Origin: Planctomycetota bacterium
GTDB taxonomy: Bacteria; Planctomycetota; Phycisphaerae; Phycisphaerales; UBA1924
DNA length: 46,282 nt
Assembly: GCA_024276195.1 (NCBI GenBank)
Contig: JAJRXR010000082.1
Span: forward strand, 1-46,282
Reading direction: 5' to 3'
The notes beneath the pieces are model-generated. The model worked only from the letters and a program-made list of their open reading frames with translations, did no database searches and was not told where the DNA came from. Position 1 is the stretch's first letter. Every line of letters starts with the position of its first letter. Below, piece after piece: positions 1 through 46,282 of this stretch. The position numbers and the translations under genes were made by a program.

Positions 1-2478
<2,478 letters not shown>

Positions 2479-2786
2479 CACACCTGCCGGTCGCCGCGAT
2501 GGCTCCCAACAACTGCTCTCTTACGCCCGCCCTTCCGAGAGTAACGTGTTCTCGGCGGGACAAACGATCCAGACCATATGCCCCCTAAGCAGTGGGACAC
2601 ATCTCTGGACGCCAACCTCTGACGCTGCAGAATTTCTCGTCGTATACCACCCCCCAAACCTTCGCGACTCGTGCAAAGACCTCGCACTCGTCAGCCCGGG
2701 GGGCGTCGTTCGTCATGATCCGGTTGTCAAGGTGGCTGAGCCTTGGCGGGGTCCCCCGCGTCCGACTCACGCCCCATCTCTGAGGC
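2479..2786 (-). other. 23S rRNA leader, no 16S or tRNA inside
   Basis: About 300 nt lie between the proposed rRNA promoter and the mature 23S 5' end. I found no 16S sequence and no tRNA cloverleaf here. The stretch is therefore a transcribed leader rather than a 16S-23S spacer. Short frames on both strands look like noise. Confidence 0.6.
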
Positions 2787-2792
2787 GGCGGG

Positions 2793-2838
2793 ATAGTAGG
2801 CCGCAGCCCCGCATCGTCAAGCAATACCTTTGATAATT
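2793..2838 (-). promoter_or_regulatory. Probable sigma-70 promoter of the 23S rRNA unit
   Basis: On the minus strand there is a -35 box TTGACG (2815-2820), a 16-nt spacer and a -10 box TACTAT (2793-2798). Just upstream of the -35 is an A/T-rich stretch, GAATTATCAAAGGTATT (about 2822-2838), which resembles an UP element and stands out in this GC-rich sequence. The predicted start, near 2786, gives a leader of about 300 nt. This is the best promoter match in the window. Confidence 0.6.
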
Positions 2839-2938
2839 CGACCCAGTTCTTCGTCTTTCGGCGCAGGATCCGCCGACTCCGGCGCCATCGCTCCGCCGTC
2901 CGGGGCGCCACCAAGCCGCGCAGGCCCTCGCCCCCGCC

Positions 2939-4972
2939 TCAGGGGCCTTCTCTGCCCTCGCCGAAGCCTTCCCCGAACCCGCCGCCCTCGCCGAACGGAT
3001 TTCGACCGCCCTGAGGTCTGCGACGGGCCGAACGCTCTGAATCCGGCAGGCGCAGGTCCATCACCTGCCCGCTGATGGCCGAGCTCTTGGCCGAGGCGTA
3101 CCCGGGGTCCTCCAGATCCGCCGACGGGCGACGCACCTCCAGACGCCCGTCGGGCGTCCGGATCACGACCTGGCGGATCGTTTCCCGCTCGCCCAGCGCT
3201 CCCTCGCGCGTCAGCGGCAGGTCGCTCACATCCAGCAGGAATGCCGGCACGCTCACCTCCAGCTCCGTCGGCGTCCACTCCACGCCCTCGGGCAGGCTCT
3301 CGCCCGGCTCCGACTGGTTCGTAATGTACCGGCGCATCCCGTCCTCGCCCAGCACCGTGGTATCGAACACCACGAACCCCTCGGGAACATTCACCTCAAC
3401 ACGCACCGCGTCGCCCGGCTCGAGCAGCATCCGGTCCGAGCGGTAGTGCCCGTAGTACATGTGGAACACCTCGACCGTCGCCTGGGCGCCCGAGCGCGAA
3501 AGGCGGCTGTCCTTGGACGCGTTGGTGACAAAGTAGTACGTCCGGTCCCCGACGCGAATCGGCTCGGTCCAGTCCGACCAGGCGCCGTCCACCAACGCCT
3601 CACGCGCCAATGACTGCTGCTGCTCGTCGGACTCGTCAAGCTGCGAGCCCTTCTTGTAGAGCGGGTTGTTGATCACCACCCGGATCCGGTACCGGTACGT
3701 CGCCCCGGGCTCTACCCCGATGTCGTGCGCCCACAGACGCAGCTCCTCCTGCTCGAACAGCGGGCCCTGAAGCGTCTCGCCCGACTCGGCCCGCTTCTCT
3801 TCGAGCTCGCTCTCCTTCTCGTCGATCTTGTCCTCGAGCTCCTTGATCGTCTCCTTCGCGTTGCCGATGCGTCGGTCGATGCCCGTGGCGCCGGGACGCG
3901 GACGCGAGCCCGTCCCCGTCGGGCGTGCCGAGCCGCCCTCGCCCCCCTCTCCCCCGCCGCCGCCGAACCCGCCGCTCGGCCTGGTCTGTCCGGATCGCGC
4001 GGCCTTGCGCTCCTCAAGATCATCAAGGTTCTTCTCGGCCCGCACCAGATCAGCCTGGAGACGCGGCAGGCTCCCCGCCTCCGACATCAACGCCTCCATC
4101 TCCCTGGCCCGCGATGGCGCCACCCACTCGGCGCCCGCGATCAGCCCCACCGAGCGCGGCTGCACCACCGACTCCCGGTCCCGACCCGCGTCGCTGGCAA
4201 TCCCCAGCAGCGTGCTCAGACCCACGTCCGCGATGTCCACGTCCTCAAACAGATCCAACCCGCCCGGAACCGGTGTCCCCGCCTCAGACTCGCCCCAGCT
4301 CCCGTCGTCGAGCAGGCGCTGACGCTCGAGCGTCACGCCGACAATCTCGACCGATCGGCGCCAGGTCCCGGGGATCGGGCGCACCCCTTCGCCGCCGGAC
4401 GACAGCATCGCCTCAAGCTCCGTCCCTGAGAACAGACCCTCGACCGACACGCTCGCCAGATCCAACGGCTGCACCCCGGGCACGAACGCCGCCAGCTCCG
4501 CGTGCTCATCGAGTGAGAACGGATCGATCGTCCCCCACTGCGCGTGCGCGACCGCGTTTGTCGGCGCCGGAACACGTGGCGCCATCACCGGGCCGTCGAG
4601 CAGGTCCGACCCCGCCGCATCGATCTCGACGTTGCTCATCACATCAACCGCCCGGGCCAGCACCGGAGCCAAACTCCCCACGCCCGACGGGCGATCGCTC
4701 CGCCCCGCCGCGAACCGCTCTTGCAGGTCCGTCTCGGGCACGTCAGGCAGCGACGGGCTCTGGTCCTCGATCTTGCCCTTGAGGATCTTCGCCTCGCTGG
4801 CCAGCTCTGTATAAATATCCTGCGGCGGAATCTTGCGCGAGCCGTCCACCGGCACCAGGTTCGGCTGCACCAGGAACTGCATCGCCAGCGCCCCGAGCAA
4901 CGCTGCAAAGACCACGCCCAGCACGATCTTCTCTATGTTCTTCTCGATCGGGTTGATGCCCTTGAGCTTCAT
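2939..4972 (-). CDS. Single-pass membrane protein of a PilM-type operon, PilP/GspC position
   Basis: This 677-residue protein has a short cytoplasmic N-terminus, one membrane helix (about residues 15-33) and a long exported part. The middle (about 295-410) is rich in Glu, Lys and Leu and is probably coiled coil, interrupted by a Gly/Glu-rich linker. A segment beginning GVEPGATYRYRIRVV (about 415 onward) looks beta-rich. The C-terminus is again low-complexity (GEGGGFGEGFGEG). I do not recognise a named family. It starts at ATG after GAGGACGACGCG, 27 nt behind the preceding gene, and is the third gene of the operon running from 8412. By position it could play the PilP/GspC role in an inner-membrane alignment complex, but that is inference from gene order. 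Confidence 0.75.
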   Translation of the reverse strand: MKLKGINPIEKNIEKIVLGVVFAALLGALAMQFLVQPNLVPVDGSRKIPPQDIYTELASEAKILKGKIEDQSPSLPDVPETDLQERFAAGRSDRPSGVGSLAPVLARAVDVMSNVEIDAAGSDLLDGPVMAPRVPAPTNAVAHAQWGTIDPFSLDEHAELAAFVPGVQPLDLASVSVEGLFSGTELEAMLSSGGEGVRPIPGTWRRSVEIVGVTLERQRLLDDGSWGESEAGTPVPGGLDLFEDVDIADVGLSTLLGIASDAGRDRESVVQPRSVGLIAGAEWVAPSRAREMEALMSEAGSLPRLQADLVRAEKNLDDLEERKAARSGQTRPSGGFGGGGGEGGEGGSARPTGTGSRPRPGATGIDRRIGNAKETIKELEDKIDEKESELEEKRAESGETLQGPLFEQEELRLWAHDIGVEPGATYRYRIRVVINNPLYKKGSQLDESDEQQQSLAREALVDGAWSDWTEPIRVGDRTYYFVTNASKDSRLSRSGAQATVEVFHMYYGHYRSDRMLLEPGDAVRVEVNVPEGFVVFDTTVLGEDGMRRYITNQSEPGESLPEGVEWTPTELEVSVPAFLLDVSDLPLTREGALGERETIRQVVIRTPDGRLEVRRPSADLEDPGYASAKSSAISGQVMDLRLPDSERSARRRPQGGRNPFGEGGGFGEGFGEGREGP

Positions 4973-4999
4973 CGCGTCGTCCTCTGCGGCAAGTGTGTC

Positions 5000-6274
5000 T
5001 CAGCCATCGCTCTCGGCGTTGTCGCTCCCGGGGAGCACCACACCCAGAGCCGTGCGCACGGACTCGGGCATATACGGAACAATCCAATCCCGGAGATACG
5101 CGCACTCCAGATCCAGCTCGACGCGGACAACCGCCTCCGAGCCGTAGTAGTACCCCTCCTGCAGGTCCGCCCAGGGGTCCACGCCCGTCATACGAACCCC
5201 CGTCACGCTGATGAAGTTCGTCTCCCCCAGCGCGTCGATAAACTGCGGCAGTCGCTCGGCGGAAACCACCGCCGTCAACCGCCCGTGACGCACGTCGTAC
5301 ACCTGGTTGGTCTTTGACGTCTCGCGTCCCGTGTGTGTGCTCGGGGCGCCGAAGATCGTCCCGTCCTCCGGGTTGACCTCAAAGCCGTAGAGCTGAACCG
5401 ACTCGACCCGCTTGACCACCGAATCACGCACGCCCACGCTCTCGCTGTTCGCCCGCTGGATCGACGCGAGGATGTCCTCGAAGACCCAGATATCAAACTG
5501 CCAGCGGAACGCGTCGTCCTCGGTGTACCCGCGCTTGCGCGGGTCCGGCTCGAGCGGACCAAAGCCCCCGCCCGGGAGCTGCACCTGGAACAACTCAGGC
5601 GTTGCGTAGACCGAAAGGTCCGCCGACCGCGTCGCGTACGCGCCCAGGCGCCTGCGGCGCAGGTCCGCGTCCAGCTCCTCCTGCTGCTCGGGCGAGAGCT
5701 TGCCCGTCGTGGACTCGCCCTTGAGCTTGTCCTCCTGCTGCTGCTGAAAGTCGTACAGGCTCTCGCTGAGCGTCTCGTCGTCGATCGCCCCGCCCGCGCC
5801 GATCTTCTTGAGCATCCGGCTCATCAGGGGCAGCTCCCCGTCCCTGCCCGAGATCATTTTCGCCATGTGCTCGGCCAGACGCCGGTCGCGCTCGTCCGCC
5901 GGCTTGGGCAGCAGCCCATCGATCAGCGGCTCGCGTCCCTTGCTGTTGAACTCGCTCGCCCGCTCGACCACATCGCTGACCTGGCGCGTGCGCTCATCGC
6001 GCGCCTGCGCGTAGAACGCCGTCACCCGCGCGTTGGGCGGGCGCGAGTCCGAGATCGGCTCCTCGCCCTCAAAGATCGCCGGCAGGTTGTACCCCACCTT
6101 TGACTTGCCCCGCAGCTTGCGCTGCTCGGTCTTGAAGTTGTCCTCGGCCTTCTTCTGGATCTTCGAGTTCAACATCCCGCTCACGACGTACCCCGCCGGC
6201 AGCATGACCACGATCAGCACGCAGCAGATCACGATCAGCAGGCGAGACTTGATCCATGCGATCACACCCTTCAC
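5000..6274 (-). CDS. Single-pass membrane protein of a PilM-type operon, PilO/GspM position
   Basis: This 424-residue protein has one N-terminal membrane helix (about residues 10-31) followed by a basic, helical stretch (KKAEDNFKTEQRKLRGKSK) and a periplasmic region with no motif I can name. It starts with GTG, overlapping the TGA stop of the upstream pilM-like gene by four bases (GTGA), with a good AGGAGG site seven bases upstream, so translation is probably coupled. A small single-pass protein directly behind a PilM/GspL-like gene usually corresponds to PilO or GspM. At 424 residues it is about twice the size of those proteins. The role is inferred from context and topology, not from sequence similarity. 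Confidence 0.75.
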   Translation of the reverse strand: MKGVIAWIKSRLLIVICCVLIVVMLPAGYVVSGMLNSKIQKKAEDNFKTEQRKLRGKSKVGYNLPAIFEGEEPISDSRPPNARVTAFYAQARDERTRQVSDVVERASEFNSKGREPLIDGLLPKPADERDRRLAEHMAKMISGRDGELPLMSRMLKKIGAGGAIDDETLSESLYDFQQQQEDKLKGESTTGKLSPEQQEELDADLRRRRLGAYATRSADLSVYATPELFQVQLPGGGFGPLEPDPRKRGYTEDDAFRWQFDIWVFEDILASIQRANSESVGVRDSVVKRVESVQLYGFEVNPEDGTIFGAPSTHTGRETSKTNQVYDVRHGRLTAVVSAERLPQFIDALGETNFISVTGVRMTGVDPWADLQEGYYYGSEAVVRVELDLECAYLRDWIVPYMPESVRTALGVVLPGSDNAESDG

Positions 6275-8412
6275 GAGTCGTCCTCCTGCTCAATAGGATC
6301 AAGCACCGCGTACCACGTCACGACGTACCGCTGACGCTCACCCTTCGCCTCCGCCGCCGGCGCTTCGATCGGCGCGAGCTGATCGAGGGCGGGCGCAGGA
6401 CCCGTTCTGCCGGTCGTCCCCCGAGTCGGAGTAAAGCCGCCGCCCTCTCCACCACCGAACCCGCCGCCTTCTCCGCCTCCACCCTCTCCGCCGAACGCCC
6501 GGGGAGGACGCAAGCCTGGGCGGCGTGAACCTGGACGCACCGCGCCGCCTCTGGTCCCCGTGCTCGCCCCGATGCTCTCGCCCTTGATCCACGGTTTGTC
6601 TGCAATCACGATCGTGTACGGCGCCCCGTCACGCTTGCCCATCTGCTCCTTGAGCCAGACCATGATCGTGTCGTCGATGATGTAGTTCGACGTCGAGCCC
6701 GTCTCGATCTCCATGCGCACGCGGATGCGCCGTTTGTCCTTGATCTTGCTCATTGGATCATCGTTCTCAGGCTCGGCCGTGGGCTCCGGGCGCGCCGGGG
6801 GGCGTCCGCCGCGCCCCATGCCGCCCTCGCTGAACCCGCCTTCACCAAACCCGCCCTCGCCGAAGCCGCCTTCCCCTCCCCAGCCCTCGCCCCCGCCGCC
6901 GCCCCAGCCTCCGGCTGCCGGCGCGGCGCTGCCGATCTTCTCCTCGTCCGAGACAAACTGCGCATCAAGAGTCACGAGCGAGAACGCCTCCTCGCCCTCG
7001 GGGACCTCCATCTGGGCATCGCCCGCCGCGAGCAGGTTCGCGTGCGTCAGCATGTGCCCGGCGTCGCTGAGCACCCGGGCGTACACCTCGCGCCCCTCAA
7101 AGAGCTTGACGATCGCGTCGGCCCGGAGATCCGCCTCGCCCGAGGCCGTCACCCCCGCCTCCTCGGCCCGCTGCGCCTCTCGAGCGGCGTCGCGCACAAC
7201 CTGGCTGATCACCGGCGGGGTCTCGGCGCCCGTCAACGCGGTGTTATCCATCAGAGGCCTGATGAACATCGAGCCCGACGCCGCCGCCGCGAGCCCCGCC
7301 GCCGCCGCGAACCACGGCGCCTTCCGCTTCCACATCGCCTCTCGCACCACCGCCACGGGCATCAGGTTCGCCTGCAGCGTCCCCTTGCCCAGCGCCTGGA
7401 CCGCCAGCCCGTACGCCGTCGCCAGGTTCAGGCTCGCGCCCTGGAACTCGCCCGCCTGCGGCCCGTCCACACTCAACCGCTTGAACTGCTCCATCCGGTA
7501 CACGTCGAGCTGCAGCTGCTGCTTGAGATACTTCCGCAGCCCCGGCAGCTTGAACGTCGAACCCAGCCCGATCAGACGCTCCAGCTCCGCCTCCGGGTGG
7601 ATCGACTGGTAGTACCCGATCGAACGCTGCACCTCCTGCACCAGATCACCAAACACCGGACGCATCGCCTGGAACACGTGCCTGGCGTGCTTGGTCTGCT
7701 CGGCTTCCTTCTTGAGCTTCTCCGCCTTGGAATAGCTCAGCTTGAAGGTGTTGACCAGCGCCTCGGTAAACTGGTGCCCGCCGATCGGGAACGTCCGCAC
7801 CCACACCCGCCCCGCGTCGGCGATGATCAGGTCCGTCGCGACCGCGCCGATGTCCAGGATGATCGTCCCGGGCGTTTTCTCCGTAAAGGACAGGTCGTTG
7901 GCCAGCGCGTTGTACGCCGCGATGGGCGAGAGCGTCGCCAGATCGGGCGTCACGCCCACATCGCCCAGCATCGTCAGCAGGTCGTTGATCCGCTTGGTCG
8001 TCACCGCGAAGATGCCGACCTCGACCTCGGGCGTGTCATCGCTGGCGAACGTCTGGAAATCCCACTCCACCTCGTCGAGCGGGAACGGAATCTGCTGGAC
8101 CGCCTCAAACTTGACGATGTCCGGGATCTTCTTCGCCTCGACCGGCGGCAGCTTGGCGAACCGCGCGAACGACTGGTGCCCCGGGATCGAGATAGCGATC
8201 GTGGCGCCCGACAGATCGTACCTCGACGCCAGCGTGCCCAGCGTGACGCGCATCGCGTCGTCCTTGTCGATCTCGGGCGTCGAGAGAACCTTGGGGTGGT
8301 TGATGATAGCGAAGTCGAGGACCGTCAGGTCGTCGCCGTCCGCCTGGAGCTTGAGCGCCTTGATCGCGCCGTACCCGATCTCGATGCCCCAGCAGATGTT
8401 CGATGATGGCAT
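6271..8412 (-). CDS. pilM: PilM-like ATPase fused to a PilN-like membrane segment
   Basis: Residues 1-345 match the PilM actin-like fold. The N-terminal phosphate-1 motif is WGIEIGYGAIKAL, the central one is ILDIGAVATDLIIADAG (about 185-201), and the late motif is IGLGSTFKLPGLRKYL (about 281-296). PilM links the pilus platform to the cytoplasm. Unlike normal PilM (about 350 residues), this 713-residue protein continues with ANLMPVAVVREAMWKRK, resembling the start of PilN, then a membrane helix (about 367-384), a periplasmic region and two Gly/Glu/Phe-rich low-complexity tracts (about 505-555 and 645-675). The layout is like GspL of type II secretion. It is the first gene of an operon with the next two membrane proteins. 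The ATG start has GAGG about 12 nt upstream. A second, unfused pilM lies at 42841-44052. Confidence 0.88.
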   Translation of the reverse strand: MPSSNICWGIEIGYGAIKALKLQADGDDLTVLDFAIINHPKVLSTPEIDKDDAMRVTLGTLASRYDLSGATIAISIPGHQSFARFAKLPPVEAKKIPDIVKFEAVQQIPFPLDEVEWDFQTFASDDTPEVEVGIFAVTTKRINDLLTMLGDVGVTPDLATLSPIAAYNALANDLSFTEKTPGTIILDIGAVATDLIIADAGRVWVRTFPIGGHQFTEALVNTFKLSYSKAEKLKKEAEQTKHARHVFQAMRPVFGDLVQEVQRSIGYYQSIHPEAELERLIGLGSTFKLPGLRKYLKQQLQLDVYRMEQFKRLSVDGPQAGEFQGASLNLATAYGLAVQALGKGTLQANLMPVAVVREAMWKRKAPWFAAAAGLAAAASGSMFIRPLMDNTALTGAETPPVISQVVRDAAREAQRAEEAGVTASGEADLRADAIVKLFEGREVYARVLSDAGHMLTHANLLAAGDAQMEVPEGEEAFSLVTLDAQFVSDEEKIGSAAPAAGGWGGGGGEGWGGEGGFGEGGFGEGGFSEGGMGRGGRPPARPEPTAEPENDDPMSKIKDKRRIRVRMEIETGSTSNYIIDDTIMVWLKEQMGKRDGAPYTIVIADKPWIKGESIGASTGTRGGAVRPGSRRPGLRPPRAFGGEGGGGEGGGFGGGEGGGFTPTRGTTGRTGPAPALDQLAPIEAPAAEAKGERQRYVVTWYAVLDPIEQEDDS

Positions 8413-8635
8413 GGTCTGGCCTCGCTATGGGGATCCCGCTTCGGACCCCGTGGGGGGCGGATGGTACACGCGACCCGGGCGGGCGTGGAACACGTTCCAG
8501 GCCCCGGGGACGCTTCAGTCAATTTACGGTCTGTTCCGGGGCGTGTTCCGCCCCGACTCCCCCCCCGTGACACAGGCGTGACACTCCGCCCGAAAAGCCA
8601 GGCTCAGGAAAGGCCCGGCTCAGGCAATGACAGGC
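8413..8635 (-). other. Intergenic region upstream of the pilM-like operon
   Basis: It presumably holds the operon promoter, though no convincing -35/-10 pair was found. It contains three copies of AGGCTCAGG near 8605-8640, a 7-bp GC hairpin (CGGGGCG-TGTTC-CGCCCCG, about 8537-8555) and an inverted repeat TGGAAC-AC-GTTCCA (8486-8499). None can be assigned a function. Confidence 0.3.
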
Positions 8636-10006
8636 TCAGGCGAAGAAGGCCGCCGCCGCGTTGGTCAGCATCGCGGTCCCCTGCTGGTCCATCGAAGCCG
8701 CGTAGTTGAGCACCTGCCCGCGCCCGGGCGAGGCCGCCTTCGCCGCCGCGACCAGAGCCCCCGTCGAGGACCAGCGCGTCGGGTTCTGCTGCCACGCGAG
8801 CGAGCTGACCAGATCGTCCACCTTGCCCTCGACGAGCAGCTTGAGCAGCTCCTGGTCCTGCTTGGCGACCGCATTTCTCGCCTCGACCGCCTCGGGCTCT
8901 TCACCCGTGAGGGCCTGCTGGTCCCCGAACGCCGGGCCGACGTGCGACAAATCCGCCGACGCGACGATCAGCGTCGTGCCCCCGACCTCGTCGATCGCCC
9001 CCCTCAGAGCATCCACAAACTCTTCCATCCCAAGGCCTTGCTCGTCGTACGACGCGCCCGAGTTCCGGGCCGGGTCGTGGACCAGCGCGCTGAACACGGG
9101 CACGAACGACCCGTCCTCGCCCGCCCCGAGCACATGCTGAATCCACGGGATCTGCAGCTCGATCGAGTGCTCCCGCTCATGATCGAACCGCTCGGCGTAC
9201 AGCCTCTCCGCCCCATCGGCCCCCAGCTTCGCGTCGAGCGCCCGCTTGAACTCGCTATCGAGCTCACACGTCCCCAGGGGCGTCTCGTAGGATTTATCGC
9301 ACCCACAAACCCCCGTCGCCGAACCGAAGTGGTTGGTACCCAAGACAATAACGCGATCCGGGCGGTCCGAGACTCGCAGACGCCCCCAGGCGGCGGCGTA
9401 GTTGATCCACGAACGGGCGTACTCGTTGCCCGGGACGACGATCGCGCGGGGCAGCTCGTCAAAGGCCGGGTTGTCCACCTTTTCGAGGGCCTGGCCCATC
9501 CACTGGTCAAAGACCTCACGCATCAGCCCGGGGCCGAGGTCCTTTTTCTGCTCGTCGGTCGCCTCTTTGCCCACCTTCTGCATCACCAGGGCGTCGGCGA
9601 ACTGGGCCGTCGTCGCCGGGGGCAGGGTGTCGCTGGCGTCAAACTCCGCCCGCATGCCCGATTCAAGGGCCTCGAAGGCCGGCCCCTGGATCAGGGCGGC
9701 GTCGTCGAGCTGGGCCACGAGCGAGTGGAGCGCCTCGATGGTCAGACCCCGCCCGACCTCGCCGACGATCTGGTCCACCGTGCGCGAGCCGTCCATCAGC
9801 GGGAGCAGGTGCTGGACCGCCGGGTGGGTCGCGACCACCTTGGACGAGATCTGCTGGGCGTCGGCCAGCCCCAGCAATACCTGCTGCTTCCCGTCCGGCC
9901 CCTGGACAGGCATCGGGAACGTCCGGACCCTTCTCAGGTGCGGCTGGACCTGGTGCGGCGCGTTCGGGTCAAAGGTCGGCTGGGCGGGCGGGTTCTGATC
10001 GGTCAT
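8636..10006 (-). CDS. MEMO-family protein (AmmeMemoRadiSam system protein B-like)
   Basis: This 456-residue protein has two parts. Residues about 185-450 match the MEMO fold: VIVLGTNHFG (about 219-228) and the hallmark EHSIELQIPWIQHV (279-292). Residues about 61-115 look like a small winged-helix/PqqD-like unit (LLPLMDGSRTVDQIVGEV). MEMO proteins are dioxygenase-like and bind metal; their bacterial substrate is unknown, and they often sit beside an AMMECR1 protein and a radical SAM enzyme. Neither partner is present here. The usual family motif PHAGY reads PGNEY at about 192-196, so one expected histidine ligand is missing while the His of LGTNH is kept. Family assignment is firm; activity is uncertain. 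Confidence 0.85.
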   Translation of the reverse strand: MTDQNPPAQPTFDPNAPHQVQPHLRRVRTFPMPVQGPDGKQQVLLGLADAQQISSKVVATHPAVQHLLPLMDGSRTVDQIVGEVGRGLTIEALHSLVAQLDDAALIQGPAFEALESGMRAEFDASDTLPPATTAQFADALVMQKVGKEATDEQKKDLGPGLMREVFDQWMGQALEKVDNPAFDELPRAIVVPGNEYARSWINYAAAWGRLRVSDRPDRVIVLGTNHFGSATGVCGCDKSYETPLGTCELDSEFKRALDAKLGADGAERLYAERFDHEREHSIELQIPWIQHVLGAGEDGSFVPVFSALVHDPARNSGASYDEQGLGMEEFVDALRGAIDEVGGTTLIVASADLSHVGPAFGDQQALTGEEPEAVEARNAVAKQDQELLKLLVEGKVDDLVSSLAWQQNPTRWSSTGALVAAAKAASPGRGQVLNYAASMDQQGTAMLTNAAAAFFA

Positions 10007-10167
10007 GACTGGCTCCAGTGGATCGGCCTGATCCTAGGGAGCCCCCGCGAGATGGCGCACCCCCCGGCCTACACTTTCCGCCCGAGACTCTTGCCGCCTT
10101 GTTTGTGCGGACGCCCGGGAGGCGATGCGAGACTCGGCTGATTCAATCGACGACGGAAGGACGCGCC

Positions 10168-10485
10168 ATGCTCGACGGCATCAAGGCTGGGCAGACCATC
10201 AAGTGCACCATCACGGACAAGCCCAAGGCCCAGGACGCGACGGACACCATCGTCCGCCTCATGCGCCGTGACCCGGACATCAAGCGCGCCCTGGCCCGCG
10301 CCCAGCGCCTCCGCCGCCAGCGCATGCACACCTACATCCGCGGCAACCGCGTCTGGCACGCCCGCGAACGCTGCTCGAACATCGCCAAGGTCACAACCGG
10401 CGCCACCTGGCAGATGCCCTTCACCGTTGACATCGCACCCGACCTCTCCTCGGTCGGCGCCTTCGTCAACGTCGAAAAAGCCTGA
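10168..10485 (+). CDS. Small basic hypothetical protein
   Basis: This 105-residue protein is rich in Arg and Lys in its middle (RALARAQRLRRQRMH), has no signal peptide or membrane helix, and ends with a beta-rich stretch. The ATG at 10168 is preferred over longer in-frame starts because GGAAGGA lies eight bases upstream and the sequence before it has no coding character. It sits divergently from the MEMO gene and 36 nt ahead of the copper-binding lipoprotein gene, so the two may be cotranscribed. I do not recognise the family; the basic centre could bind nucleic acid, but that is a guess. Confidence 0.7.
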   Translation: MLDGIKAGQTIKCTITDKPKAQDATDTIVRLMRRDPDIKRALARAQRLRRQRMHTYIRGNRVWHARERCSNIAKVTTGATWQMPFTVDIAPDLSSVGAFVNVEKA

Positions 10486-10521
10486 CCAGCCCGTCCCGCG
10501 CCCACAAACAGGAACACCGCA

Positions 10522-11034
10522 ATGACCACCCGCTTGAAGAGGTCGCGCCCGGTTTCGGGCGCGATTGTCACGCTGTGCGCCCTGAGCCTCGGCGCCCTGC
10601 TCCCCGCCTGCGACCGATCGCCCGCCCCGCCGGTGGACGCCCCGGAGACGCAGGCCAGCACGAACACGCACTCGTACACCGTCCGCGGGCGGATCCGGAT
10701 GATGCCCGACCCGGGCAATCCGATGGCCGAGTTTCAGATCCGCCACGAGCATATTCCTACCTACATCGGCTGGGACGGCGCCCTGCACGTCAACGCCGAC
10801 GGCGTGCCCGGCATGAAGTCCATGACCATGCCCTTCCCCGTCGAAGACCCCTCGCTCCTCACGGGCTTCGAGGCTGGCGACATCATCGAGTTCACCTTCA
10901 TCACCGATCTCGATGAACACCGATTCTGGATCAGCTCGATGACACAGCTCGACGACGACACCGAGCTGGATTTCAGCGTCAAGATCCCTCCAGCGCAGAA
11001 CCCATCGCCCGAGCCCGAGCCCGAAGGCCCCTGA
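10522..11034 (+). CDS. CusF-like copper-binding lipoprotein
   Basis: This 170-residue protein begins with a lipoprotein-type signal (positive start, hydrophobic core, LLPAC lipobox, Cys about residue 31), so it should be anchored on the outer side of the inner membrane. The mature part has the metal-binding pattern of the CusF-like domain often found near SCO1/copper proteins: HEHIP, then GMKSMTMPFPV (three Met in the core motif), then a turn ending FEAGDIIEFTF. This small beta-barrel binds Cu(I) through His and Met. It likely chaperones copper in the periplasm, perhaps for haem-copper oxidases, but no oxidase or SCO gene is in the window. It is 36 nt behind the previous gene. Confidence 0.75.
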   Translation: MTTRLKRSRPVSGAIVTLCALSLGALLPACDRSPAPPVDAPETQASTNTHSYTVRGRIRMMPDPGNPMAEFQIRHEHIPTYIGWDGALHVNADGVPGMKSMTMPFPVEDPSLLTGFEAGDIIEFTFITDLDEHRFWISSMTQLDDDTELDFSVKIPPAQNPSPEPEPEGP

Positions 11035-11057
11035 AACACCAAAGCCCGTGCGTGCAT

Positions 11058-11093
11058 AAAAAAACCCGGCACTCAGCCACAGGCCGAGCGCCG
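11058..11093 (-). terminator. Rho-independent terminator, minus strand
   Basis: On the minus strand, CGGCGCTCGGCC pairs with GGCTGAGTGCCG (12 bp with two G-U pairs, 3-nt loop), followed after GG by seven T. It ends transcripts from the uracil-DNA glycosylase gene or from the small frame at 11107-11208. Confidence 0.75.
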
Positions 11094-11106
11094 AGTCTCG
11101 TGGGGG

Positions 11107-11208
11107 TCATTCTTCAGCGTGCCGAACGTGACCGAAGGGCTCGATCACCAGCACACACCATGGGATACGGATCGCCCCCGCACCGGTTTCAGATCCGATG
11201 AAAAACAT
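11107..11208 (-). CDS. Possible 33-residue small protein
   Basis: A short frame from an ATG at 11208 reads MFFIGSETGAGAIRIPWCVL and ends in HVRHAEE. It has GGAGAAG ten bases upstream, lies in the gap behind the uracil-DNA glycosylase gene, and is followed directly by a good terminator. The composition is not obviously an artefact, but conservation cannot be judged here. It could equally be 3' UTR. Confidence 0.3.
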   Translation of the reverse strand: MFFIGSETGAGAIRIPWCVLVIEPFGHVRHAEE

Positions 11209-11261
11209 CGTCAGTCCGCTTCTCCGTACGCTTTGCACCGTCCGATGACTGCCCGAACGGT

Positions 11262-12173
11262 TCAGGCCCCAGCCCCGAGCCCAAGACGCTCCATCACCAG
11301 ACGCAGATCCGCCCAGACCTTGGCGCGGTTCTCGGGCGTGTACGAGCGGAGCAGGAACGCCGGGTGGTACGTCGGCATCACGGGCGTCCTTCCGGGCGTC
11401 TCGGACGCCTCCGCCGGCTCGAACTCGCCCCCCGGGGGATATGAAGCCCATCGCCCGCGCATCTGACGCATCGTTGACGACGTCTCGAGCAGCAACCGAG
11501 ACGCCGGCAGCCCCAGCGTGACAATCACCTCTGGCCCCACGATCCGGATCTGCTCATGCAGATACGGGGCGCAGCGCATCGCCTCCTCGATCGTCGGCGT
11601 CTGGTTGTTCGGCGGGCGCGTCTTGAGCACGTTGCATATATACACCCTCTCCCGCGACAGCCCCATCGCCACGATCATCTTCTCGAGCAGCTGCCCGGCC
11701 CGCCCCACAAACGGGCGCCCGGTCCGGTCCTCGTCGGCGCCCGGAGCCTCTCCGACAAACATCAGCCGCGCCCGCGGGTCGCCCTCGCCGAACACGATCT
11801 TCGTGTGATCCGTCACAAAGTGCTGGTGCGGGGCGTCCTTCTCATATCGTGCCCGCAGCGCGTCGAGCTGGCCCTGGGCCTCCTCGGGCGTGCTCGGATC
11901 ACACTCGGCGACGCGGATCTCCGCGGCCCGTGCGCTCATTGCTGGCGGGGGCGGCGTTGGCGCTGGCCCAGGCGCCGCCGCCTCGGGCGCCTCCACCCGC
12001 ACAGGGCGATCCGGAGCAATCGCGCTCACACCCTCGCCCAGCGACATCGCGTCGGAGGCGTACACCGGGACAAAGTCAACCCCGAGCAGCCCGGACGTCC
12101 GCGCGTGCTGCGCGACGATCCGGGACTGGCGTGCAAGATCAGGTGGGCTCGTGGACATCGGCGGATCGGTCAA
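11262..12173 (-). CDS. Uracil-DNA glycosylase, family 4-like, lacking most Fe-S cysteines
   Basis: It removes uracil from DNA for base-excision repair in the cytoplasm. The catalytic core spans residues about 120-300 of 303: [20 protein letters not shown] (141-160) is motif A with the water-binding region, [10 protein letters not shown] (181-190) the next conserved block, and HPAFLLR near residue 276 the motif B histidine. The first 115 residues are variable and Pro/Ala-rich, likely a flexible arm. Family 4 enzymes bind a [4Fe-4S] cluster through four Cys. Here the N-terminal CxxC is absent and the Cys of the usual KCRPP is Thr185; only Cys201 remains. The cluster is probably lost. The gene overlaps the small membrane-protein gene ahead of it by ATGA. 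Confidence 0.88.
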
Positions 12174-12496
12174 TCATCAGAAGCGGGCGGGTCGGTCAGG
12201 TCGCCCACCGCCTCATCAACCTTCTCGGCGCCCTCGTCGAGCAGGTCTTCACCCTGCTCCTCCGCGTCGCGGATCGCCTGGTCGATCGCGCCCTGGTCGA
12301 GCACGCTGCCAGCGTCCTCTTCTCGATCGCGCGACGAGGTCCCGCTGGGGTTGTCGGAGCGTTCGATTTTGGGTCGGCTTTCGAGCAGCGTCGGGAGGAT
12401 GGCGCCGCAGACGCCCCCGATGACCAGTCCCAGCACCAGCCCGGGCAGGAACGCTCTGGCGAAAGCGCCGCTCTGGTCTCCGGTTGTGTCGCTCAT
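12170..12496 (-). CDS. Small single-pass membrane protein
   Basis: This 108-residue protein starts [10 protein letters not shown] and has one hydrophobic segment ([20 protein letters not shown], about residues 17-36) and a strongly acidic C-terminal half. The ATG at 12496 is chosen because GGAGACAGCC precedes it; the longer frame back to 12808 has no coding character. Its stop overlaps the start of the uracil-DNA glycosylase gene by four bases, so the two are probably translationally coupled. I know no function for it. It could be an envelope protein that only shares the transcript. Confidence 0.65.
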
Positions 12497-12668
12497 GGCT
12501 GTCTCCGCTGGGCTGCCCGCAGGCAAGCCTGGTGTGGTGGACCCCCTGGGGACGCCGCCCGCCCCACGCACAGAGACAGCGTAGCACACTCCCCGCCCGC
12601 CGGACCCTACGAACTCGCGCCCTCGGCTCCAGCCGATGGCCCCCTCTACGCCCCCCTTTACGATCCCC

Positions 12669-12884
12669 CTAACGACCCAGACGCCGGGTTCGTGAGATCC
12701 AGCGGGCGTACATGAGCAAGGCCCGGGCGCGGTCGCCGGGCGAGCGGGGGGGGGCGTCTCCGAAGGCCGTGCTTGTACGCCACGCCCAGTACGCGCTCGA
12801 GCGCCCAAACCCGGAGCGCGCGAGCATCACGAGCAGACACCCCAATCCCCGGGCGGTGTCGAGCGTGTCTCGCAGAATCGCCAT
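12669..12884 (-). CDS. Small basic hypothetical protein
   Basis: This 71-residue protein starts MAILRDTLDTARGLG. A hydrophobic patch (LGCLLVMLARSGF) is followed by SAYWAWRTSTAFGD and a basic end (YARWISRTRRLGR). It starts nine bases after the epimerase stop, on the same strand, so it is probably the second gene of that transcript. The AYWxWR...TAFG pattern reminds me of small conserved Planctomycetota proteins, but I cannot name a family. Between it and the membrane protein gene (12497-12668) I see nothing definite. Confidence 0.5.
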   Translation of the reverse strand: MAILRDTLDTARGLGCLLVMLARSGFGRSSAYWAWRTSTAFGDAPPRSPGDRARALLMYARWISRTRRLGR

Positions 12885-12892
12885 AAGAAAGC

Positions 12893-13921
12893 CTACGCCC
12901 CGTGCTCGCTCGCGCGGCGCTCGGCCTCGACGAACCACGCGACCGTCTCCTCCACGCCCTGCGCCAGCGACGCGATCGGGCGATACCCCAACAGCTCTTT
13001 TGCGCGCGACAGATCCGCCTGCGAGTGGCGCACATCGCCCGGGCGGTTCGCCTCGTGCTCCGGCGCGATCCCCTCCGCCCCGAGCTGCTCAGCAATACGC
13101 GACAGCAGCTCGTTGATCGTGATCCGATCGCCCACGCCCACGTTCACGACCTCGCCCCGGGGCTCGCGCTTGGACGCGCCCGCGAGCAGGTTCGCAGCAA
13201 CCGCGTTGGAGACGTAGGTAAAGTCGCGCGACTGCTCGCCATCGCCATAGATCACGGGCGCCTGCCCGGCGCTCAGGCGCCTGATAAACGCGGCGACAAC
13301 CGCCGCGTACGCCGAGTCCGCCGGCTGGCGAGGACCGAAGATATTGAAATACCGCAGGCACATGGTCTGGAGCCCGTAGCTCTCGCTCCACGCCCGGCAC
13401 AACCCCTCGCCCGCGAGCTTGGCCGCCGCGTAGGGCGACGCGGGCTGGGGCGCGTCCGACTCGCTCTTGGGCAGCTTGGCGGTGTCGCCGTACGCGGAGC
13501 TCGACGCGGAATAGATCACACGCTGCGCCCCGAACTCACGGGCCGCCTCGAGCACACGCAGCGTGCCCGTCGCGTTGACGTCCCACGTCCGCTCGGGCTC
13601 CTCGATCGAGCGCGGCACCGAGCCCAGCGCCGCCAGATGGAACACACACCCGCACCCGTCCACCGCCTCGCGCAGCGCCCGGTCCTCGAGGATGGACCCG
13701 TGGATAAACCGGAGGCGCTTGGGCTCGAGCTCGATCAGCTCGGAGAGGTGCTCGAGCGTGGAGTTGGACAGATCGTCAATCACGCGGACGCTCGCGCCGA
13801 GCGAGAGCAGCGCATCGACCAGGTGCCCGCCGATAAACCCGGCTCCACCGGTCACGCACACACGCTGCGCATCGAAGGCGCCGCGCACACGCCCCACGAG
13901 TTCGGACGGCAAGCGAATCAC
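12893..13921 (-). CDS. NAD-dependent nucleotide-sugar epimerase
   Basis: This 342-residue extended short-chain dehydrogenase has the NAD-binding motif VTGGAGFIGGHL near its N-terminus, the Ser of ASSSAYG and the catalytic YAAAK in the middle. It resembles UDP-glucose or UDP-N-acetylglucosamine 4-epimerases acting in surface polysaccharide synthesis. The start is taken as GTG at 13921, giving an N-terminus VIRLPSEL. A longer frame from 14023 would read through the terminator hairpin at 13992-14015 and has no plausible sequence. The ribosome site (GGGAAG) is about 18 nt upstream, which is rather far. Substrate cannot be fixed from sequence. The next gene begins nine bases downstream. Confidence 0.88.
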   Translation of the reverse strand: MIRLPSELVGRVRGAFDAQRVCVTGGAGFIGGHLVDALLSLGASVRVIDDLSNSTLEHLSELIELEPKRLRFIHGSILEDRALREAVDGCGCVFHLAALGSVPRSIEEPERTWDVNATGTLRVLEAAREFGAQRVIYSASSSAYGDTAKLPKSESDAPQPASPYAAAKLAGEGLCRAWSESYGLQTMCLRYFNIFGPRQPADSAYAAVVAAFIRRLSAGQAPVIYGDGEQSRDFTYVSNAVAANLLAGASKREPRGEVVNVGVGDRITINELLSRIAEQLGAEGIAPEHEANRPGDVRHSQADLSRAKELLGYRPIASLAQGVEETVAWFVEAERRASEHGA

Positions 13922-13980
13922 GCACGAAGCGTAGCGATTCTTCCCCCCCCGGTCACGCGCGTGCTCGAGACATGGATCTG

Positions 13981-14015
13981 AAAAACGAAAAGGCCCGGGC
14001 ATTCCTGCCCGGGCC
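13981..14015 (-). terminator. Rho-independent terminator behind the metalloprotease gene
   Basis: A perfect 10-bp stem, GGCCCGGGCA/TGCCCGGGCC with a 4-nt loop (13992-14015), is followed on the minus strand by TTTTCGTTTTT. It lies 35 nt past the stop codon of the 14051 gene and separates it from the epimerase gene. Confidence 0.85.
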
Positions 14016-14050
14016 CGGTGCATGTCGAGATAGAAACCCCGGTCAGGGGA

Positions 14051-16642
14051 TCACGGGCACCCGGCCCCGAAGGCGCCGAGGAACGCGACGACATCCGAGA
14101 AGTCGAACGTCCCGAACGGGGCCGCCAGATCCGCCGCCGGGTCCATCGCGCCGAACGCCGCGAGGAACGCGATCACGTCGGAGAAGTCGAGCACGTTGAA
14201 CGGCTCGGCCAGATCCGCCGCGTTGCACCCCTCGTTGACCGGATCGGTGCAGCTCAGCCCGCCGACGCTGATCGCATCAACCGCGGCCTCAATCACAGAC
14301 CCGCTGCCCGCGTCCTCGGCGATAAACCGGAGACGCACCTGGCTCGTCGTCGAGACAAAGTCGCTGATCGCAAACTCCGCCTCGAACCACCCGCCGGAAG
14401 ACTGCGACGTGCTCGGGCCGACGGTTTCGAGTGTCGTCCAGGTCGCGCCGTTGTTGTCAGAGATATCAACTCTGAAGACGTCGTTCCCAGGATCGGCGCC
14501 CGTGCCCGAGCCGGTGTTGTCGTACCAGCGTGCGTACGAAACGGTCGCGTTGGGGTTGGAGGTGACATCGAACGCGGGCGAGGTCAGGATGGTCTGCCCG
14601 CCGTCCACGTCGGTGTTGGAGCCCGGCCCGCCGTTGCCTGTCAGGTAGCACTGTCCCGAGCCGTCGAAGTCGCTCGGGGCATCGCCGCGCGAGCCATCGC
14701 CCGCGGGCACGCCGCGTTCCCACTGGCCCGCACCCTGCCCGGAGACCGGACCGGAAACGCCCCAGCCCATGTTGGTCTGGAAGTTATCGCTGAACGCGAC
14801 ATCGAGCGTGCCGACAAGCGTCGAGAACGGGTTCGCGGCGCCATTCGCCGGGAGGCTCAGCGTGCCGGACATATCGCCGGTCGCCTCGAAGAAGAACTCG
14901 GGGCTTGAGCCGCACAGCGACGCGGGCAGCGTCGCGGTGTAGTTCATCCCGCCGGCCGCGACCAGAGCGATCGTCTGGTACGAGCCCCCGTCGTCGCGGT
15001 AGCGAAGCACCTCCGAGCCCGGGGTGACAACCTCGTCACGCGGGTCGATCGAGATCGTCAGCTGCGTCGTCACGCCCGGATCAACCGTCTCGGGGACGGG
15101 AGTCACCAGGCTGATGCCCAGCGGCAGGAAGGGCAGCTCATCGACCGTGGCCGTCAGGCTGTACAGCTGCACGCTGTTGGACGAGTCGCCCGAGATCCGG
15201 AAGAAGTACGTCCCCGGGATCTCGGCGACCACGCTGAGAAGCTCAGAGCCGCCATCCCCCGTGTTATCGGCGAACCCGATCTGGGTAGAGCCGTCGGTAT
15301 CAAAGATCGCGATGCTCAGGTCATGGATGACCGACGAGTTGAACGATGAGCCGGTGTTGCACGCCCCCGTCTGCGGGCCTTGCGTGTACGTCTGGCCCGT
15401 GGGCGTGACGCTGACGACGATGTCCGACGCATCGGGCACGACGACGCTGAACCAGTCAACGTCGCTGTTGTCGTCGATTGAAATCTGGGAAATGGAAGTC
15501 CCCGGGAATCCGACGCTGCCCAGGGGCGTCGCGTCGCCCGCGGTGTCGTTGCCGTCGGTCTCGAGCGGGTCGCCGTAGTGGCGCTGGGCGTTGAGAATGT
15601 CGTCGTGCTGCGGGCCGTCGTAGGCCGTGGAGATGAACGGCTCCATCAGCTTGGTCGCGTTGGCAGGGCAGACGTGGAGCATGCCCTTGCCGTGCCCGTG
15701 CTCGTGCGCGATGATGTTGCGCAGACGCAGGGAGTTGTTTCCGGTGCTGTTGTAGAAGCTGTCGAAGGCGTCGAGAACCATGTCCCCGTCCTGCGGGAAG
15801 TTGTTGTACGCGAGGATGCCCGAGTTGCCGTCGATCGTGATCGCGGCGATCCGGCAGTCCGCCCGAACGCCCACGACACCCGACGCGCCGTTGAGGTTCG
15901 AGCCGTCGTCGTTGGTCTCAAAGATGTAGGTGTTGCCCGAGAGCTCCCCCCAGCGGTCGAAGACCTGGTCAAAGATCGGCTGCCAGTTCGCCGGGCTGCC
16001 GTAGATCCCGTTCATCCAGGCGAAGAGCTGGCTGTTGCCAGAGATCCCGCCGATCAGTTCCGGAACGAACGTGCCATCGGGCACATAGCCATAGGTGATG
16101 ATCGTCGGATCGCCCTGCCCGAGCCCGCCGCCGGACATCGCGGTGCTTGTCCAGCGTGCGGTCTGCTGGAACCGGCTCGACTGGTTGTAGAGAAGCTCGC
16201 TGATCGCCATCGCCAGCTCGGGGTCTGTGCCCGGGGCGAAGCACGCCGCCACGGGCGACTCACGCCGCTCCGCACGCTCGGCCATCGACACCAGCGCCCG
16301 CCGGTACAGCGGGCGGACAGCATCAAACTTCTCGCGGCTGATCACATGCGCGACCTTCTCGTACCGCTCGTCCGTCGCCTCATACTCGGCGTCCGCGTGC
16401 TCCTCGCTGAGCAGTTCGACCTCGAGCGCGGCGCGCCCCGCCGCGATCCGCGCCTGCTCTTCGACGGGCATCATCGCGAACAACGCCGACTCGATCCCCA
16501 TCTGCAGACGCTCGGCCTGCTCGCACGAGTGCGTCAGCACCGGCGGAAACAGTGGCTGGCCCGCGCTGCTCACCGAAACACAACATCCCGCAGCCGCTCC
16601 GAGCGCGACGCCCATCACGGTTCGATTGGTAATCTGATTCAC
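14051..16642 (-). CDS. Secreted metalloprotease with PPC domain and dockerin-like tail
   Basis: An exported protein of 863 residues. The signal peptide is VNQITNRTVMGVALGAAAGC and on to SSA. The zinc site is HEHGHGKGMLH (about 312-322), an HExxHxxxxxH metzincin motif, with LMEP shortly after as a likely Met-turn. Next comes a PPC-like beta domain (SDVDWFSVVV to GTYFFRISGD), then a MAM/jelly-roll-like region (ILTSPAFDV to AAVDAISVGG), then the 58-residue dockerin-like tail ending GAGCP. It probably degrades external protein. The GTG start at 16642 has GAGGG about ten bases upstream and directly opens the signal peptide; a longer frame to 16780 is not plausible. A strong hairpin (16680-16711) sits in its 5' region and a terminator follows it. 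Confidence 0.88.
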   Translation of the reverse strand: MNQITNRTVMGVALGAAAGCCVSVSSAGQPLFPPVLTHSCEQAERLQMGIESALFAMMPVEEQARIAAGRAALEVELLSEEHADAEYEATDERYEKVAHVISREKFDAVRPLYRRALVSMAERAERRESPVAACFAPGTDPELAMAISELLYNQSSRFQQTARWTSTAMSGGGLGQGDPTIITYGYVPDGTFVPELIGGISGNSQLFAWMNGIYGSPANWQPIFDQVFDRWGELSGNTYIFETNDDGSNLNGASGVVGVRADCRIAAITIDGNSGILAYNNFPQDGDMVLDAFDSFYNSTGNNSLRLRNIIAHEHGHGKGMLHVCPANATKLMEPFISTAYDGPQHDDILNAQRHYGDPLETDGNDTAGDATPLGSVGFPGTSISQISIDDNSDVDWFSVVVPDASDIVVSVTPTGQTYTQGPQTGACNTGSSFNSSVIHDLSIAIFDTDGSTQIGFADNTGDGGSELLSVVAEIPGTYFFRISGDSSNSVQLYSLTATVDELPFLPLGISLVTPVPETVDPGVTTQLTISIDPRDEVVTPGSEVLRYRDDGGSYQTIALVAAGGMNYTATLPASLCGSSPEFFFEATGDMSGTLSLPANGAANPFSTLVGTLDVAFSDNFQTNMGWGVSGPVSGQGAGQWERGVPAGDGSRGDAPSDFDGSGQCYLTGNGGPGSNTDVDGGQTILTSPAFDVTSNPNATVSYARWYDNTGSGTGADPGNDVFRVDISDNNGATWTTLETVGPSTSQSSGGWFEAEFAISDFVSTTSQVRLRFIAEDAGSGSVIEAAVDAISVGGLSCTDPVNEGCNAADLAEPFNVLDFSDVIAFLAAFGAMDPAADLAAPFGTFDFSDVVAFLGAFGAGCP

Positions 16643-16679
16643 GAGTATCCCTCTCTGTTCTGAAACCGGCAGCGATCGG

Positions 16680-16711
16680 CTTTGTCCCCGGCGACACCCG
16701 CCGGGACAAAG
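16680..16711 (-). promoter_or_regulatory. Strong hairpin in the 5' region of the metalloprotease gene
   Basis: The inverted repeat CTTTGTCC(C)CGGCG / CGCCGGGACAAAG has 13 pairs, one bulged base and a 5-nt loop. It lies 38 nt upstream of the GTG start at 16642. It has no T-run on the minus strand, so it is not a standard terminator. It may stabilise or regulate the mRNA. The rest of the 16643-16964 gap has no clear promoter. Confidence 0.4.
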
Positions 16712-16964
16712 AGCCTCACACCACAAAACGACCATGCCTGGAAATCCCAGACCCGGGAAGGGCGCCGACACGGGCGCCATAGATACTGACCTGTTCTACA
16801 CACAACCCCCAGCGGTTCCCGGTATCCATCCGAAAGGACACATCAAAACCGGGGGGTTTCACCCAGATCACTCGTATTCTCGGTCCTACCCGGGGAGCAG
16901 CGTCCTCAAGCGGCGCCCCCCTCCCGGTCGTTCACCGATTTCTTATCGCCAAGTCTCTGACCGG

Positions 16965-18794
16965 TCAGGAGCACCCCTGCCCGAAGACCGTCAGGAACAT
17001 CGCCACGTCGCTGAAGTCAAACACCCCCATCGGCGCGGCCAGGTCCGCGCTCGGGTCCATCGACCCGAAGGCGACCAGGAATGTCACAACATCGGAGAAG
17101 TCCAGCGACCCAAAGGGCGACGCCATATCCGCCGGGCATGTATTCGGACAGGCGCCGTTGCAGAACAGTTCGATCCGCGCCGTCCTCGACAACGCAATGC
17201 CGCCGACCGCGCCCGGGTCGATCACCTGCCACTGCATGAACACCACGTCGCCCTGAAGCGCCGGGCGCGCCAGGATCGGCCAGTGCAGCGTGGCGAACCC
17301 GCCGCCGGAGCCCGAGCCGTCCAGCGTGAAAGGCCCCTCGAGCGATTCCGGTGTCAGCACGCCGGCGCTGGGCGGGCTCGACGAGATCGCCACGAACGCC
17401 TCCGCGCCGCCCAGTCCATTGCGCAGACCAACCTTGAACCCAAGATTCCCCACATTCGGCGGCACAACGCTGATCATCCTCGGGATCAGCCCGCCCGACC
17501 CGGGCGTTCCCGCCCCGATCTGCGACGGGTTCGCTGGCGTCTCAACGTTGAGTGTCGGGCGATCAAACGGGAACTGCTCCGCCGCAACGCGCGGGTCCGT
17601 CAGCGCGTTGTCAAGAAAGTCTGTGATCGGATCGCGCTGCACAATCGGTACTTGCACAGGAAGCAGCGGGTCTCGGTTCGTGTTCCCGGGCGCCCCGGGG
17701 CCGAGGTACAGGTTGAACACCGTCTCGATGAGCTGGAAGTCGCCCGTGTGCATGAACGACGACTTGAGCCCCACGTTCCGCAGCGTCGGCACCTTGAACC
17801 GCCCACGGTCCTGCACCAAGCCCGTCACATCCTGGCGCCCCCGGTCCTGGTTTGTCGGGCGCACGCCGATGTTGCGAAACGACAGGTCGGTAAACAGAGG
17901 CGGCTGGTGGCACGTCGAGCACGAGAACCCCTGAAACAGGTTCCACCCCTGGATTTGCTGGGGCGTCATCGCGCCCGAATCGCCCAGCATGAACAGGTCC
18001 CACGGCGTCTGATCAGGAACCAATGTTCGCTCGTACGTTGCGATCGCCATCGCGATCCGGGCAGCGTTGATCTCGTCGTCCCCGAACGCCGCCTCAAACA
18101 GCGCCGGGTACGTCGCCAGCGAATCAATCGCAACTTGCATATCCGCAGGCACATCCGTCGCCAGCCCCAGCGGCGTCGCGTCCCGCAGCTTGGCGCTGAT
18201 CTGCGCCCAGTCTCGCGCCTCGTGCGCCATCTCAACATCAGACACCGGCGGCCCGACCACCTGGTTCTCGAGCGCTCCCCCAGATGCGATCACCACCGCC
18301 CCCGAAACCGGGTCCACAAACTCCCCGCCAGCGCGCCCGTCCCAGAACGTCTCGGACGCGTACATCGCCAGGATCGCGGTCGGCGCGCTCCGCCCCGTCG
18401 CCTGGCGCCCGAGCCCGAACACCGGGTCCGGTGAATAGTCGTCCGCAGCGTCGGACCGGATCACCCCAAAGCTCGTGCGCATGTCGTCGGGAGTTCCGGC
18501 TATCCCGTCCGGTCCGGGATGCAGCGCCAGCACCGGGTCCGCCCCAGCGGCCCCCATGATGTGGCACGTCCCGCACGCCATCGTGTTGTCGCTCGAGAGC
18601 TGCTCATCCCAGAACAGGATCTTGCCCAGCACCCTTTTCTGCTCTGTGATCGGGTTCTCAGGCGGGACCGGCACGGGCGGCAGGGTCGAGCCCCCGCCCC
18701 CACCCAGCCCGGCGCTGAGCGATCCACCGATCACCACCGGGAGCGCAACCAGAGCCAGAACCGTACCGATCGCTGTGTGTCCGTGCCGAGCCAT
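16965..18794 (-). CDS. Di-haem cytochrome c peroxidase-like protein with dockerin-like tail
   Basis: This 609-residue protein begins with a signal peptide (GTVLALVALPVVIGGSLSAG). It has two c-type haem sites, CGTCH and CSTCH, separated by about 225 residues as in the MauG/bacterial cytochrome c peroxidase family. The context LGKILFWDEQLS before the first site and LRNVGLKSSFMHTGDF after the second also fit. Such enzymes reduce peroxide or oxidise other substrates outside the cytoplasm. A beta-rich stretch follows, then a 57-residue dockerin-like tail ending GQGCS. ATG at 18794 follows GAGGAGATTTTG; TTG three bases earlier is less likely. The tail suggests attachment to a surface structure, unusual for this family as I know it. 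Confidence 0.9.
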   Translation of the reverse strand: MARHGHTAIGTVLALVALPVVIGGSLSAGLGGGGGSTLPPVPVPPENPITEQKRVLGKILFWDEQLSSDNTMACGTCHIMGAAGADPVLALHPGPDGIAGTPDDMRTSFGVIRSDAADDYSPDPVFGLGRQATGRSAPTAILAMYASETFWDGRAGGEFVDPVSGAVVIASGGALENQVVGPPVSDVEMAHEARDWAQISAKLRDATPLGLATDVPADMQVAIDSLATYPALFEAAFGDDEINAARIAMAIATYERTLVPDQTPWDLFMLGDSGAMTPQQIQGWNLFQGFSCSTCHQPPLFTDLSFRNIGVRPTNQDRGRQDVTGLVQDRGRFKVPTLRNVGLKSSFMHTGDFQLIETVFNLYLGPGAPGNTNRDPLLPVQVPIVQRDPITDFLDNALTDPRVAAEQFPFDRPTLNVETPANPSQIGAGTPGSGGLIPRMISVVPPNVGNLGFKVGLRNGLGGAEAFVAISSSPPSAGVLTPESLEGPFTLDGSGSGGGFATLHWPILARPALQGDVVFMQWQVIDPGAVGGIALSRTARIELFCNGACPNTCPADMASPFGSLDFSDVVTFLVAFGSMDPSADLAAPMGVFDFSDVAMFLTVFGQGCS

Positions 18795-19075
18795 CAAAAT
18801 CTCCTCGCGTGTGTGTTCACAGCTGACGCCGCCAGCCTAATCACACAACCCCCGCCCCCCGCGCCGATTGCGGGTGAAATCACTTAAAAACGACGCAACC
18901 ATCCGGTTCTCCTTGCGTAATCGGACGCCCACACGATCCGCGCACTGAGCCCTAAAGCCAAGAGAAATGGCCCGTTTGGCTCCGTTCCGCCGCACGAATC
19001 GCCTCTCACACAACACCGCCCTTGCTACGCTCTGGACCATGAGCCCGCCGCCCGCAGCGGCTCCGAGGTACTCCC
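18795..19075. other. Divergent intergenic region
   Basis: This 281-bp region separates the minus-strand peroxidase gene and the plus-strand hydroxylase gene and should hold both promoters. I see no clear -35/-10 pair, no tRNA and no hairpin with a T-run. Confidence 0.35.
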
Positions 19076-20035
19076 ATGGGTTCGACATCAGCCCCGTCCG
19101 CGCCCGACCGATCGCCCGCGTCCCTGGCTGGTCAACCCGTTCAGGTCGATATCCCCGAGGAGGCGCCGCCCCCGCCGCCCGCCCCAACCAAGAAGCCCCG
19201 CCCGTCGAACGCCCGGATCGCCAAACGCATCGCCAAGCGCGTCATCGGCGTCAGCGTCTTTGCCGCCGCCGCCATCCTGGGCTGGATCAACGCCATCTAC
19301 ATCATCCCGGGCGTCATCGGGTTTTTCATCCTCTGCGGCGCCCTCGACGCCATCCGCAACAAACCCCTGAACCTCGCGACCATCGACACCTACTTCTTCG
19401 GCAAGGGCGTGCTGACCTGGGCGCTCTCGCCGTTCAACCTGCTCATGGACCTGATCTCGCTGCCCTACTGGAACAAGGGGATCTACCAGCTCGAAGACCT
19501 GCCCGAGCTGCACCAGCGCGAGATCACCGAGGTGCTCGACGCGGCCAAGGACACCGACATCATCCGTCAGCTCGAAAATAAGATCACCGACGGACGCTCC
19601 ATGATCTTCTTCAAGTGGTACGGCAAGAACCTGCCCGTCTCCATCGACATCCCCGCCTTCCACAAGCAATACAAGACCATCCGCACCATCGGCGTGTCCG
19701 TCTTCAACAAGCGCAAGAGCACGTCGTGGCACTTCGGTCCGTTGCGCGCGACCTTCCGCGTGCTCTACAACCTCCGCCCGACGCCCGACAACGCCGCGTT
19801 CATCCAGGTCGGCGGCCTGGTCCAGCACTGGAACGACCAGCCCCTGTTCATCTTTGACGACACCCTCTTGCACCAGTCACGCAACGAGAGCGACCACGCA
19901 CGCTACTGCATGTTCATCGACATCGTGCGCCCCAACAAGGTCCGCCCGCTGATGAACCTGATCGTCTCTGCCCTGCAGTTCCTGCTCATCCGCGTCAACC
20001 GCACGTTCTATAAGCGATGGTCGATGATCAAGTAG
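19076..20035 (+). CDS. Aspartyl/asparaginyl beta-hydroxylase-like membrane protein
   Basis: This 319-residue protein has a Pro-rich N-terminus, a basic segment, hydrophobic helices at about residues 57-90, and a C-terminal domain like aspartyl/asparaginyl beta-hydroxylases (2-oxoglutarate and Fe(II) dependent). The matching pieces are STSWHFGPLRATFRVLYNL, then FIFDDTLLHQSRNES and ARYCMFIDIVRP; the His residues in WHFG and LHQS fit the two iron-binding His and the RxxxxxDxxRP pattern the oxoglutarate site. Substrate is unknown: related bacterial enzymes modify proteins or lipids. It lies among secreted dockerin-tailed genes, but on the opposite strand. ATG at 19076 follows GAGGTACTCCC. Confidence 0.8.
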   Translation: MGSTSAPSAPDRSPASLAGQPVQVDIPEEAPPPPPAPTKKPRPSNARIAKRIAKRVIGVSVFAAAAILGWINAIYIIPGVIGFFILCGALDAIRNKPLNLATIDTYFFGKGVLTWALSPFNLLMDLISLPYWNKGIYQLEDLPELHQREITEVLDAAKDTDIIRQLENKITDGRSMIFFKWYGKNLPVSIDIPAFHKQYKTIRTIGVSVFNKRKSTSWHFGPLRATFRVLYNLRPTPDNAAFIQVGGLVQHWNDQPLFIFDDTLLHQSRNESDHARYCMFIDIVRPNKVRPLMNLIVSALQFLLIRVNRTFYKRWSMIK

Positions 20036-20093
20036 AACCAGGACTCCGCCGGCCCGCCTGAATCGTGCGCACTCGGATTACCGCGCTGGCGCC

Positions 20094-21356
20094 CTACGGG
20101 CACCCGGCGCCGAAGGCGCCAAGAAACGCAACGACATCCGAGAAATCAAACACACCCATCGGCGGCGCCAAATCCGCCGCCGGATCCATCGCGCCGAACG
20201 CCGTCAGAAACGCCACAACGTCGGAAAAGTCCAGCGACCCGAACGGCTCGGCAAGATCCGCCTCGTTGCAGTTCTGCTTGATGTGGACAAAGAAGCTCAC
20301 ACTTCCCGGGGCTCCGAAGTTGCCCCAGCCCGTGAACCACTCGCCGTTGGGAGAGACATCGGAGACGAACGCAAACACAAAGGTCGGGTCGTATGCAACG
20401 CCAACCTCATCGAGGTAGTCGCTGAAGTCGATCGTTCCAACGCCCTCGCGCCAGATGTACGCCCTGCCGAATAATGCCGGCCCGAAACCCCAGGTGCCGC
20501 CAGCGATAGTGGCGCCGTCCGCAGTAATCCCGGTCCCGGCCATATTCCGCTCGCCCCCGACCACAAGATTCGGGAGGAGCTCCGTCGTGTTCGTCACCGT
20601 GTTGTATCGGTAGGCCATGCCGGGATCGAAGAACCCCCCGACACCGATGCCCGTTACCCACTGGCCATCGCTCGAAACGGCGAACGCCTCCAGTGCCGGT
20701 GACGCGTCGGGCAGAAAGATCAGCTCCTGCACGCCATCAACCCACACGCTGCCCTGGCGTCCGGCTCCGTCCTGCCAGCCCACGACGACGTTGCCGTCAA
20801 GGTCCGCAGCATTGGCCCGAGCGGATTCACCCACCATGTTCGTGCCCAGATCAATCACGCCAACGCCGTCCATCCACTGCATCGCGTGCGCGTCGGCGGT
20901 TCCTTCCGTGGTCCAGCCCAGACCAACGACCGACGTCCCGTCGCCAGAGATGCCCCAGCCCGAGCTCACACTTGCGTCGAGCTGCTGCCCGATGACCGGG
21001 ATCATGCCGAAGCCGGTCCACAAGCCGGTGTTCCGGTCGTAGCGTGACATCTCGTGGTAGCCCTCGGCGGCGTTGAACGTGCTTCCACTGATGAATCGCC
21101 CGTCGTTGGAGATCTTGCCCTGCCCGCCAACGCCGTTGCCCGGCGCGACGCCGCCGATTGAGACGGTTCCGCCATCGACGGTCCAGACAAAGTATGCGTT
21201 GTCGGATGTCCCGAAGGAGCCGGTCGCAACGCCGTTATCGCTGATGCCTTCGCTGAGTCCTTCTCCAATCGCGTTGGTGTAGAACTGGGCGGAGGCGCTC
21301 TGGGCCACCAGGGCCAACAGCGTGCTGGCGGCAAACACTCGTGTTCTTGTTCGCAT
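20094..21356 (-). CDS. Secreted HAF-type repeat protein with dockerin-like tail
   Basis: This 420-residue exported protein has the signal peptide MRTRTRVFAASTLLALVAQ and cleavage after ASA. The body repeats short blades with the pattern 'ISxDGxxVxGxG' (ISDNGVATG, ISNDGRFISG, ISGDGTSVVG, VSSDGQWVTG, ITADGATIAG, VSPNGEWFTG), typical of HAF/PEP-CTERM extracellular repeat proteins and likely a beta-propeller. The 58-residue tail ends GAGCP. Its protein sequence in the tail is identical to that of the 22811 gene. ATG at 21356 follows GGAGAGAAACA; a longer frame is rejected. The promoter candidate is at 21431-21459. No enzyme motif was seen; it may be a structural or binding protein. Confidence 0.85.
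   Translation of the reverse strand: MRTRTRVFAASTLLALVAQSASAQFYTNAIGEGLSEGISDNGVATGSFGTSDNAYFVWTVDGGTVSIGGVAPGNGVGGQGKISNDGRFISGSTFNAAEGYHEMSRYDRNTGLWTGFGMIPVIGQQLDASVSSGWGISGDGTSVVGLGWTTEGTADAHAMQWMDGVGVIDLGTNMVGESARANAADLDGNVVVGWQDGAGRQGSVWVDGVQELIFLPDASPALEAFAVSSDGQWVTGIGVGGFFDPGMAYRYNTVTNTTELLPNLVVGGERNMAGTGITADGATIAGGTWGFGPALFGRAYIWREGVGTIDFSDYLDEVGVAYDPTFVFAFVSDVSPNGEWFTGWGNFGAPGSVSFFVHIKQNCNEADLAEPFGSLDFSDVVAFLTAFGAMDPAADLAPPMGVFDFSDVVAFLGAFGAGCP
20149..20252 (-). repeat. 104-nt block identical to 22866-22969
   Basis: This part of the dockerin tail is identical, base for base, to the block in the 22811 gene, and the flanks differ by single bases. Both copies are on the minus strand, 2.7 kb apart, on either side of the plus-strand gene at 21551. 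Confidence 0.9.
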
Positions 21357-21430
21357 TGTTTCTCTCCAGAAGGGGAAAGGGGTCGCACTCGGGTCACCCA
21401 CATCGGCGTCGCGATTGATGGTCAGCCCGG

Positions 21431-21459
21431 AGGTTATGGGCTGCCGATTGTTACCGCAA
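21431..21459 (-). promoter_or_regulatory. Candidate promoter of the HAF-type repeat gene
   Basis: Minus strand: -35 TTGCGG (21454-21459), 17-nt spacer, -10 TAACCT (21431-21436), giving a leader of roughly 70 nt before the ATG at 21356. The boxes are only moderate matches to the sigma-70 consensus. Confidence 0.35.
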
Positions 21460-21467
21460 GATTCCCT

Positions 21468-21493
21468 GGGGAAATTTGTGTAAGTATTTCCCC
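21468..21493. promoter_or_regulatory. Inverted repeat, possible operator between divergent genes
   Basis: GGGGAAAT and ATTTCCCC are perfect 8-bp arms with a 10-nt A/T-rich centre, so the arm centres are 18 bp apart, about two turns of DNA. It lies nine bases upstream of the -35 of the minus-strand promoter and overlaps the position of a possible -35 for the 21551 gene (TATGAT -10 at 21511-21516). The geometry suits a dimeric regulator. Confidence 0.45.
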
Positions 21494-21550
21494 CTTACCG
21501 TACCATCCTGATATGATCCAGCTGCCCACCGTAGAACATGGAGAAACGCC

Positions 21551-22765
21551 TTGAGCGTGCTATCAGAGCCGAAGTTTGATCAACACTGCCGCGACGCCGT
21601 TCTCGGCTTGCGCGCCGCCCTTCTGGAACTGTACCGAGAGGTCAAAGCCGATCCGACCGCCCCTCAGGACGTTGCTCGCCGGTTTAGTCTGAACAAAAAC
21701 CTATCATGGAAGATATCGCGAATCTTGCAGTCGGAAGACGCTCTGGCCGCCGTCCCCAATATCCCGGGCAACTCGGGGCTGACAATCCTGCTCGACGCGA
21801 TGAAGAATGCCGGAGCGCCGGAGTCCTCGATCATGAGGGTCCAGGCGGCGTCCCGGGCGTTCGAGCGGATGGTCGATACCCACACCGGCGACCGGGCGGG
21901 GCTGGAACTCACACTCGACAGCATGGGCGGCGAAGGCGCCGCGCTCGAACGCAGCCGACGCCTCGCCTTCCAGGGCAACAGCGGCATCTGGGGCATCCAG
22001 TGCCAGACCCGACTCGCCGCGCAGTTCGTCGCGCCATCGCACGACGATCCCGACCTGCTCGACCTGGCCTTCGTTGCCGGCTGGCAGGGCGTCCGCCGCC
22101 TGCGCCCCATCGACCGCTGGCCCGCCTTCCAGATCTTTCTACGCCACGACGACGGAACGGATATCTCAGACAACTCAAACAATCTCCCTCTCGCCCCGGA
22201 CAAGAACGGCGGGTCGTGGATGCTCAACGAGTTCTGCACCGGCGCCATGCCCGAGATGCACTCAAGGCGCGCCCCCAACGGCATCTGCTACGAGTTCGGT
22301 GACGGACCCGTCGGGCGAACCGGCGAGTTCGGCTGCTTCTACGGCAACCTCCGCCCAATGGTCGTCTCACGCTACGCGAGCAAAAAAGACACCCTCGGCG
22401 AGTTTCACGTCGGCATTACGATCCCCGCCGCCGTCCTGCTCTTCGACATTTTCGTGCATCGCGACCTGCCCGAGGCGCTCGCGCCCGAGGTGCTGGTTCG
22501 CGGGCGCCTACAGACGCACTTCGATTACCAGGACCACTCGTTGATTCGCCTGCCGGTGCGCACACGTGTGCACGATCTGGGACGGAATCCGTCGGTCGCG
22601 ACGCCGCTCGTGAACGGCTACGACCGGCTCATCAACACCGCGATGACCGCCGGCGGATGGGAGCTCACCGAGTTCCACTGTCTTCGTCTTATCCTGGAAT
22701 ACCCGCCGATGCCGTCCACGGTCACGATGCAGTACCAGCTACCCGAGGCGAACAAGACTAGATAA
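21551..22765 (+). CDS. Unrecognised soluble protein
   Basis: This 404-residue protein has no signal peptide or membrane helix. Residues about 15-60 (VKADPTAPQDVARRFSLNKNLSWKISRIL) look like a small helical domain, perhaps a degenerate helix-turn-helix. The rest is a mixed alpha/beta domain with no motif I can name (WGIQCQTRLAAQF, DRWPAFQIFLRHDD). The start is TTG at 21551 with GGAGAAACGCC in front, or GTG six bases later; an ATG at 21538 opens only a 13-codon overlapping frame. It is the only cytoplasmic-looking gene between dockerin-tailed genes besides atpA, and both flanking genes face it with identical tails. A regulatory role for its neighbours is possible but unproven. Confidence 0.7.
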   Translation: MSVLSEPKFDQHCRDAVLGLRAALLELYREVKADPTAPQDVARRFSLNKNLSWKISRILQSEDALAAVPNIPGNSGLTILLDAMKNAGAPESSIMRVQAASRAFERMVDTHTGDRAGLELTLDSMGGEGAALERSRRLAFQGNSGIWGIQCQTRLAAQFVAPSHDDPDLLDLAFVAGWQGVRRLRPIDRWPAFQIFLRHDDGTDISDNSNNLPLAPDKNGGSWMLNEFCTGAMPEMHSRRAPNGICYEFGDGPVGRTGEFGCFYGNLRPMVVSRYASKKDTLGEFHVGITIPAAVLLFDIFVHRDLPEALAPEVLVRGRLQTHFDYQDHSLIRLPVRTRVHDLGRNPSVATPLVNGYDRLINTAMTAGGWELTEFHCLRLILEYPPMPSTVTMQYQLPEANKTR

Positions 22766-22810
22766 CGCGTCCGGCAAGCTGTCCATCATGCCCGCCAATA
22801 CCATTACGCC

Positions 22811-24409
22811 TTACGGACACCCCGCCCCGAACGCGCCGAGGAACGCGACGACATCCGAGAAATCGAACACACCCATCGGCGGCGCCAAATCCGCCGCCGG
22901 ATCCATCGCGCCGAACGCCGTCAGAAACGCCACAACGTCGGAAAAGTCCAGCGACCCGAACGGCTCGGCGAGATCCGCCTCGTTGCACCCGCCCGCGCCG
23001 CCGAGCGAACCGTCGGCGTTGATCCGCTGGGCGAACACATCCCGATTGCCCGCCCGGTCATCGGTCCACGCGCTGATCAGCGAGCCATCGCCCGAACTCG
23101 CCAGGCTCAACCGCCCCTTGGAACTCACCGCCGTGGATACGCCGATGATCGACGCGTCGAGCAGCGCCCCCGAGGTGTCAACGCGCATCATTTCAAGCAC
23201 ACCGTCCGTGTTCCCCAGGACCGGCTGGCGATCCACAATCCCCGCGACCCCGCCGCCGACGCTCGCCGCGCGGGGTGGGCTCTTGAACTGCGTATCGAAC
23301 GGTGTCAGCGCGACGCCGTTGGCGCCCAGAGCCCTGGCCCCGCCGACGTCGATCCGTTGCACGTTGATACTCTGGAAGTTCTGCGCGCCGTCCATGTTCC
23401 GGTAGAACACCATCGCATCCCCGCCCGGGGCGATCGCGACCGCGGGCGCAAGCTGCTGGCGCCCGGCCTCGGTCGAGATCTGCACGCCGTTGGCGGGCCA
23501 GACGTTCACGCCCGCCGCGTCGAGGCGCTGCACATAGCAGTCAAAGTCCCCGTCGCGCGTGTCATGCCACGCGATCACGGCGCCGCCGCTCATCTCGAGC
23601 AACTGCGGCCTGTGCGCAATAGGAACAACCGTCGCGTCCGAAACCGTCACGCCCCCCGCCGCCCAGCGCTCCGCCCCGTCGGAGCCAAACCGCTGCGCGT
23701 CAACGAACCGATCGCTGAAGAACGTCGTCGTGTCGCGCACCCACGACGCGACAAAGTCGCCCTCAAAAGTCGGCTCGATCTGGACAAACGCGGGCGAGGC
23801 CGAGCCGTCGCCAACGATCCGCACACCCCCGGGCGCCAGCCCGATCGCGCCTGCCGGGCTGATGCGCTGCATATACAGCCCCGCCGCCGAATCGAACCGA
23901 GGCCAGACCACCAGGTAATCCCCGTCCGAGTTCTGGATGATCCGCGGGTCGGCCTCGAAGTCCGCGTTGTCCGAGACCGTCACCCCATCGGCGCCCCAGA
24001 GCATCGTCCCGTCCGGCGCGATGAGATACGCGTACACGTCGAAATCGCCGCCCATACGAATATCAACGAACGCCAGCATGCAGTTGCCCGAGCTATCAAC
24101 CCGCAGATCCCAGTCCACCACGAACGTGTTCTGCGGGTGATCGCTGACGAGCAACCCCGCCGGGGCGAGCGTCGGCGAGCCATCGCTGCCCAACCGCTGC
24201 ACCCGGACCTCGATCCCGCCCGGCTGGAAGTCAAACCACCCGATCCAGCTTGCGCCGTCAGCACCCACGCCGAGCTTGATCACAGTCTGATCGAGGGGCG
24301 ACTGGACCACAGACGTGTTGAGCATCGGATCGTCGGTCCACTGCGCGCTCGCCGTCCCAACACACGAGCCCACAACAGCAGCCGACACAACAACACAGAG
24401 ATGGCGCAT
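22811..24409 (-). CDS. Secreted repeat protein with dockerin-like tail
   Basis: This 532-residue exported protein has the signal peptide MRHLCVVVSAAVVGSCVGTA with cleavage near ASA. The body carries repeated strands such as VYAYLIAPDG, LYMQRISPAG, CYVQRLDAAG and VFAQRINADG, each followed by W/A-x-x-GVxxS-type loops (ANGVQIST, AGGVTVSD). This pattern is common in large bacterial surface proteins and likely forms a beta-propeller. No catalytic motif was found. The 58-residue tail ends GAGCP. ATG at 24409 follows GGGAGAGACTC. It runs convergent with the 21551 gene, 45 bases apart, and shares 104 identical nucleotides with the 20094 gene in the tail. Confidence 0.8.
   Translation of the reverse strand: MRHLCVVVSAAVVGSCVGTASAQWTDDPMLNTSVVQSPLDQTVIKLGVGADGASWIGWFDFQPGGIEVRVQRLGSDGSPTLAPAGLLVSDHPQNTFVVDWDLRVDSSGNCMLAFVDIRMGGDFDVYAYLIAPDGTMLWGADGVTVSDNADFEADPRIIQNSDGDYLVVWPRFDSAAGLYMQRISPAGAIGLAPGGVRIVGDGSASPAFVQIEPTFEGDFVASWVRDTTTFFSDRFVDAQRFGSDGAERWAAGGVTVSDATVVPIAHRPQLLEMSGGAVIAWHDTRDGDFDCYVQRLDAAGVNVWPANGVQISTEAGRQQLAPAVAIAPGGDAMVFYRNMDGAQNFQSINVQRIDVGGARALGANGVALTPFDTQFKSPPRAASVGGGVAGIVDRQPVLGNTDGVLEMMRVDTSGALLDASIIGVSTAVSSKGRLSLASSGDGSLISAWTDDRAGNRDVFAQRINADGSLGGAGGCNEADLAEPFGSLDFSDVVAFLTAFGAMDPAADLAPPMGVFDFSDVVAFLGAFGAGCP
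22866..22969 (-). repeat. 104-nt block identical to 20149-20252
   Basis: This is the second copy of the identical dockerin-tail block. The genes' other parts are unrelated, so only the module was copied or converted. Confidence 0.9.
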
Positions 24410-24532
24410 GAGTCTCTCCCTGGGCCAGCCCGGCAAACCCCCGGCGCCCTCGCCCAGGTCGAGTATCTCAGATTACCCCGCCTGATCAAGACCAGAAACC
24501 CAACTCACCGCCCGAGATGGCGCCCCCATCCG

Positions 24533-25876
24533 TTATGGGCAACCACCACCGAACGAAACCAGGAACGCGAGCACGTCGTCGAAGTCGATGACGCCGAAGG
24601 GCTCGCTCAGGTCCGCCGCAGGATCCATCGCGCCGAAGGCGACGAGGAAGGCGAGAACGTCGTCGAAGTCGAGAACGCCGAAGGGCGGGGCGAGGTCGGC
24701 GGGGCAGCAGTTCGGAGCCCCACTCGGCCACACAATGATGCCGTCCAGCACCGGATCAAGCGCAAGCCGAATCGGAGTACCGAGTGATCCGGTCCTATTC
24801 ATGATCACGCCGTATGTAACTCCGTCGCCGCGCTGGCGGATGAGACTGCTCGTCCCGTCAAACGCTCCAGTATGATTCCACCGCCATGTACCACGAAGGT
24901 CTGGCGCCTTGGGTAGACCGATGTTCGATCCGGCCACCCAGTGATGAGCCGCGAACACTGCAAGCGCACCGGCCGTAGCAATTTGGCCCCCTTGCCCGAT
25001 GCGTGCCTCGTGATCCCAGCCGCCGTACGGGCGCTCCACGGCCGGTCCCTCCGGATCAAAGACGTTCAAAGAAAACGTGGAACGCTGATACCAAGGCTCG
25101 CGTGGGTTCTTGTCTGCCGCGAATGTCCGCCCCTGCTCGTGATCTTCTGAGGCAATCCCGATCGGTCCCAAGATCTTTTCGTCGAGGAACTCAATCAGCG
25201 ATTGGTCTGCATATTTCTCAACAATCAGCCCGAACACCAGACAACCAATGTTTGAGTACGCCTCGCTCTTACCTGGCGCAAACTGGAGCGGATGTCCGAG
25301 AATCCACCGGAGCGTTAACTCCCGCCCGGGCGGGCTTGTCACGCCGAAGTCCGTCGCGACCTGAACCTCTCGGTATGTCAGGTCCCCAGCGATTCCCCGA
25401 TCCCATCCGCCGGTGTGCTCGATTAGATGGCGAACGCGGACATCCGCGAGGCGCAAATCTCCAAGCACCGGGAAAGGTTCCAGACTGAGCAGCCCGCCCT
25501 CGACCTGTCCGAGATCAAACACGAACGAATCAAGGCTGTACAGCCCGGCACTGATCTGTTCACGCACAGCCGCGACGGTGATCGGCTTGGACACGCTCGC
25601 CAGGCGCATCAACGCGTCGTGCTGCATCGGCATCGTGCGAGCCTGGTCACGCCAACCGAACCCGCGCTCGTACACGATCTCGCCGTCCAGCGCAATCGCG
25701 ACCGTGGCGCCGATGACACCGTTCTGCCACATGAACTCACTCATGGCCTCATCGACCGCGGCGAGTTCAGGCCGCTCGCAACCGGTACTCGGCATTTCTT
25801 GGCCGATCGCCATGGAAAAGCCGGCACTCACCACAAACACCGTGACGGCAGCGAACATCCATCGGCTATGTCTCAT
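24533..25876 (-). CDS. Secreted serine beta-lactamase-fold protein with dockerin-like tail
   Basis: This 447-residue exported protein has a signal peptide (MRHSRWMFAAVTVFVVSAGF). The beta-lactamase/penicillin-binding fold (class C type) shows the SxxK motif SVSK after LMRLA, the YxN motif EAYSNIG, and a Gly-rich region GQGGQIATAG ahead of the third strand. Family members are D-amino peptidases, esterases or beta-lactamases; substrate cannot be told here. The 57-residue tail follows NCC and ends GGGCP. ATG at 25876 follows GGGAGGATCGCA; the frame extends upstream to 25933 but includes no better start. It is likely transcribed separately from atpA, since a terminator lies upstream at 25931-25959. 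Confidence 0.88.
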   Translation of the reverse strand: MRHSRWMFAAVTVFVVSAGFSMAIGQEMPSTGCERPELAAVDEAMSEFMWQNGVIGATVAIALDGEIVYERGFGWRDQARTMPMQHDALMRLASVSKPITVAAVREQISAGLYSLDSFVFDLGQVEGGLLSLEPFPVLGDLRLADVRVRHLIEHTGGWDRGIAGDLTYREVQVATDFGVTSPPGRELTLRWILGHPLQFAPGKSEAYSNIGCLVFGLIVEKYADQSLIEFLDEKILGPIGIASEDHEQGRTFAADKNPREPWYQRSTFSLNVFDPEGPAVERPYGGWDHEARIGQGGQIATAGALAVFAAHHWVAGSNIGLPKAPDLRGTWRWNHTGAFDGTSSLIRQRGDGVTYGVIMNRTGSLGTPIRLALDPVLDGIIVWPSGAPNCCPADLAPPFGVLDFDDVLAFLVAFGAMDPAADLSEPFGVIDFDDVLAFLVSFGGGCP

Positions 25877-25930
25877 TGCGATCCTCCCGAAACCCACAAT
25901 AGACAGAATACCGATTAGCCGATCAACTAG

Positions 25931-25959
25931 CAAGAAAACGCCCGCCGTATCGGCGGGCG
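25931..25959 (-). terminator. Rho-independent terminator behind atpA
   Basis: A perfect 9-bp stem, CGCCCGCCG/CGGCGGGCG with a 3-nt loop, is followed on the minus strand by TTTTCTTG. It lies about 47 nt past the atpA stop and ends the atpA transcript before the 24533 gene. Confidence 0.8.
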
Positions 25960-26005
25960 ATGTCTGAGAACGAAGTGATGGCGAGCAAGTTTGGCGAGCG
26001 AACCC

Positions 26006-27589
26006 TCACTCCTGCCGGCTCTTCCAGTCCGCCTTGTAGTGCGTGATCCCGTCGCCGATCTTCTCTTCCATCGCGGCGTCGATCGCCAGCTTCTCGCTCA
26101 GCTCGTCGTACACGCTCTTGAGGTTCGTCCGGAAGTACTCGAGCATCCCCTTCTCAAACGCCGCGACCTTGGTCAGGGCGATGTCGTCGAGGAAGCCCTT
26201 CGTCCCCGCGAAGACCGAGATGATCTGGTCCGTCACCGGGAACGGCACGTACTGCGGCTGCTTGAGCAGCTCCACCATCCGCGCCCCGCGGTCCAGCTGC
26301 GCCTGCGTCGCCTTGTCCAGCTCCGTGCCCAGCTGCGCGAACGCCTCGAGCTCGCGGAACGCCGCCAGATCCAGCCGCAGCGAGCCCGCGATCTTCTTGA
26401 TCGCCTTCACCTGCGCCGCCCCGCCCACGCGCGACACCGAGATGCCCACGTTGATCGCCGGACGAACACCCGAGAAGAACAGCTCCGGCTCGAGGTAAAT
26501 CTGCCCGTCCGTGATCGAGATCACGTTCGTCGGGATGTACGCCGACACGTCGCCCTCCTGCGTCTCGATGATGGGCAGCGCGGTCATCGAGCCGGCGCCG
26601 TTCTCGTCCGAGAGCTTCGTCGCCCGCTCAAGCAGGCGGCTGTGCAGGTAGAACACGTCGCCCGGGTACGCCTCACGCCCCGGCGGACGACGCAGCAGCA
26701 GCGAGAGTTGGCGGTACGCCACCGCCTGCTTGGACAGATCGTCGTACACCAGCAGCGCGTGCTTGGGCATCGGCTTGCCGTCGGACATCGTCTTCCCGCC
26801 GTCCTTGCCCGACCACATGAAGTGCTCGCCCATCGCGCACCCGGTGTACGGCGCCACGTACTGCATCGGGGCCGGGTCCGAGCTGCCCGCGTTGACGACG
26901 ATGGTGTAGTCCATCGCCCCGTTGTCCTTGAGCCGCTCGACCACGCCCGCGACCGTGGACTCCTTCTGCCCGATCGCGACGTAGATACACACCACGGCGT
27001 CCTTCGTGCCCCAGTACTGCTTCTGGTTGATGATCGCGTCGATCGCCACCGCCGTCTTGCCCGTCTTCCGGTCGCCGATGATCAGCTCGCGCTGCCCGCG
27101 CCCGATCGGGATCATCGCGTCGATCGCCTTCACCCCCGTCTGCAAGGGCTCGTGCACCGGCTGACGCTCGGCGATCCCCGGCGCGATGATGTCCACCTTC
27201 GCCGTCTCGCTCGCGTTCAAAGGCGCCCCGTCGTCGATCGGGCGCCCCAGCGGGTCCACCACGCGACCGAGCAACTCCTCACCAACGGGAACCTCCAGCA
27301 GACGCCCGGTCGCCTTGACCAGGTCGCCCTCCTTCACGTGCAGGAAGTTGCCGTAGATGATCGCCCCGACGGTATCCGTCTCCAGGTTCATCACCTGGCC
27401 CATGACCCCGCCCGCGCTGGTCTGGAACTCAAGCAGCTCCCCGGCCATCGCCTTGGACAACCCGTAAATCTGCGCGATGCCGTCGCCCACCGTCACGACG
27501 CGCCCGACCTCGGACACCTCCAGCTCCGATGCGAACTGCTCGATTTCCTGCTTGATGACGCTGGCGATTTCGTCGGTCTTGATCTTCAC
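26006..27589 (-). CDS. atpA: F1Fo ATP synthase subunit alpha
   Basis: This 527-residue protein aligns over its full length with AtpA, the non-catalytic nucleotide-binding subunit of the F1 head, which exchanges proton flow with ATP synthesis at the inner membrane. It has the Walker A motif GDRKTGKT (172-179), the Walker B region [12 protein letters not shown] (277-288) and the arginine-containing SVSRVG. An extra segment of about 18 residues ([18 protein letters not shown], about 259-276) sits just before Walker B compared with E. coli, which explains the length. No other atp gene is within the window; both neighbours are dockerin-tailed genes on the same strand. A terminator follows it. The 27590-27800 gap upstream should contain its promoter, but I cannot pick one. 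Confidence 0.97.
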
Positions 27590-27800
27590 GGCGGCGCTTC
27601 CCTCCGACGCCGCCCATCAAAGACGCGCCGGCTTCGGTCAGTTGATGATGACGCTGCCCGAACCCCATAGGCCCAGGCCCCCTCCATCCCAGGAAAGGGT
27701 CCAAACAGTAGGTCGCCCCCCACCCCCTGTCCTGCCCGCGGCTCCGGGACGGAACCGCCCGCGATGCGGTTTATCGGGGTGTGCGGGGGTGCAGACAGGC

Positions 27801-29165
27801 CTACGGGCACCCGCCCCCGAAGGCGGTGAGGAAGACGACGACATCGTTGAAGTCGAAGACGCCAGAGGGCTCGGCAAGGTCCGCAGCCGGGTCCATCGAG
27901 CCGAAGGCGACGAGGAAGGCGAGTACATCGTCGAAGTTCAGCACGTTGAACGGTATCGAAAGGTCGGCGAGCGAGCAGGGGGTGGTGTCGAAGAAGAGGT
28001 AGGCCGAGCCGGAGCCGTTCCCGTTGTCGTCGTCAAGCCAAGCCCCAACGACGACGATACCATCGCGGATCGCGACGGACCAGCCAAAAAAGTCACCCGC
28101 GACGCCGTCGTCGGGGAGGAGCTTGGCGATCTGGGCGCCAGTCGAGGCGTCGAAGAGGTAGGCCGAGCCGGAGGCGGACCCGTTGTTGTCGTCAGCCCAA
28201 GCCCCAACGGCGACGACACCATCGGCCATGGCGATGGACAAGCCGAACCGGTCATCTGCGGCGCCATCATCGGGGAGGAGCTTGGCGATCTGGGCGCCAG
28301 TCGAGGCGTCGAAGAGGTAGGCCGAGCCGGAGAAGAACCCGTTGTCGTTGTCCCGGTGAGCCCCAACGGCGACGAGGCCGTCGGCGATGGCGATGGAACG
28401 GCCGAACTCGCGGAATGCCGCGCCATCGTCGGGGAGGAGCTTGGCCATCTGGACGCCGGTGAAGGCGTCGAAGAGGTAGGCCGAGCCGGAGTCGGACCCG
28501 TTGTCGTCGTCAAGATAAGCCCCAACGGCGACAAGGCCACCGGCAATGGCGATAGAGCTGCCGAACCGGTCACCTTCGGCGCTATCGGCGGGGAGGAGCT
28601 TGGCGAACTGGACGCCGGTGGAGGCGTTGAAGAGGTAGGCCGAGCCGGAGTCGGACCCGTTGTCGTCGTCAAGATAAGCCCCAACGGCGACGATGCCACC
28701 GGCAATGGCGATGGAGTAGCCGAACTCGTCACCAGCGGCGCCATCGTTGGGGAGGAGCTTGGCGATCTGGGCGCCGGTGGAGGCGTTGAAGAGATAGGCC
28801 GAGCCGGACTCGGTCCCGTTGTCGTCATCATTGCGAGCCCCAACGGCGACGACGCCATCGGCGATGGCAACGGAGAATCCGAACCAGTCCTCTAAGGCGC
28901 CGTCATCGGGGAGGAGCTTGGCGATCTGGGCGCCAGTCGAGGCGTCGAAGAGGTAGGCCGAGCCGGATCTGGACCCGCTGTCGTCGTCAGCCCAAGCCCC
29001 AACAGCAACGACGCCATCGGCGATGGCGACGGAACGGCCGAACTCGTCACCTCCGGCGCCATCATCGGGCAAGAGCTTGAGGTCTTGGTTGAGAACCTGG
29101 CCCGGCGCGACGGCTGCGAGCACCCCGGACGCCAGAACACCGGCGATGGTTGCGAATCGGTTCAT
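27801..29165 (-). CDS. Secreted FG-GAP repeat protein with dockerin-like tail
   Basis: This 454-residue exported protein has the signal peptide MNRFATIAGVLASGVLAAVA. It has seven tandem repeats of about 53 residues from residue 30 to about 400, each of the form KLLPDDGA, FGxSxAIADG, VAVGA, DDDNGSxSGSAYLFDASTGA. The DDDNG loops are likely calcium-binding, and seven blades suggest a beta-propeller like integrin alpha subunits. The 58-residue tail ends GGGCP. ATG at 29165 follows GAGGGGGTTGAG. It probably binds ligands at the surface; no catalytic motif was seen. The gap 29166-29378 upstream contains nothing else I can identify. Confidence 0.88.
   Translation of the reverse strand: MNRFATIAGVLASGVLAAVAPGQVLNQDLKLLPDDGAGGDEFGRSVAIADGVVAVGAWADDDSGSRSGSAYLFDASTGAQIAKLLPDDGALEDWFGFSVAIADGVVAVGARNDDDNGTESGSAYLFNASTGAQIAKLLPNDGAAGDEFGYSIAIAGGIVAVGAYLDDDNGSDSGSAYLFNASTGVQFAKLLPADSAEGDRFGSSIAIAGGLVAVGAYLDDDNGSDSGSAYLFDAFTGVQMAKLLPDDGAAFREFGRSIAIADGLVAVGAHRDNDNGFFSGSAYLFDASTGAQIAKLLPDDGAADDRFGLSIAMADGVVAVGAWADDNNGSASGSAYLFDASTGAQIAKLLPDDGVAGDFFGWSVAIRDGIVVVGAWLDDDNGNGSGSAYLFFDTTPCSLADLSIPFNVLNFDDVLAFLVAFGSMDPAADLAEPSGVFDFNDVVVFLTAFGGGCP
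27966..29078 (-). repeat. Seven tandem coding repeats of about 159 nt
   Basis: The DNA repeats follow the 53-residue FG-GAP units. Copies are similar but not identical, with the most conserved blocks coding GSAYLFDASTGAQIAKLLPD and its variants. Nothing marks them as CRISPR or mobile: there are no unique spacers. Confidence 0.85.
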
Positions 29166-29378
29166 CTCAACCCCCTCATCGAATATGTGAACAGGCTCTC
29201 TCGCGGGCTGCAACCCCGCTGGCACGAGACCGGAGAAGACTAGCGTGAGCGAGCGGAGGCGCCAAGAGAGTAGAGATGAAGAGAGCGGCAGTGGTTCGCT
29301 TTGTCATATCGAACCACGCCCAAGCCCGATCCGCCCCGCCCCAACCCACCTGGAGCCGCTCGCGCTTGGGGCTGGCGC

Positions 29379-30422
29379 CTACGGGCTCGCCGACTCCGCC
29401 TCGGGCTCCTCGACCCGCTCGATCGTCAGCCCCACCTCCGCGTCCTCCACCCTGGCGCTCACGCCCGGTGGCAACAACACAATCCGGGCCGTCTTGGACG
29501 TGATCCCCCGCTCGAGCTCATCAAACGACAGCGACACGATCGCCATCGGACGCACCGCCCCGGAGATCACCTGGTCCACCCCTTCGCTCGGCCCGCTGAT
29601 CGTCACATCGAACAGATCCGTGTCCTCGGGCGCCAGCGTGATCAGCCACCGACCCAGCTCCGGAGGCGGCAGCACCACCTGCACCGGCAGCCTCGGGATC
29701 GTGTGCGTCCGCGTCCGCGTCCGCACCTGCACCGTCACATCCACCGTCTCGGGCGACATCGACACGCCCCACACCCCGCGCAGCGCCTCGGGCAGCTCCA
29801 GACGAATATCCGCGAGCACCTCGGGCACCCCGGGCAGCAGCCCGTCGAGCGACCCATCATCAATCGGCGCCACCACCTCGACCGCGCCCCCGCCCCCGAC
29901 AAGCCCCTCGATCGCGTCCTTGGGGCCGCGGATCGTCACCGCCGCTGGCTCCGCCCGCGGCGCGCCCTCCAGGCGCCCCGCCGGCGCCCGCACCATCACC
30001 GTCGCCTGAACCTCCGCCACTCGCACGACGCTGATCGCCAGCGTCTCCGGGCGCACCTCCGCGATCGACACGCCCGAATCGAGCAGCGCCTCGGTGCGGC
30101 GCAGCGCCTCGACCAGCGAGATCACATGATCCTTCGCCTCCGAGGGCAGCTCGCGCCCGACCATCAGCTCGACGCGCCCGCCCAGGCGATCGCGCGCGTC
30201 CGAGACCGACGCCGCCGATCCCTCGATCGTCAGCTCGATCTGCCCGCTCCACGAGGCATCGTTGATGCGCACCAGGCTGGCGTTGTCGCTCTCGCCCTTG
30301 ATTGTCACGCTGAGCGTCAGGCTCTCGGTCCGCAGCGTCTGGCTCTCGGCGAGCACCCAGACGAGCCCGCTGAGCACCGCGACAACCCCGAAGGTCTTCA
30401 AACGCCGGAGGGTCTGGCTCAT
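29379..30422 (-). CDS. cdaR: YbbR-domain protein, likely CdaA regulator
   Basis: This 347-residue protein has an N-terminal membrane helix (about residues 10-25, GVVAVLSGLVWVLAES) and a periplasmic part of YbbR-like beta domains: VTIKG..., then VTIRGPKDAIEG, then FDVTISGPSEGV. In Firmicutes the YbbR protein CdaR follows cdaA and tunes its activity; the same order is seen here. The ATG overlaps the cdaA stop by four bases (ATGA), with GGAGCAAGAA as ribosome site, so both are co-translated. The glmM gene that often completes this operon is not next to it. Confidence 0.85.
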   Translation of the reverse strand: MSQTLRRLKTFGVVAVLSGLVWVLAESQTLRTESLTLSVTIKGESDNASLVRINDASWSGQIELTIEGSAASVSDARDRLGGRVELMVGRELPSEAKDHVISLVEALRRTEALLDSGVSIAEVRPETLAISVVRVAEVQATVMVRAPAGRLEGAPRAEPAAVTIRGPKDAIEGLVGGGGAVEVVAPIDDGSLDGLLPGVPEVLADIRLELPEALRGVWGVSMSPETVDVTVQVRTRTRTHTIPRLPVQVVLPPPELGRWLITLAPEDTDLFDVTISGPSEGVDQVISGAVRPMAIVSLSFDELERGITSKTARIVLLPPGVSARVEDAEVGLTIERVEEPEAESASP

Positions 30423-31366
30423 TTCTTGCTCCCCTCACCCTCGCTGCCGGCGCTCTCGCTCTCGCGCTCCATCTGCTCGGGTGTGACGATCTCGTCGTCG
30501 TCCAGGCCCGCAGCACTGAGCCCGCCCTCGTCCTCGACGCCCTCCGGTTCGCTCGCGGGCGTTTCTTCCTTGCTGGGCGCCTGCCCGAGACGGCGCGCCA
30601 GCTCATCGGCAAGCAGCCCCGCGTCGAACGACGCCGACAGCCTGCCCCGGTCCGCCAGGCGCACCCGCCCCGTCTCTTCGCTGACGATCACGACCAGCGC
30701 GTCCGATTCCTTCGTCAGCCCCAGCGCCGCCCGGTGGCGCGAGCCCAGCGACGGGTCGGGCATATCCCCCGGGTCCGCCAGCGGCAGCTGCACCCCCGCC
30801 GCGTACACCTTCTTGCCGCGCACGATCACCGCCAGATCGTGCAGCGCCGACCCGGGGTAGAAGATCGTGCTCAGCAGGCGCTCGGAGATGTCCGCGTTGA
30901 GCACCGTCCCGCCCTCGAGCAGGCCCCGGAGCCCAAACTGTCGCTCGATGACGATGATCGCCCCGAACCGTTGCTTGGCCAGGTACGCGCACGACGACGC
31001 GACCGCCGCGATCACATCCGCGTACTCGCCCGAGTTGCCCCGCAGCAGAGGCGTCTCGCCCAGGCGGATGAGCGCCCGGCGCAGCTCGGGCTGGAAGATC
31101 ACGACCAGCGCCACCGCCGCCAGGGCCACGAACCGGTCGTACAGATAGCCCAGACGCTGGAACGAGTCCTCGCCCCCGACCACCCGGACCACAACCGTCG
31201 CGACAATAAAGATCAGCAGCAAGCCCTTGAGCGCCCCGGCCGCCCTGGTCCCCTGCACAAACCGGACCACCGCCCAGACCACCAGCCCGATCAGCAACAA
31301 CTCGAACCCCACCTCCACGATGGGGTACGAACCGATCCGATCAAAGAGGTTCTCAAGCCTGGTCAC
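30419..31366 (-). CDS. cdaA: Membrane diadenylate cyclase, CdaA type
   Basis: This 315-residue enzyme should make cyclic di-AMP from two ATP. Three membrane helices (about residues 17-35, 47-64, 78-91) precede the DAC domain, as in CdaA. The domain shows FGLRGLLEGGTVLNADIS, STIFYPGSALHD and GSRHRAALGLTKESDA (208-223), with the catalytic RHR at 210-212. The usual DGA motif reads DLA (177-179); the codons are GAT CTG GCG, so this is a real substitution and not a single-base difference. The catalytic Asp remains. The C-terminal 50 residues are acidic and variable. It starts with GTG after GAGGACGAC and overlaps the ybbR-type gene. Confidence 0.92.
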   Translation of the reverse strand: MTRLENLFDRIGSYPIVEVGFELLLIGLVVWAVVRFVQGTRAAGALKGLLLIFIVATVVVRVVGGEDSFQRLGYLYDRFVALAAVALVVIFQPELRRALIRLGETPLLRGNSGEYADVIAAVASSCAYLAKQRFGAIIVIERQFGLRGLLEGGTVLNADISERLLSTIFYPGSALHDLAVIVRGKKVYAAGVQLPLADPGDMPDPSLGSRHRAALGLTKESDALVVIVSEETGRVRLADRGRLSASFDAGLLADELARRLGQAPSKEETPASEPEGVEDEGGLSAAGLDDDEIVTPEQMERESESAGSEGEGSKK

Positions 31367-31471
31367 GTCGTCCTCGCTTGTGCGCCGCCCGCCCGGGCGC
31401 CCTCTGCCGGGACGCCGCCGCCTCTGCTATCGTCTCACACCCCCCCCGGACTCTTGTCATCACCGAGCACG

Positions 31472-31744
31472 ATGTCTTATCGCGTCACCAGCTTCGAGCC
31501 CACGCCCAACCCCAACGCGATCAAATGCCTCGTCGAGCCCAGCCCGGGTCCGATCCCGCGATCCTACTTCAACGCGACCCAGGCCGCAGGCGACGACCTC
31601 GCCCTGGCCCTCTTCGCCATCGAAGGCGTCACCAACGTCCTCATCCACACCGCCTTCATCACCGTCTGCAAAGGCCCCGACGCCCGCTGGCCCGCCATCA
31701 AAAAGCACGTCGCCCGGGTCCTGAGCGAAGCCCCGCTCGCATGA
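31472..31744 (+). CDS. Nfu/NifU N-terminal-domain protein
   Basis: This 90-residue protein matches the Nfu_N domain (scaffold-type N-terminal part of NFU iron-sulfur proteins): FEPTPNPNAIKCLV near the start and ARWPAIKKHVARVL at the end. The C-terminal CxxC cluster-binding domain is absent, so it cannot act as a full scaffold and is a stand-alone domain, as found in several phyla. It is divergent from cdaA, with a 105-bp gap for both promoters. The ATG at 31472 has only a weak ribosome site. Confidence 0.82.
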   Translation: MSYRVTSFEPTPNPNAIKCLVEPSPGPIPRSYFNATQAAGDDLALALFAIEGVTNVLIHTAFITVCKGPDARWPAIKKHVARVLSEAPLA

Positions 31745-31823
31745 GCCCGCCGCCCCAAAGCCAATCCAGGCGCCAGCTCCCGGCCCTCTCCTCCGCCCAG
31801 CGCCGGATCCTCCTGCCCGACGG

Positions 31824-32594
31824 ATGAGGGATACCCTGCCCGTCATGCGGCTCGGCGTCATCATCCCCGTCTTCAACGAGCGCGATCTGCTCCCCCAGCT
31901 CATCGAGCGCCTCGACGCGACACCGCCGCCAGTCTGCCCGCGCGGCGCCCCGTGCGAGCGCGTCATCTTCCTCATCGACGACGCCTCCACCGACGGCTCA
32001 CAGGACATCATCAACACCCTCGCACAGCGCCCCGACGTGCGCACATCGCTGGGGACGCGCAACCAAGGCAAGGGCAGCGCCCTGCGCCGCGGCTTTGCGC
32101 TGGCGCTGGGCGAGGGCGTGGACATCGTCATCGTTCAGGACGCGGACCTGGAGTACGACCCGAAGGACCACCAGGCGGTGCTCGACCCGATCCTGTCCGG
32201 GCGGGGCGACGCTGTGATCGGGACCCGGTTTCTGGGCCAGTCGCACCGGGTGCTGTACTTCTGGCATTCGGTCGCCAACCGGGCGATCACGCTGCTGAGC
32301 AATATGTGCTCGAACCTGAACCTCAGCGACATCGAGTGCGGCTCCAAGGCCTTCACGCGCGACGTGCTCGAGCGACTCACGCTCCGCGAGGACCGCTTCG
32401 GGATCGAGCCCGAAATGATCGCGAGGATCTCGCGCATGCGCCTGCCCGAGGGCGCCTCGACGCGCGCCGTGCGCATCTACGAGGTTCCCGTGTCGTACGC
32501 GGGCAGGACGTACGCCGAGGGCAAGAAGATCGGGTGGCGCGACGGGCTGAGCGCGCTGCGCTGCATCGTGCGATACAACCTGCTGTCACGCTAA
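31824..32594 (+). CDS. Family 2 glycosyltransferase, dolichyl-phosphate mannose synthase-like
   Basis: This 256-residue GT-A enzyme starts LGVIIPVFNERDLLPQLIE. It has IDDASTDGSQD, the metal-binding QDADLEYDP and later ECGSKAFTRD, all typical of the polyprenyl-phosphate-linked GT2 group. It transfers a sugar from a nucleotide-sugar to a lipid or glycan on the cytoplasmic side. No membrane helix is present, so it may bind the membrane only peripherally. The start is either the ATG at 31824 or that at 31845. Its TAA stop overlaps the stop of purK on the other strand (CTAA). Confidence 0.88.
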   Translation: MRDTLPVMRLGVIIPVFNERDLLPQLIERLDATPPPVCPRGAPCERVIFLIDDASTDGSQDIINTLAQRPDVRTSLGTRNQGKGSALRRGFALALGEGVDIVIVQDADLEYDPKDHQAVLDPILSGRGDAVIGTRFLGQSHRVLYFWHSVANRAITLLSNMCSNLNLSDIECGSKAFTRDVLERLTLREDRFGIEPEMIARISRMRLPEGASTRAVRIYEVPVSYAGRTYAEGKKIGWRDGLSALRCIVRYNLLSR

Positions 32595-33727
32595 GCGACG
32601 ACGCGCGTGAAGCGTTCGAGCAGGGTGTCAAGCTCTGAGCGCTTCGGCGCGGTGATCGTCACATGCCCGACCTTGCGCCGCGGGCGCGGGGCTTTGCCGT
32701 ACTCGTGCAGAACAGCCCCCGGGATGCTGGCGACGCGTTCGGGCGAGGGCGCCGAGCCGATGAGGTTGACCATCGCGCTGTGTCCGATCGCGCTGCACTC
32801 GCCCAGCTCCATCCCCATCACGGCCCGCACATGGTTCTCGAACTGGCTTGTTTGGGCGCCCTCGATGGTCCAGTGCCCGGAGTTATGAACCCTGGGGGCG
32901 ATCTCGTTGCACAGCAGCGTCGCGCCGCCCCCAGCGCCCCCGTCGCCCATCTGGAAAAACTCGACCGCGAGCACGCCGACGTAGCCCAGCTCGTCGAGCA
33001 GCGCCCCGCCGGCGCGCCGGGCCTGGGCCTCGAGCTCGGGCGAGACGCCCATCGCCGGCGCCCGGGTCAGGCGGAGAATCCCGCCCCGATGGACGTTCTC
33101 GCTCAGCGGGTAGAACCCGGTCTGGCCCGCAGCGCTGCGGACGCAGATCAGCGAGAGCTCGCGGGTGAAGTGGACCTGGGCATCGAGGATGGCCGGAGCG
33201 CGACCGATGGCCTCCCAGGCGATGGGCGCGTCGGCGGGGTCGCTGATCGGGTGCTGGCCCTTGCCGTCGTACCCGAGGCGGCGGGCCTTGAGCAGCGCGG
33301 GGGCGCCGACCCGCTCGATCGCCTGGGCCAGGTCGAGCAGGTCGTCCACCGCGACCGAGCGGGGCGAGTCGATCCCCAGGCGCGCAAACAGGCGGCGCTC
33401 GCTCAGACGATCCTGCGCTGTTTCCAGCGCGATGGGCGGGGGCGCGACGGGAAGACGTTCGGTGAGCGCGCGCACGGACTCGATCGGTACGTTCTCGAAC
33501 TCGTAGGTGAGAGCCGTCGCGCCGTCGGTCAGGCGCGCGAGCGCCGCCTGGTCGTCGTACGGCGCCACGATCAGCTCGCTGACCTGCCCGGCGCAGGCGT
33601 CGGCGTTGGGATCAAGCAGTCGCGTCCGAACGCCGAGCGTGTTCGCCGCCTGACTCAGCATCCGCCCGAGCTGTCCCGCGCCGAGCACCGCGAGCCGGGG
33701 CGCGGACTCGCCGAGAGCCTCGCTCAC
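32591..33727 (-). CDS. purK: N5-carboxyaminoimidazole ribonucleotide synthase
   Basis: This 378-residue ATP-grasp enzyme of purine synthesis converts AIR, bicarbonate and ATP to N5-CAIR, the substrate of PurE next to it. Features include [17 protein letters not shown] near the N-terminus, the ATP-grasp loop [13 protein letters not shown] and the late ligand region [18 protein letters not shown]. It starts with GTG overlapping the purE stop (GTGA), so purE and purK are coupled. The two stop codons of purK and the plus-strand glycosyltransferase overlap. Confidence 0.95.
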
Positions 33728-34224
33728 TTCTCGGTTTCCGTACTCGGATCGGGATCACCAAGAACGCGATCGGTCTGCTCGCTCCGGAAGCGGTCGAGGG
33801 CTTCGAGATGCTCGGGGTGGGCATTGGCGATGATCGAGGCCGCGAGCAGCGCGGCGTTGGTCGCCCCGGCTTTCCCGATCGCCAGGGTTCCGACGGGTAC
33901 GCCCGCGGGCATCTGCACGATCGAGAGCAGCGAGTCCATCCCGGAGAGGGCTTTACCCTGGACAGGGACGCCCAGGACGGGCAGCGAGGTTTTGCTGGCG
34001 ACCATGCCGGGCAGGTGGGCGGCGCCCCCGGCGCCGGCGATGATGACCTCGAACCCGCGCCCGCGGGCGCCCGAGGCGTACTCGAAGAGCAGATCGGGCG
34101 TGCGGTGGGCGCTGACAACGCGAGACTCGAACGGGATTCCCAGGGATTCGAGGGTGTCGCAGGCGAGGCGCATGGTGTCCCAGTCGGAGCGGGAGCCCAT
34201 GATGACGCCGACAAGCGCTGACAT
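33724..34224 (-). CDS. purE: N5-carboxyaminoimidazole ribonucleotide mutase
   Basis: This 166-residue protein has the PurE class I signature: [14 protein letters not shown] at the start (MGSRSDW nucleotide loop), [28 protein letters not shown] and [19 protein letters not shown]. It rearranges N5-CAIR to CAIR in purine synthesis. It is followed by purK with a four-base overlap. A 90-bp gap separates it from the divergent gene at 34316. Confidence 0.96.
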
Positions 34225-34315
34225 CGGGCAAGCCTAGCACCCGAGAGCGCCGGGTGGAGAGATTGGGCTGGGCGGCGGGCTGGGTCCGGGCTGGGCGGAT
34301 CTCTAGGATGTGGGC

Positions 34316-35089
34316 ATGGCAGAGAACGACACGAGCGTACACCCCCCGGTCTCGATGAAGGCGTATCAGATCGGGCCGAACCCGGGGTACGAGATTGAGC
34401 CATCGCCGGCGCGAAGGCAGTGGATGGATGAGTTCCCCGAGCGCCAGCCGTACCGGTGCCTGCCTCTGAACATGGCCAACCAGGGCGGGTGGCTGGTGAG
34501 GAGCCCGTGCACGTTCAGCGCCAAGTGGAACGGGAAGATGGAAGCGAGCGCGCTCAAGATCACGTTCGAGGACACGGACAACGAGAAGGCGCTGAGCCAG
34601 ACCATTCTGTCCCACTTCGGGGGCGGGATCATCACGTTCTCGCTGCCGTGGCTCATCCGCACGACCGAGGGGTACGGGATCTGGGTCCACGGCCCGCCCA
34701 ACTGGCCCATGGACAACCTGCAGGCGTTCGAGGGGATTGTCGAGACGGACTGGCTGTCGATGCCGTTTACGATGAACTGGAAGGTGATGCGGCGCAACTC
34801 GCCGATCTGGTTCCGCAAGGGCGACCCGGTGTGCATGCTCACGCCCTACCCGATGCACCTGCTCGAATCGGTGACGCCCGAGATGCTCGACGTGCGCAAG
34901 AACCCGGAGCTGCACGCGCAGGTGGTCGGGGCGACCAAGGACCGGGCCGCGATCATCAAGCACAACATCGAGACCGGGTCGGCGGACTGGGAGAAGAAGT
35001 ACATGCGCGGCATCGGCCCCGACGGCACGCCCGTGGGCACCCACAAAACCAACTTCAAGCTCGAGCCGTTCAAGCCCGGGAAGCGCTGA
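34316..35089 (+). CDS. DUF6065-like protein
   Basis: This 257-residue protein has no signal peptide. It contains RQWMDEFPERQPYRCLPLNMANQ, GWLV, KWNG, HFGGGIITFSLPWLIRTTEGYGIWVHGPPN, AFEGIVETDW and FTMNWKV, which match my memory of the DUF6065 family. No function is established for that family that I can recall; it may bind or modify a small molecule. ATG at 34316 is preferred over a GTG six bases upstream; neither has a strong ribosome site. It ends 6 bases before the LpxR gene on the other strand. Confidence 0.7.
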   Translation: MAENDTSVHPPVSMKAYQIGPNPGYEIEPSPARRQWMDEFPERQPYRCLPLNMANQGGWLVRSPCTFSAKWNGKMEASALKITFEDTDNEKALSQTILSHFGGGIITFSLPWLIRTTEGYGIWVHGPPNWPMDNLQAFEGIVETDWLSMPFTMNWKVMRRNSPIWFRKGDPVCMLTPYPMHLLESVTPEMLDVRKNPELHAQVVGATKDRAAIIKHNIETGSADWEKKYMRGIGPDGTPVGTHKTNFKLEPFKPGKR

Positions 35090-35095
35090 CCGGCG

Positions 35096-36247
35096 TTAGA
35101 ACGGGAAGGAGAGGCGAGCGAAGAGCGAGCCGTAGGAGTCGCCGTTGCCCTGGGTATCGAACTCTTCGCTGAGCCAGGTGACGCTCCAGCCCGCTTCGAG
35201 GTTTTTGTAGCGTCCGAGCAGGCCGATGCTCGCCTCGGCGACGATGAACCGCTTGTTGACCGAGCGCGACGACGAGAAGGTATTGCCGTCGAGGAAGATG
35301 TTTCGCGCGACACCCCGGGCGCCGCCTCGGACAAAGACGTACACGCCCCAGTCGCCGTCCCAGGAGCCTGTTGTGTCGGCGTAGTCGAGCATGCGGGGCG
35401 GGCCAAAGTCATCGGGCAGGTTGAAGCCGAGACGGAGTGTCAGGTCCGCGTTGGCGCGGACAAAGACGTTGCCGGCGTCGAAGCCGAGGCGTGGGATGCC
35501 GTCGAGCTCGAAGCGCCCGACCTTCGCCTTCTGGAATCGCCACGAGCGTTGGTAGCGCAGGTTGATGGTCGGCTCGTTGCCGAGCTGCGTGCCCCAACCC
35601 TGGGGCCTGTTCTGGTTCGGGAAGATGGAGTGGACAAACTTCTGTGTCGCCTCGGCGCCGGACAGGGGGCCGATGATCCCGATGTCCAGCTCCAGGTGGT
35701 CGTGGACATTCTCGCTCGACCGCTGGACGTAGCCTCCGATGTAGAGATACCCGGCGTACGGGCGGGCGCTTTGCGGGGGGACGCCGACGCGGATATCGAA
35801 CGAGGTGTAGATGTGCTGGGCGAGTACCAGCCCGGCGCTGACCTTGGCGTCAGGCATCGGGTCGAACCGGTCCGCGAACTCGCGGACACTCGCCTTGAAG
35901 CGTGAGGAAGGGTTGAGGGCGAGCTCGAGCTTGGCGCCGTTGGTGTAGTGGCGGTCCGAGTCGCTCACGACCTTGGGCACGGTGCCGTCGTTCTCCCAAT
36001 AAACAGTGAACGAGCGGACCGACCAGGCGTCCTCACGCTCGATCGCGATGTGCGGCGTGTCGAGGGTCACATCGAGAGGCTCAACCGAGTTTCCCATGGA
36101 GGTCGGATCATCGAGCGGCAACGACTCATCGTCGGGCGCCTCGATCACCGGCACGACATCCGGCTGGGCGGGGGCGGGGGCGGGCGTGACCGAGCAGGCG
36201 GTCAGCACAACAAGAGCAAGAGCAGCGGCATCCGTGCGCACGTTCAT
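35096..36247 (-). CDS. lpxR: LpxR-like outer-membrane lipid A deacylase
   Basis: This 383-residue protein fits the LpxR family of outer-membrane beta-barrels that remove the 3'-acyl chain from lipid A. Matches are YWENDG (catalytic Asn-Asp pair), DRHYTNGAKLEL, RPYAGYLYIGG, DIGIIGPLSGAEATQKFVH (with the catalytic His), GWGTQLGNEPTINLRYQR, and a C-terminal Phe. The first residues have a lipoprotein-type signal (LVVLTACS), and a 60-residue Pro-rich linker separates it from the barrel, which normal LpxR lacks as far as I know. It is the first gene after the acs gene, with a 104-bp gap. Start is ATG at 36247. Confidence 0.88.
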   Translation of the reverse strand: MNVRTDAAALALVVLTACSVTPAPAPAQPDVVPVIEAPDDESLPLDDPTSMGNSVEPLDVTLDTPHIAIEREDAWSVRSFTVYWENDGTVPKVVSDSDRHYTNGAKLELALNPSSRFKASVREFADRFDPMPDAKVSAGLVLAQHIYTSFDIRVGVPPQSARPYAGYLYIGGYVQRSSENVHDHLELDIGIIGPLSGAEATQKFVHSIFPNQNRPQGWGTQLGNEPTINLRYQRSWRFQKAKVGRFELDGIPRLGFDAGNVFVRANADLTLRLGFNLPDDFGPPRMLDYADTTGSWDGDWGVYVFVRGGARGVARNIFLDGNTFSSSRSVNKRFIVAEASIGLLGRYKNLEAGWSVTWLSEEFDTQGNGDSYGSLFARLSFPF

Positions 36248-36351
36248 AGGCTCGTTCCAGGAAGGGGGTCTTGACTATCAGCAAGAGCGTACCACGCCTC
36301 CGCCCGCCTTTCCCACCCCGAGTTTACAGATCTCATTCTCGGTTCGTAGGA

Positions 36352-38394
36352 TCATCCTTCCTCAGATTCTTGCAGCTTGGCCACCACCGCGTAGTCCTCG
36401 AGCGTGGATGTGTCCTGCGTGACGAGCGTCTCGCCCGCAGCGATCGAGCGGAGCAGGCGGCGCATGATCTTGCCGGAGCGGGTTTTGGGAAGGGCGCCGG
36501 TGAAGCGGATCTGGTCCGGCTTGGCGATGGCGCCGATCTGCTTGCCCACATGCTCGCGGAGAGCGGCTTTGAGATCGTCTGTTGGATCAAACCCGTTGCC
36601 GAGGGTCACGAACGCGGCGATGCCCGTGCCCTTGATCTCGTGGGGCATGCCGACGACCGCGGCCTCGACGACGGATTCGTGGCTGACGAGGGCGCTCTCG
36701 ACCTCCATCGTGCCGAGGCGGTGCCCGGAGACGTTCATGACATCATCGACGCGCCCCATGATCCAGAAGTAGCCATCGGAATCGGTGTGGGCGCCGTCAC
36801 CCGGGAAGTACATCCCGGGGAGCTTGGACCAGTAGGTTTCGATGAAGCGTTCGCGGTCGCCGAAGATGCCTCGGAGCATCGAGGGCCAGGGCTTGCGGAT
36901 GGCCAGCAAGCCGCCGGAGCCCTTGGGGAGTTCCTTGCCCTGGTCATTGACGATGGCGGCGTCGATCCCGAAGAACGGGAGCGTGCACGAGCCGGGCTTG
37001 GTAGGGGTGACGCCGGGCAGGGGAGTGAGCATGTGCCCGCCGGTCTCGGTCTGCCACCAGGTGTCAACGATGGGGCAGGTCTCGCCCCCGATGACGCGGT
37101 GGTACCACATCCAGGCCTCGGGGTTGATGGGCTCGCCGACGGTGCCAAGGACCTGGAGCGAGCTGAGGTCATGCTTCTTCGGGTGCTTGTCGCCCCACTT
37201 CATGAACGCGCGGATGGCGGTGGGCGCGGTGTAGAACTGAGTCACCTTGTGGCGCTGCACGATGTCCCAGAAGCGGTCGTCGCCCGGGAAGTTGGGGGCG
37301 CCTTCGTACATGAGCGTGGGCACGCCCGTGGGCATGATGCCGTAGATGATGTAGGAGTGCCCGGTGATCCAGCCGACGTCGGCGGTACACCAGAAGACCT
37401 GCCCGTTCTGGGCGTCGTCGCGCTTCGGTTCGTCGAGCCCGGGGATGAGGTTGAAGACGTACTTGCTGGTGAGGTAGGTGTAGACCATGAAGCCGCCGAC
37501 GGTGTGCTGGATTCCCTTGGGCTTGCCCGTCGAGCCCGAGGTGTAGAGCAGGAAGCTCATGTGCTCGGAATCGAGCGGGGCGCAGGGGCAGTCGTCCGAC
37601 GCGGCGTTGGTCTGCTCGTGCCAGTCGACATCACGCCCATCGGCGCGCGAAACCTGATTTCCGCACCGCTTGAGCACGATCACGGTCTCGACGGTGTTCG
37701 CGTCGAGCTTGTCGATGGCGTCATCGACGTTCTGTTTGAGGGGGACGACCTTGCCGCGTCTCCAGGCGCCGTCGCAGGTGATAATGAGCTTGGAGCTGGC
37801 GTCCACGACGCGGTCGGCGATGGCCTGGGCGCTGAAGCCGCCGAAGATAACGCTATGGACCGCGCCGATGCGCGCGCACGCGAGCACCGCGATCGCAAGC
37901 TCGGGCACCATGCCCATGTAGATGGTCACGACGTCGCCCGCCTTGACGCCCCGGCCCTTGAGCACGTTGGCGAACTTTGCAGTCTCGGTCTGGAGCTGGG
38001 CGTAGCTCAGGCGGCAGACCTCGGGCTCGCCGCCGGGCATCGGCTCGCCCTCCCAGACGATGCCGATGTGCTCGCCCCGCCACTGCTCGACGTGGCGATC
38101 GACGCAGTTATAGCAGAGGTTGGTTTTTGCGCCGACAAACCACTTGGCGTCGGGCAGAGACCACTCGAGGACCTTGGACCAGGGCTCGAACCAGTGCAAC
38201 TCGCCCGCGGCTTCCGCCCAGAACGCCTCAGGGTCCTCGATCGAGCGGGCGTGCATCGCCCGGTACTCGTCCATGGACGAAACCAGCCAGCGGGGAGTCC
38301 CGGCCCGCTCGGGCGCAGGCGGCGGGAAGACGCGGGTCTCGTTGAGGACGGAGTCGATGGCGCCGTGTTGTGAACCGGGCTGAGAATCGGCCAT
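36352..38394 (-). CDS. acs: Acetyl-CoA synthetase (AMP-forming)
   Basis: This 680-residue adenylate-forming enzyme converts acetate, CoA and ATP to acetyl-CoA. It shows the P-loop-like [41 protein letters not shown] and the C-terminal lysine site [15 protein letters not shown], whose Lys is acetylated in homologues. Length fits the family (about 650). ATG at 38394 after GGAGACCCAACT is chosen; a longer frame to 38502 has no coding character. It is a single gene between the gspE operon and lpxR. The 38395-38565 gap contains one short GGCGCC-TCT-GGCGCC hairpin without T-run. Confidence 0.96.
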
Positions 38395-38565
38395 AGTTGG
38401 GTCTCCAAGATCAGGCGCCAGAGGCGCCATTCTTGGTCCAGCATAGCCGAGAGGAGCGGGAGAACCGGTCGGATGTGATTTCGCTTCAGTCTGCCAACGC
38501 AAAGGCGCACAGGCGCCGCCAGCGTGCTCTCGTGCCCGGCGAAGTTCCGAACGGCGAGAGGAAAG

Positions 38566-40596
38566 CTAGTTGCTGGCCTCGGTGACGCGGAGGATTTCCT
38601 GCACGGTGGTGAGGCCCTGCTTGACCTTGTCCATGCCGTCCTGGCGGAGGGAGGTCATGCCGCGTTCGAGGCACATGCGCCGGAACTCGGAGACGTTGGG
38701 GTTGCGCGCGATGACATCGCGGAGCTGGTCATCGACGCACAGCAGCTCGTAGATGCCGACGCGACCGCTAAAGCCGGTGGAGCGACACTTGTCGCACCCC
38801 TTGGAGATCCAGGTCTTATCGGCGGGCATGCCCTGCATTTCAAGGTACTCGCTGAGCTCTTCGCTGGGCGCCTCTTCGACGGCGCAGTGCTTGCACAGGC
38901 GGCGGACAAGGCGCTGGGCGAGGACACCGTTGAGGGCGGCGCCGACGAGGAACGGCTCGAGCCCGATGTTGACTAGGCGCGTGACAGAGCTGGGCGCGTC
39001 GTTGGTGTGGAGCGTGGAGAGCACGAGGTGCCCGGTGAGCGCGGCTTGGACGGCGGTGTGCGCGGTCTCGTGGTCGCGGATTTCGCCGATCATCAGCACG
39101 TCGGGGTCCTGTCGCAGCAAGGCCTTGAGGGCCTTGGCGAAGGTCATGCCGATTTTTTCGTGCGTCTGGGTCTGGGTGACGCCGCCGAGGTGGTACTCGA
39201 TCGGGTCTTCGACGGTGGAGATGTTGAGCTTTTGCTTGTCGAGCTGCCCGAGCGAGGCATACAGAGTCGTGGTCTTGCCCGAGCCGGTAGGGCCGGTGAC
39301 GAGGACGATGCCGTGGGGGGCGTTGACTTCCTTGCGCCAGGCCTGGTAGGTGGCCTCGTCGAAGCCAAGTTCGGCGAGCTGGACCTGGATGTTCTTGGTA
39401 TCGAGGATGCGCATGACCGTTTTCTCGCCGTAGCCGCAGGGCAGGGTCGAGACGCGCAGGTCGAGCTTGCGTCCGCCGACGGTGCACCGGATGCGTCCGT
39501 CCTGGGGTATGCGGCGCTCGGCGATGTCGAGGTTGGCCATGATCTTGAGGCGCGAGGTGATGGCGCTGGACATGGAGCCGGGGGGGTTCATGGACTCGAA
39601 CAGGACGCCGTCGATTCGGAAGCGGACCTTGAGCTTCTTCTCGGCGGGCTCGATGTGGATATCCGAGGCGCCCTCTTTGATCGCGCTCTGGATGATGTAG
39701 TTGACGTAGCGGATGACGGGCGACTCGCCGGCCTGCTGTTCGAGATCAACCTCGGAGCTCTCGTAGCGGGCGCGGTCAACCTCGACATCGCCCTCGTCCA
39801 CGCCATCGAGCAGGTCGGAGAGATCGACATCGTCTTGCTGCCCGGCGCCGACGAGCTCGAGCGCGTCGCGCAGGTCGGCGCTGGTCACGAGCACGAGCTT
39901 GACACCCGGGACGCCCAGGCGAGACTTGATCTCGTCGAGGAGGAAGACATCGTCGGCGCTGGTGGCGCCGATGACGAGGCGGGAGCCGTCCATTCGGATG
40001 GGCAGGACCGCGCGGGCCTTGCAGAACTCGGGGCTCAGGCGTTGGAGCATGGTCCCGTCGAAGCCGCCTTCGAGGCCTTTCGCCAGGTCGATGCGCTCGA
40101 ACGGAACGCTGGCGAGTTCGGCGACGACGCCCTGGACGCGCGCCTCGTCGGCGCCCTGCGAGACGAGGATGTCGCTCAGGTGGGCGCCGGGCGTCTGGCG
40201 CAGGACCTGACGCGCGACGGTCATCTGCTCGGGGCTGACGATCTCTCGCTCGATAAGCAACTCGCCCAGCTCGGCGGCGCCTGCCCCGGAATCATCGGGG
40301 TTGTAGATCTCGGAGAGCGCTTCGCCGACCCCGGGCCTGGGCGCGGGGATCGGGGCGTTGCGGATCGCGGGGTCGGGAGTTGCGAGGGGATCATCTTCGC
40401 CGTGCCCATAGGGGCGCTGGCCCGAGGGCATCGAGGGCAACGGCCCGAACGAGTTGGAGGCCTTGTCGATGCAGTGCGGCCTGCTCTTGGGCGGGCCTTT
40501 GGGCGGACCACTGGCCCTCTTGGGCGTTGCGGGGGAGCCCTTGGCGTCGTCGAGCCCGAGCTCGTTGAGGATGTCGTCGATGTTGTGCGTCGCCAC
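38566..40596 (-). CDS. Type II secretion/type IV pilus assembly ATPase, GspE/PilB family
   Basis: This 676-residue ATPase drives pilin assembly or pseudopilus growth. Residues 1-115 are a Pro/Gly-rich acidic arm. Then comes a MshE N-terminal-like domain (ELGELLIEREIVSPEQM and IDLAKGL), and the ATPase core with GPTGSGKTTTLYA (Walker A), DPIEYHLGG (Asp box), RQDPDVLMIGEIRD (Walker B) and HLVLSTLHTNDA (His box). A zinc site is formed by CKHC and CDKC about 35 residues apart, as in PilB/GspE. It starts with GTG after GGAGGACCAC. It is the last gene of the pilM-N-O-P-like operon, so it powers that system. Confidence 0.95.
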   Translation of the reverse strand: MATHNIDDILNELGLDDAKGSPATPKRASGPPKGPPKSRPHCIDKASNSFGPLPSMPSGQRPYGHGEDDPLATPDPAIRNAPIPAPRPGVGEALSEIYNPDDSGAGAAELGELLIEREIVSPEQMTVARQVLRQTPGAHLSDILVSQGADEARVQGVVAELASVPFERIDLAKGLEGGFDGTMLQRLSPEFCKARAVLPIRMDGSRLVIGATSADDVFLLDEIKSRLGVPGVKLVLVTSADLRDALELVGAGQQDDVDLSDLLDGVDEGDVEVDRARYESSEVDLEQQAGESPVIRYVNYIIQSAIKEGASDIHIEPAEKKLKVRFRIDGVLFESMNPPGSMSSAITSRLKIMANLDIAERRIPQDGRIRCTVGGRKLDLRVSTLPCGYGEKTVMRILDTKNIQVQLAELGFDEATYQAWRKEVNAPHGIVLVTGPTGSGKTTTLYASLGQLDKQKLNISTVEDPIEYHLGGVTQTQTHEKIGMTFAKALKALLRQDPDVLMIGEIRDHETAHTAVQAALTGHLVLSTLHTNDAPSSVTRLVNIGLEPFLVGAALNGVLAQRLVRRLCKHCAVEEAPSEELSEYLEMQGMPADKTWISKGCDKCRSTGFSGRVGIYELLCVDDQLRDVIARNPNVSEFRRMCLERGMTSLRQDGMDKVKQGLTTVQEILRVTEASN

Positions 40597-40619
40597 GTGG
40601 TCCTCCGGGCGGGGTCAGG

Positions 40620-41420
40620 CTATCGCTCAATCTCGCGCGGGTCGGAGCCCATCTGGATCGCAAAGTACCGCTCGTCAACCTCGAGCACGACGGTCCGTCC
40701 AGAGATCTTGACGGCCCGGAACATGCCGATCTCGTCGCCCTCGCGCACGGCCTCGCCGCTGATGCGGGCCACGGGCGTGCGCCCGCCCAGAACGCTCTGG
40801 ACCTTGAGTGCTTCGAGTGCAGAAAGGATCGCCTCGTTGCGGGCGAGCGCCTCGTCGGCGAGCCGTTGTTCTTCGAGTGCCGCGAGACGCTGCTGCTCGC
40901 GCAGCTGCGCCATCGACATGTCCTCGCCCGACTCGATCTCGATCGGGGTGTCGTTGAACGAGAACGTGAACGGGCTGGCCTTGAGCTGGTCCAGGGGCAC
41001 CTGCATCGGACGCCCGGAGCGCTCGAGGTCGCGCATGACACGGTCGAACTTGGCGATGGCTTCGATGTCCTCGGCCTCGGGCTGGAAATCCAGGCTGAAC
41101 ATCTCGCCCGCCTTGGCGGCTGCGAGCGAGAGCTGTCGCATCCCCGCGACGACGCCGATCCCGAGCACGAGGACGACCCCGATGAAGAATGTCTGGCCCC
41201 GGAACGGGCTCTTGGGCTTGGCGAAGATCTCGGTGGAGGCGGGATCTCCGGAGGCGGAAGGGCTGGCAACGTCGAGCATGTTCGGGTTGAACACGCCCCC
41301 GGAGAGCATGGCGCCGCCGCCCGAGCTGGTGGGTGGGGCCTGATCGTTGAGATCAAGCATCATCTTCGCGTCATCGCCTGGCGGGAGGGTGTTGTTGGAG
41401 TCGGGCGTGTCGGTGCTCAC
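40620..41420 (-). CDS. PilP/GspC-like single-pass protein
   Basis: This 266-residue protein has a long N-terminal arm, one membrane helix (FFIGVVLVLGIGVVAGM, about residues 76-92), a helical periplasmic stretch rich in Glu/Ala and a C-terminal beta domain: LKVQSVLGGRTPVARISGEAV, EGDEIGMFRAVKISGRTVVLEVD. That end resembles the small beta-barrel of PilP and the HR domain of GspC, which contact the outer-membrane secretin. The match is by pattern and gene order only. It starts with GTG overlapping the stop of pilO (GTGA). Confidence 0.7.
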   Translation of the reverse strand: MSTDTPDSNNTLPPGDDAKMMLDLNDQAPPTSSGGGAMLSGGVFNPNMLDVASPSASGDPASTEIFAKPKSPFRGQTFFIGVVLVLGIGVVAGMRQLSLAAAKAGEMFSLDFQPEAEDIEAIAKFDRVMRDLERSGRPMQVPLDQLKASPFTFSFNDTPIEIESGEDMSMAQLREQQRLAALEEQRLADEALARNEAILSALEALKVQSVLGGRTPVARISGEAVREGDEIGMFRAVKISGRTVVLEVDERYFAIQMGSDPREIER

Positions 41421-41959
41421 GTGGCGCTCCCCTCATCGGCGCGGAAGTAGATGCTGAGCGTAAAGCTGACCTCGATCTCGGCGCCCTCGCGGGCGCGTTT
41501 GATCTTCATGTCAACGATCCGTGTGATCCGGGGCAGGCGCTCGATGCTCGCGAGGAACTCGTAGTACCCCGTGAACGAGCCCTTGGTCGTCATCTCCAGC
41601 GGCTGCTCGAAGTACCGGGCCGCGGCGATGGGCTTGGAGCTCTTGAACGTCGGCGACTCGAGCCCGGAGTTGACCGCGATCTCCGACACCTGGCGGACGA
41701 TCTGGTCCACCTCTTTGCCCGTGGGCAAGCGGGACTCGATCTCGGCGATCCGCTCGGCGATCTCGTTGTTGGCGCGCTTGAGATCCTCGTTGCGGCTCGT
41801 CTCCTGACGCAGCAGCGCGAGCATCTGTTCCTTGTGGACGATCTCGGACTTCTTGTCCTCGATCTTGGCGTTCTGGGGCTTGAAGATCGCGTAATACGCC
41901 CCGACGGGCATACAGAGCACGACCAGGAAGATGATGACTTCTCGGAGTCCAAACTTCAT
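41417..41959 (-). CDS. pilO: PilO-like pilus assembly protein
   Basis: This 180-residue protein has one membrane helix (about residues 8-25, VIIFLVVLCMPVGAYY), a helical periplasmic stretch (IEDKKSEIVHKEQMLALL) and a C-terminal ferredoxin-like part (FEQPLEMTTKGSFTGYYEFL, SIERLPRITRIVDMKI), all typical for PilO. PilO with PilN and PilP forms the ring-like alignment complex in the inner membrane. ATG follows AAAGGAG. It lies between pilN and the pilP-like gene, with four-base overlap to the latter. Confidence 0.9.
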   Translation of the reverse strand: MKFGLREVIIFLVVLCMPVGAYYAIFKPQNAKIEDKKSEIVHKEQMLALLRQETSRNEDLKRANNEIAERIAEIESRLPTGKEVDQIVRQVSEIAVNSGLESPTFKSSKPIAAARYFEQPLEMTTKGSFTGYYEFLASIERLPRITRIVDMKIKRAREGAEIEVSFTLSIYFRADEGSAT

Positions 41960-41974
41960 CGCTGGGCTCCTTTC

Positions 41975-42823
41975 TCAGTTGCCGTCCTCGCCCGTGGGGG
42001 CGAGGCCGAAGGACTCGATCGGGGGCGAACCCAGCGAGGGGGCCAGATCGCCAAAGACGTCGTTCTCGATGAGCGTTGTCTCCACGGCGGACTCCACCTG
42101 GCTCACGTCGGCCGTGGCGAGCAGGTTCATGCTGATCTGGAACTTGCGCAGATCAACGTCCTCCACCTTCGTCTCGGTGATGTACTGCAGCTCGACGGCG
42201 CCGAACAGAGGTGATTCCTTCAGGCGCGCCAGATAGTCCGCGACGTCGTTGTTGACCGCGGCCAAGCCCGTAATCACGACGCGGTGCCTGAAGCGCGGGG
42301 GCAGAACCTTGGGGGGCGCCTCCGCCGCGTTGGTGTCCTTGCCGGCCGAAACCCGGTTGCTGATCGAGCGGGTGCTGGCGCGCTTCTTCTTGGCGGCGCT
42401 GTTCTTTGAGGGTTTGACGGGCGTCTTGACACGCTCGCCCTTGAGGTCGATATCGGTCAGCACGAGCTCGGCGGGCATGCCGCGGACCAGCTCGGCCAGC
42501 AGCACCGACCGCGGGACGCGCTCGATCAACGCCGTCACCAGTTCGGCGCTGTCGATCATCCCCTCACGCTGGAGGCGCAGGGCCTTGAGCTGGTCGAGGT
42601 GCTCGGCGGCGCTGCGCGTCTGCTTGTCAACATCGCTCTCGCGGCTCATCACGCTCTGGAGACGTGTGTTGTTCAGGAAGAACGCGCCGACGACACCGAT
42701 GATGACGGCGCCGAACAGGATCAGCGCGAGCACATTGGCCCGAGTCTGCGTCTTGCCGCGCACATAATCAGTGGGCAGGAAGGTGCTCTGACTCGGTTGG
42801 TTTGGATTTTTCGGGTTCGCCAT
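41975..42823 (-). CDS. pilN: PilN-like pilus assembly protein
   Basis: This 282-residue protein has a basic cytoplasmic N-terminus (MANPKNPNQPSQ), a membrane helix (VLALILFGAVIIGVVGAFFL, about residues 30-50), a helical neck and a ferredoxin-like domain, plus a Lys/Ser-rich insertion (NSAAKKKRASTRS). PilN usually starts with a short Asn-rich motif that binds PilM; a comparable short stretch is present but not exact. ATG at 42823 is taken in preference to a longer frame to 42886. It is 17 nt behind the pilM gene. Confidence 0.85.
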   Translation of the reverse strand: MANPKNPNQPSQSTFLPTDYVRGKTQTRANVLALILFGAVIIGVVGAFFLNNTRLQSVMSRESDVDKQTRSAAEHLDQLKALRLQREGMIDSAELVTALIERVPRSVLLAELVRGMPAELVLTDIDLKGERVKTPVKPSKNSAAKKKRASTRSISNRVSAGKDTNAAEAPPKVLPPRFRHRVVITGLAAVNNDVADYLARLKESPLFGAVELQYITETKVEDVDLRKFQISMNLLATADVSQVESAVETTLIENDVFGDLAPSLGSPPIESFGLAPTGEDGN

Positions 42824-42840
42824 CCGCTGGGCACCTTTCC

Positions 42841-44052
42841 TCACAGGTCTGTCGGGCTCAGGCACATTCCCATCGCAACCGCCCATCCCGGCTGCGCCTG
42901 GCTCAGATCAACATCAACACACGCCTCGGCGCCCGTCCGGGCGATCCGGGTCATCGGGTCGCCCGCCTGCGCCGGAAGGCGCAGCGCCCGAGCGATCTCG
43001 GCGCACAAGGGTCGGTGGCGGGACTCCCCGCCAACGAAAACAACGCTCTCAACGCCCTGCTCGGGCATCAGAGACTTCTGGTAGCGAAGGCACATCGATA
43101 TCTCGTCAACGAGAATCTCGACCGGCTCGCTCAGGTCGATCTGGTGCGTGACGCGCGAGACGGTCGCGGCTGCGGGCGAGGCGGGCGCCCCGCCCTCGCC
43201 TGCGCTTGCGGGCGCCTCAGTGTTTGCAGCAGCTTCGTCGGATGCGCCCGCCGAGCTGGCGGCGGGCGCGAGGCTTGTCAGCGCGAGGCGCTGCTGGCGG
43301 GCCTGGCTCAGCGAGCACTTGAGCTGGGCGGTGATGGCCTGGTCGAGGTGGAGCCCGCCGAAGCCGATGGTCCGGGCAAAGAGCATCCGCCCGGCGCGGG
43401 CGATCATGACGTTGGTCGAGGCGCGTCCGAGATCGATGTAGAGCGTGGACTTGTCGGCGCCGCCCTGAGCCCGGGTCGGAGCGAAGGCGCGCAGCAGCGC
43501 GGTGAACTCGTTGTGAATCCCGACGGGCTCGAGGCGGGCGGCCTTGATCGCGTGCATCAGGCGGGCGACGAGCTCGCGCCCCGCCGCGAAACAGATCACC
43601 TCGGATCGCGCGGCCCGTGAGCCAAGCTCGACCTCGATGTGCCTGGTCAGGAGCATGGAGGCGTCGCACCCGACCTGGGCGGGCAGGGCCGCGTCGAGCA
43701 TGTCCTGTGTCGAGACCTCGTCGCTCTTCTGAAACTGGAGGTGCTTGCAGAACAGCAGGGGCGACGGGACGGCACACACAGCACGCTGCGTCTTGAACTT
43801 GCACTGCTTGACAAGCCTGGGCAGCGCCTCGATCTGGAACCGGATCCGCTTGGCCGGGTCGTAGAGGCAGTCGTCCGGGGTCAGGATCTCGCCGGCGCTG
43901 ACCAGTGACTCGGGCTCGCCCGGTGCGAGCTGGAGCACTTTGAGAGAGCCCGCGCCGAAGTCGATCGCGATCGGCATGGCGCCGGGGCGGAGCGAGCCGA
44001 GCGAGCGCAGACTACTGCGCGTCGTCTTCTGAGCTTTAGCCCCTCGTCCCAT
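42841..44052 (-). CDS. pilM: PilM-like pilus assembly protein
   Basis: This 403-residue protein has the PilM motifs IAIDFGAGSLKVLQLA at the start, LYIDLGRASTNVMIARAG (central phosphate loop) and VVFVGGESRHRPL near the end. Unlike the PilM at 6271-8412 it has no membrane segment and is close to normal length. A variable Ala/Ser-rich insertion (SLAPAASSAGASDEAA) separates its two halves. It would recruit the platform proteins PilN, PilO and PilP-like encoded behind it. ATG at 44052 follows GGAGTGCCG. It opens the operon, whose promoter must lie in 44053-44233, where nothing clear was found. Confidence 0.92.
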   Translation of the reverse strand: MGRGAKAQKTTRSSLRSLGSLRPGAMPIAIDFGAGSLKVLQLAPGEPESLVSAGEILTPDDCLYDPAKRIRFQIEALPRLVKQCKFKTQRAVCAVPSPLLFCKHLQFQKSDEVSTQDMLDAALPAQVGCDASMLLTRHIEVELGSRAARSEVICFAAGRELVARLMHAIKAARLEPVGIHNEFTALLRAFAPTRAQGGADKSTLYIDLGRASTNVMIARAGRMLFARTIGFGGLHLDQAITAQLKCSLSQARQQRLALTSLAPAASSAGASDEAAANTEAPASAGEGGAPASPAAATVSRVTHQIDLSEPVEILVDEISMCLRYQKSLMPEQGVESVVFVGGESRHRPLCAEIARALRLPAQAGDPMTRIARTGAEACVDVDLSQAQPGWAVAMGMCLSPTDL

Positions 44053-44233
44053 CGGCACTCCGCCTCCTCACACACCCGGGCCGCAGCGAGGGGCAGTCGC
44101 CCCCGCCGAGAACCGGATTCGCCCACTTCATCGGCGGACTCCGGGGTGTGAATGAGAGGGGTCTGCGCCCCGGTCGCTCTCCAGGCGTGCGAGGACGCAG
44201 CACCGGCGCAGGTCTCCCCGGTTCGGGCGGGGC
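44053..44233. other. Gap between mqnB and the pilM operon
   Basis: This 181-bp GC-rich stretch should hold the pilM operon promoter. I see no convincing -35/-10 pair, tRNA or T-run hairpin. Confidence 0.3.
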
Positions 44234-44977
44234 TCAGGCGCGATCCGGAGACGAACACAGACCGACACGTCCGAGAACTCGCCCAAGCTCGGTCAACGCC
44301 CGGGCCAGATCCCAGCGCTGCCCGGGTCGGTCGCCGGCCGTGTTGCTCACGACCCGAAGCTCGGCGAAGCGGATGCCCGGGACGATCGCCCGGGCCGCGA
44401 GCCCAGCGGCGGCCCCCTCCATCGCCTCGACCCGCGCCCCGGTCCTGCTGGCGATCTCCCGCGCCCGCTCGTCCGTGCCCGAGCAGGTCGAGACCGTCGC
44501 GATCGTCGCCAGCAGATCGACCCGGTCGCGCCACGCGTTGACCCAAGCCGGGTCCGGCGTGATCTCGTCGCTCTCGCCAGCGACCAGCGGGAACCCCATC
44601 GCCCGGCAGGACCGGAACCCCTCCGGGGTCGCCAGCCCCTCGTCGGCGAAGACGCTCGCCTCGCCCAGCACCAGCGTGCCCAGGGCAGGGCCACCCGGGA
44701 GCGAGCCGCAGATCCCCAGATTGACCACGCCCGTGTGCCTTGAAGGATCGAGCGCCCGAGCGACGCCCCCCGCTGCGTTGGCCTTGCCCACGCCCGTCAG
44801 AACCGCGTCGAGCCCGGGGGCAAGCGGGAAGACGCCCCATGCGGGCAGTTCATCAGTTGGCGGCGAGATCCCGAGCCCGCTGGCGATCGCGTCGAGCTCA
44901 ATCCTGGCGGCGACCGCCACCAGGACTGCGCCCCCCTCATGAATGCTCGCCCCCGTGTCTGGCTGGTTCTGGTTCAT
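44234..44977 (-). CDS. mqnB: Futalosine hydrolase
   Basis: This 247-residue protein is in the nucleoside phosphorylase/hydrolase family. It has VLTGVGKANAAGGVA, VVNLGICGSLPG, VEAMEGAAAGLAA and ELRVVSNTAGDR, which match futalosine hydrolase. It splits futalosine into dehypoxanthinylfutalosine and hypoxanthine in the alternative menaquinone pathway. 5'-methylthioadenosine nucleosidase is a related option, but the spacing of the AMEGAA and SNTAGDR motifs favours MqnB. ATG at 44977 after AAGGACCGCCCC is preferred to the longer frame to 45148. No other mqn gene is in the window. Confidence 0.85.
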   Translation of the reverse strand: MNQNQPDTGASIHEGGAVLVAVAARIELDAIASGLGISPPTDELPAWGVFPLAPGLDAVLTGVGKANAAGGVARALDPSRHTGVVNLGICGSLPGGPALGTLVLGEASVFADEGLATPEGFRSCRAMGFPLVAGESDEITPDPAWVNAWRDRVDLLATIATVSTCSGTDERAREIASRTGARVEAMEGAAAGLAARAIVPGIRFAELRVVSNTAGDRPGQRWDLARALTELGRVLGRVGLCSSPDRA

Positions 44978-45171
44978 GGGGCGGTCCTTCTGAGGGGTTG
45001 GGCGGGGTGCAGGCATGTGGTTGCTGGCGCCAGCGTTGAACCCGAGGGCGCCCATCCCGGTAGGTACTATTGAACGCCGAAGACTTCGCCCACGAGCGGG
45101 AGCGGGTTTGGCCTTCTCGATCCCCCACCACTCCCTCGGAAGACGCACCCTTGAGACACCCGGAGACGCCG

Positions 45172-46282
45172 ATGGCGAGCACGATGAGCGAAACCAGAAG
45201 CAAGCGGCGGGGCGGGGCGACGCTCTGGATCGTGCTGGCGATCACGGGCGGGCTCGCGCTCGGGGGCGGGTGGCTGACGCTCGCGGGCGGCGGGAACGCG
45301 GACGATGTGGGGCAAACCACGGAAATCGCGGTCGCCTCGGTCCGGTCGTTCGACATTTCGACCTTGGCCGGGGGCGAGCTCGAGGCGAAGAACCAGATCG
45401 AGGTCCGCTCGGAGCTTGAGAGCCAGTCAACGATCGTTGAGATCGTTGACGAGGGCATCCAGGTGAACAAGGGCGATCTGCTGGTGCGTCTCAACTCGGA
45501 CTCGATCAAGATCAACATCGCCGAGGAGGAGCTTCGCGTCGAGGAGTCTCAGCTCGCGCTCGAGAGCGCCGAGACGGCGGTCGAGATCCAGGTTTCGGAC
45601 AACGAATCAGCGCTGCGCAAGGCCCAGCTCGACCAGACGCTCAAGGAGCTGGCGCTCGAGCAGTGGCGCGAGGGCGAGGACAAGAAAACGCGCCAGGCGA
45701 ACGAGCTGGCGATCGAGCGGGCCGAGCGGGAGCTCGAGCGTCTGACGGACAAGTGGACGCAGACGCAGGAGCTGTTCAAGAAGGAGTTTGTGAGCAAGAA
45801 CGAGTTCGACCAGGACCGCCTGGCGTACATCGAGTCGAAGGCCGAGCTCGAGAAGGCCCAGCTCACCGACCGGATCTACAGGAGCTATCAGTTCCCGCGC
45901 GACGAGAAGCAGAAGAGGTCCGACGTGGACGAGGCCGTCGCGGAGATGGACCGGGTCAAGCGTCAGAACGAGATCAACCTGAAAAACAAGCAGTCTGCAC
46001 GGGCGAACAAGTCCAGGCAGCTCGGGCTGCGCCAGGAGAAGCTGGCCAAGCTGAGGGACCAGCTCGAGAAGTGCACGATCCTGGCGCCCCAGGACGGGCT
46101 GGTGGTGTACGGCTCAACGGCGCAGAGCAACGACTGGCGCTGGCAGAACGAGGGGCCGATCTCGATCGGGCGTCAGATCCGCCCGAACGATCTGCTGATC
46201 GCGCTGCCGGACACGAGCGAGATGGTGGCGTCGGTCAAGGTTCACGAGTCGCTCGCGGGGCGTGTGCGCCCCGGGCAGCGGG
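45172..46282 (+). CDS. HlyD-type membrane fusion protein, C-terminus outside window
   Basis: The open frame runs to the end of the window (370 codons). It starts MASTMSETRSKRRG, has a membrane helix (TLWIVLAITGGLALGGGW, about residues 17-34), a first biotinyl-lipoyl-like strand (EIVDEGIQVNKGDLLVRLNS), a long coiled coil (about 115-305, Glu/Lys/Arg rich) and a returning strand CTILAPQDGLVVYG. This matches periplasmic adaptors of RND or ABC export pumps. The long coiled hairpin suits contact with an outer-membrane channel. ATG follows GGAGACGCCG. The partner transporter would lie beyond the window. It is divergent from mqnB, with a 194-bp gap. Confidence 0.9.
   Translation, partial: MASTMSETRSKRRGGATLWIVLAITGGLALGGGWLTLAGGGNADDVGQTTEIAVASVRSFDISTLAGGELEAKNQIEVRSELESQSTIVEIVDEGIQVNKGDLLVRLNSDSIKINIAEEELRVEESQLALESAETAVEIQVSDNESALRKAQLDQTLKELALEQWREGEDKKTRQANELAIERAERELERLTDKWTQTQELFKKEFVSKNEFDQDRLAYIESKAELEKAQLTDRIYRSYQFPRDEKQKRSDVDEAVAEMDRVKRQNEINLKNKQSARANKSRQLGLRQEKLAKLRDQLEKCTILAPQDGLVVYGSTAQSNDWRWQNEGPISIGRQIRPNDLLIALPDTSEMVASVKVHESLAGRVRPGQR

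Follow-up and report, generated by a model that had tools for sequence, protein, structure and literature searches.

Six neighboring genes in a planctomycete of the Phycisphaerales raise the question of why proteins with apparently unrelated bodies should end in the same short module. All six lie on the minus strand of the stretch of DNA analyzed here (contig JAJRXR010000082.1, 46,282 nucleotides; hereafter, the window), and each translates from its start without a stop. Their tails, and one further feature discussed below, are as follows.

14054..14227, minus strand: GC-type dockerin tail of an M10 metalloprotease (Pfam M10 matrixin; gene 14051-16642; assigned by NF041540 and Pfam)
16968..17138, minus strand: GC-type dockerin tail, ending in G-C-S, of a MauG-like di-haem peroxidase (Pfam CCP/MauG; gene 16965-18794)
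20097..20270, minus strand: GC-type dockerin tail of a HAF-repeat protein (gene 20094-21356)
20149..20270, minus strand: copied tract of 122 nt, beginning at the Cys codon, with one mismatch relative to 22866-22987
22814..22987, minus strand: GC-type dockerin tail of a propeller-like protein (gene 22811-24409), the other partner of the copied tract
24536..24706, minus strand: GC-type dockerin tail of a beta-lactamase-fold protein (gene 24533-25876)
27804..27977, minus strand: GC-type dockerin tail of an FG-GAP_2 protein (gene 27801-29165)

Window proteins share a known tail family

An earlier note on this DNA described one C-terminal module of 57-58 residues on six unrelated cargo bodies and likened it to a GC-type dockerin; both descriptions hold. 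The tails span 57-58 residues from the first Cys in all six proteins, and five end in G-C-P and one, at 16968, in G-C-S. Every one of the six exceeds the cut-off of NF041540 (37.7 to 46.0 bits versus 29). The bodies represent four distinct Pfam families plus two without a Pfam match over cut-off, those of the HAF-repeat (20097-21356) and propeller-like (22814-24409) proteins; the family of the HAF body is HAF_rpt in NCBIfam (1/95 members).

The tail family is already known as an HMM, NF041540 (GC-type dockerin domain-anchored protein). The model has 67 positions, and the window tails match it over about 55 residues, with a loop that is not of the calcium type. Its name says "anchored," and we found no paper using "GC-type dockerin," "NF041540," "dockerin-anchored," or "dockerin domain-anchored." Searching solved structures with the tail sequence returned a single irrelevant match (E of 0.56). 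The window cluster also contains an aspartyl/asparaginyl hydroxylase gene (19076-20035), which we rejected as a tail-modifying enzyme, as it was not found at any other locus compared outside the host genome.

Tails are numerous, uniform, and clustered in the host genome

The earlier note held that a shared sorting role would be unlikely if the tails occurred in few genes or varied freely in length and ending. The tails prove to be neither few nor freely variable. The 3.0-Mb host genome contains 109 NF041540 matches at an E of ≤0.01, of which 103 lie over the cut-off, as the window proteins do, and 6 under it, placing the genome-wide count of cargo genes at about a hundred. The model is also present in 10/10 genomes of the host's family at an E of ≤0.001, and the same type of search yielded matches in 0/14 control genomes. 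Length is identical in 78/109 host tails, which run for 55 residues from A-D through the C terminus (the pattern itself demands four Asp), and 87/109 finish exactly in G-C-P/S.

A Cys stands among the last three residues of 99/109 tails and is missing there from the other 10. The Cys residues at the two tail ends are kept or lost jointly, which is new here: both occur in 92 host tails, neither in 9, and one only in 8 (n = 109; table of 92/7/1/9, with a Fisher p of 2.5e-8 that is optimistic because the tail copies are related). Two tails consisting of a single half (C73:2437 and C82:8305) score under the NF041540 cut-off and retain both Cys residues.

The suggestion that tail-bearing genes cluster was also correct, as they do so above chance. 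In 2000 random placements that took no account of contig ends, tail pairs less than 3.5 kb apart averaged 13.7 and reached at most 30, versus 48 observed, and at least six tails fell within 15.1 kb in 32/2000. Contigs C40 and C26 carry eight and six tails, respectively.

The window form resembles a dockerin stripped of its calcium loop

Excerpts of PMC4728124 and PMC5301203 describe cellulosomal dockerins as duplicated halves with symmetric recognition and clasped ends, and the tails resemble type I dockerins (PF00404) in their duplicated, predicted loop-helix halves, symmetric recognition-like positions, and putatively joined ends. A predicted model of the tail has helices in both halves (mean pLDDT of 94.4). 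At three recognition-like positions, the two halves of one tail agree in 59/78, 43/78, and 36/78 cases, a level never equaled in 5000 shuffles, and three other tail positions show no excess agreement. Unlike cellulosomal dockerins, however, the tails have lost the calcium ligands in most host halves, have two Cys residues where cellulosomal dockerins use ring stacking, are C-terminal only, and sit mostly on noncarbohydrase cargo in a genome without a Pfam cohesin.

Loops could be parsed in 98/109 host tails, giving 193 halves. A 13-residue loop with no Asp/Asn at position 3 and no D/N/S/T/E at position 5 characterizes 170/193, and only 16/193 have a 12-residue calcium loop with ligands at 1, 3, 5, and 12. 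Loops are normal in all parsed halves of five relatives (36/36 in G002, 56/56 in G172, 16/16 in G251, 8/8 in G270, and 12/12 in G278) and in 20/30 halves of G384. The parser misplaces both the long loops and the N-terminal Cys of G325, where by eye a Cys immediately precedes A-D in 14/14 tails. Pfam Dockerin_1 (PF00404) is passed by tails of four of the six relatives scanned (G002, G278, G270, and G251); the G384 tail scores 13.4 bits, under the cut-off, and no match was found for the G325 tail or for two host tails scanned, one of the window form and one of the calcium-loop form (C42). Judged by its sequence, the window form is a dockerin from which the calcium loop has disappeared, a relationship new to this analysis.

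We consider it probable that the tail derives from a dockerin module, that exported proteins of this lineage carry it as their principal C-terminal docking tag, and that one lineage-specific partner reads it. This reading draws on sequence features: similar halves, joint Cys residues, a very uniform length and ending, bodies that are mostly unrelated, and a genome-bound type. Sec would export the cargo protein, the tail would fold as a two-fold symmetric dockerin-like domain, and a disulfide between the end Cys residues may close it, providing a covalent version of the cellulosomal head-to-tail clasp. In this genus, the tail would no longer be calcium dependent. A common cell surface partner, one per lineage, would bind the residue pair before the last loop Asp in either half and would not be a Pfam-recognized cohesin. 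If so, much of the exported proteome of these common aquatic bacteria depends for its placement on a docking system for which no receptor is known, and about a hundred natural cargoes with lineage-specific tail types could make that receptor findable by pull-down or complex prediction.

Candidate partners and a possible secretion signal

The earlier note proposed looking for a conserved partner gene. Genome-typed tails and tag exchange, described below, favor a shared sorting or docking tag, but no partner of the system was identified in searches for cohesin, sortase, and exosortase. Sortase is absent (0/30 genomes) and exosortase is everywhere (30/30), so we rejected both; exosortase does not track the tail because it is present in tail-negative genomes too. 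A Pfam-recognizable cohesin (PF00963) was likewise rejected as the receptor, with 0/10 family genomes over the cut-off. The best match in the host genome has an E of 0.36, 12.1 bits, and an internal stop.

A cohesin too divergent for Pfam would make this an ordinary cohesin-dockerin system, a special case of the docking reading that we regard as rather unlikely. The relatives' tails that pass Dockerin_1 argue for it, as do the cohesin-dockerin pairs of freshwater Phycisphaerae reported as the planctosome in an excerpt of Andrei et al. (2019, PMC6461901). A near counterpart of our system, the planctosome of Nemodlikiaceae is a proposed noncellulosomal protein complex of freshwater Phycisphaerae, built from cohesin/dockerin modules and with peptidase cargo. 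However, that model combines cohesins with calcium-dependent docking, and the host genome has neither a Pfam cohesin nor, in the window form, a calcium loop; no cohesin-bearing scaffold was found in it. Against a divergent cohesin, the three genomes over the cohesin cut-off (3/41) all lie outside the family, and the one sub-threshold match within it (G278; 22.7 bits), with none like it in the other nine family genomes, falls in a metalloprotease-like protein that itself bears a dockerin and that we rejected as a scaffold.

Type IX C-terminal domains (CTDs) are likewise folded C-terminal domains common to many unrelated exported proteins, and they belong to a fold family other than dockerin. 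The tail could, by the same logic of many bodies, a single folded domain, and lineage-wide uniformity, be a secretion signal for an outer membrane machine that removes or exchanges it instead of leaving it in place as a dock, and a T9SS-dependent family model matches the bodies of two cargo proteins. We consider this unlikely: the length and the paired Cys residues are those expected of a small, stable domain, the tails show no cleavage motif, and the T9SS is not known outside Bacteroidota and relatives.

Tail type goes with the genome and not with the cargo

Tails of one genome share a median identity of 0.590, and between genomes the value is 0.377 for homologous and nonhomologous bodies alike. 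A tail tree requires 12 genus changes and 17 genome changes, versus 85-90 genome changes in the five shuffles listed. Homologues of the MauG, beta-lactamase, and HAF proteins were selected by body, never by tail; so chosen, the MauG orthologues in G384 and G325 have other tail types, and the beta-lactamase-fold homologues in G095 and G034 have a g2-type tail. The recognition-like residue pair also differs, being FS in the host, IF in G002 and G172, FF in G384, and NG in G325. These comparisons show that tail type belongs to the genome and not to the cargo, which is new here. Genus-specific, calcium-independent docking pairs, if real, would offer orthogonal tags for protein assemblies.

Gene-to-gene copying, whether by conversion or by shuffling, could also make tails uniform even if a partner exerted hardly any selection on them or none. 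Within the window, the tail of the HAF-repeat protein (20097..20270) is, by nucleotide comparison, largely a copy of that at 22814-22987; the flanks of the tract differ, as no match extends into the 60 nt of body upstream (apart from 9 nt) or into the 60 nt that follow the stop. Codon identity at same-residue sites is 0.549, versus 0.490 expected and 0.529 in a between-half control, which points to tails held by selection on protein sequence, with synonymous sites near saturation. Recent copying therefore fails to explain the uniformity; an old burst since erased at synonymous sites may have occurred, and we judge copying quite improbable overall. The earlier note mentioned neither this copied tail nor the calcium loop loss and lineage-specific tail type.

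That tails of different proteins pair with each other in an extracellular network needing no separate receptor would fit their two similar halves, a uniformity born of mutual fit, and the single-half tails, whose two Cys residues could cross-link them as dimers, but two-fold symmetry is also the basis of dual dockerin-cohesin binding according to an excerpt of PMC4728124, and we find this idea very improbable.

Dockerin tails and PEP-CTERM-like anchors appear exchangeable

At the syntenic HAF-repeat locus, a PEP-CTERM-like anchor stands in place of the tail in two genera (G384 and G270). The syntenic comparison indicates that the dockerin tail was exchanged with this anchor on HAF-repeat orthologues, also new here, and the two may substitute for each other on the same protein. 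The exchange is visible only among tail-positive genomes, because 13 tail-negative genomes contain no HAF homologue at an E of ≤1e-10. Both PEP-CTERM (PF07589; exosortase, PF09721) and the docking tag are C-terminal tags on many exported proteins, but the dockerin tail lacks a transmembrane stretch and an Arg cluster; host tails inspected contain no sortase- or exosortase-type motif, transmembrane stretch, or basic end. Possible, though doubtful, is the broader proposal that a calcium-free, disulfide-closed dockerin is the family's main surface tag, with a novel receptor co-evolved with about 100 tails in a genus-specific lock-and-key, partly supplanting exosortase/PEP-CTERM.

PEP-CTERM proteins were rejected as scaffolds: the 12 host places have frames of 193-317 residues, and their bodies match no cargo (E of ≤1e-5). 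Host PEP-CTERMs are of the P-A-P kind, which the model may undercount. PEP-CTERM counts are lower in the 17 tail-positive genomes (1-21, median 7) than in the 13 tail-negative ones (0-135, median 48; one-sided p of 0.023), a weak difference that tracks family borders, and we rejected genome-wide replacement of PEP-CTERM by the tail. Low counts also occur among tail-negative genomes, with 1-11 in four genomes of families f4 and f5, 0 in G220, and 8 in G352.

Distribution of the tail and its cargo

Between positions 14051 and 29165 of the window, six genes on the minus strand encode proteins with the same type of module at the C terminus, a tail of 57-58 residues made of two halves with a Cys at each end. 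The earlier note regarded the module as shared by six unrelated bodies and likened it to a "GC-type dockerin." Both points hold, as all six proteins pass the cut-off of the GC-type dockerin profile (NCBIfam NF041540), and Pfam/NCBIfam matches combined with reading place the bodies in different families: M10 protease, MauG-like peroxidase, HAF repeats, propeller-like, beta-lactamase fold, and FG-GAP_2. The genome-wide count of cargo genes that the note proposed yielded 109 NF041540 matches in the source genome (103 above the cut-off), all of which we read individually. Four relatives of the same bacterial family carry at least 150 (150 scored of 224 candidates), 126, 81, and 126 tails. Among 392 genomes of the phylum, with up to 15 places scored per genome, E≤0.001 is reached in 37 and the cut-off in 23; the family is represented by 10 genomes, and every one of them has a match.

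By a simple rule, 92 of the 106 tail proteins that are 140 residues or longer have a signal peptide, versus 9 of 24 other window genes, a set in which several look membrane or exported. The rule is generous, with many starts tried, and several misses are genes cut by contig ends or lacking just a basic residue. Among the 95 of these 106 proteins scanned with Pfam and NCBIfam, the most frequent Pfam bodies are FG-GAP kinds (three models, 10-11 members each), UnbV/ASPIC (6), and subtilases (4). Some bodies fall in NCBIfam families named after other anchors, namely choice-of-anchor Q (2) and B (1), LPXTG-anchored peptidase (2), and T9SS-dependent (2), names that are no proof of function.

A probable loss of the dockerin calcium loop

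One exact tail length is found in 78 of the 109 tails. Each half consists of A-D, a loop, and the helix segment D-V-x-x-F-L-x-x-F. Compared with a calcium loop, the window-form loop has one extra residue, with Ala and Pro at calcium-binding positions 3 and 5; it occurs in 170 of 193 parsed halves of the source genome, with a normal calcium loop in 16. All parsed halves are normal in five compared genomes (G002, 36; G172, 56; G251, 16; G270, 8; G278, 12), and G325 has long loops. The halves of G384 are mixed, 20 of 30 being normal and 5 of the window's kind. Four G384 loci (L250, L251, L252, and L262) bear a second, window-like form beside the main F-F-D-V form with calcium loops, which may represent a transition or a second partner.

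Pfam Dockerin_1 is passed by four of the six relatives' tails scanned, and the window tail has no Pfam match even at E 1. Because relatives mostly keep normal loops and most of those scanned pass Dockerin_1 while the window tail does not, the window module is best read, from sequence comparison, as a dockerin whose calcium loop has been lost. The longer loop may still allow calcium coordination via the backbone. Calcium-less tails of this type also occur in three Phycisphaerales MAGs (OFTM92, OFTM80, and OFTM359) among the best 80 of 204 matches, a list that may omit the source record itself.

One Cys lies directly ahead of the first half and the other is next to last. Both are present in 92 of the 109 tails, neither in 9, only the last in 7, and only the first in 1 (Fisher P = 2.5e-8, an optimistic value given that the copies are related). 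Cys is rarer in the tail interior (0.29%) than in the bodies (0.99%). PMC4728124 describes ring stacking that joins head and tail in cellulosomal dockerins; here, the end Cys would form a putative disulfide clasp. Two single-half tails retain both Cys (C73:2437-2517, L114; C82:8305-8382, L119) and could possibly form cross-linked dimers. Two small related proteins (C2:33920, L061; C31:3218, L084) have degenerate tails without either Cys.

Tail type follows the genome

We compared 107 tails of the source genome with 93 from relatives. Cross-genome identity has a median of 0.377 (mean, 0.422) for 138 pairs with homologous bodies and the same median (mean, 0.396) for 13,315 pairs without, versus 0.590 (mean, 0.577) for 6,314 within-genome pairs without homologous bodies. 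A tail tree requires 17 label changes by genome and 12 by genus versus 85-90 in the five genome-label shuffles shown, and G002 and G172, of one genus, share a tail type. The relatives' tails had been drawn from the best-scoring matches, and homologues were therefore also picked by body alone. MauG homologues in G384 (57% identical) and G325 (52%) bear the tail forms of their respective genomes, and the homologue in tail-negative G303 has none. Beta-lactamase-fold homologues carry the g2 tail form in G095 and G034 (41%), and that of G198 lacks a tail. Tail type is a property of the genome, not of the cargo.

Codons at same-residue sites of the source genome's tails agree at 0.549 versus 0.490 expected from each gene's codon use; a control that pairs one half with the opposite half from another gene gives 0.529 versus 0.482. 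Because tails are alike in protein yet their codons are near saturation, their uniformity is probably old and maintained by selection on the protein. Over short range, tails are inherited along with their genes: for 33 reciprocal best pairs with OFTM92, tail and codon identities are 0.80 and 0.64, versus 0.72 and 0.56 for non-orthologues. Copying between genes also occurs. The window HAF tail is identical to that of the neighboring gene at 0.945 of bases and to that of its OFTM92 orthologue at just 0.691. The copied, tail-sized tract (20149-20270 and 22866-22987; 122 nucleotides, one mismatch) starts at the Cys codon, and its flanks on both sides do not match between these unrelated genes.

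Exchange with a PEP-CTERM-like anchor

Body searches of 28 genomes returned 19 HAF matches in 11 genomes and none in the 13 tail-negative genomes. We read 16 distinct complete ends; one more was cut and two resolved to a frame already read. Fourteen are dockerin tails, and two, from G384 (61% identical) and G270 (49%), are PEP-CTERM-like, assigned by eye from a hydrophobic stretch and an Arg run. The product of the divergent neighbor gene (21551-22765) has 404 residues and no Pfam match at E≤1e-4; the gene has homologues adjoining the HAF gene in G384, G270, G095, G172, G002, G034, G295, and OFTM92, whichever tag the HAF protein bears. Since this neighbor is kept, the HAF places are taken as orthologous, and because both ends are found there, the dockerin tail and the PEP-CTERM-like anchor probably fill the same role on this protein.

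The tail family is already known as a profile. No mention of "GC-type dockerin," NF041540, or related phrases was found in the literature searched, most subscription journals and preprints lying outside it; the term "planctosome" does occur. As far as searched, what is new is the form that is calcium-less, Cys-closed, and lineage-typed, together with its exchange for PEP-CTERM-like anchors.

Candidate partners and recognition-like positions

The earlier note also proposed looking for a co-occurring partner gene, and none emerged from searches covering cohesins, sortases, and exosortases. Cohesins above the Pfam cut-off are absent from the source genome and all 10 family genomes and present in 3 of 41 genomes, all outside the family. 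Sortases were found in 0 of 30 genomes and exosortases in 30 of 30, tail-negative ones included.

According to PMC4728124 and PMC5301203, residues 11 and 12 of each cellulosomal dockerin half contact cohesin, and symmetric halves permit two binding modes. For the pair ahead of the loop's final Asp, the usual residues are F-S in the source genome, I-F in G002 and G172, F-F in G384, and N-G in G325. The two halves of a tail agree at this pair's place in 59 of 78 tails, at the second residue past the Asp in 43, and at a single position of the loop in 36, levels reached by none of 5,000 shuffles; at three other tail places, agreement does not exceed shuffles. Exchange between halves of one gene may contribute (codon excess, 0.122).

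Other genes around the cluster

19076-20035, aspartyl/asparaginyl beta-hydroxylase (PF05118), inside the tail-gene cluster
26006-27589, ATP synthase alpha/beta-family protein (alpha by reading), between two tail genes
29379-31366, diadenylate cyclase (DAC domain; CdaA_N slightly below cut-off) and YbbR/CdaR-like protein
5000-8412 and 38566-44058, type IV pilus/type II secretion-like genes, either side of the cluster

The hydroxylase was not found in the other loci compared. The protein after the diadenylate cyclase is YbbR/CdaR-like by eye, without a Pfam match, and together the two look like a c-di-AMP pair, here in a member of the Phycisphaerales. The flanking pilus/secretion-like genes comprise two PilM, PilO, and one T2SSE ATPase.
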